Positions 1 through 64,000 of a stretch of DNA of 64,000 nucleotides are shown here, piece by piece. The stretch is from contig CAIOOA010000028.1 in assembly GCA_903859815.1 (NCBI GenBank), positions 1-64,000 of the forward strand, written 5' to 3'. The DNA is from an uncultured Methylococcaceae bacterium. Lineage in GTDB: Bacteria; Pseudomonadota; Gammaproteobacteria; Methylococcales; Methylococcaceae. Below the pieces are notes generated by a model. The model was not told the DNA's origin. It saw only the letters and a list, made by a program, of their open reading frames with translations, and did not search any database. Each line of letters starts with the position of its first letter. The first letter of the stretch is position 1. Made by a program: the position numbers and the translations under genes.

Positions 1-86
1 CCAGTCACAGGGACGTGAAACTAGGATTTGCCAGTCATGTTTAATCAGACACTTATGAACCGACAAGTTACCGTCCATGGCACTGG

Positions 87-109
87 ATTCCGGCAGTCCA
101 TGCCGGAAT
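87..109. repeat. Short dispersed-type palindrome (9-bp stem)
   Basis: ATTCCGGCA at 87-95 pairs perfectly with TGCCGGAAT at 101-109 around a 5-nt loop. The wording GGATTCCGGC..GCCGGAATGACG is a common intergenic palindrome in proteobacterial genomes (recollection, not searched). No second copy was noticed in this window. Function unknown. Confidence 0.7.
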
Positions 110-177
110 GACGGCGTTTTAGCCATAATGAGAATTGCTGCGCATTATATAGAATGTTGTAAACTTCTCATCAAATC

Positions 178-530
178 GCCATGAACTTGCTATCAAGGCG
201 ACACAACCTCTTATCATATTGCCATGACCTTCTTATCAAGGTGGCATGACCTTCTTATCATGTTGCCATGACCTTGTTATCAAGGTGGCATGACCTTCTT
301 ATCATGTTGCCATGACCTTGTTATCAAGGTGACTCGACCTTCTTATCATGTTGCCATGACCTTGCCATCAAGGTGGCATGACCTTCTTATCATGTTGCCA
401 TGACCTTGCTATCAAGGTGGCATGACCTTCTTATCATGTTGCCATGACCTTGCTATCAAGGTGGCATCATCTTCTTATCATGTTGCCATGACCTTGTAAT
501 CAACATCACATGACCTTGTTAGCAAGGTTT
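178..530. repeat. 44-bp tandem repeat built from two alternating 22-bp hairpin half-units, about 8 copies
   Basis: Two related half-units alternate: type A (221-243, 265-287, 309-331, 353-375, 397-419, 441-463, 485-507) and type B (244-264, 288-308, 332-352, 376-396, 420-440, 464-484). Type A contains ACCTTG-NTAT-CAAGGT, a 6-bp stem with a 4-nt loop. Type B contains CATGA..TCATG, a 5-bp stem. The 44-bp period is not a multiple of three and no frame stays open, so the array is non-coding. Edge copies at 178-220 and 508-530 are degenerate, as expected of an ageing array. It lies upstream of the fibronectin-III gene. Confidence 0.9.
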
Positions 531-676
531 GATGGCCTTGCCCTCACCCTGCGCAAAAATTACCCAAAAACGGTTAATATTCACTTGAAATCCGTTTGCA
601 AGTTACCGACAATCACACATAAGTTAAAAGGCTTATTCCAACTAAATCAGTCAACAATAATGATGGGAGAACCACC

Positions 677-1321
677 ATGCAACCTAAACTTGTCATCGCA
701 TTTACCACCCACAGTGAGGCGGATTTCCAAGCCAAGGTAGGCCACATTCTTGCCTCATTAACGAATAATCCTCACTTTCCTGAACCATGGCCAGAACCCG
801 TCCCGTCCTTGGCCCAACTCAATGAAGCGTATAGGGTTTATCTGGATGCCTACCATGCAAGCTTGACACACGACTCGTTGAAAATCAGGCAACGCGACGC
901 AGCACGCAAAGCCTTGATCGAACTGCTAAAACAACTTGTCAATTATCTGGAATTGGTGGCGCATTCTGATACAGACAAACTGTCAACCACCGGCTTTGAC
1001 CTGCGCAGGGATACTGTGCGTGGCATTCATGGCGGCACATTGCCAGCCCCTGACGGCTTCCGTGCTTCACACGGCCCGAAAAGCGGAACCGCCATGCTGC
1101 ATGTCGCACGATTGGCCGGGGCGAAAAGCTATGAAGTACAGATAGCACAAGGCGACCCTTCCATCGAGGAAAATTGGAAAACCGTCACCACTTCGGCGAC
1201 CGGTTCCCACATGTTGATTGAAGGCTTGACTCCCGGTCAGACCTATTGGTTCCGCGTCCGCGCCATTGGCAGTGGCGGGGCAGGATTATGGACTACTCCT
1301 GTCAACCTAATTGTGGTTTGA
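677..1321 (+). CDS. Fibronectin type III domain protein
   Basis: This 214-aa protein has a purine-rich site (GGGAGA) ahead of the ATG. Residues 1-110 are helical and unassigned. Residues about 120-214 have the fibronectin-III pattern: proline-rich entry, central SYEVQIA strand, the LTPGQTYWFRVRAIG segment typical of strands E-F, and a final strand ending at the C terminus. No signal peptide is visible. FN3 domains are binding or spacer modules, so the ligand is unknown. The gene stands alone between the tandem repeat array and the decayed toxin-antitoxin genes. Domain call is firm; function is not. Confidence 0.85.
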   Translation: MQPKLVIAFTTHSEADFQAKVGHILASLTNNPHFPEPWPEPVPSLAQLNEAYRVYLDAYHASLTHDSLKIRQRDAARKALIELLKQLVNYLELVAHSDTDKLSTTGFDLRRDTVRGIHGGTLPAPDGFRASHGPKSGTAMLHVARLAGAKSYEVQIAQGDPSIEENWKTVTTSATGSHMLIEGLTPGQTYWFRVRAIGSGGAGLWTTPVNLIVV

Positions 1322-1406
1322 AGATTGTTTGATGATAATCTAGCGATAGGTTGCGGGGAGCTTGAAAACCGCACCCTATCGCCCTTAATCAGAGAGAAAG
1401 ACTACA

Positions 1407-1573
1407 ATGAAATATATCGAACTGATTATAAAACTCCAAGCCCTACCAGCGGAAAGCAAGCTGAAATATTCGATTTTGTCGAGTTTCTTGCCGTCCGCTT
1501 CGGCAAAGCGAAGGGTACATCGTTTGCTCCCGACGAGTGGAGCGAAGCCGAATTTTCTGAGTTTACCATATGA
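1407..1573 (+). pseudogene. DUF2281-like (VapB-type antitoxin-like) gene, frameshifted
   Basis: The reading frame from ATG 1407 begins MKYIELIIKLQALPAESK, the normal start of small DUF2281-like proteins. The continuation (EIFDFVEFLAVRFGK, ending with FTI and TGA at 1573) lies in another frame. One G missing near 1461-1463 (aagctgaaa where aagctggaaa is expected) accounts for the shift. As read, translation gives a 61-aa hybrid ending at 1592. DUF2281-like proteins are usually antitoxin-side partners. It sits directly upstream of a TumE-like toxin gene that is also frameshifted, so it is treated as decayed unless the base is a sequencing error. Confidence 0.65.
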
Positions 1574-1581
1574 TATAATTC

Positions 1582-1945
1582 ATGAATCATGAATCGGGAA
1601 TAGAAACGCTCTTGGAACTTGATCAACAGATTCTTGATCAGGGGAATGGCTACTGGATAAAAATTGAAGCCAAACGAGTTACGCAAACCAAAGAAATTCC
1701 GCATGGTATACGGTACTCTTTGACCTTGCATGAACCGTATGGCAAACGTATCTTGGGCTATGACAACGCTCATGCCGTCAAGCCCCCCAAAAAATTCAAA
1801 TTTGCCGGACAGCGTCTGCCTTATGACCACAAGCATCGGCATATCAGTGACCAAGGTACACCTTAAGACTCAGAATGCTTATCAACTTTTGTTAGATTTC
1901 TTTGCAGAGGTTGACAGGGTTTTGGAGGAGATTAGAAAGCTATGA
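1582..1945 (+). pseudogene. TumE-like (DUF6516) toxin gene, frameshifted near the 3' end
   Basis: From ATG 1582 the frame encodes 94 residues with the DUF6516/TumE hallmarks RILGYDNAH and the late YDHKHRHIS segment, then stops at 1866. The expected C-terminal helix (YQLLLDFFAEVDRVLEEI) is present in the next frame to 1945, so a +1 shift near 1855-1866 removes the last ~27 residues. TumE-family toxins are normally paired with an HVO_A0114-type DNA-binding protein, and exactly that gene follows, overlapping by 4 bases. The toxin is probably inactive while the regulator remains intact. Confidence 0.7.
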
Positions 1946-2289
1946 AAACAGTCACAATTGGCATCCTGCCCCAAGAAAAAATGCGGGAGCGGATGCTGGC
2001 TATTGCCAAAGGCGAATACAAACCGGAAGCCTCAGAACCAAAAATATGGTTTACCTCAATGCGTTCGCTGGCCGAAGTATTGAGTGACGACAACAGGGCA
2101 CTGCTGAAAATCATTGAGGAAGCTAATCCAGAATCAATTTCTTCTTTGGCTGCTATCACAGGAAGAGAACCAAGCAATCTTTCTCGTACCCTGAAAACTA
2201 TGTCGAATTATGGTTTGGTGGAAATGCGGCATGAAAAGAATCATATTAGACCAATTGCCGTGGCTACTGTGTTTCAGATTTTTGCTTGA
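1942..2289 (+). CDS. HVO_A0114-like putative DNA-binding regulator (TumE partner)
   Basis: A 115-aa protein with a winged-helix pattern: residues 45-100 hold ALLKIIEEANPESISSLAAI, then REPSNLSRTLKTMSNYGLVEM, a typical recognition helix followed by a wing. This matches the COG4190/HVO_A0114 group found next to DUF6516 (TumE) toxins, where it acts as the antitoxin and probably as autoregulator. The ATG overlaps the end of the shifted toxin frame (ATGAAAACAG at 1942), consistent with coupled translation in the ancestral module. It looks intact, so it is probably an orphan antitoxin or regulator now. Confidence 0.75.
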   Translation: MKTVTIGILPQEKMRERMLAIAKGEYKPEASEPKIWFTSMRSLAEVLSDDNRALLKIIEEANPESISSLAAITGREPSNLSRTLKTMSNYGLVEMRHEKNHIRPIAVATVFQIFA

Positions 2290-2374
2290 GTGACCAATAG
2301 TCGCATCATTTGAGATAAATCATACTTCGCATTAAGCTAGTGAGATAACAGTACAACGACCTTGAGGTAATTAC

Positions 2375-2620
2375 ATGACTGCTGCTGTTCGTTGGACTGT
2401 ACACGTTTCACCCGATACTAATCTGGCTTTGCGTGACTTTCTGAATACGCCAAACTTGGACACCGAAGAGGCTTCCAAATTTATCAAAGAAGCCGTCCGT
2501 TGGCGGATGCTCGATAATGATGTGCAGACCATCAAAGATCGAAAATAAAACATGTCTGCCGAGGAACTTCAAGTAATTATTGACAACAGCGTGATAGAAG
2601 AACGAAAGGCGATGAATGGT
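2375..2620 (+). pseudogene. Ribbon-helix-helix antitoxin with an in-frame stop
   Basis: ATG 2375 opens a 57-aa frame (start MTAAVRWTVHVSPD) with the ribbon-helix-helix pattern: a short strand, an LALRDFL helix, then FIKEAVRWRMLD. It stops at TAA 2546-2548. The same frame continues with NMSAEELQVIIDNSVIEE, the usual tail of this antitoxin type (EEL..LID), so the stop is a nonsense change within the gene and not its natural end. A 57-aa product could still fold as an RHH dimer. The adjoining toxin is headless, so the module is dead. Confidence 0.6.
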
Positions 2621-2816
2621 CAACGCCATTCGGCATCTTGCAATGACTTACGAACCCTTGCCATGGGTTGAACTTTCGCCAGACCAAGATGACGATTGGC
2701 TGCTTGCCGTCGCGCAAGTGCCTAGGGCTGAGTATTTAGTCACGGGTGACAAAAGTGATTTGTTGGCACTGCGGCACTATGGGGTTACGCGGTTTCTTAC
2801 AGCTAGAGAGTTTTAG
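2616..2816 (+). pseudogene. C-terminal remnant of a PIN-domain toxin
   Basis: The 66-aa frame carries the second half of a COG1569-type PIN domain: SPDQDDDWLLAVAQ (an acidic active-site segment), AEYLVTGDKSDLLAL, then GVTRFLTAREF at the end. The N-terminal half with the first catalytic aspartate (usually MRVVLDTN) is absent. The remnant joins directly onto the RHH antitoxin tail, so an internal deletion of roughly 200 bases probably fused the two. It should have no nuclease activity. Confidence 0.65.
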
Positions 2817-2894
2817 ATAAGATAAGTTAATTTGATTGAGTTGAGTTCATGGAGTATATTTTGCAGAGGACATTCTGCTAAGATTTACATCCGA

Positions 2895-2919
2895 CGCATT
2901 ACGCTAAATCGCTAATGTG
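2895..2919. repeat. Degenerate CATTA..TAATG palindrome, copy 1
   Basis: CGCATTA at 2895-2901 can pair with TAATGTG at 2913-2919 (one G-T pair). Similar imperfect palindromes occur at 4743-4767 and 5834-5869, each at a boundary between toxin-antitoxin or defence genes. They resemble degenerate copies of a small intergenic palindromic repeat. Confidence 0.5.
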
Positions 2920-2971
2920 CCCTTCGCAGACCATTTTATTTAAAATTAAGTTTATATTTAACGTATAAAAA

Positions 2972-4684
2972 ATGAAAATTGAAGCAAACGATAAAGAAGT
3001 TCGAGATATATTTTCCTTAGGATATTTCAAAATCCCTAGATTTCAAAGGCCATATTCTTGGGGGCATGATGAAGTAAATAACTTTTGGCAAGATGTTATT
3101 CAAAATAATAATGATCCTTATTTTATTGGCTCCATGGTTGTATATCAGGAAAACAAACCATATTTTGGGATAGTTGATGGGCAGCAACGATTAACCACGA
3201 TTACCTTGATTTTTGCAGCCATTAGAAATGCATTTCTTAAATTGGGTGAACAAAACTTAGCAAGAGGGATACATTTTTATATTGAAAAACCAAATATTGA
3301 TAACAAGGAAGAATTCATACTTAATTCAGAAACCTCATTCCCATACCTCCAAAACCACATACAAAGCTATAATGGCCTTCAAGTTCAATGTAATGTAGGG
3401 TCTGAAGAACAAAATCTTAAATATGCGTTTGACTTCATTGTAGATGGGCTAAACGCAGTTTTGCCACAATCAATATGTAGTGAAAAGCACTATCAACTAT
3501 GTCTTTTTGATGACAGTAAAGCTGATACTTTACAGAAGCTTAAAATGATTAGAGATAAAATCCTAGCATTAAAACTAGTATTTATACAATTGGACAACGA
3601 GGAAGATGCTTATTTAATATTTGAAACTTTAAATGCTAGAGGTCGTGACTTAACAACGTCAGATCTGGTTAAAAATCATTTACTTAAAAAATTGAAATCC
3701 AAAAATATACACAATGATCCTGCTAACATAATTTGGAATAGAATTTTGAAGCGTTTTGATGATTCAGGATTCCAAAATGGAATGGATTCATTCCTTTATC
3801 ATTTTTGGTTGTCTGGAAAAAGTTACACTACCGATAAGAACTTATTTTCTGAATTAAAAAAACAAGCAGATGATGAAGATAGTGCTCGAAAATTATTAGA
3901 TGAACTCCAGAAAAACGCCGATTATTACTTGAGTATTATTTCGCCCAGTACTTACAAGTGGACACCTGAACAATTAAATATAAAACAAACTTTAGAAGCT
4001 CTTGTATATTTTAATGTCAAACAACAATCCCCCATGGTATTATCACTTATCCGTGCATATAAAGAAAAGAAATTGTCTTTAAAAATGTTAACTACGACTT
4101 TGGAAAAAATTGAGTTTTTCCATTTTGTATTTAATTCAGTAACATCCCAGCGTTCTTCGGGCGGCATACAAACTCATTATTCAAAATATGCAATCATGCT
4201 AACTGAAGCAAATGGTAACCCTGAAGTCCAGAGCGTCATCAATGGTCTATTGTCAGGACTAAAAGATAGATTACCTAGTTATAATGAATTTGAGGCAACC
4301 TTTATAGAACTTAACTATACTTCAAGGAAAACAAAAAACAAATCAGTTATACGTTATGCGCTAAAAAAACAACTTGGTAACAATCCTAATGGACTAGCTA
4401 TTGATTATAATGCGATGAGTATAGAGCATATTATCCCAGAAGATAAAATAGAAGATTATTGTGATAGAAATGAGGAAATAGGAAATATAGGAAACCTCAT
4501 TCTTGTGGACAAGAAAACAAATTCAGAAGATTTAATTAATCTCGGATTTTATGAAAAAAAACGCATTTTACTTCAAAAAAACTATCCTTTGGATGATTTT
4601 ATTTTGAACACACATGAATGGAATATTGAAAAAATAAAAAGTAGAGCTAAATATTTAGCAAAAAAATTATATGATAACTGGTAA
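2972..4684 (+). CDS. DUF262/DUF1524 protein, GmrSD-like putative nuclease of a defence system
   Basis: A 570-aa protein with both halves of the GmrS/GmrD architecture on one chain. The N terminus has the DUF262 ParB-like motif IPRFQRPYSW and VDGQQRLTT (about residues 68-76), which in this family binds and hydrolyses nucleotide. The C terminus has the DUF1524 HNH-like nuclease motif SIEHIIPE (His 486) followed by IGNIGNLILV. GmrSD is a type IV system cutting modified phage DNA; related single-chain proteins occur in several defence systems. The gene is much more AT-rich than the genes around it and stands alone, suggesting recent transfer. The target is not deducible. Confidence 0.85.
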   Translation: MKIEANDKEVRDIFSLGYFKIPRFQRPYSWGHDEVNNFWQDVIQNNNDPYFIGSMVVYQENKPYFGIVDGQQRLTTITLIFAAIRNAFLKLGEQNLARGIHFYIEKPNIDNKEEFILNSETSFPYLQNHIQSYNGLQVQCNVGSEEQNLKYAFDFIVDGLNAVLPQSICSEKHYQLCLFDDSKADTLQKLKMIRDKILALKLVFIQLDNEEDAYLIFETLNARGRDLTTSDLVKNHLLKKLKSKNIHNDPANIIWNRILKRFDDSGFQNGMDSFLYHFWLSGKSYTTDKNLFSELKKQADDEDSARKLLDELQKNADYYLSIISPSTYKWTPEQLNIKQTLEALVYFNVKQQSPMVLSLIRAYKEKKLSLKMLTTTLEKIEFFHFVFNSVTSQRSSGGIQTHYSKYAIMLTEANGNPEVQSVINGLLSGLKDRLPSYNEFEATFIELNYTSRKTKNKSVIRYALKKQLGNNPNGLAIDYNAMSIEHIIPEDKIEDYCDRNEEIGNIGNLILVDKKTNSEDLINLGFYEKKRILLQKNYPLDDFILNTHEWNIEKIKSRAKYLAKKLYDNW

Positions 4685-4742
4685 GATGGCTTTATTTTTT
4701 AGTGTTCCGAACATAGAATAAGGGTAATTAAATCCGCAAGGT

Positions 4743-4767
4743 GCATTAGCAGTACTCCGCGTAATGC
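4743..4767. repeat. Degenerate CATTA..TAATG palindrome, copy 2
   Basis: GCATTA at 4743-4748 pairs with TAATGC at 4762-4767. It lies between the DUF262 gene and the small gene at 4825, and resembles the palindromes at 2895-2919 and 5834-5869. Confidence 0.5.
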
Positions 4768-4824
4768 TCCGAATGTAGAACCATAGCCAATGCTCGTTCC
4801 AAAGTATCTTAAGAGATTACTCTA

Positions 4825-5046
4825 ATGAACATCACCGATTTGATTACAGCAAAAGTCGTCGATTTGCCACCTGATCATCAAGCCGAGGTTCTCCGGTATG
4901 TCTTGGCATTGACAGGGGAACCCCCTTATCCAGAACCCCATAACCCGGAACGGACAGCCGTTATTCTGCAAAGGACTTGGGGTGCATGGGGTAATATGAG
5001 CCATGAAGAATTAGATTCCACATTGGCTATAATGCGCGATGAATAG
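4825..5046 (+). CDS. Small VapB/DUF2281-like hypothetical protein
   Basis: A 73-aa protein starting MNITDLITAKVVDLPPDHQAEVLRYVLAL. The LPP..QAEVLRYV helix resembles the LPEDK..EVLDF signature of DUF2281-like antitoxin-side proteins. The C-terminal half is rich in Pro, Trp and Glu. No toxin follows directly; the next gene is a UPF0175 antitoxin 88 bases downstream. The gene and its flanks (4810-5099) are repeated at 5903-6188, where the copy has lost its start codon. It could be a third component of, or passenger on, the toxin-antitoxin block. Family call is tentative. Confidence 0.6.
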   Translation: MNITDLITAKVVDLPPDHQAEVLRYVLALTGEPPYPEPHNPERTAVILQRTWGAWGNMSHEELDSTLAIMRDE

Positions 5047-5134
5047 GATCGCAATGAAGCTTAGCCTGACATTCAGCCATGAGTGATTATAGTGTCGTTA
5101 CCATTGTTACCATTAAATCGGATTAAGACAAACT

Positions 5135-5362
5135 ATGCAAACCCTACAACTACGCTTACCGGACTTCGTGGACATAGACACACAGGAATTGACACTGATT
5201 CTCGCCTCTCGCCTGTATGAACAAGGCAAGCTGTCCATCGGACAAGCCGCCGAATTGGCGGGACTACCCAAGCGGGCTTTCATGGAATTATTGGGCCGGG
5301 CCAATGTGTCGGCTTTTAATTATGACCCCGATGAGTTAGAGCGGGATATGCGCAATGCCTGA
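5135..5362 (+). CDS. UPF0175 family antitoxin
   Basis: A 75-aa protein with the UPF0175 (COG2886) pattern: a short N-terminal strand, LILASRLYEQGKLSIGQAAELAGL, then KRAFMELLGRANV and an acidic tail containing YDPDELERD. This is a helix-turn-helix-like antitoxin that pairs with a DUF3368 PIN-type toxin, and that gene follows with an 8-base overlap. The pair looks complete and undamaged, unlike the modules at 1407-2816. Antitoxins of this type usually repress their own operon; no operator was identified. Confidence 0.85.
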   Translation: MQTLQLRLPDFVDIDTQELTLILASRLYEQGKLSIGQAAELAGLPKRAFMELLGRANVSAFNYDPDELERDMRNA

Positions 5363-5813
5363 TATGCTATCCAATACCAGTTGCTTAATTGCATTGGATA
5401 ATATTAGACAATTGGATTTATTGCATAGCCTTTACGACATTATTCATATTTCCGAAGAAGTCGCGGCTGAGTTTGGCGTATTGGTTCCCGCTTGGATTAA
5501 GGTTCATTCGGTGCAGGATAAAACCAAACTGGATATTCTGCATAATCTAGTTGACTTGGGCGAAGCAAGCACTATCGCCTTAGCCTATCAATTCGATGAT
5601 GTAACCTTGATTCTCGATGACCGCAAGGCAAGGAAGCTGGCTGATAATCTAAAACTGCGTTTCACTGGCTTGTTGGGTGTTTTAATAAAGGCTAAGCAAA
5701 CTGGCATCATTGATTCTGTGGACAATGTCTTGGCTAGGCTTAAATCCGCTGGTTTTAGATTTTCTCCCGCCATGGAAATACAAGCATTGCGCTTGGCTGG
5801 CGAGTGGGAATGA
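5355..5813 (+). CDS. DUF3368 family PIN-domain toxin
   Basis: A 152-aa protein with the DUF3368 (COG2405) layout: SNTSCLIALDN near the start (usually SDTSPLIAL; here the usual Asp of DTS is Asn), LGEASTIALAY in the middle (acidic site), and LILDDRKARKLA before a C-terminal FTGLLGVLIKAK helix. These proteins are PIN-fold ribonuclease toxins. Start is ATG 5355, or the internal ATG 5364 giving MLSNTS. Overlap with the UPF0175 antitoxin implies coupled translation. The D-to-N change in the first motif could weaken metal binding. Confidence 0.85.
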   Translation: MPDMLSNTSCLIALDNIRQLDLLHSLYDIIHISEEVAAEFGVLVPAWIKVHSVQDKTKLDILHNLVDLGEASTIALAYQFDDVTLILDDRKARKLADNLKLRFTGLLGVLIKAKQTGIIDSVDNVLARLKSAGFRFSPAMEIQALRLAGEWE

Positions 5814-5833
5814 AGCGCATTAGGACCGTAAGG

Positions 5834-5869
5834 CACATTAGAGGTACTCCACTTAAAGAGCCTAATGTG
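5834..5869. repeat. Degenerate CATTA..TAATG palindrome, copy 3
   Basis: CACATTAG at 5834-5841 pairs perfectly with CTAATGTG at 5862-5869. It lies just after the DUF3368 toxin gene and ahead of the duplicated segment, matching the position of copy 2 ahead of the first copy of that segment. Confidence 0.55.
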
Positions 5870-5922
5870 GAACCTTAGCCTAAGATTGTTCCAAATTAAC
5901 TTAAGAGATTACTCTAAAAAAT

Positions 5923-6138
5923 CATCACCGATTTGATTACAGAAAAGTCGTCGATTTGCCACCTGATCATCAAGCCGAGGTTCTCCGGTATGTCTTAGCA
6001 TTGACAAGGAACCCCCTTATCCAGAACCCCATAACCTAGAACGGACAGCCGTTATTCTGCAAAGGACTTGGGGTGCATTGGGGTAATATGAGCCGTGAAG
6101 AATTAGATTCCACATTGGCTATAATGCGCGATGAATAG
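5923..6138 (+). pseudogene. Dead duplicate of the small gene at 4825-5046
   Basis: The segment 5903-6188 repeats 4810-5099 almost base for base. In this copy the start context ctctaatgaac has become ctctaaaaaatc, removing the ATG. Single-base losses (attacagaaaag for attacagcaaaag; acaaggaaccc for acaggggaaccc) and an insertion (gcattgggg for gcatgggg) break the frame. The direct repeats bracket the intact UPF0175/DUF3368 pair. Confidence 0.85.
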
Positions 6139-6230
6139 GATCGCAATGAAGCTTAGCCTGACATTCAGCCATGAGTTATAGTGTTGTCGATACTAGAATT
6201 CCATCATCAATTTATGAGGCGTAACAAACA

Positions 6231-6584
6231 ATGCAACTGACACTAGACATTTCTGATGAACTTGCCTCTCGTATTGGCAACAAGAGTGCGCGATTACCGC
6301 AAATTATTGCTTTGGGGTTAAGGGAAATGGATGCTGAAGGTGCTTCCGGCTTCAAAGGTTTGGCTGATGTATTGGAATTCCTCGCTAGTCTTCCTTTGCC
6401 AGAGCAAATTCTTGCACTCCGCCCTTGCGAACAATTGCAAAATGAAATTGGCGATCTGCTAACAAAAAACAGAGAGGGAAGCCTTACCGATGATGAAGAG
6501 CAGCAATGGCAACACTATCAATATATTGAACACTTGGTGCGCAAAGCTAAAATTCGTGCCGCTACCCAACTTACCCAAGCGTGA
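6231..6584 (+). CDS. Hypothetical protein paired with an HNH gene
   Basis: A 117-aa protein beginning MQLTLDISDELASRI with an LPQIIALGLREM segment, a pattern of small proteins often encoded just before HNH or PIN genes. The C-terminal half (about 75-117) is charged and helical (LTDDEEQQWQHYQYIEHLV). Its TGA overlaps the GTG of the truncated HNH gene that follows (GTGA at 6581-6584), so they formed a two-gene unit. I do not recognise a named family; an antitoxin-like role is only suggested by position and size. Confidence 0.6.
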   Translation: MQLTLDISDELASRIGNKSARLPQIIALGLREMDAEGASGFKGLADVLEFLASLPLPEQILALRPCEQLQNEIGDLLTKNREGSLTDDEEQQWQHYQYIEHLVRKAKIRAATQLTQA

Positions 6585-6763
6585 GCCATACCCACATATC
6601 GGCCTCACTGCGCCGAAAGGTTTTTGAGAAAGCCGGGGGGCGATGCGAGTATTGCGGATTGCCGGAACGCTTTAGCTTTGCTGTCCATCAAATCGACCAT
6701 ACCATCATCAAACCGACAACAACTTCTCTCCTAGGTATCAAGAGCTTGCTGCCTATCACTTAG
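6581..6763 (+). pseudogene. Truncated HNH endonuclease
   Basis: GTG start overlapping the previous stop. The first ~45 residues are a clear HNH beginning: SASLRRKVFEKAGGRCEYCG (the CxxC zinc pair), then AVHQIDHTI, the usual HEVDH motif. Full proteins of this type continue for another 60-100 residues with the catalytic His/Asn segment. Here similarity ends around 6705, and the frame closes after IIKPTTTSLLGIKS. Metal-binding and catalytic parts are missing, so the product is presumably inactive. Confidence 0.7.
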
Positions 6764-7144
6764 CGCAACAGTAATATCCTTTCCTCGCCACTCCTTTCAT
6801 TGCACCTTCTTTTACCTTCAATCTCTATTGCAAGCCCCTGACAAATATTAGAGGGCTGCATTTTAAACCATGAATCCAATAGCGTTTTGGACAATTCTCT
6901 TCCTCTATTTACTTTACCTATTTCTCACAATAAGCCACACATATTGACTATCGATTGTCGTTTGATATTGAGTGTTTTTATTTCGTTGACAAAATATAAA
7001 AAGGATGTAAGGCTTTAATGCGAGCAAGCCAAATCAAGAGCTTGAACCCTTATCAATTGTATGGACAGGAGAAGATTAACGAGAAAACTTAACACCTAAA
7101 CTCAAGTGGTCACTACCTTTAAATAAAAAAAGAATAGAGGAGTT
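6764..7144. other. Intergenic region upstream of the oxidase gene set
   Basis: No gene was found in these 381 bases. A TTGACA hexamer sits at 6986-6991 with a TATAAA only a few bases later and a TTTAAT at about 7014, so no well-spaced sigma-70 promoter can be fixed. A good ribosome binding site (GAGGAG) precedes the multicopper oxidase start. The promoter of the four-gene set probably lies here. Confidence 0.4.
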
Positions 7145-9238
7145 ATGCATATGTCCACGATACATCGAAATAATCACCGCAGTTTAGTTTGTGTGGATGC
7201 CCTGCGTTCGTCACCACACAAGCTAAACGGTAACATCATCGCGATGTTAGTTTCAGCACAGTTAGCATTGTTCGCCACATCCCCTGCCTTGGCAGAACCG
7301 GATGAGCGCATTGTCGAAAACCCACCCTTGCTGCAAGGTCGGACAGAAGCGGCACCGGGGTTAAAAATGATGTCCTTGCAAGCACCGGGACCTGGCCCAA
7401 AGATCGGAACCGAAAAACAGTTTGACCTGACCATCAAAAAAACCACCGGCAAACTTTTCAACCCCGCCAACCCAAAAGACCGGCCCTATGACACGGTGTC
7501 GTTGCGCAGCTATGTCGGGACCGATGTAGACCCAAACAGACCCTTTGTCGCACCTAGTATAGAAGTGTCGCCGGGTGATACCGTGCGCATCACCCTGCAT
7601 AACGAATTGGATAAGGACGACAGTTGCACGAGTTGGACAGGGGATGTGAACACGCCACATTGCTTTAACGGAACAAACCTTCATTCCCATGGGCTATGGG
7701 TCAGCCCGACTGGCAATAGCGACAACGTTTTATTGTCGATCAATCCGGGGGTTAATTTCCAATATGAATACAATATTCCCCCCGACCATCCCGCAGGGAC
7801 CTTTTGGTATCATTCGCATCGGCATGGTTCAACCGCTTTGCAAGTGTCCAGCGGCATGGCTGGCGCCATCGTTGTGAAGGGTGATCGTTTGCCGACTGCA
7901 AAAGATAACGGTGACATCGACACATTACTGAAAAACCCGAATGGTTTTCCCATGAAGGATCGGGTTTTAGTCCTGCAACAAATCCAATATTATTGTCAGA
8001 ATACCCAAAACCCTTGGGATTGCAGTGCTCCAAATGCTGTCGGTGTCATTGAGTCATACGACAATTTTGGCCCCGGCACATGGGGAGCTTCAGGCCGTTA
8101 CACCAGCATCAACGGCAGAATATTGCCTACGTTTTCGGCGAAAGCGGGTGAAATTGAACGTTGGCGTTTGATCCATGCGGGTGTGCGCGACACGATCAAT
8201 CTGGAGTTCAGGCGCTTAAAAGCCGGAGCGCCTAGCATCAATAGCTTGAAAGCAGCCGATGCAGACAGCTTCATTGCCACCAATTGCGTGGGTGACCCAA
8301 TCCCTTATCACGTTGTCGCCACGGACGGACTGACTAGGGCTTCAGCTTGGCAAACCACGCTGACAGCCTTTCAACCTGGCTACCGTAACGATGCCTTGGT
8401 GGTCTTCCCGGAAGCAGGCACTTATTGCGTCATCGATAGCGCAGCCCCAGCCTCAGCCACTGTCTCTCAAGCGGCGGAAAGCAGACAATTGCTCGGTGTC
8501 GTCGCCGCCAGCCCCGGTGAGGATGTCAGCAATATCCACGACTACCTGACGCAAAAACTTATCGCCGCCGCTGAGCAAACGATGTCGTCTTCGGTGAAAG
8601 CCAAGGTGGTGGCCGATCTGAAAGATGGGTTGAAATTGACAAGTTTCATACCTCATAACGATGTTATGGACAAAGAAATTACCGGCAAACAGGAATTGAC
8701 CTTCTTCATAGACACTAGTGACTACCATCCCATCAAGTTTGAAGTCAGCAACGATCTAGGAGCAAACTTCACCCCCAAACCATACGAACCCACGCGAATC
8801 GACCGAAGTTTGAAGCTTGGTGGTGTGGATGAATGGACCTTGCAATCGCAATTTGTCAGCCATCCGTTTCACATCCATGTCAACCCATTTCAGATCGTCA
8901 AAATTCTCGACCCCAGCGGTAAAGATGTCAGCTTGCCTACCGCAGTTGACGACTATGCGGGAGGAAACCCAGATCCTCAATATCCTGGATTGAAGAACGT
9001 ATGGAAGGATACGCTTTGGATAAAAAGCTTAATTGGCAATAGTGTTTGGGCAGACAAATGCAAAAAGGACCGTAATGCTTGCCTATACACAATCGTGGTA
9101 CGCACTCGCTATCAACGCTATATCGGCGAATTTGTGCTGCATTGCCATATTCTCGACCATGAAGACCAAGGCATGATGCAGAATGTCAGCATCGATCTGC
9201 CGAATGGTTTGGGTGGAACCGTGTCCAGCCATCATTAG
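7145..9238 (+). CDS. Multicopper oxidase, laccase-like, exported
   Basis: A 697-aa protein with all four copper-binding segments: HSHG (His 180, 182), WYHSHRHG (His 223, 225), HPFHIH (His 573, 576, 578) and HCHILDHEDQGMM (His 666, Cys 667, His 668, His 672, axial Met 677). These form the type 1 site and the trinuclear cluster that reduces O2 to water while oxidising phenols or metals. A hydrophobic stretch ending ATSPALA at about residue 50 looks like a signal peptide, so export is likely. ATG 7145 follows GAGGAG; ATG 7151 is an alternative start. It is the first gene of a same-strand set with tyrosinase, LodA-like and LodB-like genes. Confidence 0.92.
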   Translation: MHMSTIHRNNHRSLVCVDALRSSPHKLNGNIIAMLVSAQLALFATSPALAEPDERIVENPPLLQGRTEAAPGLKMMSLQAPGPGPKIGTEKQFDLTIKKTTGKLFNPANPKDRPYDTVSLRSYVGTDVDPNRPFVAPSIEVSPGDTVRITLHNELDKDDSCTSWTGDVNTPHCFNGTNLHSHGLWVSPTGNSDNVLLSINPGVNFQYEYNIPPDHPAGTFWYHSHRHGSTALQVSSGMAGAIVVKGDRLPTAKDNGDIDTLLKNPNGFPMKDRVLVLQQIQYYCQNTQNPWDCSAPNAVGVIESYDNFGPGTWGASGRYTSINGRILPTFSAKAGEIERWRLIHAGVRDTINLEFRRLKAGAPSINSLKAADADSFIATNCVGDPIPYHVVATDGLTRASAWQTTLTAFQPGYRNDALVVFPEAGTYCVIDSAAPASATVSQAAESRQLLGVVAASPGEDVSNIHDYLTQKLIAAAEQTMSSSVKAKVVADLKDGLKLTSFIPHNDVMDKEITGKQELTFFIDTSDYHPIKFEVSNDLGANFTPKPYEPTRIDRSLKLGGVDEWTLQSQFVSHPFHIHVNPFQIVKILDPSGKDVSLPTAVDDYAGGNPDPQYPGLKNVWKDTLWIKSLIGNSVWADKCKKDRNACLYTIVVRTRYQRYIGEFVLHCHILDHEDQGMMQNVSIDLPNGLGGTVSSHH

Positions 9239-9270
9239 TTTGGCGGTGCATTGCTTCGTTTAAATAGCCT

Positions 9271-9301
9271 AATAAGGGCGGGTTCTGAATCCGCCTTTAT
9301 T
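9271..9301 (+). terminator. Hairpin after the multicopper oxidase gene
   Basis: AATAAGGGCGG (9271-9281) pairs with CCGCCTTTATT (9291-9301) with one G-T pair and a 9-nt loop. The run of U after it is poor, so it may only attenuate and leave part of the transcript to reach the tyrosinase gene 49 bases on. Confidence 0.55.
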
Positions 9302-9349
9302 GGGTAAAAATGATCAAAACACTCACCCCAAACAGAGGAGAGAAGCTAT

Positions 9350-11455
9350 ATGTCATCAAAACATAAGATTAGTACAGGCTATCAGCGGGTTCGGCAAATT
9401 CTGAATGCCGCTGCTGGCGAAAGCAAAGCAGATTATGGCGGAATTGGGCGCTTCTGGGACCAAGGCGTCGATGTCCTCAAAACGGCTACCCTTTACGGTC
9501 ACAGGATGATTGCCCCGGAAACCCCGTCCTCCTGTTGCGGACATCTGCCGGGTGAGGTTTATCATCGTGGCGCGGCTTCTGGGCTAATCCGGGGGTTGAA
9601 AGGTGAAAAGCCTTTCGATGGCGAACAATTGCCACGCTTGCCATGGGATGGCAAGGCCGTTGCCTCTGAGGATATTGAATTTATCTCCGATTGGATAGAC
9701 CGGGGTTTACCAGAGGAAACCCATGAAGAGGTGATCGAAGTCCACCCATTGCAGCGTGAAAAGGATGAACCCATTACCATCACCCAGTGCGGCATGGTTG
9801 AGTTTGGGCTTGCCAGTGACTCGAATCGGAGACCTCCCCGACCCGGCGAACTGAAACAGCGCGTCAATCTGGATTGCATGGGTGAGCGCGAACTGAAAAG
9901 TTTGCGGCGGGTGTTCCGGCAAATCTACGATCTGAATCATTGGCCCGAAGACCGCCGCAGCTTCAACAACCAAGCACTGATCCATCAGAACCATTGCCAG
10001 CACGGTTGGGAACGCTTCTTGACCTGGCATCGTGCCTATCTTTACGAGTTCGAACAAAACCTACAAGATTTCGACCCCAACGTGACTTTGCCTTATTGGG
10101 ATTGGACCATGCCGCAATATCGACCAGAGGAACCGGAAAAAGGCTGGATTATCCCTAAATCATTCCAAGCCTTTCTAAGCCTGGAAGCCTGCGAAGAAAT
10201 GATTGCCAAACTGAACCCAGAACCAAAGCCCCATCAAAAAGCCGCTTTTCTCGATTTGGCAAGGACCAAGCGCTTATTTGTCTCCCAAGGCAAGTTTTTC
10301 CGTTATGTCTATAACACGATTGGCTATACCGATCTGAACCCAAGCCCGGACTGTCAGAACCGTCGGCATATGATTTACGCACTGCTGGAATCAAACCCTT
10401 TGTGGTATCCATTGCGCTACCCCGCCGAATACAAAGCGGGTAAGACCATCAACCAAGAGATTCACTATCACTATCCTTCCGCCAATGATATAGCTCAAAT
10501 ATTGAGCCTGAACAATTTCCGCGACTTTGGCGGCGGTAGCATCTATGATTCGGCTTTTGGATTTTTGGACCAGAACCCGCATAACACCTTGCATATTTGG
10601 ACAGGTGGGGAAAATCCCGACAGCGATAAAGATAGCCGTTATGCCGATGAATGCTTGGTCAGCTTAAAACCTTCCGCACCGGTTGCCCTGCTCGGTGAAA
10701 ACCGCAATAACATGGTGCGCGCAGGCGGGCGCCGTTTTCATACTCGCGAAGACATGTACTCGCAACCCACCTACGGAGACATGTTCAGCAATCTCACCGC
10801 ATCCTATGACCCGGTATTTTGGCCGATTCATGTCAATGTTGACCGACTGTGGTGGGAATGGCAGCAAATCAACCCGAATGGAATGCCGGTCGAACTGGAT
10901 GCCATCCTTTCCCCTTGGAACTATACCCAACGGGATACTTTGAACATTGCCCGCTTTGGCTATGAATATGTGCGAAGCACTTATTTCATGCCGGTTGGAT
11001 TGGAAGCGCCTGTGAGCCGGTTTATTTCCAAGCCCATTCCGATAACGCCACAGGTTCAAGGATTCCGCAAAGCGGAAATCAGGCTGCATTGGGTGCCCCA
11101 ATTGGCTCGTTCTTGTTTTGTCCGTGCCTTCTTAAATCAGCCGGGAGCGGATGCTCATACGGATTGGCGAGGCAACCCTCATTTCGCGGGATATCTGGCA
11201 ATTTTCGGACATGGAGCCTGTTATGGCGGACCCGGCCATTGCGACATTCCCCCGCCTAGGGCTCGCGAGTACGACCATCGGACTCGAAGCCACAATATGC
11301 CGCGCAATCATCGCATTGACGTGACCGATTGCGCCAGAAAACTGCTGGAAACCACCCAAGAGTTGCAAATCACGCTGGTTGTCATCGGCGCAGATTATGA
11401 GGAAGACATTGATCTCCTCAAGCTTGAAGGGGTTTCGCTGAATTTCCTCGACTGA
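9350..11455 (+). CDS. Tyrosinase-family dicopper protein with an extra N-terminal domain
   Basis: A 701-aa protein whose central part has the tyrosinase copper sites. CuA: candidate His 212/215, His 218 and His 227 in [19 protein letters not shown], followed by PYWDWT. CuB: His 411 and 415 in [10 protein letters not shown] and His 494 in [15 protein letters not shown]. Such enzymes hydroxylate phenols or oxidise catechols to quinones. Residues 1-150 are an added domain with an SSCCGH motif and [13 protein letters not shown] then [11 protein letters not shown], resembling c-type cytochrome or planctomycete-type domains but without CxxCH. Residues about 560-701 form a further C-terminal domain. 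No signal peptide is seen. It lies 17 bases before the LodA-like gene. Confidence 0.88.
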
Positions 11456-11472
11456 TTGCGGGAGACACTCAC

Positions 11473-13740
11473 ATGGCCACTTATAAAATACATCCCGGCA
11501 TAGGCATAGCCCGGCTCGGCAACAGCCCGACCGAATTCTATATTGCCCCAGAAATGCCCGCCAACCTACCCATTGAATGCGATGCCAATGGCAATCCAAT
11601 GCTAACCCCTGACCTGTCTGGCCCGGTGCTGGTCAAAAGCTTCAAAGACGAACAAGGCCGCATCAAACGTCAAGCCGCCCGTTTTCAGGTGTTTGTCTAC
11701 GACTGTGACAACCCTGATGGACGACCACTGAAAATCGGCGATGCTGTCGAGGGGGGTGGCAATCATGGCAAATTGATCGACATTCAGTGGCGGGTTTATC
11801 TCGCCAACAAAAAAGCGTCTTGGTATGAGTTCAATGCGCGCGCTGGTGAACATGGCTATGCTGACAAGCATCCTCGCCGCAACGCCGACATTATTGATCG
11901 TGACCGTTTAATCATCGACCCCGGCCCGCGTAGCGTCAATCTGTCTTCACGGCGCAGAGCCAGTTTTGACCGTTCCGGTGGCGGAACCTATGCCACGACC
12001 TTTCCACCCCTCGGTTTGAAACCCAACGACATCGACACCTTGGGGGATATTCTGACCGACGATGACGGCAGACTCCTAGTTTTGGGTGGGCATGGCAATT
12101 CGGGCAGCGAGAAATCAGGTCCGGGCGAACCTCATATTGGCAGTTATGCCAATAATGATGGTTGGTACGACGATGTGTCAGACGGGCCGGTGATGGCCAG
12201 ACTCGTCATGTACTCTACGCAAGTGGAGCAAACCCGTTACATTGATGTTGAATATCCGGCTTGGGTGGTGGTCGGTTATCCCCGCTTTGTTCCACAAATC
12301 CTCGATATGATCACCATGGACGATCTGGTTTACGATATGTTCCTTCGCGAATTTGCCGACAATACCTGTATTTATGGACGCTTGGACCGTTTCGACCCGC
12401 CCGAGAACATCTCGATTCATAACCAGAATGAACTAAGCCAATGGAAAGCCAGTCGTTTGACGTGGAACAAGGACTACAAGCCATGGTTCTACCGCGATAT
12501 TTGGCCAATTTTATTCCGGCCCAACGAGTTCATTTATCTTAGTGATATATTGGCTCAATCCAACTTTCCGCATGACCAAGAAAAACGGGGTACCTTCAAC
12601 CCCTATTTATTGGGCCAGACACCCAAAGCCAAGGATCAGTTAACGCAGAAAAAAGACTATGACTTGCAACTTGCCAAGAGCCTGTTGGCGGGACGGGAAG
12701 CCCAGCAAGGCGAAGCCCGCATCGAAACCCGAAAATCCCTGCAAGCGAAACAGGATGATGACTTCGACCCTGACCCTTACCGGCCCATGCGCCGCTTCCT
12801 GTTTGACCTATTGCGCCGTAGGGGCGAGGAAAATGATTTCAAGCTAGAAGACAAGATCGGAAGTCGTGTCCACAACTTGCCTTTGATGCCCCTGCTTTGT
12901 GGCGATAACCCATTGAACAACGAAGCCCCGTCAAAATTCCTCAGACTCACCGATTACCAATTGTTCATCCTCAGGCAATGGGCCGAAGGTCATTTCATTA
13001 ACGAAATGGAAGAAGGCTGGATCAATGGCAATACTTATCCTGTCTACTTTCCTTATCCAATCGGGCAACCCAAAACCGGGCGGGCATTGGACCGGGGTGT
13101 GCTGGGCAATGTGCTGGGAGGCGCTTTCTGCCCCGGTGGGGAAATTGGCTGGGTCATGCGCAATCCATCCATTTATTGGGAGCCCTATCGCATCAAGGCA
13201 GACCGCCAGTGGTCAGATTTTCTTCAATCCGCTGCCCAATCTAACAAGCAGCATGGCAGCGCCCTTGATGATTTCACGTTCAGCATGGAAAACCCACTCA
13301 GTCATGACAGTGATTTCAGCACTGGACTCCAACCGGGCGATTTGACCAAATCCATGGCCTTGCCCTGGCAAGCTGATTTTAACGAGTGTACGACCAATCC
13401 GACCAACATCACCTATGCCGATTGGAACGAAATCAACCCTGAAAGCGAAAACGACCAGCGGCTTATCCAAGATGAAAAAACTTGGGACACTTTGTGGTGG
13501 CCCGCCCATAGGCCGCTTCAATCCAATGAACTGACCGGATACGATGCCAAAGGCAACCCCGAAACCAAATGGACCAATTGGAGCAGGGGCATCCAACAAA
13601 CCAATGCGGGTGATTTCAAAATGGTCACTGAATGGTGGAAACTCGGCTTTATCATCCGCAACCCCTACCTTTCTGCCGAAGCCGACCGTACCCCGACTCA
13701 AGGGGCGGACGATAACCGTTATTACAGCATTGATAGCTAA
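11473..13740 (+). CDS. LodA/GoxA-like quinoprotein amino-acid oxidase
   Basis: A 755-aa protein of the LodA family (start IHPGIGIARLGNSP, the family signature). Characterised members oxidise lysine or glycine using a cysteine tryptophylquinone cofactor, releasing H2O2 and ammonia. The cofactor tryptophan segment is present (ALPWQADFNEC, Trp 632), as is TLWWPAHRP. The cysteine side reads LGGAFCPGGEIGW with Cys 553. In relatives as I recall them, the crosslinking Cys precedes the GG, a position that is Val 547 here. A LodB-like maturation flavoprotein overlaps the 3' end, as expected. No signal peptide; LodA itself is exported without one. The substrate cannot be told from sequence. Confidence 0.88.
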   Translation: MATYKIHPGIGIARLGNSPTEFYIAPEMPANLPIECDANGNPMLTPDLSGPVLVKSFKDEQGRIKRQAARFQVFVYDCDNPDGRPLKIGDAVEGGGNHGKLIDIQWRVYLANKKASWYEFNARAGEHGYADKHPRRNADIIDRDRLIIDPGPRSVNLSSRRRASFDRSGGGTYATTFPPLGLKPNDIDTLGDILTDDDGRLLVLGGHGNSGSEKSGPGEPHIGSYANNDGWYDDVSDGPVMARLVMYSTQVEQTRYIDVEYPAWVVVGYPRFVPQILDMITMDDLVYDMFLREFADNTCIYGRLDRFDPPENISIHNQNELSQWKASRLTWNKDYKPWFYRDIWPILFRPNEFIYLSDILAQSNFPHDQEKRGTFNPYLLGQTPKAKDQLTQKKDYDLQLAKSLLAGREAQQGEARIETRKSLQAKQDDDFDPDPYRPMRRFLFDLLRRRGEENDFKLEDKIGSRVHNLPLMPLLCGDNPLNNEAPSKFLRLTDYQLFILRQWAEGHFINEMEEGWINGNTYPVYFPYPIGQPKTGRALDRGVLGNVLGGAFCPGGEIGWVMRNPSIYWEPYRIKADRQWSDFLQSAAQSNKQHGSALDDFTFSMENPLSHDSDFSTGLQPGDLTKSMALPWQADFNECTTNPTNITYADWNEINPESENDQRLIQDEKTWDTLWWPAHRPLQSNELTGYDAKGNPETKWTNWSRGIQQTNAGDFKMVTEWWKLGFIIRNPYLSAEADRTPTQGADDNRYYSIDS

Positions 13741-14830
13741 GGCTTTCGATGTCTTCATAGTCGGCGGTGGGCCGGCGGGTGCTGCGATGGCCATTTCCTT
13801 ACAGGCTGTCGCACCTGATCTGACTGTTTGCATTGCAGACATGGGACGGGACGGGCTATTTCGCGTTGGCGAATCCGTCCCGCCGCTGATTAAACCTTTT
13901 CTTGAACATTTGGGGGTTTGGCAAGCCTTTTTACGGGACAGGCATTGCCAATCCTTTCGCACCGTCAGTGCATGGGGCAGCCCTGAACTCATCAGCAACG
14001 AATTTTTCCTAAACGCCCATAACACGGGATGGCGCTTGGATAGAAACCGCTTTGATGCGATGTTGTTAGAAGAAGCCAAACAGCAAGGCGCTACGATTCT
14101 GAATGCAAAAATAAGCTCTGCCTACCATGATTCAGGACAATGGAGGATTGACTGCGGAGAATCCGCTGTTTATACAGCTCGCTGTGTCGTCGATGCCACC
14201 GGGCGTTCGGCTTTGGTTTCACGGCTGGCCGGCATTAAACCCGTCAACTATGACCGATTGATTGCCAGCACCGTATTTGTTGAAGACAAGGCAAACCCGA
14301 ACGTGACAGGGGCAGATGCGGCCTTGATAGAATCGTTCCAGCAAGGTTGGTGGTATACCGCCGCCACCCCCGGCAACCGGAGAGTCGTCGCATTAATGAC
14401 GGATGCCGATGTTGCCCACCGTTTACGGGCAAATCGATTGGAAGAATGGATGGCTTGCCTTGCCGAAACAACCCATATCAAGGCCGTACTACACAATAGC
14501 CAGCCACTTGGACCACCCCAGCTATGGGCTGCCAGTTCCCGTCTGCTTCAAGGCAAAGGGCCGCAAAGTTTGATAGCAGTCGGTGATGCCTATTCACGCT
14601 TCGACCCCCTGTCATCCCAAGGCATTATCAAAGCCTTGCGCTCTGCTATTTTCGGGTCTTATGCGCTGGCCGATTGGATGTTGCGCTCGGATAGTTCCGG
14701 CTTCTCCCGCTATGAAGCGCTGATGCAACGTGAATTTGCTTCGTATAGAAACACTTTGCGCAACTTCTACTGGGAGGAAATGCGTTGGCCAGATTCCGCA
14801 TTTTGGCAGCGGCGGCATGGGCAGTCATAA
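13730..14830 (+). CDS. LodB-like FAD-dependent oxidoreductase (quinone cofactor maturation)
   Basis: About 366 aa if it starts at TTG 13730, inside the end of the LodA-like gene (11-base overlap). This start puts the Rossmann motif FIVGGGPAGAA at the N terminus, as expected. The frame is open further upstream, but those residues are antisense-like filler from the LodA coding region. A second FAD motif, GDAYSRFDPLSSQG, lies near residue 285. The fold is that of geranylgeranyl reductase/halogenase-type flavoproteins. LodB is required to build the cysteine tryptophylquinone of LodA in Marinomonas, and this gene is expected to serve the preceding protein. Overlap implies coupled translation. Confidence 0.85.
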   Translation: MIAKAFDVFIVGGGPAGAAMAISLQAVAPDLTVCIADMGRDGLFRVGESVPPLIKPFLEHLGVWQAFLRDRHCQSFRTVSAWGSPELISNEFFLNAHNTGWRLDRNRFDAMLLEEAKQQGATILNAKISSAYHDSGQWRIDCGESAVYTARCVVDATGRSALVSRLAGIKPVNYDRLIASTVFVEDKANPNVTGADAALIESFQQGWWYTAATPGNRRVVALMTDADVAHRLRANRLEEWMACLAETTHIKAVLHNSQPLGPPQLWAASSRLLQGKGPQSLIAVGDAYSRFDPLSSQGIIKALRSAIFGSYALADWMLRSDSSGFSRYEALMQREFASYRNTLRNFYWEEMRWPDSAFWQRRHGQS

Positions 14831-14894
14831 CCCAGACCGATTTCGAAAACGCCAATGTCTGATTTTAACCGTTGTGGCAGATGCAATAGGTTCA

Positions 14895-15500
14895 TCATTG
14901 CCTTTTTTCAAAGCTGGCCTGCCATTCGCTAGCACGTTTTTGCGCCTCGGCTATTTGTGCAGTGGTCATGCGATTCTCGGTGTGTTCACGGCTTGCCGAA
15001 GCTTCTGGATGCCCGTTGCTGGCAGCTAAGTTCAACCATTTGTGGGCTTCGACATAGTCTTGCACCACACCCAAACCCTCATCGTACATCATCCCTAAAT
15101 TAAACTGGGCGTTGGCATAACCTTGCTCCGCCGCTTTGCGATACCAAACGACAGCCTTTTTATAGTCTTGTTCAACGCCAAAAGCCTTGTCAAACAAATA
15201 CCCCAAACTGGTTTGCGCCTCGGCATTACCCGCCTCGGCAGCCTTGGCAAACCAAAACAAGGCTTGGCTATAATCCTTTTCCACCCCTAGACCGTTGAAA
15301 AACAGCCCACCCAGTTGTAGTTGGGCTTGAACTAAGCCCTGTTCCGCCGCAGCCCCATACCATTTCGCCGCTTCCATAAAATTACCAACATTAAAGAACT
15401 CAAGCCCTATTCCATAATCTTCTTCGGCGCTTGCCATTGCTTGGCAATTCACAAAACACAGCAGAAATGCCAGCCCAATTTTTTGCAGTGTCTTAACCAT
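14895..15500 (-). CDS. SEL1-repeat protein with signal peptide
   Basis: A 201-aa protein: N-terminal signal peptide (hydrophobic core GLAFLLCFVNCQAMA) followed by about four SEL1 repeats of ~36 residues, each with the A..WY..AAEQG.A.AQ..LG..Y..G.GV pattern. Such solenoid repeats mediate protein contacts, and many exported ones act in envelope assembly or stress. The last ~35 residues are a charged helix. The gene is convergent with the LodB-like gene (64-base gap), so it is not part of that transcript. Partner unknown. Confidence 0.85.
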   Translation of the reverse strand: MVKTLQKIGLAFLLCFVNCQAMASAEEDYGIGLEFFNVGNFMEAAKWYGAAAEQGLVQAQLQLGGLFFNGLGVEKDYSQALFWFAKAAEAGNAEAQTSLGYLFDKAFGVEQDYKKAVVWYRKAAEQGYANAQFNLGMMYDEGLGVVQDYVEAHKWLNLAASNGHPEASASREHTENRMTTAQIAEAQKRASEWQASFEKRQ

Positions 15501-15598
15501 TACAGCACCTGTTCATCATTCATCAGCCAAGCAACAGTTTACCCCACCAAGGCCGATTTGGGGTTGTTTTTTAGCAATGGACAGAAAATGGGAGGGAT

Positions 15599-16438
15599 TT
15601 AAGACGGTAATGTATTGCTGTCTAAGCGGGTCATCACCAACACCCAGATGCCAGCGGCAAAAACCAAACAACTGACACGGTATCCTTTAGCATTGCCAGT
15701 GGCAATTTCCAAACTGGGAAATTGCTCCAAGGTGAGACAATATTGCTCCAAGCCCTTATTCGTCTGAGACATGACTACCGCCCACACATCTGCACCGTAG
15801 GCGAGACTGGTTATGCTATAACCATTACCCCAACCCGCTTCAATTTCATTCTGCGGGAAAGTCGGGGATTTGATCCATTGCTGCAAGGAATAACCACTGC
15901 CTTGCGACAAGACCAATGCCCATTGCCCGTCACCGAAAGCCAAGTTGGTGACTTGGTAACGACTGTCCCAAGCCATGGCAATTTGGTCTACAGGAAAACT
16001 TGGGGTTGTATACCATTGCTGCAAACCATAAGGACTGCCTTGAGACAACAAAACAACCCATTCTTCAAAGGCATAGGACAAACCCGTAATTTCATAACCC
16101 TCAGACCATGTGGCGGCAATATCTTCTTTGGGGAAATATTTTGTCGCAAACCATTTCTGTGCCGAATATCCCTGTACTTTGGATAATCCAAGCACCCATT
16201 GCTGGCATCCCCGCAATAAATAGCTTATGTTAAATCCTTGCTGAACAGCGTTCTCGATTTCATCATGGGGAAACAGATCAGTTAATATATAATAATCATC
16301 AACTGATTCCAGTGATTCAGGTATGTTCGTGGATTCGACTAGAGGTTCTTTTGGTGGCGGCGAAGCACTCAAAAACTTATTACCCAAAAAGACTGCTATA
16401 GAAACAACCAAAACAACCGAAATCAACTCCATATCCAT
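15599..16438 (-). CDS. Membrane-anchored DUF7477-type repeat protein
   Basis: ATG 16438 (MDMELI) starts a single hydrophobic segment (VVLVVSIAVFLG), probably one membrane anchor. Residues from about 70 hold four tandem ~50-residue units with the pattern W.VVLSQG.GY..QQW...P.FP...I...W..GY.IT.LAYG. This resembles DUF7477, better known at the ends of plant and algal kinases, where the units are thought to build a propeller-like fold. The first unit is the most divergent. Context gives no clear function. The unit count and anchor are visible; the family name is from memory. Confidence 0.7.
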   Translation of the reverse strand: MDMELISVVLVVSIAVFLGNKFLSASPPPKEPLVESTNIPESLESVDDYYILTDLFPHDEIENAVQQGFNISYLLRGCQQWVLGLSKVQGYSAQKWFATKYFPKEDIAATWSEGYEITGLSYAFEEWVVLLSQGSPYGLQQWYTTPSFPVDQIAMAWDSRYQVTNLAFGDGQWALVLSQGSGYSLQQWIKSPTFPQNEIEAGWGNGYSITSLAYGADVWAVVMSQTNKGLEQYCLTLEQFPSLEIATGNAKGYRVSCLVFAAGIWVLVMTRLDSNTLPS

Positions 16439-16529
16439 CAACCAATAATCTCTGTATTTTTAAATGTAAAGTATGGCTAAGTGACCAAATACTAGATAAC
16501 GGCTTAGCTTAGCGATTATCTTGGCGTAA

Positions 16530-17108
16530 TCATCTTTGTTTATGGAACTTCAGATAATCTGTAATATTTGAGTTGACTGATCCATACCTTTTCACATAGG
16601 TTTTAGAACCCAAAGGACTGTCTGAAACATGACCAAAATTTGAATGTCCAATGGTCATCTCAAAAGGTATTACTGCACCCACTCCCCTACTTTTGTTATA
16701 GACACTCCACCAAGCATTGTCATCATCTAGGATGATATCCCCGGAAGACGAGGAGCGGTAAGCAGATTCAAGATCATGCATGATTTCCAGTCCAATTTGG
16801 CAATAATGCTTGGGATCAAAAAGCCAAGGCCCAAGCGAATCGGTGGAAGTGAGTACGCCAATGGCAGAATGAATATCCAAATCACGCATGACCAGCAATG
16901 ACCGGAGCGAGCCTGGCGCGGGACCATCCGCCATCGCGTAATAGACTTCTCCCGTACAACTTTTGCCAATTTCACGGTAAAGCCTGACATCCAGCAAATA
17001 GAGCAAGCTAAATACCTTCATTGGATCTTGTTCGGAAATTTTCGCAAACCGATGCGCTGCATTGACTAATCGTTCCCGGTCTGGATTAGTTTTCATTTTG
17101 TGTTGCAT
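16530..17108 (-). CDS. Panacea (DUF4065)-like domain protein
   Basis: A 192-aa protein with the Panacea/DUF4065 core at residues ~30-75: KVFSLLYLLDVRLYREIGKS then GEVYYAMADGPAPGSL. The pattern LLY..D......G....G..Y....GPVP is typical of SocA/GepA-like proteins. Panacea domains serve as antitoxins against many unrelated toxins. No toxin-like gene adjoins it on either side, and the 677 bases upstream hold no convincing gene, so it is an orphan or its partner has been lost. The start may be ATG 17108 or ATG 17096; neither has a strong ribosome site. Confidence 0.65.
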   Translation of the reverse strand: MQHKMKTNPDRERLVNAAHRFAKISEQDPMKVFSLLYLLDVRLYREIGKSCTGEVYYAMADGPAPGSLRSLLVMRDLDIHSAIGVLTSTDSLGPWLFDPKHYCQIGLEIMHDLESAYRSSSSGDIILDDDNAWWSVYNKSRGVGAVIPFEMTIGHSNFGHVSDSPLGSKTYVKRYGSVNSNITDYLKFHKQR

Positions 17109-17785
17109 GGAATATAGTTCCGAATGTTACTGGCTAAATATTAATTGAGGCTTTATCTACCCAAGCTAATAGGCTTACTAGACCTTTCAACTTGAGTGAT
17201 TGCTTGATCCCTTCTATGCAATTACCACGCCTATCAAGTAAAATAGTGTCAACCATGTGGATAAGCGGAGTAAGCTCAAGAGATTAAACATTATCCCTTG
17301 TTTTGCGGCATACACACCGCTAACAAAGCCCACCTTTAACTTGCACTGAATCACCACTGGCTCCATTTTCTTACATTTACAATCCCATAGAAGGTAATAT
17401 CCTTGCTACTCCAGCACAGAGTTAGCAGCCGATACTATGGTTTATTTTGGTGCATAAGCCATTTTTCGGTGCATTCGTTTTCCTGCTTTATTTATATAAT
17501 TATCAGTTTAGCGCAATTTTTACGCTACCTCACACTGCCAAGTCAATTTTGTGCAACTTATTTTGAATTAAGACCATTAACAAGTGTAGCACTTGTCCAA
17601 TCATGTTAAGATCATCGCCAATAAAAAAACTGCTGTAGCTTTTGTTACAATTTTCAAGACATTGTCGGGTTTCTTACAGAAGATTCCCTGCTCTACCAGC
17701 TTACTAAGCACCCGATTAATGGCAACACAGAATTGCTTATTTGATTCCCCATTAGTTTACAAACCCATACAAGTGAGTATATAAA
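17109..17785. other. Long intergenic region without a convincing gene
   Basis: These 677 AT-rich bases separate two divergent genes. Short open frames here (for example 17403-17609 and 17593-17784) show no recognisable protein pattern. A perfect palindrome ACAAGTG-TAG-CACTTGT lies at 17580-17596 and could be an operator or hairpin. A repeated TTTTGGTGCA/TTTTCGGTGCA pair occurs near 17450-17475. It may contain the remains of a toxin once paired with the Panacea gene. Confidence 0.4.
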
Positions 17786-18556
17786 ATGCAACTTACCCCT
17801 CAAGGCTTGAACATTATCGAAGAAATAGCAAGACGCTATTACGTCAGTACGGATGCCGTCATCACCCTACTTGAAGCTGTCAACAACGGCGGAGGAACCA
17901 TGGCGCAGTTTAGCCATCCTGATCTGGGCGGGTCTGGACAATGGATGCAAGGAGGCATGACGATGGTGGGCGATATGTTCAACAACAATTTGAAAACTAA
18001 GGTTGACAATCTTTGCAGTGAATTATCAAGGCTGCTCGCCAACCAACCAATGTTTGTACAAGCCTCTCAAAGCCCAGCGCAGAACCAAGGTGGTTATGGC
18101 GACGTGAGCCTATTTGTGAATAGTGGCGGCGGTCAGTGGTGGCCTTCCGAACTTGGATCGCCTTCTTCAAGTGGATCACAAAATAATATCCGCTATGCCA
18201 TTTTCCCATCTACCCACCGTTTGGCGATTGACATCAACGGCCAAATAACGGTTTACGACACCCTGGATCATCAAATCGGCGGTGTCGGCCAACAACAAGG
18301 CTTTGACGCCAGCTTGAGCTTCACCAGCCAATACGGTTTGGTGTCAATCACTAATTTACCTGTGGTACAAGGGGTTGCCAACAATCAACCCAATACTCAG
18401 ACAAACCCATACGAAGCACCCATGCCACAGCAGTCAACGGCCGATGAGGCTGACATTTTTGCCAAGATCGAGCGACTTGCTGAACTTCGGCAAAAAGGGA
18501 TCTTATCCGATGCCGAGTTTGCCACTAAGAAGGCAGAATTGTTGAGCAGACTGTAA
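17786..18556 (+). CDS. SHOCT-domain protein
   Basis: A 256-aa protein. The last ~32 residues are a SHOCT domain: IFAKIERLAELRQKGILSDAEF then KKAELLSRL, a short helical module often tied to oligomerisation or binding. Residues 1-100 include LNIIEEIARRYYVSTDAVITLL and a Gly/Met-rich section (SGQWMQGGMTMVGDMF). The central part is Gly/Ser rich with a predicted beta-sheet patch. A homologous core is common in proteobacterial SHOCT proteins of unknown role. It lies 9 bases ahead of the transglutaminase-like gene and may share its transcript. Confidence 0.8.
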   Translation: MQLTPQGLNIIEEIARRYYVSTDAVITLLEAVNNGGGTMAQFSHPDLGGSGQWMQGGMTMVGDMFNNNLKTKVDNLCSELSRLLANQPMFVQASQSPAQNQGGYGDVSLFVNSGGGQWWPSELGSPSSSGSQNNIRYAIFPSTHRLAIDINGQITVYDTLDHQIGGVGQQQGFDASLSFTSQYGLVSITNLPVVQGVANNQPNTQTNPYEAPMPQQSTADEADIFAKIERLAELRQKGILSDAEFATKKAELLSRL

Positions 18557-18565
18557 AACCGTCCA

Positions 18566-19396
18566 ATGCATATACGTTTCGGATACGACATCAGCTTGCG
18601 CTTTCCGGCACCGACCGACATGATCATGATGCTGCACACGCACCCAAGCCTGTGCGCGTCCATGAAGACTTACGAACACTTGCGATGCGACCCTCCTGTC
18701 ACCCTAGAACCCTTCATCGACATCTATGGCAATCACTGCACGCGTGCAAGCTGTGGCCCCGGGGTTTTACGCCTTCGCAATGACGCTATCATCTTCGTGA
18801 GCGGTTTGCCTGACCCGCTGAACCCCCAAGCAAGGCGACTGAGCTTGCACGAACTACCCACTGAGACCTTGCACTTTTTATTGGGCAGCCGATACTGCGA
18901 GCTAGAGCTATTGTCTGACATCGCTTGGGAATTATTCGGCCAAGGAACGACCGGATGGGGCCGGGTACAAGCAATCTGTGACTGGGTCCATAACCACGTC
19001 ACTTTCGGTTATCAATATGCTAGGGTTGACAGGACTGCCCATCAAACCTATCTCGAACGCCGCGGTGTGTGTCGGGACTATACCCACTTGGCGATTGCCT
19101 TCTGCCGTTGCATGGGCATTCCCGCCCGCTACGCCACTGGCTACCTCGGTGACATAGGCGTGCCACCTGATCAGAATCCAATGGATTTCAGCGCATGGTT
19201 TGAAGTTTTTCTTGGCGGACAATGGCATACTTTCGACGCGAGGAACAACAAGCCTCGCATCGGTAGAATCTTAATGGCACGGGGACGGGATGCCGCCGAC
19301 GTAGCCTTAACCACCACGTTCGGCAAACATCTATTGGAAAACTTCACCATCTGGACCTATGAAATTTCCGAAGATCAGGCGAGGCATGGGATTTGA
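18566..19396 (+). CDS. Transglutaminase-like cysteine protease family protein
   Basis: A 276-aa protein of the COG1305 group. The nucleophile segment is clear: RRGVCRDYTHLAIAFCR with Cys 169. The segment that normally brings the catalytic His reads MDFSAWFEVFLGG, with Ser 209 at the expected His, followed by WHTFDARNN carrying the third acidic residue. Such proteins may act as peptidases or amide-crosslinking enzymes in the cytoplasm; no signal peptide is present. The downstream M14-like gene begins inside its stop (TTGA), so the two are coupled. Presence of Ser in place of His needs alignment with its subgroup. Confidence 0.82.
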   Translation: MHIRFGYDISLRFPAPTDMIMMLHTHPSLCASMKTYEHLRCDPPVTLEPFIDIYGNHCTRASCGPGVLRLRNDAIIFVSGLPDPLNPQARRLSLHELPTETLHFLLGSRYCELELLSDIAWELFGQGTTGWGRVQAICDWVHNHVTFGYQYARVDRTAHQTYLERRGVCRDYTHLAIAFCRCMGIPARYATGYLGDIGVPPDQNPMDFSAWFEVFLGGQWHTFDARNNKPRIGRILMARGRDAADVALTTTFGKHLLENFTIWTYEISEDQARHGI

Positions 19397-20421
19397 GCAT
19401 TAATACAGACATCATCCGGCTGAATCAGATTCCTGAAGCCCTGCTGGAAGTATCCGCCACCGAGTTGCATCAGGTTTTACCCAAACCATGCTTGATCCAC
19501 CTTTCCGGGCAACGGCCAGAACCATTATTTGTCTCTGTGTTGCTGCATGGCAACGAAAACACGGGGTTGCTGGCAGTGCAAACCCTACTGAAAAAATACG
19601 CAGACAAACCTTGGCCACGTGCAATCTCGTTCTTTTTCGGCAATGTACAAGCGGCAAGATTGGGATTGCGGCACTTGGACAATCAACCCGACTTCAACCG
19701 CATCTGGCCGGGCACGGAACTGGCCGGATGTACGGAAACCTTTTGGGCGCAAAAGGTTGTTGACGAAATGGTTAACCGGGGCGTATTTGCCAGCATCGAT
19801 GTGCATAACAACACCGGGCGCAACCCCCATTATTCCTGTGTGGAGCGGTTGGACGGCCAGTCGCTGAACTTGGCCGTGCTGTTCGACCGGCTGGCCATAT
19901 ACAGCCCTTACCCTAAAGGCTCCCAGACTGGCGCGTTTGCCTCGGCTTGCCCCTCCCTCAACTTGGAATGCGGCTTCCCGGGCGAAGCCAAGGGTGTGAA
20001 CCATGCCGTTGAATTTATCGAAACCTGCTTGGGGCTAACCGAAGTACCCTGCCATCCACCCTCTTCTCAAGACATTGACTTGTTCAATGCCTTGGTGCAA
20101 GTGAAGGTGCGGGACGATGTCAGTTTCAGCTTTTCCGACCCCAACGCCACTTTACTCTTGCGCGATCAATTGGACGAATTGAATTTCGTCGAATTGCCGC
20201 CGGGAACCCTACTGGGGAAACTCAATGCCCGCCATTTTTCAAGCCCGCTGCCGTTGATCGCCCAAACTGGCGATGGACAAAATATTGCCGACCTCTATTT
20301 CCAAGTGAAAAACCACGATATCCTCCTGGCACGATCCGTTATGCCATGCATGTTATCCATGGACGAGCGCATCATCCGGCAGGATTGCCTTTGTTATCTG
20401 ATGGAGCGAATGATTGCCTAG
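19393..20421 (+). CDS. M14-like zinc carboxypeptidase / aspartoacylase-type protein
   Basis: A 342-aa protein with the zinc ligands of the succinylglutamate desuccinylase/aspartoacylase branch of M14: HGNENTG (His 52, Glu 55) and DVHNNTGRNPHY (His 138). SLNLECGFPGE probably supplies the catalytic Glu. The start is TTG 19393, overlapping the TGA of the transglutaminase-like gene by four bases; no ATG fits better. Members remove acyl groups or terminal residues from amides. Pairing with a transglutaminase-like protein suggests joint action on a peptide or isopeptide bond, which is inference. Confidence 0.82.
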   Translation: MSINTDIIRLNQIPEALLEVSATELHQVLPKPCLIHLSGQRPEPLFVSVLLHGNENTGLLAVQTLLKKYADKPWPRAISFFFGNVQAARLGLRHLDNQPDFNRIWPGTELAGCTETFWAQKVVDEMVNRGVFASIDVHNNTGRNPHYSCVERLDGQSLNLAVLFDRLAIYSPYPKGSQTGAFASACPSLNLECGFPGEAKGVNHAVEFIETCLGLTEVPCHPPSSQDIDLFNALVQVKVRDDVSFSFSDPNATLLLRDQLDELNFVELPPGTLLGKLNARHFSSPLPLIAQTGDGQNIADLYFQVKNHDILLARSVMPCMLSMDERIIRQDCLCYLMERMIA

Positions 20422-20564
20422 CACCTGAACGGGAACCCATGATTTCCATTACGATACTAAGCTTGACAATGGGCTCATCGGCTCAAAGATTCTGGTCCAA
20501 CTATTGAACCCCGCTAAAGCCATGTGTGGCATGTCGGTAAAAACGAACCCGTAAAGACCCCTGC

Positions 20565-21149
20565 CTACCGACCAATCTTACTTTCTTCCCCACGAACAAT
20601 GCGTTGAATGTTGCTTTTGTGCCGCCAAAACAGAATGGAACACATCAGCACGGTGGCAACGGTCAACACCGGCGAGCCCAGTACAAACCAGACGAAGAAC
20701 GGAGCCATCACCGCCGCCGTGAGAGCCGCGAGAGACGAGATTCTGGACACGTATGCGACGGTCAGCCAAGTCGTTAGCGCAAACAGCCCTACAAGCCAAG
20801 AATAGCCCGCTAGGACCCCCAAAGCCGTGGCTGCGCCCTTCCCCCCCTTGAAGCCGAAGAACACCGGGTAAAGATGCCCTAGGAAGGCAGCAAGCCCAAC
20901 CAAAGCCAGCACTTCATTGGGTGCCGCCACTGCCTTGGCCACCAGCAAAGGGGCCACGCCTTTCAATAAATCTCCTAGTAGGGTAAATATCGCGGCCTTT
21001 TTCCCGCCTAGGCGCAAAACATTGGTCGCGCCGGGGTTTTTTGACCCCTCCTCACGGGGGTCGGGCAAGCCCATCAGGCGACTTGTGATTACCGCGCTGG
21101 ACAAAGAACCAAGAAGATAGGCGAAGGGTACTAACAGCCACTGCCACAT
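20565..21149 (-). CDS. plsY: Glycerol-3-phosphate acyltransferase PlsY
   Basis: A 194-aa integral membrane enzyme transferring acyl from acyl-phosphate to glycerol-3-phosphate, the first step of phospholipid synthesis. Conserved PlsY blocks are present: GSLSSAVITSRLMGLPDPRE then GSKNPGATNVLR, and VFFGFKGGKGAATALGV. About five membrane segments. It is divergent from folB, an arrangement common in gammaproteobacteria. Length is normal. Confidence 0.96.
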   Translation of the reverse strand: MWQWLLVPFAYLLGSLSSAVITSRLMGLPDPREEGSKNPGATNVLRLGGKKAAIFTLLGDLLKGVAPLLVAKAVAAPNEVLALVGLAAFLGHLYPVFFGFKGGKGAATALGVLAGYSWLVGLFALTTWLTVAYVSRISSLAALTAAVMAPFFVWFVLGSPVLTVATVLMCSILFWRHKSNIQRIVRGEESKIGR

Positions 21150-21236
21150 GAGCGTACTCTCATCAATTTAAAGTTGTAAGGTCAGCCTGATTTGTGATAA
21201 CACTTGTTACTTCACAACCTTCAGACGGAGCCAAAG

Positions 21237-21593
21237 ATGGACATTATATTTCTGCGCGGCCTACATATCGAGACTATTGTTGGCATTTTCGATTGGGAAC
21301 GCGTGAAACGGCGCATTGTCGTGCTGGACTTGGAAATGGCAACAGACAACCGCAAAGCCGCAGCCACAGACGCAATTGAGGATGCATTGGACTATTCGGC
21401 CGTTTCTAAACGCATCGTCGCTTTCGTCGAACAAAGCAGTTTCTTCCTAGTGGAAACATTGGCGGAAAGAATATGCGAAATTATCCGAACAGAATTTAAC
21501 GTTCGGTGGGTCAGGCTGAGCTTAAACAAGAAGGGTGCTATTCAAGATGCCAGTGATGTCGGCATTATCATTGAACGCGGGGAAAAAACCTGA
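21237..21593 (+). CDS. folB: Dihydroneopterin aldolase FolB
   Basis: 118 aa from ATG 21237, preceded by ACGGAG. It converts dihydroneopterin to 6-hydroxymethyldihydropterin in folate synthesis. The signature begins MDIIFLRGLHIETIVGIFDWE, with the conserved ALDYSAV and the catalytic region ending VRLSLNKKGAIQDASDVGI. The frame is open to 21204, but no better start exists. Divergent from plsY across a short shared promoter region. Confidence 0.93.
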   Translation: MDIIFLRGLHIETIVGIFDWERVKRRIVVLDLEMATDNRKAAATDAIEDALDYSAVSKRIVAFVEQSSFFLVETLAERICEIIRTEFNVRWVRLSLNKKGAIQDASDVGIIIERGEKT

Positions 21594-21626
21594 CAAGGAA
21601 GGAATTGAATCCTCAAGAAGGAGATA

Positions 21627-21673
21627 GTGGCAAGTATGGGTATCAGCGTTACGCCCTAGCCCATGCTTGCCAC
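21627..21673. terminator. Strong inverted repeat between folB and the small membrane gene
   Basis: GTGGCAAGTATGGG (21627-21640) pairs with CCCATGCTTGCCAC (21660-21673), 14 bp with one G-U pair and a 19-nt loop. It lies between the ends of two convergent genes, so it could stop transcription both ways. No U-run follows, so a rho-independent terminator is not certain. Confidence 0.55.
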
Positions 21674-21683
21674 ATCAAGGGTA

Positions 21684-21818
21684 CTATTGTTGTGGAGGAT
21701 TTTCTTGGTCGTTAAAGACCCAACGAATAAAAAATACCCCTACAGCGATAATCAGGATTGTGACGATGATTCCCGTGGGGGATCTCATTTTTTCAACTAA
21801 ATCGAGAATGGCTCCCAT
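21684..21818 (-). CDS. Small single-pass membrane protein, 44 aa
   Basis: ATG at 21818 reading down to TAG at 21684. The protein starts MGAILDLVEKMRSP, then has one hydrophobic helix (GIIVTILIIAVGVFFIRW) and a polar tail ending NPPQQ. AAGGTAGGTC upstream supplies a possible ribosome site. The amphipathic head, one helix and charged tail fit the usual shape of bacterial small membrane proteins. It is convergent with folB. I do not recognise a named family. Confidence 0.55.
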   Translation of the reverse strand: MGAILDLVEKMRSPTGIIVTILIIAVGVFFIRWVFNDQENPPQQ

Positions 21819-22028
21819 TTCTTGACCTACCTTAGCGTAATTTGATTTAAGAGGCTTTTGAATAGAGTTCAGAGGTCATCTGTCTGCTATCACTCGCCTA
21901 TTCTTACCGCGTAACCACCAGATGTCAAGCAAACAGTTGATTACGCCCGTGTCGCCTAGAGAAAAAACCCGGCGCTGGGCTTTGCGCAAAGCCTTTGCTA
22001 TGGAACAGAAAGGAATCATTCCCCCCCA

Positions 22029-22060
22029 AAAAAACGCCCAGACCTTTGGGGCCTGGGCAA
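22029..22060 (-). terminator. Rho-independent terminator of the small lipoprotein gene
   Basis: Read on the minus strand: GCCCAGGCC, loop CCAAA, GGTCTGGGC (9-bp stem with one G-U pair), then GTTTTTTT. On the plus strand the same stem has an A-C mismatch, so the minus direction is the functional one. It sits about 95 bases after the stop of the gene at 22152-22277. Confidence 0.75.
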
Positions 22061-22151
22061 AAAAACCCCAAGACGCTTGCCTTGTAATTATCTCGCTTAA
22101 CCGAAAGGTACGGCGAAGTTCAGTGTTCCAGCGCCCAAGAGCAATCCAATC

Positions 22152-22277
22152 TTAAAGATTCGGATAAACTACTGGAGCAGAGAGCTTCTGCTTGTCGCCG
22201 TCCGGGGAATTACCGCAACCCATCATGCCGATCGACAACAGAGCAACGCTGATAACACAAAGTACGAGCTTCTTCAT
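22152..22277 (-). CDS. Small lipoprotein, 41 aa
   Basis: A strong AGGAGG lies ahead of ATG 22277. The product begins MKKLVLCVISVALLSIGMMGCGNS: a two-lysine n-region, hydrophobic core and lipobox ending at Cys 21, so it should be acylated and held in the envelope. The mature part is only about 21 residues (GNSPDGDKQKL..). It has its own terminator downstream. Size recalls entericidin-type lipoproteins but no close family is recognised. The coding evidence (ribosome site, lipobox, terminator) is good for so short a gene. Confidence 0.75.
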   Translation of the reverse strand: MKKLVLCVISVALLSIGMMGCGNSPDGDKQKLSAPVVYPNL

Positions 22278-22524
22278 AAAAAATCCTCCTCAAAATTTGA
22301 ACATTGGAAACATGCTTCTTTTCTAGGTAGTGCGTTGAGCACATGTGTTTTATAAAGAAGATTTTTGAAAATTGCAAGAGATCAAGTTCAAAAGCCCCGT
22401 TTTTTTCTAAAATTATCGACGTAAGCAAATGTTTTATATATATTTATTAATCGAACACAAAAACCCGCCAAAACGCTGTGACACCATGAAAAAAAAGGAC
22501 GGAAAACAGCAAATCGAAGCCATA

Positions 22525-23499
22525 TCACTTGCTCATCGCAAGGATAATCGCCCGCTTGGGGGATGGAAGACCCTCCACAGTCATACTAGGGTCATTGGGG
22601 TGCAAACAATCCTGCAACGATTGGAAGCGCATCCAATCCGTTGCTCGTTGCTCTAAGGGGGTGGTTCGAGTGACATCAATCAAGCGGATTTCTGAATACC
22701 CACATCGCTTCAACCATCCTTCAAGCATCAAGCAACTGGGGATGAACCACACATTCCGCATTCTGGCGTAACGACCCTCAGGGACAAGAACCTCCCCTAC
22801 CCCGCCATCAATCACCAAAGTTTCCAGTACCAATTCCCCTCCGGCGCGTATCAAATTGCGCAATTCTAACAAGTGATCGAGCGGGGAACGACGATGGTAA
22901 AGCACGCCCATGGAAAAAACCGTGTCGAAAACGTTCAGTTTCTTAGGCAGGTCCTCAATCCCCAAAGGCAGCACATGTACCGGAAATTCTCCTGCAAAAT
23001 GCTTGACGGCTTGAAATTGAATCACACTGAGCAGGGTCGGGTCGATGCCTACCACCATTCTTGCGCCTGCCCCAAGCATACGCCAGCAGTGATACCCATT
23101 GCCGCAGCCTACATCCAACACAACCCTTCCGCGCAAACAAGCCAAGTGCTGATGCAATCGACGCCATTTCATATCTGAACGCCATTCACTGTCGATCAAG
23201 GTGCCGTGTATCCGATATGGCCCTTTGCGCCAGGGGTGCAATTGCCTCAATTGCACCTCAATGGCTTGACGAATCTCCGCATCACTATCGCTAGGCAAAC
23301 CGATGCTCGGAATATCGCCATCAAAGTCCACATGCGACGCCTGCAAAACGGGAAGATTGCCCAGCACCTCTTGCCAACGACCGAGATCGCCATGGGAGGA
23401 AAGGTCAAAGGCCCGGGCCAATTGGTCAGGCAATGCATCAAGCATTGGCGACAAACCATACGAGCCGGCGTTATCGAAAAATGAGGTGTAAATTGACAT
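22525..23499 (-). CDS. cmoB: tRNA U34 carboxymethyltransferase CmoB
   Basis: Starts at ATG 23499 (MSIYTSFFDNAG); the frame is open upstream but this is the family start. About 324 aa, the normal length. CmoB uses carboxy-SAM to make 5-carboxymethoxyuridine at the wobble base. Visible: LHPWRKGPY, SDMKWRRL, the SAM motif VVLDVGCGNGYHCWRM and MGVLYHRRSPLDHL. Its usual partner cmoA, which makes carboxy-SAM, is not adjacent here. Confidence 0.95.
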   Translation of the reverse strand: MSIYTSFFDNAGSYGLSPMLDALPDQLARAFDLSSHGDLGRWQEVLGNLPVLQASHVDFDGDIPSIGLPSDSDAEIRQAIEVQLRQLHPWRKGPYRIHGTLIDSEWRSDMKWRRLHQHLACLRGRVVLDVGCGNGYHCWRMLGAGARMVVGIDPTLLSVIQFQAVKHFAGEFPVHVLPLGIEDLPKKLNVFDTVFSMGVLYHRRSPLDHLLELRNLIRAGGELVLETLVIDGGVGEVLVPEGRYARMRNVWFIPSCLMLEGWLKRCGYSEIRLIDVTRTTPLEQRATDWMRFQSLQDCLHPNDPSMTVEGLPSPKRAIILAMSK

Positions 23500-23620
23500 G
23501 TTCCGATTATAGCCCAAGGTCTGTGAACCTTCGACTGCTGGCATCGCAGGGTGGCTGGATAGAGTTGTTCGTGTGCTAGAATAGCCCAAAATTTACTACC
23601 CTAAGCCAACGAGAAATTGA

Positions 23621-26348
<2,728 letters not shown>

Positions 26349-26478
26349 ACCCTTGCGCCAGATGGTCTGCGTAAGCTTCCCGAATTTTTTTGCGATGGTA
26401 TTGACGTGTTAGCAAGATTGACAGTTTAATCCCAAAAAAATATTAATTTCATAACTCACTTGCAAAGCAACAGGCACT

Positions 26479-27012
26479 ATGACGAAACCTGCATTAAAGA
26501 AATCTGCCGCACCAGTCGAGGAAATCATCCTGATCATCATGGTGATTTTCTGCCTGCTGGGTATAGCCGTCACTGATTTTTCCCCCCAAGATGCCTTCAT
26601 GTATTGGATGGCCATGATATTTGTATTTGGCTTCGCCGCCATGATTGCGGGCTGGCACAATGCCAAAAGACATTACGATCCGAATGGCGAGGGGAACGAA
26701 GTCAAAGAATTATTCAAGCTTCAATCCCTGCATTGGCTAGGGGCTTTGGTTGCCGTCCTCTGCCTGTTCAGTTTCGTCGAAGCCGGGCACATGACCCAGG
26801 AAGCCACTGGTTTAATGGTTCTTTTGATTCTAGCTCTCACCACATTTCTTGATGGTATACGCATAGGCTGGCGTTTCAGCTTGACTGGGATTTACTTGGC
26901 AGCGGCAACAGTGGCTGCCAATTTGCTGGAAAGCTTCATGCCATGGATGTTTGCGTTGGCCGTCATGATTATCGCAATCACTGTTTACCGTGAACAGCGC
27001 AAGCAACTATAA
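26479..27012 (+). CDS. Polytopic membrane protein, unknown function
   Basis: A 177-aa protein with about five hydrophobic segments (for example IILIIMVIFCLLGIAV, FVFGFAAMIAGWHNA, LGALVAVLCLFSF, GLMVLLILALTTFL, MFALAVMIIAITVY). No recognised motif. It sits 20 bases upstream of aroE and could be cotranscribed with it. The product is inner-membrane by hydrophobicity only. Confidence 0.8.
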   Translation: MTKPALKKSAAPVEEIILIIMVIFCLLGIAVTDFSPQDAFMYWMAMIFVFGFAAMIAGWHNAKRHYDPNGEGNEVKELFKLQSLHWLGALVAVLCLFSFVEAGHMTQEATGLMVLLILALTTFLDGIRIGWRFSLTGIYLAAATVAANLLESFMPWMFALAVMIIAITVYREQRKQL

Positions 27013-27032
27013 CCTCAGGAATTGGCAGAAAA

Positions 27033-27875
27033 ATGCCTGTTGATCGATATGCCGTGTTCGGCCACCCCATAAGCCATAGCAAATCCCCCCGCATCCATGC
27101 CGCATTTGCGCGACAAACGGGGCAGACTATCGAATACACCGCAGTTGACGTACCAGCCGAAAGTTTTCGCGAGGAACTATTCCGTTTTGCGGCCAATGGA
27201 GGGAAAGGCTTGAGTTGCACCGTGCCTCTCAAAGAGCTGGCATGGCAAATGGCCGATGAAAAAAGTGAACGCGCCAACAGAGCGAAGGCTGTCAACACGA
27301 TGACAATCGGCGAAAGTGGAAAGATTCTGGGTGACAATACTGACGGTTTGGGGTTATTGCGGGATATGACCATCAATCTAGGCATACCCATCAAGTGCCT
27401 CGATATTTTGTTGCTAGGTGCGGGTGGCGCCAGCCGTGGCATTATTGGGCCACTGTTAGCTGAGCAACCGCGAATAATTTCGATTGCCAACCGTACAATT
27501 GCCAAGGCTGAACAGTTGGCAATGGAATTTTCCGCCCTAGGGTCAATCGAAGTGTTTGAATTTAATGCCTTGAAGGGGAAATCTTTTGATCTTATCATTA
27601 ATGCAACCGCCGCCAGCCTAAGTGGCGAACTACCGCCATTGCCAGAAGATTTATTAAATCCCAACGGTGCGTGTTACGATTTAGCCTACGCCAACCAACC
27701 TACTGCATTTGTCCATTGGGGGGTGCGCTCGGGCGCGAGGATAAGCGTAGATGGGATAGGCATGTTAGTCGAACAAGCGGCTGAAGCATTTTTCATTTGG
27801 CGTGGCATACGCCCACAAACCCGTCCATTGATTGAGCAACTTAATTCCGAAAGATCAGCAGCAACCAATATGTAA
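27033..27875 (+). CDS. aroE: Shikimate dehydrogenase AroE
   Basis: A 280-aa NADP enzyme reducing 3-dehydroshikimate to shikimate in aromatic amino-acid synthesis. Motifs: YAVFGHPISHSKSPRIHAAF at the substrate site, SCTVPLKELAW with the catalytic Lys, GDNTDGLGLLRD, the dinucleotide loop LLLGAGGASRGI and a NRT segment for NADP phosphate. Normal length. A small membrane-protein gene follows after 6 bases. Confidence 0.96.
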   Translation: MPVDRYAVFGHPISHSKSPRIHAAFARQTGQTIEYTAVDVPAESFREELFRFAANGGKGLSCTVPLKELAWQMADEKSERANRAKAVNTMTIGESGKILGDNTDGLGLLRDMTINLGIPIKCLDILLLGAGGASRGIIGPLLAEQPRIISIANRTIAKAEQLAMEFSALGSIEVFEFNALKGKSFDLIINATAASLSGELPPLPEDLLNPNGACYDLAYANQPTAFVHWGVRSGARISVDGIGMLVEQAAEAFFIWRGIRPQTRPLIEQLNSERSAATNM

Positions 27876-27881
27876 ACCGCC

Positions 27882-28253
27882 ATGGCACTCATAGCACTTT
27901 TGTTCAGCCTATTTGTCGCAGCAACAGGGGCGGTTGGCCTCATTTTCCCAACCAAATTGCTCGCGTTTGCACGACTGTTTCAACATCAGGCAGGTCTTTG
28001 GTTCGCCGGGGCTTTCCGAGTATTGTTTGGCGCGGCTCTCTTCTTCTCTGCACCGACCTCACATGTCCCTGAGATTATCCGAATCTTGGGTGTCATCATT
28101 TTTGTCGCCGGCTTTATCACCCCTTTTTTCGGCATCAAACGCGTCAACAAATTGCTCAATTGGTGGGAAGAAAGGGGGGCATTATTTGTTAGGATATGGG
28201 CTTTTGTAGCTTTGTCGATAGGACTCCTCCTTGCTTCGGCTTTAGTGACTTGA
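27882..28253 (+). CDS. Small polytopic membrane protein
   Basis: A 123-aa protein, start 6 bases after the aroE stop. About four hydrophobic segments: the N-terminal LIALLFSLFVAATGAVGLIF, FRVLFGAALFFSAP, IIRILGVIIFVAGFITPFF and WAFVALSIGLLLASALV. It resembles small DUF2065-like membrane proteins in layout, but no motif fixes a family. Probably cotranscribed with aroE. Confidence 0.75.
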   Translation: MALIALLFSLFVAATGAVGLIFPTKLLAFARLFQHQAGLWFAGAFRVLFGAALFFSAPTSHVPEIIRILGVIIFVAGFITPFFGIKRVNKLLNWWEERGALFVRIWAFVALSIGLLLASALVT

Positions 28254-28530
28254 CATCAAAATCAACAAAGACTGAACCCTTATAAGTTTTCCCTTCCATC
28301 TAGGAAATAACCCAGCAGTATCGCTTTGACGGGTTCACCGTTTAAGGAAGTTAGGGACAAAACTGTAACGAACCTCGCCTACGGCAGCGTAGCGTACCCA
28401 GAACAAAGCAGATGGGACGATTAGCTTGCCTACGGAGGGCTTGCACCTAGGGAATCCCTGGCACAAAGAAATCTGAACGAAATTGAAGTGCCAAAGCAAT
28501 CCAAACTCTACCTGAGGATAATTCTTCGCG

Positions 28531-28536
28531 TATAAT
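28531..28536 (+). promoter_or_regulatory. Possible -10 element ahead of the polysaccharide locus
   Basis: TATAAT lies 33 bases upstream of the ATG of the initiating transferase, in the ~315-base gap 28254-28568. No clear -35 box is seen. The rest of the gap contains GC-rich imperfect repeats (GCCTACGGC..GTAGC near 28375-28400 and AGGGA/TCCCT near 28448-28458) and no gene. Confidence 0.4.
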
Positions 28537-28568
28537 CTGTGCTACCCGTCAAACCCCAACCATTCGAA

Positions 28569-29549
28569 ATGTTTATCTATCCAACTGTTTCTTGTCTCGT
28601 ATCGGCGCTGGCAATTGCTGTCATGCTAGGCTTAAAACCTTCGCTACCATTGGATCACCCTAATGACCGTTCTTTGCATGAAACTCCGACCCCAAGGACT
28701 GGGGGTTTGGCGATAATGCTAGGCTCAGGAATAGGGTGGGCACTCATCTGGCCTCCGTCAGAGCTGATTCCGATGCTAGTGTTGGCGCTTGCCCTGAGCG
28801 GATTTTGTTTTTTTGATGATCTGTGGGGATTGACTAGAACGTTTCGCTTCATTGTTCACTTAGCGGTGGCAGCACTTTTGATCGGACTGTCGCGCAATAA
28901 TTTAGAAAACGGCATTCAAATTGCTGTCGCTGTGCTTGCCGTGGTTTGGATGACCAACTTGTACAACTTCATGGATGGTGCCGACGGTCTCGCTGGCGGT
29001 ATGGCCACGATTGGCTTTGGAATATACGCCCTGGCAGGCTTTCAGGGTGGAAAGCCCGAATTAGCTTCGATAGCCACTTGCATAGCAACAGCGTCAGCAG
29101 GATTCCTATGGTTCAATTTCAGCCCCGCCCGGATATTTATGGGCGATGCCGGTTCAGTACCCCTAGGATTTCTCGCCTCTGCAATAGGAATCGCCGGATG
29201 GCAATACGGGTTATGGCCGATTACTTTTCCCATCCTTCTGTTTTCCCCTTTCATCGTCGACGCCTCTGTGACGATGGCTAACCGTGCATTGCGTGGGGAT
29301 AAATTTTGGCAAGCTCACCGCGACCATTACTATCAACGTTTAATCCGTATGGGTCTTGGACATCGAAACACATCCTTGCTTGAATATGGCTTAATGCTGA
29401 CCTGCGGCGTTTCTGCCTATGCAATACGCGACTCCTCTCTCAACATACAAATGTATGTCATTTTTGGCTGGGCCATCACCTACGGGTGTTTGATTTATCT
29501 GATTGACAAGGCATGGAAATCATACTCAAAGGAGCCAACAGAAATATGA
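28569..29549 (+). CDS. Polyprenyl-phosphate sugar-1-phosphate transferase (WecA/WbpL family)
   Basis: About 326 aa from ATG 28569; a GTG at 28539 is an alternative, but TATAAT at 28531 would leave it too near the transcript start. Membrane enzyme loading the first sugar phosphate onto undecaprenyl phosphate. Motifs: NDRSLHETPTPRTGG, FFDDLWGL (metal-binding Asp pair), NLYNFMDGADGLAGG, RIFMGDAGSVPLGF and the C-terminal HRDHYYQRL. Coupled by ATGA to a WbpM-like dehydratase, as in Pseudomonas WbpL/WbpM, so QuiNAc or FucNAc-type sugars are plausible (inference). Confidence 0.9.
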   Translation: MFIYPTVSCLVSALAIAVMLGLKPSLPLDHPNDRSLHETPTPRTGGLAIMLGSGIGWALIWPPSELIPMLVLALALSGFCFFDDLWGLTRTFRFIVHLAVAALLIGLSRNNLENGIQIAVAVLAVVWMTNLYNFMDGADGLAGGMATIGFGIYALAGFQGGKPELASIATCIATASAGFLWFNFSPARIFMGDAGSVPLGFLASAIGIAGWQYGLWPITFPILLFSPFIVDASVTMANRALRGDKFWQAHRDHYYQRLIRMGLGHRNTSLLEYGLMLTCGVSAYAIRDSSLNIQMYVIFGWAITYGCLIYLIDKAWKSYSKEPTEI

Positions 29550-31405
29550 GGCACCGATCGTTACTCGTCATGCTACATGACGCGATTGCGGCTATACTTG
29601 CTTGGTGCCTAGCCTACCTACTCCGCTTCAATTTTGACATCCCGGACCATTGGGTTAAAGGGATGCTTGATACATTATGGTTGGTTTTGCCTGTAGAAAT
29701 TGCCGCCTTCTGGATATATGGCCTTTATCGAGGCATGTGGCGATTTGCCAGCCTACCCGACTTAAAAAGAATATTGCTGGCAGTCGGACTCAGTTCGCTC
29801 GCCGTTCCGACCACACTGTTTATGTATCACCGGCTTTCACAAACGCCAAGGGCTGTACTTGTACTTTCCCCATTGCTGCTTGTATTTTTTATGGGAGGCA
29901 GTCGTTTCCTGTATCGGTCATTCAAAGACGGGCATATATTCACATTCCGATCACTGGAACCCACACCTGTAATACTTATGGGCGCAGGATCAGCCGCATC
30001 TCTACTACTAAGGGACTTGTCAGGAAACTCCACATGGAGAGTGGTTGGCTTGCTTGACGACGATAAAAGCAAAAAAGGACGCCAAATTCACGGAGTCACG
30101 GTGCTTGGGCCTTTGTGCGAAGTGAGCAAATATGCACGAAGACTCGATGTCAGCCAAGTAATCATCGCAATGCCATCAGCCTCAGCGGGAACTAGGAGGA
30201 AAGCAATGGAATTGGCAACAGATGCCGACCTTTCGGTGTTGACGGTGCCTGGTTTTGACGATTTACTGTCAGGTAAAGTTTCTATTTCTCAAATTCGTAA
30301 GGTAGAATTAGACGATCTCCTGGGACGCGAGCCTGTCAGCCTAGATATAGATGGTCTTCAAGGACTGCTGACAAAAAAAAATGTGCTAGTGACAGGCGCA
30401 GGAGGTTCTATTGGATCAGAACTTTGCAGACAGATTGCGAAATTCGAACCTTCCCAACTGATAATGCTAGAGGTTAATGAGTTTGCCATCTATAAGCTTG
30501 AACAAGAATTTATCGAGCGATTCCCTACCATTCAGATCGTTTGCGCACTGGGTGATGTTAAAGACTCAGGCAGGGTGGGTCAAATCATGCAGCAGTTTAA
30601 GCCTAAAGTGGTATTTCATGCCGCAGCCTACAAACATGTGCCAATGCTCGAAAACACAAATGCCTGGGAGGCAGTACGCAATAATGTGTTTGGGACGTAC
30701 ACCATAGCCAAGGCTTCAATTGATGCCGAAGTGGAAAAGTTTGTATTGATATCCTCAGACAAAGCTGTCAATCCCACCAATGTCATGGGCACTAGCAAAC
30801 GTCTTGCAGAAATGATATGTCAAACTCTACAAAATAACGTAAAAACACGCTTCGCAATGGTACGGTTTGGAAATGTACTTGGTAGCACAGGTAGTGTGAT
30901 ACCTAAATTTCGGGAACAAATTGCACAGGGAAAACCGATAACAGTGACACATCCAGATATTATCCGTTACTTTATGTCAATAACGGAGGCTGCTCAATTG
31001 GTATTACAGGCAGGAGTTATGGGTAAGGGGGGGGAGATTTTCGTATTAGAAATGGGGAAGCCAATCAAAATACTGGACTTAGCACGAGACATGATACGAT
31101 TATCAGGGTTTCATGAAGACGAAATCAAAATAAATTTCACTGGCTTACGACCAGGCGAAAAGTTATATGAAGAATTGCTAGCAGATGACGAACTCACCGA
31201 GAAAACTAGGCATCCAAAACTTCGGATTGCCAAAGCTCGAACTATGGATGAAGAGAAATGGCTGTCAGATTTTCTCGATTGGTTGAAACAGCAAACAATC
31301 CCAACAGATATAGAAGTACGAAATGCGCTTCAACATTGGGTACCCGAATATTCTCCAACAATAAATACAAATTCTGTCAATATTAAAGCAGAGGCTAGTT
31401 ATTAA
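29546..31405 (+). CDS. wbpM: UDP-sugar 4,6-dehydratase/epimerase, WbpM/CapD type, membrane-bound
   Basis: About 619 aa from ATG 29546, which overlaps the preceding TGA (ATGA) and follows AAGGAG. Four N-terminal membrane segments, then a first nucleotide-binding region (VILMGAGSAASLLLRDL), then the catalytic SDR domain: VLVTGAGGSIGSELCRQ, VFHAAAYKHVPMLE, LISSDKAVNPTNVMGTSKR (the SDKAVNP variant used instead of YxxxK) and RFGNVLGSTGSV. Members make UDP-4-keto-6-deoxy GlcNAc for QuiNAc, FucNAc or related sugars. Confidence 0.92.
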   Translation: MRHRSLLVMLHDAIAAILAWCLAYLLRFNFDIPDHWVKGMLDTLWLVLPVEIAAFWIYGLYRGMWRFASLPDLKRILLAVGLSSLAVPTTLFMYHRLSQTPRAVLVLSPLLLVFFMGGSRFLYRSFKDGHIFTFRSLEPTPVILMGAGSAASLLLRDLSGNSTWRVVGLLDDDKSKKGRQIHGVTVLGPLCEVSKYARRLDVSQVIIAMPSASAGTRRKAMELATDADLSVLTVPGFDDLLSGKVSISQIRKVELDDLLGREPVSLDIDGLQGLLTKKNVLVTGAGGSIGSELCRQIAKFEPSQLIMLEVNEFAIYKLEQEFIERFPTIQIVCALGDVKDSGRVGQIMQQFKPKVVFHAAAYKHVPMLENTNAWEAVRNNVFGTYTIAKASIDAEVEKFVLISSDKAVNPTNVMGTSKRLAEMICQTLQNNVKTRFAMVRFGNVLGSTGSVIPKFREQIAQGKPITVTHPDIIRYFMSITEAAQLVLQAGVMGKGGEIFVLEMGKPIKILDLARDMIRLSGFHEDEIKINFTGLRPGEKLYEELLADDELTEKTRHPKLRIAKARTMDEEKWLSDFLDWLKQQTIPTDIEVRNALQHWVPEYSPTINTNSVNIKAEASY

Positions 31406-31936
31406 TGCATTTAAAAACAGTTAATTAAATCTTATCTTTTTACTACTTAAATCACAAAATGGAAAACTATCGCATATTTTCCCAAAAAGGGCCTACACTT
31501 AACCATTAGTTATCTTTAGAAAAGGTTGTGCATCAATTGTCTACAGAATCTCAACAACAAGTTAACGAAAAACATGATAATTTGATGCAAGATATATAGA
31601 CTGTAAATCCATGAGCGTCATCTTCAGTGGTTTGTCGATTAAAATTTTAATATTATGAATCAATAACATACACATAGACCGAAATGAATGGCAATGTTTG
31701 CGAATCAAACCAATACCACCACACAAGCGAAATATGATAAAGTAATGTGTCTTAGTTGGAGCGACAATCATTTTTGAAAAAACTGGCTGACTCTGGACTT
31801 TAACTAGAATCGTTCGCGCAACTTACCTACATGAAGGCCACTATTAGAATATGACAACCATCATTATACTATCCCTTATTAATGACCACCTAAAGCATAC
31901 AACGCAATCGTATCTGGCGATAGAGGTTAATCAATA
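31406..31936. other. Intergenic region before the ABC transporter genes
   Basis: 531 AT-rich bases with no gene that I can support. Small open frames, including 31562-31771 on the minus strand, have no recognisable pattern. Sequence composition changes here from about balanced to strongly AT-rich, marking a possible junction of the polysaccharide locus. A promoter for wzm is expected just upstream of 31937. Confidence 0.4.
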
Positions 31937-32755
31937 ATGCGAAACTTTTCAATATCACCAAAAGAAATGATACTAAGCTTTTGGCGAAACAGAAAACTAA
32001 TCAAAACCCTAGTTAAGCGTGAAGTGGTCGGTAGATATAGAGGCTCCGTCATGGGAATGATGTGGTCATTTTTTAACCCTATCCTAATGCTGGCAGTTTA
32101 CACCTTTGTGTTTAGCGTCGTTTTTAAAGCTCGTTGGAATGTTGGAAGTGACTCTAAGACAGAATTTGCACTTGTCCTTTTTGCAGGATTGTTAGTCTTT
32201 AATCTATTTTCAGAATGCATAAACCGATCACCGATACTTATTTTAGCAAACGCTAACTATGTTAAGAAAGTAGTATTTCCTTTAGAAATATTACCATGGG
32301 TAACCCTTGGAACAGCCATGTTCCACATGATAATTAGCTTTATGGTGTGGTTAATTTTTTATGTTGTTTTCTTTGGCCAGCCACAATTGACAATTTTATT
32401 CTTTCCGATTATTTTATTACCATTATTACTGATAACAATGGGGATTTCTTGGTTACTAGCATCATTAGGCGTATACTTAAGAGACGTTGCCCAGATAATG
32501 GGTATCGTCACAACAACTTTGATGTTTCTATCTCCTCTTTTTTACCCTTTATCATCCTTACCAGAGAACTACCAAGAATTGCTACGGCTTAACCCCTTGA
32601 CAACCATACTTGAACAGTCAAGAGCAGCACTAATCTGGGGGCAGTTACCTGATATGATAAATCTCGGAATCAACATTACGGTAGCATTAGTTATCTCGTG
32701 GTTAGGATTTGCATGGTTTCAAAAAACACGAAAGGGGTTTGCAGATGTCCTCTGA
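31937..32755 (+). CDS. wzm: Polysaccharide ABC transporter permease Wzm
   Basis: A 272-aa ABC-2 type permease with six hydrophobic segments and the family start (LIKTLVKREVVGRYRGSVMGMMWSFFNPILML). Also seen are EILPWVTLGTAMFHMIISF and the region LRDVAQIMGIVTTTLMFLSPLFYP, typical of Wzm/KpsM/TagG. It moves undecaprenyl-linked glycan across the inner membrane with Wzt, whose gene overlaps its end by 11 bases. Confidence 0.94.
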   Translation: MRNFSISPKEMILSFWRNRKLIKTLVKREVVGRYRGSVMGMMWSFFNPILMLAVYTFVFSVVFKARWNVGSDSKTEFALVLFAGLLVFNLFSECINRSPILILANANYVKKVVFPLEILPWVTLGTAMFHMIISFMVWLIFYVVFFGQPQLTILFFPIILLPLLLITMGISWLLASLGVYLRDVAQIMGIVTTTLMFLSPLFYPLSSLPENYQELLRLNPLTTILEQSRAALIWGQLPDMINLGINITVALVISWLGFAWFQKTRKGFADVL

Positions 32756-34103
32756 AATTGCAATAGAAGTTGATAATCTAAGCAAATGTTATCAAATCTA
32801 TAACAAACCCAGGGATAGACTTTGGCAAATGATAGCCAGAAGTCGCAAAAAGTTTTATCGTGAATTTTGGGCAATAAATGATGTTAAGTTTACAATTAAA
32901 AGAGGGGAAACTGTCGGAATAATAGGGCGTAATGGATCCGGAAAATCAACACTATTGCAATTAATATGTGGAACTCTTAATCCGACTTCAGGGAGTATTC
33001 TGGTGAACGGACGAGTCGCTGCATTGCTAGAACTAGGAGCAGGATTCAATCCAGAATTTACAGGCAGGGAAAATGTATACCTTTCTGCTTCCTTATATGG
33101 ACTAAGTCACAATGAAATCTCAAGCCGATTTACCCAGATTACAGACTTTGCAGATATTGGTCAATTTATAGACCAACCTGTAAAAACTTATTCAAGTGGC
33201 ATGTTTGTACGCTTAGCATTTGCTGTTATTGCCCATGTGGATGCGGATATTTTAGTTGTGGATGAAGCTTTATCAGTGGGGGATGCATATTTTGTTCAGA
33301 AATGCATGAGATTCCTCCGAGAATTTATGGATAGAGGGACTCTTCTCTTTTGTAGCCACGATACCAGCGCAGTTGTCAATCTATGTACATCGGCAATATT
33401 ATTGAATCAAGGAAGGTTAGAAATGATGGGAAATCCAAAAAAAGTTGCGGAACGTTATCTTGCCGCCTTATATGAATCGATGCAAGGTGAAAGTAATGTT
33501 AATAACGCAGATAGTATTTCACAAGAAGAAGAAGAATACGATATAGAAGAAGATTTGAGCAATACAGATGAATATCGAGATGCTAGAGAATCATTAATTA
33601 ATTCTTCTACGCTTCGCAATGATATCCAAATTTTTCGTTTTAATCCGGACAGCAATGCTTTCGGAACAGGTGCTGCAAAAATTACATCTGTTAAAATACT
33701 CGATAAAGAAGGCAATCCTTTAGCATGGGTAATAGGTGGAAATAGTGTAGTATTAGAAATAAGATGTATCGCATATAAAGAAATTAATAGTCCAATTTTA
33801 GGTTTTCATTTCAAAGATCGACTTGGACAGGTTTTATTTGCGGATAATACATGTATAACCTACATGTTTGAACCACTGACATTAAAGACTGGTCAGGAAT
33901 GTGTCGCTCGTTTTAACTTTACCATGCCAATTTTGTCATCAGGAAATTATAGTATCTCTCCTGCAATAGCTGAGGGAACACAAGAAAATCATGTACAACA
34001 TCATTGGATACACGACGCCTTGATAATAGAAGCTCATGCGAGTTCAGTATGTTTTGGTGTTTTTGCTGTACCAATGAAAAGTATTAAAATGTTTACTGTT
34101 TAA
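32745..34103 (+). CDS. wzt: Polysaccharide ABC transporter ATPase Wzt with C-terminal glycan-binding domain
   Basis: About 452 aa from ATG 32745 (MSSEIAIEV), preceded by AAAGGGG and overlapping wzm. ATPase: IIGRNGSGKSTLL Walker A, TYSSGMFVRLAFA signature, DILVVDEALSVGD Walker B and the switch His in CSHDTSAV. Residues from about 295 onward form the Wzt C-terminal beta-sandwich (SVKILDKEGNPL.. through HHWIHDALIIE), which in E. coli O9a recognises the capped non-reducing end. Its presence implies that the exported glycan is terminated by a chemical cap before export. Confidence 0.94.
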   Translation: MSSEIAIEVDNLSKCYQIYNKPRDRLWQMIARSRKKFYREFWAINDVKFTIKRGETVGIIGRNGSGKSTLLQLICGTLNPTSGSILVNGRVAALLELGAGFNPEFTGRENVYLSASLYGLSHNEISSRFTQITDFADIGQFIDQPVKTYSSGMFVRLAFAVIAHVDADILVVDEALSVGDAYFVQKCMRFLREFMDRGTLLFCSHDTSAVVNLCTSAILLNQGRLEMMGNPKKVAERYLAALYESMQGESNVNNADSISQEEEEYDIEEDLSNTDEYRDARESLINSSTLRNDIQIFRFNPDSNAFGTGAAKITSVKILDKEGNPLAWVIGGNSVVLEIRCIAYKEINSPILGFHFKDRLGQVLFADNTCITYMFEPLTLKTGQECVARFNFTMPILSSGNYSISPAIAEGTQENHVQHHWIHDALIIEAHASSVCFGVFAVPMKSIKMFTV

Positions 34104-34134
34104 TAACAACCAATTTTTATTATCGAGGTTTTTT

Positions 34135-37100
34135 ATGATTAATGAGTCCGACTCCATGGAATTTACTGGTGAGCGCTATATCCCAGGACTGCGTGGAATT
34201 ATAGAACTTGAACATTTACATAGATATTTGCAAGCACAAGAAATTGCTATCCATAAGATAGTTTTAGATATAGCGTGTGGGGAGGGCTATGGATCAGCAA
34301 TGTTAGCAAATAAAGCAGAGAAAGTAATTGGAATTGATATTTCTTTGGAAGCTGTTCAGCATGCTAGGAGAAAGTATCTAAAAGAAAATCTAGAATTTAT
34401 GGTTGGTAGCTGTTCCGAGATACCTCTCCCTGATTCAAGCGTAGATTTAGTTGTAAGCTTTGAGACCATCGAACATCACAGTCAGCATGATGAAATGATG
34501 CTAGAAATCAAGCGTGTGCTCCGTCCAGAAGGTGTAATAATCATCTCAAGTCCAGACAAATATAATTATTCAATTGAACCAAGATTTAAAAATGATTACC
34601 ATGAAAAAGAACTTTATCAGCATGAGTTCATAAGTCTTATCGATAAATATTTCACTAATTCATGTTACTATGGTCAGCGAATAGTATATGGCTCGGGTAT
34701 AACTTCCTACTCCTCATTGATAAATCCCTTTTATAATTATTGGCGAGAAGGATCTATTTTTAAAAATACGAAAGGAATTTCCAAACCAATTTACTGGATA
34801 GCAATTGCATCAGATTCAGCACTTCCAGAAATACCTACTGGAATGTTTGAGGAACCTATCGAGGAGTCAGAGAATTTTATTTTATTAAAAAATGAAAAAG
34901 AAAAGCAGATATCATTGCTAGATCAAGAACTAATTAATGTAAAACAAAATATCGAATGTTTAAATTCTTCATTAGAAGAGTTGAATAATACGTTAATTGA
35001 AAAAAATAAAGTTATATTAGACCAACAAAATAATTTGACTGAATATGATGATAAAATACATTTTCTGAATCAGAATTTGGGTGAAAATCAAACTCATATC
35101 GAAATACTAGCAAATACCATAGCCGAAAAAAATGGTCTAATGGACTCCTTAAACAGGACTTTAGACGAAAAAGGCAAAGAAATTAATTCTCTTCATAAGA
35201 ACATAGAAGATTTAGATGCACAGATTATTTCAATTAATCAATTATCTAGTGAACAACAAAGTCAAATAAATACTGTAAATAAAGCTTTATCCGAACGTGA
35301 TGAACGGATTGTAGCACTAAACGAAGAATTATCTGAACAAAATAAAAAATTAGAATTATCTAAGCAAACTATATTTCAACGTGATGAAGTTATTAGCTCA
35401 GTAAACCAGATAATCTCTGAACAGGAAATTCAAATTGCAGATCGTGATGCAATAATTGCAGATCGTGACGCTAAAATTGTAGAACGTGACGCTATAATTG
35501 TAGAACGTGACGCTATAATTGTAGAACGTGATGCTATAATTGCAGAACGTGATGCTATAATTGCAAATCGTGATTCTATAATTGCAGATAGGGAAACTAC
35601 AATAGTTTATCAAAATAATCTAATACTGGAGCGCGACTCATTAGTTCAAACAAAAAACCTCATATTAGCTGAACAAAAAGCCCAAATAGATTACCTTAAC
35701 TTAAAAGTAATCGAGCTTGGAGAACAACTTACATCATTAAATCATTCGACTACTGAATTAAAAGGGCAAATCATTTTCCTTGAACATTCTTTAGCTGATA
35801 GAGAAAAACAAGTAGAACAACTGAATACCACAGTAATTACTCGTGATGAAAATATCTTTATACTAAATAACAGCTTAAACGAAAAGGAAGAACACGTCAA
35901 TTCAATCAATCACCGATTGTTAGAAAAAAATTTATTAATTGAATCACTTGAAAAAACTATTGAAGAATATTGTTCATTAATAGATGATCTAAAATCACAA
36001 CTGTTCAATTTGAATCTCAATTTAACAGAACGTGATGCGCAAATTATAACGCTGAATAATACGTTAATTGAAAGGGACAATTACTTTATATCTGAAAAGA
36101 ATACAACGTATGACATTCAAGGGGAACTTGCATCAATTAATGGATATTTAAGAAAGATGCAGGCTCCTTTTCGATTAACTGCAAGATACATTTTATGTTT
36201 ATTTCACCCTTTTAAGTCTTATAAATTATTCCGAGATATTCGTATAATTAAATCAAGTAAACTTTTTGACATAGATTATTATCTTACCAACAATATAGAT
36301 ATTAGAATTCGCGCATGTGACCCTATAAGACATTATTGTGAATACGGTTGGTTTGAGATGCGTAACCCTTCACCTGCATTCAACACTAACTATTATTTAT
36401 TGAATAATAGCGATGTTTCTTTAAGTGGTCAAAATCCTTTTGTACATTACATTTTATTTGGCAGAGCTGAAGGGCGTCACTGTTCAGAATCAAACGCTTC
36501 AAATCTTATTTCATCATCTGAAGTAGATCAGTTAGAATTTCCAACAGAAAGTGAGAATATAACAGATATTCAAAACAACATAGAAACTGTCACGATATCT
36601 ATGGTTGAGGAACACAACAATAGCTTAATTTCAAATGAAACTTTCCCAGAATCCCAAGAAATAGACGAAATAGTTATTTTAGTCAATACAACAATTGAAG
36701 AAAAGGAAAATGTGTACCCCATTTCCTTTGACAAGAATAATATTTTAGTGATGGACTATCGCATACCAAGATCAGATATTTCGGCAGGTGAGCAGGCCAC
36801 ATTTGGCCTTTTATACGATCTTTTTGTATTTGGGTTTAATGTATTCTTCCTTCCTAACGATATGGAACCTAGCTCGGAATATGCTGAATTATTAACTAAT
36901 TTTGGAGTTAACGTTATTACTCGTAATAATGGTTTTAGTACTTCCTCTGATTTTATCGCTGTACACGGTGATGCATTTCCTTTGTTTTACCTCATACGTG
37001 TTGATGTTGCAGAATCCGTGATCGATACTATCCGTTCAGTTGCCCCTAATGCAAAAATTATCTTTCATGCACCAGATGTATACTTTATCCGCGAGGGACG

Positions 37101-40100
37101 TGAAGCTGAGTTAAGAAATGATGCATCATTGAAAGAGAAAGCAGAAGCAATGAAATTCCGTGAGTTATCTATGATGAACCAAGTTCATCATAACATTATT
37201 GTAAGTTCAGCAGAATTACCAATTCTTAGACAATATCTACCTAACAAACCAGTCAGTGTATTTCAAGTTTTACATGTGTCTGTTAACAATAAACCATCTC
37301 CATTTAATTCAAGGAGAGACATTTTTTTCCTAGGCGGGTTTGGGCATTCCCCTAATATAGATGCTGTGAATTGGTTTGTGTCTGAAATATGGCCATTAAT
37401 ACACAGAGAATTACCTAAAGTAACATTTCATATTGTTGGAAGTGAAGTTCCACAGACTGTTAAAGACTTGGAATCCGTGCCGGGGGTAGTTGTTATCGGT
37501 TATCTAAAAAATCTCGATCCAATATTATCGTATATGAGATTAAGTGTTGCACCATTAAGGTACGGAGCAGGTATAAAGGGTAAAGTGGCGACAACTATGG
37601 GTGCGGGGATACCTGTAATATGTACTAATATAGCTGCAGAAGGCATGTATATTTCAGATGGGTTCCACACTAGAGTAGCAGATAATATTACTGCCTTTGC
37701 TAAGGCAGTTGTTCAAACATACAAGGATAAAAAACAATGGGAAAAGTTTTCAAAAAATGGAAGGGCATTAGTACAACAACACTTTAGTAAAGAAGCGAAT
37801 CGCTTGTCATTATTATCTGTACTAAATGAAGCAAGAGTTCTTCCTATAGATTTATTCATTTCATATATTTGGAACCTTCCGCCACAAGAGATACCTCCTC
37901 TACAAGAAGTAAATGCGCCAATAGAAATATCCATCATAATACCAGTTTACAACCAGTGGCACTTCACGAAAGCATGTATCAATTCAATTTTACTAACTAC
38001 GCACGGAGAAAACATTAGATATGAGATTATATTAGCCGACGATGGTTCAACCGATGAAACCATTAATGCAAGTGAGTACTTTAAAGTAATACGCATCATA
38101 AAAACGCCTCATAATTTAGGTTTTTTACGTAACTGCAATAATGCAGTCCAACATGCCAAGGGGAAATATATTCTTTTATTGAATAATGACACTGTTGTAC
38201 TTCCGGGTTGGCTATCAGAACTTCACAAAACCATCGAAGAAGATGATACTTCTGCTATTGTTGGTTCAAAATTTCTATATCCAGATGGTTTGATTCAAGA
38301 AGCAGGGGGTTTATTATTAGAAAATGGAACAGGATATAACGCTGGTCGTGGTAGCGATCGGGACACACCTGTATTTAATATATCTCGGGAAACAGACTAT
38401 ATTTCTGGAGCATCAATTTTAATCCGAAAATCATTCTGGGATGAGGTTGGTGGATTTGATGAAAGATATAAAAATGCATATTGTGAAGATTCCGATTTAG
38501 CAATGACGGCACGTTCGCTAGGATATAGGGTAATATATCAACCCAAATCAGAAGTTGTGCATTTTGAACATCAAAGTTATGCTGAACAAGCACCTTCGCA
38601 TGACACAACTCTTCAAAAACACAATATTAATATATTGATAGATAAGTGGGCTGAGATATTCAAACGGGATCATCTCGCCTATGCGCCATGGCATAGAGCC
38701 ATGAGTAATGCAGAACGAACAACTGATTTAGCCACATTAAAACGCCGTAGAAGTGGTCATTTAAATATATTGTATTTTAGTCCGATCCCTTCACATCCTG
38801 GAAAACATGGAAATCAAGCCACAATCCAAAACTTCGGTTCAAGTTTTCAAAAGTTAGGGCATACAGTACATTTTGCTTACCTCCAAAGCTTAGACTCTAT
38901 AGAAAGTGATGACAACCAGATGTCTAGCTTTTGGGAATCGGTTAATCCAATTCCGAATACTCTTCAACTAGTTGCTAACGGTGAAACTATACCATTCGAT
39001 GGATGGTATGAAGAAGGTCTAGGAGAGAAGATGCGTATTTTATGTGCGGAATACGATATTGATGTTGTTTTTTGCTCATATATTTTTCAGTCTAAATTGC
39101 TTGAATATATACCTTCTCACATTCTAAAGGTCATTGACACTCATGACAAAATGGGCAACCGTTATGAGATGTTGCGCACTAACGGTCTACCACTCGAGTT
39201 TTTCTCATGCTCGCCAGAAGAAGAGGGAGCATATCTTCGACGAGCGGATGTAGTAGTAGCGAGACGAAAAGAAGAAGCTGATTACTTTGACAGTGTTACT
39301 GGAACCATTTCTTCAATTATTATTCCTCATGTAGAGGAACCGAAATATATAGAAAAAAATTTCAATTCCTTAAATAATATTGGAATAATTGCTAGTGCTA
39401 ATCGTATAAACTTAACCATCATTCAAAACTTTATCCTTACGGTCGATAAATACATTAATCATGATGACAATTACCCTTTCACTATTAATATTGTAGGTCA
39501 AATTGAAGATATTATTAATAGGATGCCACGAGATGAGTCTATTCTTTTTCAAAAGCCTTACATTAAATTTCACGGCTATGTCGAAGATTTAGACAATTTT
39601 TATAATGAGCTAGATTTAGTCATATCCCCTATAACTATGGGTACTGGTATCAATGTAAAAACTGTACAGGCAATGGCTTATGGAATGCCGTTATTAACTA
39701 CAGCGTGGGGGGCAAAAGGTATAGAAAGTGATGATCCACAACATTCACATACAGATTTAGACTCACTCGTTGCTAACATATTTTATATTTTTAAGAATCC
39801 ACAAGAATTAAATCGTTTGGCGCAAATTAGCCGAGATAGATACAAGTCTTTTTATGATATTAGCATTTCAAAAATGATTGAATTGTTTACACATGAAAAG
39901 ATCTGGAAAACAAACTTTAATTTATTTCCAGAATTACATCCAATCGAACAAATAAATATTTCACATTCAACACCAAAGCAGGTTTTCGATAATCGTCAAA
40001 TTATTGAAGATCAATTATTAAAATCAAAATCCTACTATCTAAAGAATAATTCTGACATTAGAGTATTGAAAGGAGTATGTTATCTTTGTGGCTCAGTAGA

Positions 40101-40803
40101 AATGACTTTTTCTAATCAATACGGTCTTCAAGATGGAAACAATGGTTATAAAATCAATTGGCGGGAACATTTGGTATGTCCTATTTGTAATTTCAATAAT
40201 AGATTAAGAGCAACAGTGCATATTTTGCACAAATATTCTTCAATCAATAAGTTTGAGCCTGTTTATTTAACGGAACAAAACACTTATCTTTATTCTTTTT
40301 TACGCTCTTTTGTTTTTCCTTCTCTTATCGGTAGTGAATTTTTAGGTAGCTTATGTCCACTTGGGCAGACCATGGATGGAATCCGAAATGAAGATATGAC
40401 TAATCTAAGTTTTTCCGACAATATTTTCGCAGGTGTTTTGAGCTTCGATGTTTTAGAACATATACCAAATTATATAGAAGCAATGCAAGAAACACTTAGA
40501 TGTTTGCAACCAGGAGGGCAATTCATTTTTACTGCTCCATTCAATCATGAGTCGCCCGATACATTAATTAGGGCAAAGTTGGATGATAATGGTAATGTAA
40601 TACACCTCCTACCACCTGAATATCATGGGGACCCACTTGATCCTGAAAAAGGCATACTCTGCTTCCAAACCTTTGGTTGGGATATACTAGATACCCTTAA
40701 GGATATTGGATTTGAAAACGTCAAAGTATTGGATTATTGGTCAGATAAATATGCATATCTAGGCGGTTGCTTGTTATTTGTTGCTAACAAACCTAAATGT
40801 TGA
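34135..40803 (+). CDS. Giant multidomain polysaccharide enzyme: methyltransferase, coiled coil, three glycosyltransferase modules, second methyltransferase
   Basis: 2,222 aa with no stops. Residues ~1-200: class I SAM methyltransferase (MEFTGERYIPG, VLDIACGEGYGS, FETIEHHSQHD). Residues ~250-665: long coiled coil including eight near-identical heptads at 435-490 (RDAII units). Residues ~690-780: a conserved DYYLTNNIDIR/HYCEYGWFE linker seen in such proteins. Residues ~868-1230: GT4-like. Residues ~1265-1500: GT2 (SIIIPVYNQW, ADDGSTDE, LLLNNDTVVLPGW, YCEDSDLAMTAR). Residues ~1540-1930: second GT4-like (GTGINVKTVQAMAYGMPLLTT). Residues ~1980-2222: CxxC..CPIC plus methyltransferase (SFDVLEHIPN, LQPGGQFIF). 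It probably polymerises and caps the glycan exported by Wzm/Wzt. Confidence 0.9.
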   Translation: MINESDSMEFTGERYIPGLRGIIELEHLHRYLQAQEIAIHKIVLDIACGEGYGSAMLANKAEKVIGIDISLEAVQHARRKYLKENLEFMVGSCSEIPLPDSSVDLVVSFETIEHHSQHDEMMLEIKRVLRPEGVIIISSPDKYNYSIEPRFKNDYHEKELYQHEFISLIDKYFTNSCYYGQRIVYGSGITSYSSLINPFYNYWREGSIFKNTKGISKPIYWIAIASDSALPEIPTGMFEEPIEESENFILLKNEKEKQISLLDQELINVKQNIECLNSSLEELNNTLIEKNKVILDQQNNLTEYDDKIHFLNQNLGENQTHIEILANTIAEKNGLMDSLNRTLDEKGKEINSLHKNIEDLDAQIISINQLSSEQQSQINTVNKALSERDERIVALNEELSEQNKKLELSKQTIFQRDEVISSVNQIISEQEIQIADRDAIIADRDAKIVERDAIIVERDAIIVERDAIIAERDAIIANRDSIIADRETTIVYQNNLILERDSLVQTKNLILAEQKAQIDYLNLKVIELGEQLTSLNHSTTELKGQIIFLEHSLADREKQVEQLNTTVITRDENIFILNNSLNEKEEHVNSINHRLLEKNLLIESLEKTIEEYCSLIDDLKSQLFNLNLNLTERDAQIITLNNTLIERDNYFISEKNTTYDIQGELASINGYLRKMQAPFRLTARYILCLFHPFKSYKLFRDIRIIKSSKLFDIDYYLTNNIDIRIRACDPIRHYCEYGWFEMRNPSPAFNTNYYLLNNSDVSLSGQNPFVHYILFGRAEGRHCSESNASNLISSSEVDQLEFPTESENITDIQNNIETVTISMVEEHNNSLISNETFPESQEIDEIVILVNTTIEEKENVYPISFDKNNILVMDYRIPRSDISAGEQATFGLLYDLFVFGFNVFFLPNDMEPSSEYAELLTNFGVNVITRNNGFSTSSDFIAVHGDAFPLFYLIRVDVAESVIDTIRSVAPNAKIIFHAPDVYFIREGREAELRNDASLKEKAEAMKFRELSMMNQVHHNIIVSSAELPILRQYLPNKPVSVFQVLHVSVNNKPSPFNSRRDIFFLGGFGHSPNIDAVNWFVSEIWPLIHRELPKVTFHIVGSEVPQTVKDLESVPGVVVIGYLKNLDPILSYMRLSVAPLRYGAGIKGKVATTMGAGIPVICTNIAAEGMYISDGFHTRVADNITAFAKAVVQTYKDKKQWEKFSKNGRALVQQHFSKEANRLSLLSVLNEARVLPIDLFISYIWNLPPQEIPPLQEVNAPIEISIIIPVYNQWHFTKACINSILLTTHGENIRYEIILADDGSTDETINASEYFKVIRIIKTPHNLGFLRNCNNAVQHAKGKYILLLNNDTVVLPGWLSELHKTIEEDDTSAIVGSKFLYPDGLIQEAGGLLLENGTGYNAGRGSDRDTPVFNISRETDYISGASILIRKSFWDEVGGFDERYKNAYCEDSDLAMTARSLGYRVIYQPKSEVVHFEHQSYAEQAPSHDTTLQKHNINILIDKWAEIFKRDHLAYAPWHRAMSNAERTTDLATLKRRRSGHLNILYFSPIPSHPGKHGNQATIQNFGSSFQKLGHTVHFAYLQSLDSIESDDNQMSSFWESVNPIPNTLQLVANGETIPFDGWYEEGLGEKMRILCAEYDIDVVFCSYIFQSKLLEYIPSHILKVIDTHDKMGNRYEMLRTNGLPLEFFSCSPEEEGAYLRRADVVVARRKEEADYFDSVTGTISSIIIPHVEEPKYIEKNFNSLNNIGIIASANRINLTIIQNFILTVDKYINHDDNYPFTINIVGQIEDIINRMPRDESILFQKPYIKFHGYVEDLDNFYNELDLVISPITMGTGINVKTVQAMAYGMPLLTTAWGAKGIESDDPQHSHTDLDSLVANIFYIFKNPQELNRLAQISRDRYKSFYDISISKMIELFTHEKIWKTNFNLFPELHPIEQINISHSTPKQVFDNRQIIEDQLLKSKSYYLKNNSDIRVLKGVCYLCGSVEMTFSNQYGLQDGNNGYKINWREHLVCPICNFNNRLRATVHILHKYSSINKFEPVYLTEQNTYLYSFLRSFVFPSLIGSEFLGSLCPLGQTMDGIRNEDMTNLSFSDNIFAGVLSFDVLEHIPNYIEAMQETLRCLQPGGQFIFTAPFNHESPDTLIRAKLDDNGNVIHLLPPEYHGDPLDPEKGILCFQTFGWDILDTLKDIGFENVKVLDYWSDKYAYLGGCLLFVANKPKC
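35437..35604 (+). repeat. 21-bp coding tandem repeat (about 8 units) within the coiled coil
   Basis: Units read GCAGATCGTGATGCAATAATT with small changes, each encoding one heptad (A/V-D/E-R-D-A-I-I). The period keeps the frame, so slippage would add or remove whole heptads from the coiled coil. Unit 2 has K in place of I, and the last two are degenerate. Confidence 0.9.
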
Positions 40804-41207
40804 TCATTTTTTGTGTTAATAAAAATAAGTAGTCAAGGATAAGTCCACGGGCGTACCAATGACCCATGACATTGATTTTAATGCTTGTCTTGTACCAGAT
40901 TATTTTTGTTTAGCTACTTACCTCAATACCAGAATAGCAAGTTGTTTCAGTTCAATATAGAAAACTGTGATTTTGACATGGAGCTCCAGATCCTACACTC
41001 GGGCATGGTAGAGTTTCGAAGCATATATGCAATTTAAATCTTGGCGATCCCTGCTGGTAAGGCTTTTATTTTTACTTTAGATGTAAATCCAGCTAATCAG
41101 AAATGTTTCAAATAGAAATTATGTATGGTAACCCACTAAATTTGAGAACATCGAGTATATATACAGAGAGTTACCATTTTATTTATTAACAGATTACATT
41201 CATTCTT
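40804..41207. other. Intergenic region inside the polysaccharide locus
   Basis: 404 bases with no open frame that I can support on either strand. A more GC-rich patch near 40840-40870 and 40975-41060 differs from the AT-rich surroundings and could be a relic of an inserted element, but no inverted repeats or transposase motif were seen. Confidence 0.35.
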
Positions 41208-43340
41208 ATGAATAGATATTTTTTGTCAATTTTTATTAAGCAATTAAATCAATTTAAAGAAAAAATTATTTTTTTTATTGCATACAGTAAATTACGAATC
41301 TCCACCTTTATTCTTGGCTATCAATCCCCCTATAAAACAATCCTATTAGATCATCCATCTGAACTAAGTTTATACATTAATCCAACGTCAACACCTTCTT
41401 TCGACCTAAAGGAATCAGTATCGTTAATTAATTTTACAATAACTATTAATCCACTCGTATCAATAGTTATTTATAATAATTTAATGATTGAAAGCACACT
41501 ACATTGTTTACTTTCAATTTACAAAAACATACCTAAAGCTACCTTTGAAATCTTAATCCTCGATAACATCTTTCAAGATTCTGACAGAAATATTATAAAT
41601 AAAATTGAAGGTGTACAGCTAATAAAAGCAACTGATGATGACGGACTCGGACATGCCTTTAACAATTGTTCTAAATATGCAAAAGGTAGATTTCTACAAT
41701 TTTTAAACAGTCACTCTATAGTTACAACTGGTTGGTTAGATCATTTACTTAATATATATCAATACCACAGTGATTGTGGAATAGTCGGATCAAAAGTAAT
41801 AAATCATGAGGGACTTATTATCGAAGCTATTGGTATCAGTAGCGCGGATGGTTCTATTGCTTACTTTGGTAGGGGAGAAGATAATAAGAGGAGTACATTC
41901 AATTATGTTTCCGAAGTCGATTTTTGTTCAGTAACCTCATTTATAATAGAAAAGGAAGTCTTTTGTAAGGCAGGGCAATTTGATATTCACCATAACAATA
42001 TAAATTATCAATTATCTGATTTATCGAATACATTGCGCATAATCAATAAGAAATCTTTTTTTCAACATTTATCAATCATTATCCTGCAAACTAAAATAGA
42101 AAGAAATCAACTCTACCAAACAAAGTCAGATTTTTTACAAAGCAAAAATTGGTTTTACAATAAATGGAAACACCAATTACTTTTCGACCATTTCCCAATT
42201 AATGAGAATCTTTTTTTCTCTCGTGATCGTTCTAATTCCAAAAAAAATATTCTAATCATTGATCATTATATACCACAACCAGATCGTGATGCTGGCTCTA
42301 GATCAATACGTTGTTTTATCGATGTTTTTCAAAAGATAGGTTTGAATGTCAAACTCTGGCCTGAAAATTTACACTATGATTCATCTTACGCCGTTTTATT
42401 GCAACAAGAAGGAATAGAAATCTTTTATGGGCATGAATTTCTTTTTAACTTCGATTCTTGGTCTAAACATTTCGGACAATATTTTGATTATGTATTTCTA
42501 AATAGACCACATATTTCGATTAAATTCATACATTCTCTAAAAAAACATTTCCATGGTAAACTACTATATTATGGACATGATCTCCATTTTTTAAGATTGG
42601 AATCAGAATATAATATAACTGGTGATAAACGTTTACTAAAATCTTCAAAGGTTATGAAAAATTTAGAAACGTCGATATGGCGCTTAACCGATGTCAACTA
42701 CTATCCTTCAATGGAGGAAGTTCATTTAATAAAGCAATTAAACCCTAAAATAAATGTTAAATGTTTACAACCCTATTACTTCAAAAACAGCTCACTTAAA
42801 ACTGTTCATCCCACATTGAACAATGATATAATTTTTGTAGCTGGATTTTCCCATCCACCAAATATCGATGCAGCTTTATGGCTAGTGAATGAAATTATGC
42901 CTTTAATATGGGCATTTAAACCATTGGTAACATTAACTCTAGTTGGGTCAAATCCCTCGAAAGAGGTTTTGAATTTGGCTACTGAACGAGTCATAATTAC
43001 CGGATATGTCACTGATGACAATCTAAACACTCTTTATTCCAAGGCCAGACTTGTCGTTGTTCCTTTGCGCTTTGGTGGCGGTGTTAAAAACAAAATTCTA
43101 GAAGCCATGAGCAAAGGCATTCCTGTGATCACAACCTCAACTGGAATTCAAGGGTTACCAGAATTAAATGAAATTATACCAGTAAGAAATAGCTCTAAAG
43201 AATTTTCCGATTCAGTTCTATATTTCTTTGAAAACGATACCGCTTGGATAAAAACATCCAAATCATCAATACGTTATATTCAAGAAAATTATTCCATCGA
43301 TTCGATGATTGTTTTTTTTAAAAATGAACTCAATTTGTAA
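41208..43340 (+). CDS. Two-module glycosyltransferase (degenerate GT2 plus GT4)
   Basis: A 710-aa protein. Residues ~80-270 follow the GT2 fold (PLVSIVIYNN, then GLGHAFNNCSKYAKGRFLQFLNSHSIVTTGW), but the acidic motifs are gone: LILDNIFQDS replaces the usual DDGS and LNSHS replaces NND, so this half may not be catalytic. Residues ~345-705 are a GT4 domain with ILIIDHYIPQPDRDAGSRS, FVAGFSHPPNIDAALWLVNEI, VPLRFGGGVKNKILEAMSKGIPVITT. That half is homologous to the first GT4 module of the 2,222-aa protein. Strongly AT-rich. Confidence 0.85.
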   Translation: MNRYFLSIFIKQLNQFKEKIIFFIAYSKLRISTFILGYQSPYKTILLDHPSELSLYINPTSTPSFDLKESVSLINFTITINPLVSIVIYNNLMIESTLHCLLSIYKNIPKATFEILILDNIFQDSDRNIINKIEGVQLIKATDDDGLGHAFNNCSKYAKGRFLQFLNSHSIVTTGWLDHLLNIYQYHSDCGIVGSKVINHEGLIIEAIGISSADGSIAYFGRGEDNKRSTFNYVSEVDFCSVTSFIIEKEVFCKAGQFDIHHNNINYQLSDLSNTLRIINKKSFFQHLSIIILQTKIERNQLYQTKSDFLQSKNWFYNKWKHQLLFDHFPINENLFFSRDRSNSKKNILIIDHYIPQPDRDAGSRSIRCFIDVFQKIGLNVKLWPENLHYDSSYAVLLQQEGIEIFYGHEFLFNFDSWSKHFGQYFDYVFLNRPHISIKFIHSLKKHFHGKLLYYGHDLHFLRLESEYNITGDKRLLKSSKVMKNLETSIWRLTDVNYYPSMEEVHLIKQLNPKINVKCLQPYYFKNSSLKTVHPTLNNDIIFVAGFSHPPNIDAALWLVNEIMPLIWAFKPLVTLTLVGSNPSKEVLNLATERVIITGYVTDDNLNTLYSKARLVVVPLRFGGGVKNKILEAMSKGIPVITTSTGIQGLPELNEIIPVRNSSKEFSDSVLYFFENDTAWIKTSKSSIRYIQENYSIDSMIVFFKNELNL

Positions 43341-43426
43341 TATATTCAAACCTTTAATTATTTCATCTTTTCCTTTGATTATTTTCCGTATTACAATATA
43401 ATTCTCAGTTTATTTTCACAGAAATT

Positions 43427-44131
43427 ATGAAAGCTTTAGTACTTGCTGGTGGGTTGGGAACTAGACTTAAACAGCGCGTTCCTGATTTACCAAAACCCAT
43501 GGCTCCTATAGCTGGGCGTCCCTTTCTAGAATATATTTTAGATCGCCTCATTTTGGGTGGAATCACTGAAATAATTCTTTCAGTTGGCTATCGAGCAGAT
43601 GTCATAACTTCTCATTTTAAAGATGTATATAAAAATACAAAGATTACCTATGCTATTGAATCAGAGCCTCTAGGTACGGGGGGCGCAATAGCCAATGCCT
43701 TAAGTGGACTCAATGTTAATAACATACTTATTGTTAACGGTGACACTTTAGTAAATCTTGATTATTCCAATTTAATTAAATGGTATTTAGCAACTCCTGA
43801 TTCTATTGCAATTGTATTGAAGGAAATATCTGATATTAATAGATATGGTTCTATTATTGTAAATGAGGGAATAATTACAGGATTTCATGAAAAGGGACAA
43901 ACCGGACACGGGCTGATTAATGCTGGCGTATATCTTATCTCAACATCAATTTTTAATAATTATTCCTTGAATGGCTCTTTTAGCCTAGAAAGAGATATAT
44001 TGCAAAAGAATTGTTCAATTTTGTGTGCACGGGCTTTTATAACCAATTCTTATTTTATCGATATTGGAATCCCCGATGACTATGAAAAAGCACAATACGA
44101 ATTACCAAAGCTTATACCTTTATATAATTAG
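43427..44131 (+). CDS. Sugar-phosphate nucleotidyltransferase (HddC-like)
   Basis: A 234-aa nucleotidyltransferase. The active site begins MKALVLAGGLGTRLKQRVPDLPKPMAPI, with the metal/nucleotide segment ILIVNGDTLVNLD and a late FIDIGIPDDYEKAQ. Length and the IDIGIPDDY ending match D-glycero-D-manno-heptose-1-phosphate guanylyltransferase (HddC) and related enzymes. It would supply an activated sugar to the locus. No heptose isomerase or kinase gene is in the window, so the sugar is uncertain. Confidence 0.85.
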   Translation: MKALVLAGGLGTRLKQRVPDLPKPMAPIAGRPFLEYILDRLILGGITEIILSVGYRADVITSHFKDVYKNTKITYAIESEPLGTGGAIANALSGLNVNNILIVNGDTLVNLDYSNLIKWYLATPDSIAIVLKEISDINRYGSIIVNEGIITGFHEKGQTGHGLINAGVYLISTSIFNNYSLNGSFSLERDILQKNCSILCARAFITNSYFIDIGIPDDYEKAQYELPKLIPLYN

Positions 44132-44203
44132 CCAAACAATCTTACATAACAACTTATTCATTGGCTTATTATCCTCTTTTATTTCCGTGCAGTGCAAACC
44201 AAC

Positions 44204-45166
44204 ATGAATCCATCTGTTTCTGTTATCATCGTCAACTGGAATAGCGGGGTCTTATTGAAAGAATGCTTATCTGCATTAGCAGTTCAAACCTTACAACCAA
44301 CAAAAATATATGTAGTAGATAATGGAAGTACTGATAACTCAATAACTTATGCGACATCTTCAGATAATGTCACACTAATTTCATTAGGTAGAAATACAGG
44401 CTTTGCTTTTGCCAATAATATTGCCCTTAGTATTTGCGAAACAGATTATATTGCTTTAATTAACCCTGATGCTTTTGCTGACTGCAACTGGCTTAAATCT
44501 CTAGTAGCTGCTGCAACAATGAACCCTGATTTTGCCGCTTTTGGCTCGCGACAAATGGTTCACGGTTCAACTGAGCTAATTGATGGCATTGGGGATATTT
44601 ATCATATCTCTGGTTTAGTTTGGCGTAATGGTTATGGACGCAAACAGACTATAGAAGACCTAAAATCACAAGAAATATTTTCACCTTGTGCTGGTGCTGT
44701 TCTTTATTCGAGAGAAGTTTTATTGCAATTAGGAGGATTCGACGAGGATTTCTTTTGTTATGTTGAGGACGTTGACTTAGGTTTTCGCCTCAGACTGGCT
44801 GGATATCGTTCAATTTATGTTCCTGACGCGATTGTGCATCATGTCGGCTCTGCTGCATCAGGTGGGCATCATAGTCACTTTTCAATATATCACGGACACC
44901 GTAATCTTGTTTGGGCTTTTTTTAAAAATATGCCTGACTTGTTACTCTGTCTCTTGCTTCCACTCCATATTGTTATGAATATTTTTACAATTCTATATTT
45001 TTTTTATAAAGGCAAGGGTAGAATAATTCTTACAGCAAAATATGATGCAATTAAGGGGTTGCCATCTATTCTAAAAAAGCGAAAAAAAATACAGCATAAC
45101 CGAAAATCATCCATAGCAGATATCTGGAAAGCTCTTGATAAAAGAATTTATCCTGTTCGTAATTAG
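44204..45166 (+). CDS. GT2 family glycosyltransferase
   Basis: About 320 aa from ATG 44204; GTG 44192 is possible but has no better ribosome site. Full GT-A signature: SVSVIIVNWNSGVLLKECL, VVDNGSTDN, ALINPDAFAD as the DXD equivalent, GAVLYSREVLLQLGGFDEDFFCYVEDVDLGFRLRLAGY. Close to rhamnosyltransferase-type WbbL enzymes. The C terminus has a hydrophobic stretch (LLCLLLPLHIVMNIFTILYFFY), perhaps a membrane anchor. The next gene is a related GT2. Confidence 0.9.
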   Translation: MNPSVSVIIVNWNSGVLLKECLSALAVQTLQPTKIYVVDNGSTDNSITYATSSDNVTLISLGRNTGFAFANNIALSICETDYIALINPDAFADCNWLKSLVAAATMNPDFAAFGSRQMVHGSTELIDGIGDIYHISGLVWRNGYGRKQTIEDLKSQEIFSPCAGAVLYSREVLLQLGGFDEDFFCYVEDVDLGFRLRLAGYRSIYVPDAIVHHVGSAASGGHHSHFSIYHGHRNLVWAFFKNMPDLLLCLLLPLHIVMNIFTILYFFYKGKGRIILTAKYDAIKGLPSILKKRKKIQHNRKSSIADIWKALDKRIYPVRN

Positions 45167-45181
45167 AATTATTCATTCAAC

Positions 45182-46081
45182 ATGGACATAATATCAGTTA
45201 TCATCGTAAATTATAACTCTGGCTCTTTACTTTTGGAGACTGTTCGCAGAGTATTACTATCCTCCGTTCCAGTAAATGCCTATATCTCAGACAACGGTTC
45301 TTGCGATGAAAGCATTCGCCTACTTGAACCGCTGCTTTCAGAGCATCCGAATCTACATATCATTGAAAACCATGTTAATCTAGGATTTTCGTGCGCAAAC
45401 AATGTTGTATTATCTACTATTGATAGCGATTATTACCTTATTCTAAATCCTGATTGCCTTATTGAAGTTGACACTATTGAGCGCATGATTGAAGCTATCA
45501 AGTCTGATCGAAAGGTTGGGATGGCTGGTTGTTTAATAATCAATGCTGATGGTTCTGAGCAAACCGGGTGTAGACGTTCAATTCCAACCCCATGGAAATC
45601 TCTTCTAAGAGTATTACATCTAAGTAAAATGTTTCCTAACCAACCTTCATTTCAAGATTTCGATCTTTCTCGAAGCCCATTGCCTGATAAGCCAATTTAT
45701 GTCGAAGCGATTTCGGGTGCATTCATGCTAATCACGAGCAGTGCACTTAAGAAAGTCGGTCATCTCGACCCTGACTACTTCCTTCACTGCGAAGACCTTG
45801 ATTGGTGCATGCGCTTCTCACAGTCAGGCTACCGCATTTTATTTGTCCCCAATGTTATAGTCAATCACATCAAAGGTAGCTGTAGTTTTAATCGGCCTTT
45901 TTTTGTGGAATGGCATAAACACAAAGGTATGATACGTTTTTATACGAAGTTTTTCATTTCAACCTACCCTCTACCTATTCTATGGCTTGTAATAGCCGGA
46001 GTCTGGTTACGTTTTGGTTTAGTTATATCGTTTTATTCATCTAAGTACTTATTCCGTTATTTAGGTTTAAATCATGACTGA
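45182..46081 (+). CDS. GT2 family glycosyltransferase
   Basis: A 299-aa GT2 enzyme: SVIIVNYNSGSLLLETV, ISDNGSCDES, YLILNPDCLIE, AISGAFMLITSSALKKVGHLDPDYFLHCEDLDWCMRFSQSGYR. The C terminus is hydrophobic (PILWLVIAGVWLRFGLVISF). Related to the preceding gene, so the two probably arose by duplication and add different residues. Its end overlaps the SDR gene by 8 bases. Confidence 0.9.
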   Translation: MDIISVIIVNYNSGSLLLETVRRVLLSSVPVNAYISDNGSCDESIRLLEPLLSEHPNLHIIENHVNLGFSCANNVVLSTIDSDYYLILNPDCLIEVDTIERMIEAIKSDRKVGMAGCLIINADGSEQTGCRRSIPTPWKSLLRVLHLSKMFPNQPSFQDFDLSRSPLPDKPIYVEAISGAFMLITSSALKKVGHLDPDYFLHCEDLDWCMRFSQSGYRILFVPNVIVNHIKGSCSFNRPFFVEWHKHKGMIRFYTKFFISTYPLPILWLVIAGVWLRFGLVISFYSSKYLFRYLGLNHD

Positions 46082-46976
46082 TCATGACATAGGTGTTTTC
46101 GGTGCCACTAGTTTTGTTGGCAATCATTTGCTTAGATTACTAACTAATCAGAATTTGAATGTTATCGCGTATTCCAGACGTGACGTTATTAATTTACCAG
46201 CCTTGAATGGCGTTACATGGAAGCACATAGAAGGTAATACCAAAACCCATTTATCAACACCAAGTTCATTCGATTCAATTCCCTTAATTAAAAAAATACA
46301 ATCTATCCCATTTTGGATTTCGGTAGCTCCTATTTGGACTTTACCAGATCACTTCGATTTTCTACGTATCCACGGAATCAAACGCATTGTTGCACTTTCG
46401 TCAACAAGTAGATTTGCCAAAGTTGATTCATCAAATCCATTCGAAAAGGATGTTGCCAGAAGACTGACTGAGGGTGAAGTTGAACTCCAAATATGGGCCA
46501 ATTCAAATAATATCCAGTGGATTATATTAAGACCTACCCTCATATATGGTAATGGCTTGGATAGAAACATATCTTCCATTGCAAGTTTTATTCGAAAATT
46601 TGGCTTTTTTCCCCTTTTTGGTGATGCCGCAGGACTACGTCAGCCTGTACATGCCGAAGATGTTGCCTCTGCTTGCATCACAACATTGTTGCAGGCTGAA
46701 ATATCAAATCAAGCCTATAATATATCTGGTGGTGAAGCACTACCCTACCGTGATATGGTTAAGCGAATATTCACCTCCTTAGGCTTAACTCCACGTTTGG
46801 TGAATATCCCTCTTTGGTTCTTTCAATTTTCGATTTCTTTTCTTCATATCTTCCCTCGCTTCAGACATTTGACAACTGCAATGGCAGAGCGTATGAATCA
46901 AGATCTTTACTTCGATCATTCTGATGCTAAACGTGATTTTGGTTATTCGCCAAGACCCTTTGACCCTATGGGCTGA
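46074..46976 (+). CDS. NAD-dependent sugar epimerase/dehydratase-like SDR
   Basis: A 300-aa extended SDR-like protein. The dinucleotide motif is GVFGATSFVGNHLLRLL (GxxxFVG variant). ILRPTLIYGNGLDRN and QPVHAEDVASACI match the C-terminal half of sugar epimerases. The canonical YxxxK is not obvious; the region before ILRPTLIYG reads FEKDVARRLTEGE. It may reduce or epimerise a nucleotide sugar or lipid-linked sugar. Last gene of the AT-rich locus, convergent with the ATPase genes. Confidence 0.82.
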   Translation: MTDHDIGVFGATSFVGNHLLRLLTNQNLNVIAYSRRDVINLPALNGVTWKHIEGNTKTHLSTPSSFDSIPLIKKIQSIPFWISVAPIWTLPDHFDFLRIHGIKRIVALSSTSRFAKVDSSNPFEKDVARRLTEGEVELQIWANSNNIQWIILRPTLIYGNGLDRNISSIASFIRKFGFFPLFGDAAGLRQPVHAEDVASACITTLLQAEISNQAYNISGGEALPYRDMVKRIFTSLGLTPRLVNIPLWFFQFSISFLHIFPRFRHLTTAMAERMNQDLYFDHSDAKRDFGYSPRPFDPMG

Positions 46977-47009
46977 TTAAATATGTCAACTAGATTTAAT
47001 CCTCCTGAA

Positions 47010-47276
47010 TTATTTAAGCATGTATTCCAATAAAGGATTGCGGAATAAGACGATCAATACTACTACCAACACATATATTGCCAATGATTCAATCATTGCC
47101 AACCCTATGAATAAAGTTCGCATAATGGATTTTTCCGCCTCTGGTTGACGAGAAATTGCTTCAAGAGCCGCTGCGATCGCCTTTCCCATGGCTAAGGCTG
47201 GAAACATTACGCCTATGCCGATGCCAAGAACCGCTACGGCTGTTGAAATTACTGTAAACCACGTCATGTCGCTCAT
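47010..47276 (-). CDS. atpE: F0 ATP synthase subunit c, N-ATPase type
   Basis: An 88-aa two-helix hairpin from ATG 47276; a GTG at 47291 would add five residues. The loop [29 protein letters not shown] is the N-ATPase style. Ion-binding Glu 63 and Ser 64 are present, but the positions matching the sodium ligands Q32 and T67 of Ilyobacter are Met 30 and Leu 65, so proton coupling is more likely than sodium. No F, A, G, D or C subunit genes follow; the next gene is the convergent SDR. Confidence 0.9.
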
Positions 47277-47347
47277 GAGTATTTTTGCCACTGCTAGGGA
47301 TGAAATGTTTGTAGAAATCCATACTTATCAAAATTTGTTAGATTGCC

Positions 47348-48046
47348 TTAACTATTATCTTTTCCAACTTCTTTTTGCTGATGCAAATCTTGTGACTGCA
47401 TTCCTCCTGCCACATAAATCAAAGCCAACATGCCGAAGATGTAGGCTTGCACAAGGGCTTCAATGACATGCAGCATTAGGAGTGGCACTGGGGCAAGGAA
47501 ACCGGCCACCATTAATACCAACAATGCGGCCATTTCCAAACTCATCATATTGCCAAAAAGTCGTATTGCCAGAGCAATTGTACGAGTAGCTTCGCTGATC
47601 AGATGGAATGGTAGGAGAATTGGGCTAGGCGTCAAATAATGTCGCAAATAGTTTTTCAGTCCTTGGGATCTAATACCGAACCAGTGAACGGAGAAAAATA
47701 CCAATATTGCCAAGGCTGAGGTTTGGGATATGTCGCGGGTAGGCGAATCTAGGCCCGGAACCAAGCCGATCAAATTGGCCAATGCTAGATAGACCCATAG
47801 AGTTCCAATAAACGGTAATAATGTTTTGGAATGTTGTGGCGCGGCGTTGGCAATTGCAGCCTCTATTGAGGAAACTATGCCTTCAACCGCAGTTTGAAGG
47901 TAGCTTGGGTGAGTTCGGCTCTTTCTTGTCGAAATCCATGATAGAAGTCCAAGTAAAGCCATAATTCCCCATGTAGTCACCACTGTGAGGGTAACCTGTA
48001 TTTGCCCAAACGCGAACAATTGTGCAGAATTCAGATCATTGCCCAT
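47348..48046 (-). CDS. atpB: F0 ATP synthase subunit a
   Basis: About 232 aa from ATG 48046, just after the stop of the AtpQ/I-like gene (GAGAGTAAGTG supplies a ribosome site). Membrane subunit forming the ion half-channels. The essential Arg lies in IALAIRLFGNMMSLEM, and the later helix in VIEALVQAYIFGMLALIYV. Length is normal. Encoded with subunit c and a small assembly protein only. Confidence 0.92.
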   Translation of the reverse strand: MGNDLNSAQLFAFGQIQVTLTVVTTWGIMALLGLLSWISTRKSRTHPSYLQTAVEGIVSSIEAAIANAAPQHSKTLLPFIGTLWVYLALANLIGLVPGLDSPTRDISQTSALAILVFFSVHWFGIRSQGLKNYLRHYLTPSPILLPFHLISEATRTIALAIRLFGNMMSLEMAALLVLMVAGFLAPVPLLMLHVIEALVQAYIFGMLALIYVAGGMQSQDLHQQKEVGKDNS

Positions 48047-48049
48047 CAC

Positions 48050-48322
48050 TTACTCTCTCACGAAAAGATAGACATTGACACCACCGATCACTATGCCCAA
48101 GGCGATAAGACTCAAGGTCCAACGCATGGAATAGCCTTCCAAAAGGCCGTCAAACCAACGGCCCATGTAAGCCCCAATTACCACTGGCAATACAAACAAC
48201 AAACCCAAAGTGCCTACATAAACCGTTTGTGCAAGAAGAGTCGGACGGTCAAGGTCAGCCTGTTTCATACGCCTGGCTTGGTTTTCCACTTTTTTTCGGA
48301 ATTCTGCTTCCTGTTTTTTCAT
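48050..48322 (-). CDS. AtpQ / AtpI-like F0 accessory protein
   Basis: A 90-aa protein with a charged N terminus (KKQEAEFRKKVENQARR) and two hydrophobic helices (LGLLFVLPVVIGAYMGRWFD and SLIALGIVIGGVNVYLF), the AtpZ/AtpI pattern. In N-ATPase operons (order D-C-Q-R-B-E-F-A-G) this is AtpQ. Here AtpR is missing between it and subunit a. ATG 48322 follows GTAGGGG. Confidence 0.75.
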   Translation of the reverse strand: MKKQEAEFRKKVENQARRMKQADLDRPTLLAQTVYVGTLGLLFVLPVVIGAYMGRWFDGLLEGYSMRWTLSLIALGIVIGGVNVYLFVRE

Positions 48323-48389
48323 TCCCCTACCCTAGTACTGTTACAGTGTGCCTAGTAGTAATATAACCTAAATTTACCATTGGTGGTTA

Positions 48390-48427
48390 TAAAAAAACTC
48401 CGAAGCCAATGGGGGGCGGCTTCGGAG
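48390..48427 (-). terminator. Rho-independent terminator after the GH13 gene
   Basis: On the minus strand CTCCGAAGCC, a 10-nt loop, GGCTTCGGAG, then TTTTTTT (perfect 10-bp stem). It ends transcription coming from the GH13 gene and isolates the ATPase genes. A second small hairpin, CCCGACT..AGTCGGG, lies beside it at about 48437-48456. Confidence 0.88.
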
Positions 48428-48537
48428 CCGTATAGACCCGACTGGGGGAAGTCGGGGTATATCGCCACTCAGGGAGTCAGAGCGGCAGGCATCGTTTCCG
48501 ACACCTGTCACTTAGAACCTAATCCCCCCAACAAAGT

Positions 48538-49821
48538 TCATTTTCCGCTTTCTTCCACCCTAGGGCCAGTCACGAAAACCCTCGCCATGCCTGGCAAAAG
48601 CTCATATTCAAACGGGGCAGGCAAAAACTCCATTGGCCACTGCGGCGACACATCGACCAGAACAGGGGCATGTTGCACATAGTGGTGAAGATTTTCAATC
48701 CAGCAATGCTGACGGTTCCAAACATCTTTGTTGAGTATAATCAATGCTTGCGAATGATCGTAAGCGGATGCCTTCCATATGACTAACAAAGCCGGATTGG
48801 AACAATTCCAAACTTCTGTAATGCTTTCTTCTTGGAACACTCGGTAATGACTTTTGATTAGATTGACCTCTCGGATGAAAGCAGTAATATCAACGTCGGT
48901 TTGTTCCCAATCTGACGGCTTAGTGTTTACTACATGCAAGGGCCTGGAAAATCCAAACTCAAAGCCCATCGGCATCATCACTCCCGCAGAGAACAGCGCA
49001 GAAAAAAGATAGCGTTGCTTGACTGCATCCAAATTTCCATGCTGTTCGGCATAGAGCCTAGGCGTGTCATGACTTTCTGCAAAACTGATTGATGGTGCAA
49101 CATCTCTAGTCAGGTGGTATTGCTCCATCATCCAAGGGCTGTCAAAATCCCACCACTTTGAACTATTAAATACCGCATCAAAACCGGCTTGCGCCGTCTG
49201 CCTAGTCTGTTCAGGGGAACAGCCTAGAGTTTCTGCGACGAACTTGGCATCAGGCTGAACTTTCTTGACATCTGCAATTAAGCGCCTCCAGAAATTTGGA
49301 GGTATCTGGTACGCCGCGTCGCAGCGAAAACCCTTGAAGCCCAAATCTAGCAAATAACCGACAATATCCCGACAATATAGATACAAACCTTCTGCGTCGC
49401 CAGAGTGATGATGGTCGAATTGAGCCAAATCGCCCCAAACGACCTTTTGACCATCATGCATGCAAAATGGATTTGCGATGCGGCCATTTTCCTTTACAAA
49501 CCACTCAGGGTGCTTATGAAGGAGTTCGGAATCATACGCACAATGGTTGATGACCAAATCAATCATCATGCCTAGGCCCACCTTTTCCGCCTCGGCAATC
49601 ATCGCGCGAACTTGGTCTTCCGGCGATTGCTTGCCGCTGGAACATAACACCGGGTTTATCGCAAAATAATCGGCGATGGAATATAAGCTGCCAGAAGAAC
49701 CGAGTTTTTGAATGGGATTAACAAAAATCCAGTTAAATCCCATTTCGGCAGCACCCATAAGATGAGTGTTCCAGTCTTTAAACGGTCCTGCAAGCAATGG
49801 GAAGAGATTGTATATGCGCAT
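48538..49821 (-). CDS. GH13 alpha-amylase family enzyme
   Basis: A 427-aa GH13 protein starting MRIYNLFPLLAGPF. Catalytic segments: GMMIDLVINHCAYDS, the nucleophile in GFKGFRCDAAYQIP, the acid/base Glu in KFVAETLGCS and the transition-state Asp in ISFAESHDTPRL. Domain C follows (LIILNKDVWN). No signal peptide, so it works in the cytoplasm on alpha-glucan. It is reminiscent of the catalytic core of maltosyltransferase GlgE-type enzymes but shorter. Together with glgA (2 kb away) it implies glycogen metabolism; an R-M pair lies between them. Confidence 0.88.
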   Translation of the reverse strand: MRIYNLFPLLAGPFKDWNTHLMGAAEMGFNWIFVNPIQKLGSSGSLYSIADYFAINPVLCSSGKQSPEDQVRAMIAEAEKVGLGMMIDLVINHCAYDSELLHKHPEWFVKENGRIANPFCMHDGQKVVWGDLAQFDHHHSGDAEGLYLYCRDIVGYLLDLGFKGFRCDAAYQIPPNFWRRLIADVKKVQPDAKFVAETLGCSPEQTRQTAQAGFDAVFNSSKWWDFDSPWMMEQYHLTRDVAPSISFAESHDTPRLYAEQHGNLDAVKQRYLFSALFSAGVMMPMGFEFGFSRPLHVVNTKPSDWEQTDVDITAFIREVNLIKSHYRVFQEESITEVWNCSNPALLVIWKASAYDHSQALIILNKDVWNRQHCWIENLHHYVQHAPVLVDVSPQWPMEFLPAPFEYELLPGMARVFVTGPRVEESGK

Positions 49822-49875
49822 AATTAATCAGCCTTGTGTAATAAAAAAAAAGTCAATTACAGACATGAAACAAAA

Positions 49876-50760
49876 CTAGGAGAAAATCGACCATGGAGGT
49901 ACTGGGCCTGTACGTTCCTGCTTCCATCGCTTGAAATTTACTTTGTTTGGGTTGAGGTAAACAGTTCCATCACGAAGCTTTGTAGTCCCCTTCAACACCG
50001 TCGTATAAGTTTCTGTTCGTCGTGAGCCGGTTTCTGAATTCTCTCGACTCCCATCATAACGCCAGTCAGGTTCCGATTCCTGATGCCCGTTAAGAAGCGC
50101 AAACATGACATGTTTAAACTCTATGCCAATATTGGTGATTTCATAGCAAACAACGGTATGCCAACCACTATGCCCATTATGGCTCTCGCCCCCTTTGCCT
50201 ATTTTTATTGTTGCTTTTACTTCCAACCCGATTCCAATACCTTCACCTGCCAACTTGTTGACAAGGTCAGGATAGTGCTGTTCGTGATTATGGTGATAAG
50301 CGCTATTTGCATCCATCGCGTCAGAAAAAATATTTGAGACAAGTCCACTGAAATTGTTGCCTTGGATCAATTTGTGGAGAGGGCGTCCTACTTCGCTCAA
50401 CATATTTTTATTAATAATTTGAAAAATAGACAGGGTTTGATTCATCGCTGCTTGTAAATCGGCAAGCATCAGCCCTTTTGGAAGGGGTACATCAGGTCTA
50501 AAATAGTCAGGGTTTACTTTTGGATGCTCAATCGTCTCAAGAATGTAAAATGCTTGGTTTACAATTTCCTTTACAGGAATTTTAAGAGCATCTGAAAGTT
50601 TTTCAAGAACTTGAATGCTGAAATTTTCTTTACCATGCTCGATTGAGGATAAATATTGATAGGTTATGCCAGCTTTTGTTGCAAGCATTTCCAATGTAAG
50701 CGACTGCTTTTCCCTAAGGGAATGCAGACACGCACCGATAAGTTTTTGGGCTTTATTCAT
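49876..50760 (-). CDS. HTH-fused type II restriction endonuclease (putative)
   Basis: About 294 aa from ATG 50760. Residues ~5-70 are an XRE-type helix-turn-helix (LREKQSLTLEMLATKAGITYQYLSSIEHGKENFSI). The C-terminal half has a PD-(D/E)xK nuclease pattern: YPDL (Asp 165), then GIGLEVKATIKIG (Glu 180, Lys 182), and conserved-looking HNGHSGWHTVV and SRRTETYTTV. The divergent methyltransferase 57 bases away makes a type II restriction system likely. The HTH may make the nuclease its own controller, replacing a separate C protein. Recognition site unknown. Confidence 0.78.
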   Translation of the reverse strand: MNKAQKLIGACLHSLREKQSLTLEMLATKAGITYQYLSSIEHGKENFSIQVLEKLSDALKIPVKEIVNQAFYILETIEHPKVNPDYFRPDVPLPKGLMLADLQAAMNQTLSIFQIINKNMLSEVGRPLHKLIQGNNFSGLVSNIFSDAMDANSAYHHNHEQHYPDLVNKLAGEGIGIGLEVKATIKIGKGGESHNGHSGWHTVVCYEITNIGIEFKHVMFALLNGHQESEPDWRYDGSRENSETGSRRTETYTTVLKGTTKLRDGTVYLNPNKVNFKRWKQERTGPVPPWSIFS

Positions 50761-50770
50761 TGCATGAGAG

Positions 50771-50810
50771 TGTATACAATGAATGGAATTCCGTCTTTCA
50801 ACTATAGTTG
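50771..50810. promoter_or_regulatory. Shared R-M promoter with two palindromic candidate operators
   Basis: The 57-base gap holds TGTATACA (50771-50778, 8-bp palindrome) and CAACTATAGTTG (50799-50810, 12-bp palindrome). On the minus strand TTGAAA and TATACA form a loose -35/-10 for the nuclease. On the plus strand TATAGT inside the 12-mer could be the -10 for the methyltransferase, placing its transcript start near the ATG. Binding by the HTH of the nuclease is inference. Confidence 0.55.
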
Positions 50811-50817
50811 ACAATTA

Positions 50818-51774
50818 ATGAGCTATGCACTTTTCCACGCAGATTGTTTTGACTGGCTACGAGAACAGCAACCGAACACGGTACATGGTGTCTTGACAGA
50901 CCCCCCTTATGGTTTAATCGAGTTTTCCCATAAAGAATTGGAAAAGCTTCGCAATGGACGCGGAGGGGTATGGCGTTTGCCGCCCTCAATTGGAGGAAAG
51001 ACCCGCGATCCGCTACCTCGCTTCACCATCTTGTCGGAACGGGAAAAACAAAACCTTCGTGAATACATGCGGGATTTCGGTCTTGCTTTGATGCCAGTCC
51101 TCGCACCAGGCTCTCATGTCATCGTGGCAGGGCATCCTATGCTTCAGTTTCTAGTTCAGACCGGAATGTCAGAGGCAGGTTTTGAGGTACGGGGAGCTAT
51201 CATGCGTCTTTATACAAGCTTTCGAGGCGGGGACCGTCCCAAAGGTGCGGAACGAGAATTTGAAGAGGTCTGTGTGACTCCACGCAGCGCATGCGAACCA
51301 TGGATGTTATTTAGAAAACCCATCAGCGAACGGACTGTCGCGGAAAATTTACGCCGATGGGGCACGGGCGGTCTTCGTCGCTTAAACAAAGATAAACCCT
51401 TGCCTGAAGCTATTCCGAGTACAAGAACTCCCGACCTTGAATCAAGTTTCAGTAACCATCCCTGCCTAAAACCCCAGCATATCCTTAGAATAATGGTGCG
51501 CACATTGCTTCCGCTTGGCCAGGGAATAATTCTCGACCCATTTCTTGGCTCTGGCTCAAGCCTTGCCGCAGCGGAAGCTGTGGGGTATGACTCTATCGGA
51601 ATAGAATTGGATAAGGATTATTACCAATCAGCGAAGCTCGCCATACCCAAGCTCGCTTCGCTCTACCCAAGTTGCATCGGTGAAAGCTTGGAACCACCCC
51701 AATCCGATGCAACCAACCCTAAGCAACCCCGCAATAATCCTATCGACTCAACCCAATTCTCCCTATTCAACTAG
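50818..51774 (+). CDS. DNA methyltransferase of a type II R-M system
   Basis: A 318-aa methyltransferase. Catalytic motif IV comes first: LTDPPYG (Asp 28), and the SAM motif I comes late: ILDPFLGSGSSLAAAE, followed by GIELDKDYYQSA. That order is the beta class, which methylates N4 of cytosine or N6 of adenine. No Shine-Dalgarno is seen before ATG 50818; with a -10 (TATAGT) only ~9 bases upstream the message may be leaderless. Paired with the divergent HTH-nuclease. It protects host DNA from that nuclease. Confidence 0.88.
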   Translation: MSYALFHADCFDWLREQQPNTVHGVLTDPPYGLIEFSHKELEKLRNGRGGVWRLPPSIGGKTRDPLPRFTILSEREKQNLREYMRDFGLALMPVLAPGSHVIVAGHPMLQFLVQTGMSEAGFEVRGAIMRLYTSFRGGDRPKGAEREFEEVCVTPRSACEPWMLFRKPISERTVAENLRRWGTGGLRRLNKDKPLPEAIPSTRTPDLESSFSNHPCLKPQHILRIMVRTLLPLGQGIILDPFLGSGSSLAAAEAVGYDSIGIELDKDYYQSAKLAIPKLASLYPSCIGESLEPPQSDATNPKQPRNNPIDSTQFSLFN

Positions 51775-51813
51775 CACAACGCTCCATTAGCCGCGGACTC
51801 TCTTGCAACAACC

Positions 51814-53904
51814 CTACTTTTCTCTGATGAAGTCATAAATGTTGAGATAATCCTGACCTGGGTTTTTCCACGAATAATCGCTGCGCATGGCGTTCTTTAT
51901 TGTTTCGCGGAAATGCTCGGGGAACTCGTAATAGCAGCTTATCGCCCTACCCAACGCCGACTCCAAACCCGCCTCGTCATAGTCTCTGAACACATAGCCA
52001 TTACGCTCATGCAACGGCCTCCAAGAAAAGTCCTTGTCGATGACGGTGTCCGCCAGTCCTCCAACTTCGCGAACAACCGGCACTGTGCCATAGCGCAATG
52101 CAATCAATTGGGCCAAACCACATGGCTCAAACCGACTGGGAACAATCATCATATCGGCACCGGCATAAATCAGATGAGACAATTCCTCGTTGAAGCCAAT
52201 TTCAATGTGGCAATCCGGGTTGTCATTAAGCTGGTGCTTTAAACTCCAGAAGTAATTGTTAATTTGACCTTCTGGACTGGAACCCAGCAGCACGAATTGT
52301 CCGCCTCTGTGCAACGTATAAAAGATGGCATGGCGAATCAATTCAAGCCCTTTTTGCGGATCCAAACGGCCCACAAAAGCGACTATGGGTTTCTCGTTGT
52401 CGGCCAACATCAACCGTTGGCGCAAGGCCCGTTTATTATCGTATTTGCCTTCAATATTATCGACGGTGTAGCGAACTGGAATGTGTGGATCAATTTCTGG
52501 ATTCCAAATCGAGTAATCCACTCCATTGACCACTCCGCCAAACTTGCGGTGGTGTATGTGCAAGGTTGGCTCAAGTCCAAAACCCTGACCTAAGTCTTTG
52601 GCTTCCATGGCATGGTGTGGCGAAACAGTGGTGACAAAATTGGAATAGACGACGCCAGCCTTCATGAGGTTCAAGGCTTGCAGATGTTGATTATCGCGCA
52701 GACGATCATAGTGATAATAATATTCCGGGCGGTTCAAACCGGTCGCTTGCAGTATCTGCGCTCCAGTGACACCTTGGTGCTTAAAGTTATGGATGGTGAA
52801 ACAGACTCTCGGATGGTGCATTCCCAAGTGTTGGTAAATCTCAAATAAAAAAACCGGCGCCAATGCAGTCTGCCAGTCATGGCAATGGATAATGTCCGGG
52901 TTTTTACCCGTTTTCCAAATGAACTCCATGGCTGCCCGCGTGAAGAATGCAAAACGCAAGGCATCGTCTTTGAAACCATAGATAGAACCACGATTGAAGA
53001 AATTATCTTGGGAATGGGGTTCGATGAAAAAGCACTTGCGCCCATGCACGAAGCCAAAGAAAACTGTGCAGTGGATAGCACCTTCGAACCAAGGCACCCA
53101 AAGATCATTGTAGGTTTCACAAAGCCCCCAGATATGGTCATACCTTAGGCAGTCGTATTTGGGTAAGATAATCTCGACGCTGTTTCCGCGAATCTCCAAT
53201 TCATTGCTCAAACCGTAAACGACATCGGCCAACCCGCCCACCTTCGCGACTGGCGACAATTCGGGACAAATTTGGATGATGAACAAATGCGGAATGGTCG
53301 GGCCATCGTAACGATGCTCTGGCTCTGGAGCATGGTAATATTCGGTCATGGGCTCAGACTCCGGCTGGTGATGGTGGTGCTCGGGAGTCGCCTCTGTTGC
53401 AACTCCCTGTTCAACTGGTGGAGTAACGTCGGCATCTTCGATCGCCTCATTCGCACCCAAGAACAACTCAAACTGGGATTCCACATCCCGAAGCAATTCC
53501 CGTTTTGAAATTTCGTCTTCGCTGACTTCAGTGGGCAATGCGGGCAAACCAGACACGAAATCCGATTCTGAGGGGATGGGACGATCGGCAGTTTTCACGA
53601 GGGTTTCACGAGCCAATGCTGACTTTGCATCGGCGGACTTGACCGGACTTTCATCCCCCTTGACCGCTCGGCCGGCGGTGGGAGTTCCCAGTTTAGCCTC
53701 ATCGCTTTTGGCGGGATTGGGCTTTTCATCGGCCTTGACCCGAGTTTCAACAGTGCTTGTTGGGGCTGGATTCGCCTTCGGCTCGGTTTTTGTTGCCGCA
53801 GGTTGAATTGCAGACTTGACTTCTGCCCCTTTATTGCCTGTCAACTCAAGTGGTTCCGCTGTATTTTTCTGCACATCTGTGCTCGGTGATTTCTTATTGA
53901 CCAT
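51814..53904 (-). CDS. glgA: Glycogen synthase GlgA with long disordered N-terminal extension
   Basis: 696 aa, about 200 more than usual. The GT5 core starts near residue 207 (HLFIIQICPELSPVAKVGGLADVVYGL, the KxGGL ADP-glucose motif) and continues through IIHCHDWQTAL, HNFKHQGVTG, GGVVNGVDYSIWNPE, VGRLDPQKGLELI and VPSRFEPCGLAQLIALRYGTVPVV. Residues 1-205 are rich in Lys, Ala, Pro and Glu, low in complexity, with an HHHH patch, and look disordered. It adds glucose to alpha-1,4-glucan. Lies beside the R-M pair and near the GH13 gene. Confidence 0.94.
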   Translation of the reverse strand: MVNKKSPSTDVQKNTAEPLELTGNKGAEVKSAIQPAATKTEPKANPAPTSTVETRVKADEKPNPAKSDEAKLGTPTAGRAVKGDESPVKSADAKSALARETLVKTADRPIPSESDFVSGLPALPTEVSEDEISKRELLRDVESQFELFLGANEAIEDADVTPPVEQGVATEATPEHHHHQPESEPMTEYYHAPEPEHRYDGPTIPHLFIIQICPELSPVAKVGGLADVVYGLSNELEIRGNSVEIILPKYDCLRYDHIWGLCETYNDLWVPWFEGAIHCTVFFGFVHGRKCFFIEPHSQDNFFNRGSIYGFKDDALRFAFFTRAAMEFIWKTGKNPDIIHCHDWQTALAPVFLFEIYQHLGMHHPRVCFTIHNFKHQGVTGAQILQATGLNRPEYYYHYDRLRDNQHLQALNLMKAGVVYSNFVTTVSPHHAMEAKDLGQGFGLEPTLHIHHRKFGGVVNGVDYSIWNPEIDPHIPVRYTVDNIEGKYDNKRALRQRLMLADNEKPIVAFVGRLDPQKGLELIRHAIFYTLHRGGQFVLLGSSPEGQINNYFWSLKHQLNDNPDCHIEIGFNEELSHLIYAGADMMIVPSRFEPCGLAQLIALRYGTVPVVREVGGLADTVIDKDFSWRPLHERNGYVFRDYDEAGLESALGRAISCYYEFPEHFRETIKNAMRSDYSWKNPGQDYLNIYDFIREK

Positions 53905-54013
53905 GTCTATTCCAGTTGGATGGGATGATTAAAAAGTTGATGGTAGTTTAAGCCATCTTCCCGTCGCTGCAAGAGAGAAATCATTTTTCATGCGCAAGTA
54001 ATCCTCGCACGAT

Positions 54014-56668
54014 TCACGATAAACTCTTCGTCGCCACTTCGTATACGTCCTTGGAAATCCCTTCGCTCAAGGCAATACGCTGCAACTGTTCTCGCATGAG
54101 ATTCTGGCGAACCTCGTCGTAACGCCGCCAATGCGTCAATGCCCCTACCATGCGTGCAGCTATTTGGGGATTGACTGCATTCAGGGCAATGACTTGATCG
54201 CCAAGGAAACGGTAGCCATTACCTTCTGAAGAATGAAAATTGACCGGATTGCTCTGGCTAAATGCCCCTACCACCGAGCGCACCCGGTTAGGTGTGCTTA
54301 AATTGAATGCAGGGTGCTTCAATAGGCTCTGGACTGTGTCCAATGTACTTGGCAAACGACAGGAAGACTGTAGTGCAAACCATTTGTCTATGACTAAATC
54401 TTCAGCTTTCCATTGGGCGTAAAACAAATCCAAACAAGCTGGTTTTTCGCAGTTGCGGCCGTTGACTATGCAGGACAGTGCGGCTATTTGGTCGGTCATA
54501 TTTCGCGCATCACGGAACTGTCGGACGCAAAGCTGGTTGACCGATTCCGTATCCAATTCGGACAAATAAGCAAGACAGACGTTTTTCAACCTTCGCCGAC
54601 CGATGGACCCTGTATCGAACTGACCCGATTCATCCAAATGATTGACCTGGTACAACGCCATGAACTCGTCGGCTAGGTTTGTCGCAATTTCACGCTTCAG
54701 CCATTGGCGGGCAGCGTGGACAGCATCAGGGTCAATGACCCGCATCATGGCACTGACATACTCCTCGGAAGGCAGGGTTAGCAGTAGTGCGAGATAAGAC
54801 AGATCATCCCACGGTCTGGACAATGCCTGACGAAAAGACTCAATGATATGGCTATCGGGCTTTTGTGGGCGCTCCCCTTCAATTATCTGCTCGACTAGAT
54901 TTAAGATGATCCTGCTGGCTAAAGCTTGCCCCGCGTCCCAGCGGTTGAAATGATCGCTGTCGTGAGACAGCAGGAACGCCAATTCATCGTAACTTAAGTG
55001 CTGATGCAGGCGCACAGGGGCCGAAAAATCCCGCAAAGCCGATATCACAGGTTTACTGGGGAGGTTGACGAAACGAAAGCTGTGCCGGGACTCCTTAAGC
55101 TCAAGCAAACGGGTTGGAGCCCCTGCCCCTGCTTCACCTTCCAGTTGCAAAGGATAATCGGAGCCGTCCTGAGCCAGCAATCCCAATTTGAAAGGGATGT
55201 GCAGGGGATCCTTGACCAACTGACCCGGTGTGGGGGGGCAATTTTGCCTTATCGTCAAATCTAGGCACTGTTTCTTAGAATCGTATTCACTTTCAATAAA
55301 TAACTCAGGTGTCCCCGCCTGGCTGTACCATCGCCGAAATTGACTTAAATCAATTCCGTTAGCATCCTCCATGGCACAGACAAAATCGTCACAGGTGACC
55401 GCCTGCCCGTCATGCCTGTCAAAATAAAGATCCATGCCCCTGCGGAAACCCTCCTTGCCTAGCAAGCAATGAATCATCCGCACCACCTCGGCACCCTTCT
55501 CGTAAACAGTCAACGTATAGAAATTGTTTATTTCTATGTAAGAATCGGGGCGAACTGGATGGGCTAAAGGGCCAGAATCCTCGGCGAACTGGCGGGTACG
55601 CAGGACATTGACATCGTCAATGCGTTTTACCGGTCGTGAGGTACGGTCTGCGGTGAACTCCTGATCGCGGAATACCGTCAACCCCTCCTTTAAGCTTAAC
55701 TGGAACCAGTCCCGGCACGTGATCCTATTGCCGGTCCAGTTATGAAAATATTCATGGGCAATGACACCCTCCACATTTTCATAATCGGAATCCGTGGCGG
55801 TGTCGGGTCGGGCCAGTACAAATTTAGTGTTAAAAATGTTAAGCCCCTTGTTTTCCATGGCTCCCATATTGAAATGTCCGACGGCCACAATCATATATAA
55901 ATCCAAATCATATTCCCTGCCATAAACTTCCTCATCCCAAGCCATGGCATGTTTTAATGACTGCATGGCATGGCTGCATTTGTCTCTGTCATGAGGCTCC
56001 ACGAAAATTTGCAGCTTGACCTCGCGACCCGAAACCGTGGCAAACACATCCTCCACGCACTCCAAACGACCTGCCACCAACGCAAATAGATAACTAGGCT
56101 TGGGGAAGGGGTCTTCCCATTTCACCCAATGGCGGTTGTTTTTAAGCTCTCCTGCGGCAATCTTATTGCCATTGGACAACATCACCGGATAACGTGACTT
56201 GTCGCCAATGAGGAGCACCGAATATTTAGCCATCACATCCGGGCGATCAGGGAAATAAGTGATTTTGCGGAACCCTTGCGCTTCGCACTGCGTACAAAGC
56301 ATATCCTTCGACAAATAAAGCCCTTCCAAAGCGGTGTTGGATTTCGGGCTGATGCGGGTCTCGATTTCCACGGTAAACACATCCATTTTAGGTGCGCCGG
56401 GAATTGTCAGAGTCTCCGCAGAGACTTCATACATACTCGTCGCCAATGGTTGACCGTTGATCTTAAGCGATTCCAGCAGCAAACCTTCGCCATCCAACAC
56501 CAGAGGTGCGTTGTCATTCGGGCTTAACCGATTTTTTTGCAGGATGAGCCGCGAAGTCACTCGCGTAGCCTCTTCGTCCAGCAAAAAAGTCAATTCGATC
56601 TGTCCCACGATGTATTCTGGCGGTGAATAATCCTTAAGATGAATGGCTTGGGGGGTGGATTCGCGCAT
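54014..56668 (-). CDS. pepN: Aminopeptidase N (M1 family)
   Basis: About 884 aa from ATG 56668 (MRESTPQAIHLKDYSPP), the family start with AAGAGA upstream; the frame is open 28 codons earlier. Zinc aminopeptidase of broad specificity, cytoplasmic. Motifs: VGHFNMGAMENKGLNIFN (exopeptidase motif) and VIAHEYFHNW (His 305, His 309) with the downstream Glu in LKEGLTVFRDQEF. E. coli-type C-terminal domain is present. Normal length. Confidence 0.96.
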   Translation of the reverse strand: MRESTPQAIHLKDYSPPEYIVGQIELTFLLDEEATRVTSRLILQKNRLSPNDNAPLVLDGEGLLLESLKINGQPLATSMYEVSAETLTIPGAPKMDVFTVEIETRISPKSNTALEGLYLSKDMLCTQCEAQGFRKITYFPDRPDVMAKYSVLLIGDKSRYPVMLSNGNKIAAGELKNNRHWVKWEDPFPKPSYLFALVAGRLECVEDVFATVSGREVKLQIFVEPHDRDKCSHAMQSLKHAMAWDEEVYGREYDLDLYMIVAVGHFNMGAMENKGLNIFNTKFVLARPDTATDSDYENVEGVIAHEYFHNWTGNRITCRDWFQLSLKEGLTVFRDQEFTADRTSRPVKRIDDVNVLRTRQFAEDSGPLAHPVRPDSYIEINNFYTLTVYEKGAEVVRMIHCLLGKEGFRRGMDLYFDRHDGQAVTCDDFVCAMEDANGIDLSQFRRWYSQAGTPELFIESEYDSKKQCLDLTIRQNCPPTPGQLVKDPLHIPFKLGLLAQDGSDYPLQLEGEAGAGAPTRLLELKESRHSFRFVNLPSKPVISALRDFSAPVRLHQHLSYDELAFLLSHDSDHFNRWDAGQALASRIILNLVEQIIEGERPQKPDSHIIESFRQALSRPWDDLSYLALLLTLPSEEYVSAMMRVIDPDAVHAARQWLKREIATNLADEFMALYQVNHLDESGQFDTGSIGRRRLKNVCLAYLSELDTESVNQLCVRQFRDARNMTDQIAALSCIVNGRNCEKPACLDLFYAQWKAEDLVIDKWFALQSSCRLPSTLDTVQSLLKHPAFNLSTPNRVRSVVGAFSQSNPVNFHSSEGNGYRFLGDQVIALNAVNPQIAARMVGALTHWRRYDEVRQNLMREQLQRIALSEGISKDVYEVATKSLS

Positions 56669-56838
56669 GGTCTCTTCGCTTCCGGATAATTCTGGTTGGA
56701 GTAAGATGCTAAAAGGTGCTAGTTTACCAATATGTATGCGGTAACTGGGCAAAACTGGAAAAAAATGATTCGACAGGAGTGAGTGACCTGCCCCTCACCG
56801 CCATTTTACAAGACATCAGGGAACACTTTTTAACCCGC

Positions 56839-56856
56839 ATGTAACATAGTCGTCAT
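56839..56856 (+). promoter_or_regulatory. Possible PHO box upstream of phoB
   Basis: ATGTAACATAGTCGTCAT fits loosely the two-part PHO box (7-mers spaced by 4 bases, each near CTGTCAT); the second half TCGTCAT is the better one. It would allow autoregulation by PhoB. Further on, AATTTACA occurs twice at about 56871 and 56886, just before the ATG. Confidence 0.4.
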
Positions 56857-56893
56857 AGAATTACCCTTTTAATTTACAATTTGAGAATTTACA

Positions 56894-57586
56894 ATGCCGG
56901 AAATCAACGTGCTCGTGGTGGAGGATGAGGAAGCCATACGAGAAATGCTAACACTGGTGTTGGAGCAATCCGGCTTCACCGTTAGCTCGGCAACTGATGC
57001 CCAGATGGCCACGCCCATGCTAGAAGGGAAAAAGCCAGATTTGATCCTGTTGGATTGGATGCTCCCTGGCATCAGCGGTGTGGATTGGGCTAGGAGGCTG
57101 AAAAAAGGCGAAAGCCATGGGGATATACCCATCATACTCGTCACCGCCCGGGGCGAAGAGGAAGACAAAGTTAGGGGGCTTGATGTCGGGGCCGACGACT
57201 ATATCACCAAACCCTTTTCGCCGCGTGAACTGATTGCCCGCATTCGGGCCGTATTGCGGCGCACCGGTAAATTGGACAAGGGCGGCAAACTCGAATTGGG
57301 AGGGGTGACACTGGACACTGAACAGCACCGGGTCACCGTGGAAGAAACCGAATTGGCCGTTAGCCCCACGGAATTTCGTTTGCTGGAGTTCTTCTTGACG
57401 CACCCTGGAAGGGTTTACAGCCGCACCCAACTGCTCGACCAAGTTTGGGGACGCAGCACTTATATTGAAGAACGCACGGTCGATGTGCATATCCGACGTT
57501 TGCGCAAGATTTTGGCCGAACACCAACGCGAAAACCTGATACAAACCGTGCGGGGTTTCGGCTACCGATTTTCCGAGTCTTTGTAA
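56894..57586 (+). CDS. phoB: Phosphate response regulator PhoB
   Basis: A 230-aa OmpR-type regulator. Receiver: VLVVEDEEAIREML, phospho-acceptor Asp in DLILLDWMLPG, the switch Thr in ILVTARGEEEDK and the Lys in DDYITKPFSPREL. The C-terminal winged helix ends with RTVDVHIRRLRKIL and VRGFGYRF. It activates phosphate-starvation genes by binding PHO boxes. The phoR kinase starts 3 bases after its stop. Confidence 0.95.
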   Translation: MPEINVLVVEDEEAIREMLTLVLEQSGFTVSSATDAQMATPMLEGKKPDLILLDWMLPGISGVDWARRLKKGESHGDIPIILVTARGEEEDKVRGLDVGADDYITKPFSPRELIARIRAVLRRTGKLDKGGKLELGGVTLDTEQHRVTVEETELAVSPTEFRLLEFFLTHPGRVYSRTQLLDQVWGRSTYIEERTVDVHIRRLRKILAEHQRENLIQTVRGFGYRFSESL

Positions 57587-57589
57587 AGC

Positions 57590-58879
57590 ATGAGCAGTCC
57601 CTGGCGAGCCGAATATTATTGGTTAATGTTGATCGCATTCATCGGCGTGTTCATTGGCAAAGTCACTGGCCTCTATCTAGTCAGTTTTTGCCTGTCAGCA
57701 CTGGCCTACTTGGCACGGCATCTCTACCACATCAATCAATTGCTGGCCTGGTTGCGTAGCGGGGGCAAACTCCCACAAAGCAGCGGCATATGGGAAGAAA
57801 TCTATTACCTCATTTACCGGTTGCGCCGCCGCAACAAAAGCCGGAAAAAACGACTGCTCGCCATGCTGGAACGCTTCCGCACTGCCACGGCGGCATTACC
57901 CGATGCCACCGTGGTGCTTGGTGCGAGGGACGAAATAGACTGGTTCAACGAAGCGGCAGAACGCCTACTGGGCTTGCGCAAGGGAGACATAGGCCAACAA
58001 ATCGGCAATTTACTGCGCAATCCCAAATTCGTCGAATTTTTGCATGCCAGCCATTACGACGCCACTGTGAACATTTCTTCGCCCGCCATTGACAAGGGGC
58101 AGTTGGAAATTCGCATCGTACCCTATGGTGAAGATTTACGCTTGTTGATTGCCCAAGACGTGACCCAGATTCGCTTTATGGAGAGGGTACGAAGCGACTT
58201 TGTCTCCAATGTTTCACATGAATTGCGCACACCCCTTACAGTTTTGAGGGGTTATGTGGAAACACTGGGTGACTCCGATCAAGATTTGCCACTACACTAC
58301 CAGAAAGTATTTCGCCGCATGGAAGAGCAAACTTCACGGATGCAAAGGCTCATTGATGGACTGCTATCCTTGACCAAACTGGAATCGGGGGCTTTGGCCC
58401 CCTCCAAACGAGTGAATGTGTCATTATTGTTACAGAGTGTGCGAGACGAAGCGAGCCAACTCGCTTCAGACCGGCAAAAGCTGGATTTGCGCTTGGAATC
58501 AACTGCCGATCTTTTGGGAACTGAATCAGAATTGCGCAGCGCCTTTTCCAATTTGGTCGTCAACGCATTAAAATATGCCTCGGAGGACGGAGCGGTTGGG
58601 ATGTGTTGGCGTGATGACCCAATGGGGGCCGTTTTCGAGGTTGAAGACAACGGCTCGGGCATAGCCGAAGAACATATTCCACGCTTGACAGAGCGCTTTT
58701 ACCGTGTGGATATGGGCAAAAGCGGGGGCAATAACGGAGTTGGCTTGGGTTTATCCATTGTCAAACATGTGATGACCCGTCATGAAGGCGAACTTAAAAT
58801 TACCAGCACTTTGGGTAAAGGTAGTTGTTTTAGTTGTAAATTTCCTGAAAAAAGGTTGTCAAGAGGAACTCAATTGTAA
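57590..58879 (+). CDS. phoR: Phosphate sensor histidine kinase PhoR
   Basis: A 429-aa kinase. Two N-terminal membrane segments, a short charged linker (RRRNKSRKKRLL), a PAS domain (ATVVLGARDEIDWFNEAAERLLG), the dimerisation/phosphorylation helix SNVSHELRTPLTVLRG (His 210) and the ATPase (VVNALKYA N-box, DNGSGIAEEHIPRLTERFYRVD, NNGVGLGLSIVKHV). Coupled with phoB. No phoU or pst operon follows, but a PstS-like gene lies 1.5 kb downstream. Confidence 0.95.
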   Translation: MSSPWRAEYYWLMLIAFIGVFIGKVTGLYLVSFCLSALAYLARHLYHINQLLAWLRSGGKLPQSSGIWEEIYYLIYRLRRRNKSRKKRLLAMLERFRTATAALPDATVVLGARDEIDWFNEAAERLLGLRKGDIGQQIGNLLRNPKFVEFLHASHYDATVNISSPAIDKGQLEIRIVPYGEDLRLLIAQDVTQIRFMERVRSDFVSNVSHELRTPLTVLRGYVETLGDSDQDLPLHYQKVFRRMEEQTSRMQRLIDGLLSLTKLESGALAPSKRVNVSLLLQSVRDEASQLASDRQKLDLRLESTADLLGTESELRSAFSNLVVNALKYASEDGAVGMCWRDDPMGAVFEVEDNGSGIAEEHIPRLTERFYRVDMGKSGGNNGVGLGLSIVKHVMTRHEGELKITSTLGKGSCFSCKFPEKRLSRGTQL

Positions 58880-59028
58880 GCTTGCGTCAGAATTAAAAAT
58901 GATAATTCTGCATTTTTTTCAAAAAATTTCTTCACAAGGGGTTTGCAAAGTCGGCGTAATGGCTATATCATGCAGACTGTTGTTAATTGCGTTAAATTTT
59001 GTTGCTAATTCGGTACAGGAGCACAACC

Positions 59029-60183
59029 ATGATGAAAAAGCATATTTTTGCACTAGCCTTTAGTGGGCTCGCGGCATTCGCCACCGCTCAGGCGGCGGAT
59101 GATGAATTCCAAGATGATCGTTTCTACGCCGCACCTTTCGGCACCTACGTCCATGGAGGCGGTGATCGCAACTCCTTTGACGGTTGGGGCGGTGGTTTGG
59201 CGTTGGGTAAGATCATCAACGAATATTTCAACGTCGAAATCAAAGGTTTCTGGCAGCAGTTCAATGGCCGTCCTGATTCAAAGCTTGGTGTTTATAATCA
59301 AGATTTGGGGCGCTACAATGCTGACTTCACCGGCGGTACGATTGATCTGCAATACTTCTTCTTCCGTGATGCCTTCTCTCCCTATGTGGTCGCAGGTGTC
59401 GGTGGCATGAACACCAGCCAGCGCTTCCCTCAAGGGCCTGTTTTTGGGCCAGTGGGCGGTCTGCCTAAGTATGCTGGGTATACTCCAGGTGCGGGCGGTT
59501 CTGTCTCTTCATTCATCTTTGAAACAGGCGTGGGCGCAACCTACGAGATCCTAGACAACTTCCTGTTGCGCGCTGATGTGAGATATCGTTTGGATACTGC
59601 TCCGAGTTCTATCAATGCTAGAATCGGTCAAAACAGAAGGCCCGACGTGTTCAACGACCTGTTGGTCAACGTAGGCTTCATGATTCCGTTCGGCGACAAG
59701 CCGCAGAGAGTCGCAGCGGTTGCTCCGGTTGATGATTGCGCCACCAAAGACGACGACCATGATGGCGTCAACAATTGCGACGACAAGTGCCCAGGCACCG
59801 CCAAAGGCACGAAAGTTGACGAATATGGTTGCCCGATCAAGATTGAGTTGAAAGGCGTTAACTTTGAATTTGACTCCCCCGAATTGACCGCAACCGCTAA
59901 AGGTATCCTGAATAAGGTGGCCACTGACCTCAGCGTCTATCCGCTGAAGAAGACCATCGAAGTCAGAGGCTTTGCCAGCGAGGAAAAGAAATCGCAAGCA
60001 GAGCACAACCTGAGGCTGTCACAGCGCCGTTCAGAGTCGGTTGTTGCTTATCTGAAATCCAAAGGCGTCGCCAATAAGATGATCGCCAAAGGATTCGGTA
60101 CCGCCTATCCGATAGCCGACAACTCCACTGAAGCGGGCCGTATCAAGAACCGCCGCGTTGAATTGGTTTGGGTAGGCGAATAA
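59029..60183 (+). CDS. OmpA family outer-membrane protein
   Basis: From ATG 59029 after ACAGGAG, about 384 aa. A signal peptide (MKKHIFALAFSGLAAFATAQA) precedes a beta-barrel region (about 25-220) with alternating aromatic strands. Next comes a calcium-binding-style linker, DDHDGVNNCDDKCPGTAKGTKVDEYGCPI, and a C-terminal OmpA peptidoglycan-binding domain (VNFEFDSPELT, IEVRGFASEEKK, RLSQRRSESVVAYL, RIKNRRVEL). It ties the outer membrane to the cell wall. It ends with its own terminator. Confidence 0.93.
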   Translation: MMKKHIFALAFSGLAAFATAQAADDEFQDDRFYAAPFGTYVHGGGDRNSFDGWGGGLALGKIINEYFNVEIKGFWQQFNGRPDSKLGVYNQDLGRYNADFTGGTIDLQYFFFRDAFSPYVVAGVGGMNTSQRFPQGPVFGPVGGLPKYAGYTPGAGGSVSSFIFETGVGATYEILDNFLLRADVRYRLDTAPSSINARIGQNRRPDVFNDLLVNVGFMIPFGDKPQRVAAVAPVDDCATKDDDHDGVNNCDDKCPGTAKGTKVDEYGCPIKIELKGVNFEFDSPELTATAKGILNKVATDLSVYPLKKTIEVRGFASEEKKSQAEHNLRLSQRRSESVVAYLKSKGVANKMIAKGFGTAYPIADNSTEAGRIKNRRVELVWVGE

Positions 60184-60235
60184 CACGTCCATCCAAGGCG
60201 GAGGGACCCGCCTGTTGATCTTAATGAAGATACGC

Positions 60236-60270
60236 AAACCCGCTCTAGTAGCGGGTTTGTCGTTTTTTCG
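60236..60270 (+). terminator. Rho-independent terminator after the OmpA gene
   Basis: AAACCCGCT (60236-60244) and AGCGGGTTT (60250-60258) form a perfect 9-bp stem with loop CTAGT, followed by GTCGTTTTTT. Confidence 0.88.
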
Positions 60271-60359
60271 GCCTAGACAACACTGGCATTCGTCCAAGGC
60301 TACGAAACCGAACGTGAAATCCCAAAGAATGTAAATTTGAAACCATTGAGAATCTATTG

Positions 60360-61409
60360 ATGAAAAAAAATCTTTTGCTAGGCTCGGCCATCCTATCTGC
60401 CCAGATCATCGCAGGCAATGCACTCGCCGACGGATTCAGAAATTACCTGTCTGTCCTCGGCTCATCCACTATTGCTCCATTCACAGAGGAAGTCGCCAAA
60501 AAGGCCAAGGTCAAGACACCTTTGATTGAATCCAATGGCACAAACGGTGGAATCATGATGTTTTGCGAAGGCGTGGGCATGGATTTCGCTGACATGGCGA
60601 ACGCATCACGCCCCATGAAAAAAGGGGAATACGCCACCTGCCAGAAAAATGGCGTAGGCGAAATTCTCGAAGTCAAAATTGGCTACGACGGCTTGGTGTT
60701 CGCCAGTAACAAAAAATCCAAGCCCATGGATTTGACCAGAAAAGACCTCTATTTGGCACTCTCCAAAGTAGTGCCAGACCCAAACTGCACGGAATCTTGC
60801 GAAAACAAGCTCGTCCCCAACCCTTACAAAACTTGGAAACAGGTCAACCCCAATTTGCCGGATGTCAAAATTGACGTGTTAGGCCCTCCCTTCAACTCGG
60901 GCAACGTCGAAGTCTTAGCCGAGGCCGTGCTGGAATCGGGTTGCAACAGCTTCCCATGGTTGCGTGCCTTGAAGACAAAAAGTGAAAAGGAATACAACCG
61001 TCATTGCCATAACATCCGCACTGACGGCGCTTACACTGAAGAAACCGGAGACTTGATCCCGACCAGGTTGGATGGCAGTGTGGAGACCGTTGGCATTATC
61101 AATTACAACCGCTTTAAGGAAAATGCCTCTCATCTTGTCGGGGCAAAGCTAGAAGGCGTTGCACCCAATTATGAAAGCATCGCCTCGCAGACTTATCCGA
61201 TTGCCCGTCCTTTATTCGTGTATGCCAAAAAGTCCCATATCAACAGAGTCCCCGGTTTTGGAACTTTCCTGAACGAATTCACCAGCGAGAAAGCCTCTGG
61301 ACCCAAAGGTTATCTGCTTGGGAAGGGTTTGGTGGGCATGTCGTCCGCTGAATTACAATCCTATGCGGCTGATGTGAGAGCGCTTAAGCCGATGGCTCCG
61401 CCTAACTAA
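60360..61409 (+). CDS. PstS-like phosphate/oxyanion substrate-binding protein
   Basis: 349 aa from ATG 60360, with a signal peptide (LLLGSAILSAQIIAGNALA). PstS-type signature: VLGSSTIAPFTEEVAKKA near the mature start, then PLIESNGTNGGIMMF and ADMANASRPMKKGEY, the usual anion-binding loops with Ser/Thr and Gly. LGPPFNSGNVEVLAEAVLE and VGIINYNRF are also present. Cysteine-rich insert CTESCENK. It binds phosphate or a related anion in the periplasm. No permease genes follow, so it may act as a free sensor or scavenger beside phoBR. Confidence 0.85.
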   Translation: MKKNLLLGSAILSAQIIAGNALADGFRNYLSVLGSSTIAPFTEEVAKKAKVKTPLIESNGTNGGIMMFCEGVGMDFADMANASRPMKKGEYATCQKNGVGEILEVKIGYDGLVFASNKKSKPMDLTRKDLYLALSKVVPDPNCTESCENKLVPNPYKTWKQVNPNLPDVKIDVLGPPFNSGNVEVLAEAVLESGCNSFPWLRALKTKSEKEYNRHCHNIRTDGAYTEETGDLIPTRLDGSVETVGIINYNRFKENASHLVGAKLEGVAPNYESIASQTYPIARPLFVYAKKSHINRVPGFGTFLNEFTSEKASGPKGYLLGKGLVGMSSAELQSYAADVRALKPMAPPN

Positions 61410-61413
61410 AATC

Positions 61414-61446
61414 TAGTGGTTAGTGGTTAGTGGTTAGTGGTTAGTG
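61414..61446. repeat. 7-bp tandem repeat TAGTGGT, about 4.5 copies
   Basis: TAGTGGT is repeated four times from 61414 to 61441 followed by TAGTG, five bases after the PstS-like stop. The complementary CCACTAA appears near 61468-61474, so a hairpin with the repeat is possible. Confidence 0.85.
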
Positions 61447-61468
61447 ACAGTATACTCATCACTTTCCA

Positions 61469-62227
61469 CTAATCATAATATCGATAGCGATACCACCAAC
61501 GCCCGACTATTTCATGCACAGCCCAAAAGGTGGATTGCAACGCAGAAGCGGATGGTAAAAAGTCTTGGGAATCAGTTTTATGGTTGGGGTTCATTAACCC
61601 AGTCGGCGCAGGATTCACTCGCATTCCGGCGTACTCAAAGGCTTCAATAGCCCTAGGCATGTGCCAGCCATGGGTGACTAAAAGAATTTCACCTATCCCC
61701 ACGCCCTTAAGTATTTGGCTTGAATAAATGGCATTTTCATAAGTATTTTTACTTTTACCTTCCAGCCAATTCGCCTCCAAACCAAATTCCTTCAATATGA
61801 CATTCATAAGCTCTGCTTCAGATATGTCATTGGGTTGGCTTAAGCCCCCACCACTCAACAAAACGGGCAAACCAGTTTCTTTCGCCAACTTGGCCGCATA
61901 GCGCAGCCGTTCAAGCCCCAACCGATTCATCGTATCATGCCCGCCATATTCTGGAGCCACCCGGCGACGGTCGGCACCCAGCACAACAATGGCTTCGGCT
62001 GCTGATTTTTCGACGGAAACAGGTGGATAAATTTCTAGCTTGTTCGTCAGCCAATTCGATGTGGCTGGTATACTGAATAGGTATAAGCTGCCAAAACCAA
62101 GAATTAAAAAAAACATGCGGGGCTTAGGACGACGGGAAATCAAGGCGAGGAGTAGAAAGGCAACTGAAGGTCCGGGTGGCAATATTAAAGACTGAATGAC
62201 AGTGGGCAATATTTGTTCTTGTGTCAT
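61469..62227 (-). CDS. YdcF/SanA-like (DUF218) membrane protein
   Basis: A 252-aa protein. Two N-terminal membrane segments (LILPPGPSVAFLLLALIS and FFLILGFGSLYLFSIP), then DUF218: AIVVLGADRRRVAP, RLRYAAKLAKETGLPVLLSGGG, KSKNTYENAIYSSQIL and ILLVTHGWHMPRAIEAFEYAG. ElyC/SanA/YdcF-type proteins influence cell-wall and envelope integrity; the activity is poorly known. Twelve bases separate it from the fructosamine-kinase-like gene upstream, so they are probably cotranscribed. Confidence 0.9.
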   Translation of the reverse strand: MTQEQILPTVIQSLILPPGPSVAFLLLALISRRPKPRMFFLILGFGSLYLFSIPATSNWLTNKLEIYPPVSVEKSAAEAIVVLGADRRRVAPEYGGHDTMNRLGLERLRYAAKLAKETGLPVLLSGGGLSQPNDISEAELMNVILKEFGLEANWLEGKSKNTYENAIYSSQILKGVGIGEILLVTHGWHMPRAIEAFEYAGMRVNPAPTGLMNPNHKTDSQDFLPSASALQSTFWAVHEIVGRWWYRYRYYD

Positions 62228-62239
62228 GTGCTATTCTCA

Positions 62240-63133
62240 CTAACGTACTTCGGCAATAAGCCGTGCAATGATATTTTCTGCTTGTGCAAGATAACCACTA
62301 CCGAAAAGATTGAGATGATTGATGATGTGATAAAGATTATACAGTGATTTACGAGTTTTATAGCCAATATCCAGCGGATAGGCATGGTCGTAAGCTGCCA
62401 AAAACTCCCTGCCGAACCCACCAAACAGTTCTGTCATGGCGATGTCTGCTTCCCTATCACCGAAATAACAAGCCGGATCGAAAATAACTGGCTGGTTGGT
62501 ATCATCACCCGCATAATTACCCCCCCACAAGTCCCCATGCAACAGGCTAGGCTTGGGCCGATAGGAAACAAAAAAATCCGGCAGGCATTCAATCAGTCTT
62601 TCCCCTTCCCGCTGTAATTTTCCAGTATAACCTTGTGATTTAGCCAAGGATAATTGAAAACCTAGGCGGTGCTTGGCAAAGAACTCAACCCAATCGTCAT
62701 GCCGGGTATTGATCTGAGGGGTTGAGCCTATTGTATTATCCCAATGCCAGCCGAAAAAGGCTTGCCTCACGTCATGCATCGCCGCGAGTTTTTGCCCCAA
62801 CATGCGATCACATGCACTATTCGTAGACCGCAGTTGGATAAACTCCATGACTAAAAATGACTGATCCTCAACTAACCCACAACAAACTGGCTTTGGCACT
62901 CTAACAGTATCAGTCACCGCAATTGCTTCCAAACCTAGGGATTCGGCCTCAAACATGGGCAAGCAATCTTTATGATTGAGTTTGACGAAGTATTGACCAG
63001 CCTTGCCTTCCAAACGATAGGCCGAATTGATGCAACCGCCACCGACCGTGACTGTCTTAAGCAACTTAAAGGGCTTTCCGGTCACCGTTTGAATGCGCTC
63101 GGCTATGGTCTGAAACAGAATATCAGGGATCAT
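62240..63133 (-). CDS. Fructosamine/ketosamine-3-kinase family protein
   Basis: A 297-aa APH-fold kinase. Motifs: VGGGCINSAYRLEG (phosphate loop), YFVKLNHKD (Lys), FEAESLGLEAI, the catalytic LLHGDLWGGNYAGDD and metal-binding FDPACYFGDREADIAMTELFGGF. These enzymes phosphorylate glycated amines so they fall off proteins (deglycation). Full length. It starts the two-gene unit with the YdcF-like protein. Confidence 0.93.
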   Translation of the reverse strand: MIPDILFQTIAERIQTVTGKPFKLLKTVTVGGGCINSAYRLEGKAGQYFVKLNHKDCLPMFEAESLGLEAIAVTDTVRVPKPVCCGLVEDQSFLVMEFIQLRSTNSACDRMLGQKLAAMHDVRQAFFGWHWDNTIGSTPQINTRHDDWVEFFAKHRLGFQLSLAKSQGYTGKLQREGERLIECLPDFFVSYRPKPSLLHGDLWGGNYAGDDTNQPVIFDPACYFGDREADIAMTELFGGFGREFLAAYDHAYPLDIGYKTRKSLYNLYHIINHLNLFGSGYLAQAENIIARLIAEVR

Positions 63134-63366
63134 GTTAATAGGCTTGATTCAATATAGTCCTGCGTCAATACAATCGATTAAGACCCGATCACTCCATCGC
63201 CAAAGCTCCCTCCGAAAAGAGGGCAAGCTAGCGGAAATTTTCTTAAGAATTCCGCAAAATGAGAAAACTGGGGGGGTGTAAATTTTAGAAAGAGCGCATC
63301 AGCATTTAGTAGCATAATGCGCAATATTGTTTGAAAGCCGTCTCAGCGCAAAATAAGCCGGGAAGG

Positions 63367-64000
63367 TTATTTAGACTCCTTATCCAAACCCTGCGACAAT
63401 CGAATCGCATCCACATAACCGGGGATGATAGTCCCTTTTGAAGTTACGATCATTGGCGTACCCGAGGCACCGAGTTCCTCACCCAGTTTCATGTGTTCCT
63501 TGATCGGATTGTCACATGTCTTCATTTCGATGGCTTCGCCTTTTTTTGCCTTGGTCAAGGCTTCATGGCGGTCTTTGGCGCACCAAACAGCAACAGCTTT
63601 ATTATAGGAATCAGAATTTAGGCCAGCGCGGGGGAAAAACAGATATCGCACTTCGATACCCGCACTGAGATACTGTTCAATTTCAGAATGGAGCTTGCGA
63701 CAGTAGCCACAGTCAATATCGGTGAACACATATATAACATGTTTGGTCTTTTTGGGCTTGAAGATTATCATATTCTCCAATCCCACCTTATCCAACAGCG
63801 CAATCCTAGCCTCGCCCAAACGAGCTTCGGTCAGGTCTTTATTGTTCTTGACATCAATTAGGCTGCCTTCGATAAAATAATTGCCATCCTCGCTGACATA
63901 ATATAGCCTGGAACCTGAGATAAACTCATAAATTCCCGGCACTTCCGTTGCTTGTTTAGTGCCTTTGACATCGGTCAACTTGCCCTCGACTAAATACCGA
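63367..64000 (-). CDS. dsbC: Thiol:disulfide interchange protein DsbC (5' end cut by the window edge)
   Basis: The frame runs off the window; at the edge it reads RYLVEGKLTDV, so the N-terminal signal and first part are missing. The remainder has the DsbC plan: dimerisation domain (LYYVSEDGNYFIEGSLID), linker, then the thioredoxin-fold domain with FTDIDCGYCRKLHSEI (CGYC active site), YLFFPRAG, and the cis-Pro loop GASGTPMIVTSKG. It shuffles wrong disulfides in the periplasm. About 210 residues are visible. Confidence 0.92.
   Translation of the reverse strand, partial: RYLVEGKLTDVKGTKQATEVPGIYEFISGSRLYYVSEDGNYFIEGSLIDVKNNKDLTEARLGEARIALLDKVGLENMIIFKPKKTKHVIYVFTDIDCGYCRKLHSEIEQYLSAGIEVRYLFFPRAGLNSDSYNKAVAVWCAKDRHEALTKAKKGEAIEMKTCDNPIKEHMKLGEELGASGTPMIVTSKGTIIPGYVDAIRLSQGLDKESK

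Follow-up and report, generated by a model that had tools for sequence, protein, structure and literature searches.

LodA-like operons that also encode a tyrosinase and a multicopper oxidase (MCO) were defined as group ID by Campillo-Brocal et al. 2015 (PMC4417212), and all of them but the one in Saccharophagus degradans have a small gene (138-142 aa) between lodA and lodB (PMC4417212). No lysine oxidase activity was detected in this S. degradans member of the group (PMC4417212). In Marinomonas mediterranea, the laccase-like oxidase, the tyrosinase and LodA are stated to lie at separate loci (PMC4417212), in agreement with the first-pass annotation of the DNA studied here. A related copper system is the mcoA-C770_GR4pB024-mepA cluster of S. 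meliloti GR4, in which the double deletion of mcoA and mepA abolishes melanin, and both genes are needed for full melanin formation (PMC7010606). PvdP, in turn, combines an N-terminal beta-barrel domain with a C-terminal tyrosinase domain, between which an inhibitor is bound (PMC9569983).

The window, i.e. the whole stretch of 64,000 nucleotides from an uncultured Methylococcaceae bacterium that was analysed, resembles the group ID operons (e.g. those of Bradyrhizobium japonicum USDA6 and S. degradans) in carrying MCO, tyrosinase, lodA-like and lodB-like genes together, and its LodA-like protein, like theirs, has both the Cys and the Trp of CTQ. Most group ID operons have the small gene between lodA and lodB, whereas it is deleted in the window and reportedly missing too in S. 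degradans; because the published group includes this species without the gene, the loss is not disqualifying, and the window locus can be classed as a group ID member by sequence and gene content. The clustering is already on record as the group ID LodA operon (PMC4417212). The present analysis adds the deletion, a division of the genes into core and loose members, the wide phyletic range, and a fifth protein as candidate tyrosinase partner.

The S. meliloti GR4 cluster shares with the cassette an MCO that is 54% identical over its full length (685 aa aligned), a tyrosinase encoded alongside, and a small protein 51% identical to that of the nearest relative of the window. It differs in having no LodA or LodB, and the window in turn lacks the small gene; MepA is also shorter than the window tyrosinase and has the copper motifs alone in common with it. 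The M. mediterranea LodA/LodB pair matches the window in its LodA_N and LodA_C domains, its CTQ residues and the downstream LodB-type maturase, but the two LodA proteins are distant (phmmer, 171 bits in two separate stretches), and the tyrosinase and MCO are not in that operon.

Identification of the Four Enzymes

The annotation of four genes on one strand was borne out, since all four ORFs are found on the plus strand and the Pfam and NCBIfam families agree (Table 1). The MCO is separated from the tyrosinase by 111 bp, and the tyrosinase from the LodA-like gene by 17 bp. For the LodB-like ORF, the longer mechanical reading starts at 13544; no ATG is found at the expected place, and the start of its relatives is best fitted by TTG 13730, in which case it overlaps lodA by 11 bp.

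Table 1. Predicted features of the cassette, with positions in the window.
Feature	Position	Strand	Size and basis
McoA-type multicopper oxidase (MCO)	7145..9238	+	697 aa; Pfam, ligand motifs, identity to McoA
18-bp hairpin between MCO and tyrosinase	9267..9305	+	-26.6 kcal/mol, z -6.5
Long tyrosinase (type-3 copper)	9350..11455	+	701 aa; Pfam, invariant ligands, model match
LodA-like CTQ oxidase	11473..13740	+	755 aa; Pfam, alignment to LodA 3WEU
C639 codon (putative CTQ cysteine, equivalent to LodA C516)	13387..13389	+	3WEU alignment; conserved in 43/44
W676 codon (putative CTQ tryptophan, equivalent to LodA W581)	13498..13500	+	3WEU alignment; conserved in 43/43 rows with the residue
LodB-like flavoprotein (CTQ maturase)	13730..14830	+	NCBIfam, GxGxxG FAD motif, conserved residues
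505-bp deletion junction	13733..13734	.	lodA 3' end, intergenic region and whole small gene (138 aa) removed

The MCO matches Cu-oxidase_3 and Cu-oxidase_2 (7e-15 and 1e-13), and its copper motifs are complete (H180/H182, H223/H225, H573/H576/H578, HCHxxxH at 666-672, and M677), the ligand histidines and cysteine being kept in 38/38 homologues. The four copper-binding motifs and the full-length similarity to McoA place it in the McoA type. Judged by eye, it has an apparent N-terminal export signal, and no obvious signal peptide was seen in the tyrosinase, LodA or LodB.

The tyrosinase (PF00264; 3e-35, 123 bits) consists of an N-terminal extension of ~165 aa, a central tyrosinase domain and a C-terminal beta domain. 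Its candidate ligand histidines (H212/H215, H218, H227, H411, H415 and H494) are kept in 48/48 sequences; the C-x-H motif (C216, H218) and N412, the Asn after the first CuB histidine, are invariant, and its predicted structure superposes on the B. megaterium tyrosinase over residues 167-543 (Z 21). The protein is accordingly classed as a type-3 copper enzyme from these sequence features, with H212 or H215 as the candidate first ligand, the central region of the model being only moderately confident (mean pLDDT 74).

The LodA-like protein carries LodA_N (7e-61) and LodA_C (4e-41). In the alignment to LodA 3WEU, C516 and W581, the CTQ residues of LodA, correspond to C639 and W676, and D512 and Y211 correspond to D635 and Y225, both kept in 44/44 LodA-like proteins. 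It scores 332 bits against the L-lysine 6-oxidase LodA model NF038172 (below the curated cut-off of 600) and 165 bits against the glycine oxidase GoxA model NF038173 (below 750). The best NCBIfam matches of the LodB-like protein are the LodB, GoxB and QhpG maturases (1e-79, 1e-67 and 5e-56); the LodB maturase model NF038171 is the best of all models with 268 bits, under its equivalog cut-off of 400. Because none of the four proteins reaches a curated equivalog cut-off, the identifications are made at the family level, and activity as lysine oxidase, glycine oxidase, CueO or MelC2 is not thereby proven.

These data also bear on a role as an antibacterial or biofilm peroxide source, in which H2O2 would come from LodA and the copper oxidases would keep the toxicity of phenols or copper in its surroundings low. 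H2O2 accounts for the antimicrobial action of LodA and AlpP, and group IB and IC members have been linked to H2O2 in biofilms (PMC4417212); the CTQ residues of the window are also intact. Such a role nevertheless appears decidedly unlikely, as the failure to detect lysine oxidase activity in the group ID Saccharophagus (PMC4417212) and the distance from the curated LodA model (332/600 bits) speak against it, and peroxide alone leaves the obligate tyrosinase unexplained.

Relative to the nearest relative (see below), dN/dS is 0.09 for the MCO, 0.05 for the tyrosinase, 0.06 for LodA and 0.21 for LodB, the last lying at the top of the range of LodB control pairs (0.10-0.21). With their active-site residues intact, the four genes are, by this measure, under purifying selection.

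A 505-bp Deletion Has Removed the Small Gene

The nearest relative (G002, the same as L025 and L030) has a tyrosinase 98% identical to that of the window and retains the small gene. Compared with it, exactly 505 bp are absent from the window between ...AGCATTGA and TAGCTAAGG, so that the last 23 aa of the relative's LodA are missing as well, and the TTG start codon of LodB was created by the junction and exists only through it. Thus, the tight packing described in the first-pass annotation holds insofar as the 17-bp gap and the 11-bp overlap are present; the overlap is not the original packing, because the closest relative has 505 bp more there, encoding the small gene. By this comparison, the overlap is taken to be a deletion scar and the window a derived copy. 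The small gene is absent throughout the genome of the window in a whole-genome search, which gave strong matches in three congeners, and it is present in all three congeners holding the cassette. The deletion is read from one assembly; the relatives are metagenome bins, and the assembly of the window may be one too. The window is, in this sense, a natural deletion of exactly the small gene, with a congener that has it as the comparison partner.

The Mesorhizobium LodA has its natural end near the end of the window's LodA, and therefore the latter was probably unharmed. There is no sign of decay after the deletion, which may be recent, and the window copy probably still makes all four enzymes, with a tyrosinase that is either impaired or active even in the absence of the barrel protein that normally accompanies it. 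Decay of LodB following the deletion was rejected, its dN/dS being inside the control range. That the whole copy is a decaying pseudo-operon is very improbable: the lost gene is kept in 39/41 comparable loci and LodB has the highest dN/dS of the four genes, but all four reading frames are open, dN/dS is low throughout, the LodA end agrees with that of Mesorhizobium, and S. degradans is also reported without the small gene (PMC4417212).

Conservation of the Cassette Across Six Phyla

The search for this neighbourhood in other genomes, suggested in the first-pass annotation, found it conserved. When 84,980 species genomes were scanned once with a tyrosinase alignment, 48 loci were recovered, belonging to Pseudomonadota, Acidobacteriota, Cyanobacteriota, Verrucomicrobiota, Planctomycetota and Nitrospirota. 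Wherever a locus is long enough to judge, its tyrosinase gene lies next to the LodA gene. Because the pair recurs in 48 loci, the neighbourhood is not due to chance, which upholds the view that these genes are encoded together as a functional unit. Among the 41 loci with both LodA and LodB matches, the small gene is in the locus in 38; in a 39th (L056), it immediately follows a 3' part of LodA on another contig of that genome. The MCO occurs in 36/48 stretches, either upstream, downstream or on the other strand, and in at least five loci there is none within about 10 kb on either side. From this distribution, tyrosinase, LodA, the small gene and LodB are ranked as a near-constant core, and the MCO as a loose member. 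In the distant gammaproteobacterium L092, the order MCO-tyrosinase-LodA-small-LodB is kept at about 30-54% identity.

Pairwise distances of the tyrosinase, LodA, LodB and the small protein are correlated (rho 0.53-0.69; Mantel 0/200), and those of the MCO correlate less with the tyrosinase (0.24). In the LodA tree, one branch with 98% support separates 43 tyrosinase-linked proteins from seven unlinked ones, the loci of which lack the tyrosinase. The window protein is placed together with those of Bradyrhizobium and other tyrosinase-linked LodA proteins in this tree, in which some long branches meet and the reference sequences of PMC4417212 are not included. A LodA of another kind, found in six further genomes of a class-wide sample, never adjoins this tyrosinase, and neither does the second LodA in the genome of the window.

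The adjacency might suggest that the tyrosinase or the MCO aids CTQ formation by helping the first, Cu-dependent hydroxylation of the LodA tryptophan. The first LodA hydroxylation is thought to be copper dependent (PMC7876137), and the tyrosinase and LodA genes adjoin in almost all copies; yet the LodB-type partner alone suffices for maturation in other LodA and GoxA groups, and the MCO and small protein also accompany tyrosinases without any LodA, which makes this role highly improbable.

No other family recurs widely beside the cassette, the recurrent ones across the loci being five only. RiPP genes were rejected as part of the system, as they are seen only in Mesorhizobium and are not recurrent, and a phage origin was rejected since no tyrosinase match was found in phages. 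In Rudaea, a Rhodospirillales MAG and Singulisphaera, the place of the MCO is held by an unrelated exported protein with one CxxCH motif; this replacement in three lineages counts against reading the cassette as a phenol-oxidising module.

The Small Protein as a Candidate Tyrosinase Subunit

The small protein has no Pfam or NCBIfam name, and is predicted by AlphaFold to be an 8-stranded beta-barrel (pLDDT 91.5). Its nearest solved folds are designed barrels, residues 176-282 of the alpha subunit of quinohemoprotein amine dehydrogenase (QHNDH), and avidins. QHNDH, another CTQ enzyme, resembles the cassette in two ways: the window's LodB is similar to QhpG, and the small barrel superposes on the alpha subunit (1jmx_A; Z 13.0, rmsd 2.4), with avidins and designed barrels scoring about equally. 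Profile comparison, however, gave no homology to QHNDH (hhalign probability 2.4% against PF14930, with shuffled controls no worse), so that membership in a QHNDH-like complex was rejected; PF14930 also has no match in the genome of the window. A relationship to avidins was likewise rejected, since the Foldseek matches, mostly streptavidins, have E 3e-3 or weaker and rmsd 4-7, and indicate a shared fold only.

Its genomic surroundings are more informative about a possible role. The small protein was found in 107 plasmid records, mostly rhizobial, and a LodA search of plasmids gave only 35 records, few of them common to both sets. The order MCO-small-tyrosinase is found in S. meliloti GR4, S. 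fredii and Mesorhizobium AR10, in each case without LodA; Burkholderia pyrrocinia has tyrosinase-small, R. leguminosarum A1 the small gene followed by a tyrosinase-like ORF, R. lusitanum (L113) small-MCO-tyrosinase, and R. etli p42d MCO-small with no tyrosinase next door. M. onobrychidis pOM4 encodes a 513-aa fused protein that has the small protein as its N-terminal domain (33% identity, E 4e-19) and of which residues 3-482 match PvdP (E 3e-90). Because no PvdP match was obtained in sequence searches with the barrel domain by itself, its homology to PvdP is inferred through the fused protein; PvdP is not among the structural matches listed for the small barrel, which is neutral for this link. 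Occurrence beside tyrosinases without LodA and fusion to a PvdP-like tyrosinase together mark the small protein as a probable beta-barrel subunit, detached from its tyrosinase. Through the fused protein, the cassette would share with PvdP the combination of barrel and tyrosinase, but its barrel has a gene of its own and its tyrosinase belongs to a different type. The window itself is not of the PvdP type, in that it has no barrel gene and its tyrosinase aligns to other tyrosinases.

The links to the mcoA/mepA clusters and to the PvdP-like fusion make the subunit idea concrete and testable. If it is right, it would account for a protein conserved across six phyla and link CTQ enzymes with the phenol chemistry of methanotrophs, nitrifiers, rhizobia and Acidobacteriota.

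A further step would be a chromophore-maturing pathway, in which the tyrosinase with its PvdP-like barrel oxidises a tyrosine-type phenol that is part of a peptide or metabolite and LodA deaminates an amine of that molecule, so that a cyclised quinone-amine product is formed in place of melanin. Several observations point this way: the N-terminal domain of the PvdP-like fused protein is a homologue of the small protein, PvdP acts on a peptide to mature the chromophore of pyoverdine (PMC9569983), the gene of the fused protein immediately precedes a LodA/GoxA gene, i.e. a different LodA, and a flavoprotein gene, and some Mesorhizobium copies adjoin Nif11 leader and radical SAM RiPP genes. Against it, no NRPS, precursor peptide or transporter is recurrent beside the cassette, where only the five families are, the RiPP genes are confined to Mesorhizobium, and the window tyrosinase is not of the PvdP type. 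We regard such maturation as unlikely, and hold the same doubt about the wider proposal that a two-subunit tyrosinase, made of a catalytic chain and a detached PvdP-like barrel, shares a small-molecule or peptide substrate with the CTQ oxidase to form a discrete quinone-amine chromophore rather than bulk melanin or peroxide. Were the latter true, the small protein of group ID and of the rhizobial melanin clusters would be a general tyrosinase subunit.

Proposed Function of the Operon

The evidence best supports a phenol-oxidising copper module like that of McoA and MepA, to which a CTQ amine oxidase and its maturase have been added. On balance, we consider it probable that the group ID operon couples phenol oxidation by this module with the CTQ enzyme, and that the phenolic product is melanin-like or cross-linked; the activity of the tyrosinase, the formation of CTQ, the oxidation of an amine and the pigment are here inferred from family membership. 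LodB would complete the CTQ cofactor on LodA, which could then oxidatively deaminate a primary amine, L-lysine being an improbable candidate. A phenol would be converted to an o-quinone by the tyrosinase, to which in most relatives the small barrel would be bound as a subunit, and the exported MCO would oxidise diphenols and/or Cu(I). The quinones, the aldehyde or imine, and any H2O2 would then combine into the phenolic product.

Of the three outcomes that had been thought plausible from the initial inspection of the sequence (a quinone-amine product, a melanin-like pigment and a peroxide source), the pigment can best be defended, given the 54% identity of the MCO to McoA, which makes melanin together with MepA. 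Since the window tyrosinase and MepA share copper motifs only, the same product is not assured. Moreover, the MCO looks exported and the tyrosinase, LodA and LodB have no obvious signal, and hence the MCO may not meet the other three enzymes.

Transcript Structure

Consensus promoters and terminators were rejected as informative features, being no more frequent than in shuffled sequences. The hairpin between the MCO and tyrosinase genes, which has no long T run, is also found in the nearest relative (z -6.1) and is not kept in the next one (G001). It is possibly an attenuator, a partial terminator or an mRNA stabiliser, and given this intervening element, the MCO transcript may be separate from that of the other genes.

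Genomic Context of the Cassette

The alignment of the window to its nearest relative (L025/L030, whose tyrosinase is 98% identical) starts only at about position 6730, and thus the left flank differs. A strong hairpin (window 9267-9305), common only to these two sequences, separates the multicopper oxidase (MCO) gene from that of the tyrosinase. Near position 11099 of L025/L030, the LodB reading frame has no ATG, GTG or TTG start immediately before the FAD motif, and therefore an unusual start codon may be in use there, or the sequence may contain an error.

In three unrelated lineages, the position of the MCO beside the tyrosinase is occupied by a family of proteins of 523-598 amino acids, which carry a single CxxCH motif and have no Pfam match. 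In some Mesorhizobium loci (L023:3659-5701; L059), the cassette is immediately preceded by genes for a Nif11-like leader peptide and a radical SAM epimerase.

Features of the window and of the compared loci
Feature	Position	Strand	Remark
GmrSD-type restriction endonuclease and DUF3368 protein	window 2972-4684 and 5355-5813		upstream of cassette
Surface polysaccharide region, low G+C	window 29513-46976		includes Wzt-type ABC exporter genes
2222-aa methyltransferase/glycosyltransferase protein	window 34135-40803		inside surface polysaccharide region
CxxCH protein	L043:8216-9868
CxxCH protein	L050:1319-3112	-
CxxCH protein	L054:7830-9398

Other LodA Genes and PvdP-Like Proteins

The genome of the window holds a second LodA/LodB pair of a different kind (contig C276, L028:4601-7616), near which a group ID-type tyrosinase is absent. 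On plasmid pOM4 of Mesorhizobium onobrychidis (L112:4986-8547), a LodA/GoxA gene and a flavoprotein are directly preceded by a protein of PvdP type, in which a barrel is combined with a tyrosinase domain. This arrangement lies outside the genus Pseudomonas, and the group ID tyrosinase is absent from it. On pSU277_3 of Sinorhizobium medicae (L123:3129-11805), a LodA/GoxA gene lies at most about 7 kb from a PvdP-like tyrosinase-domain match, on the opposite strand.
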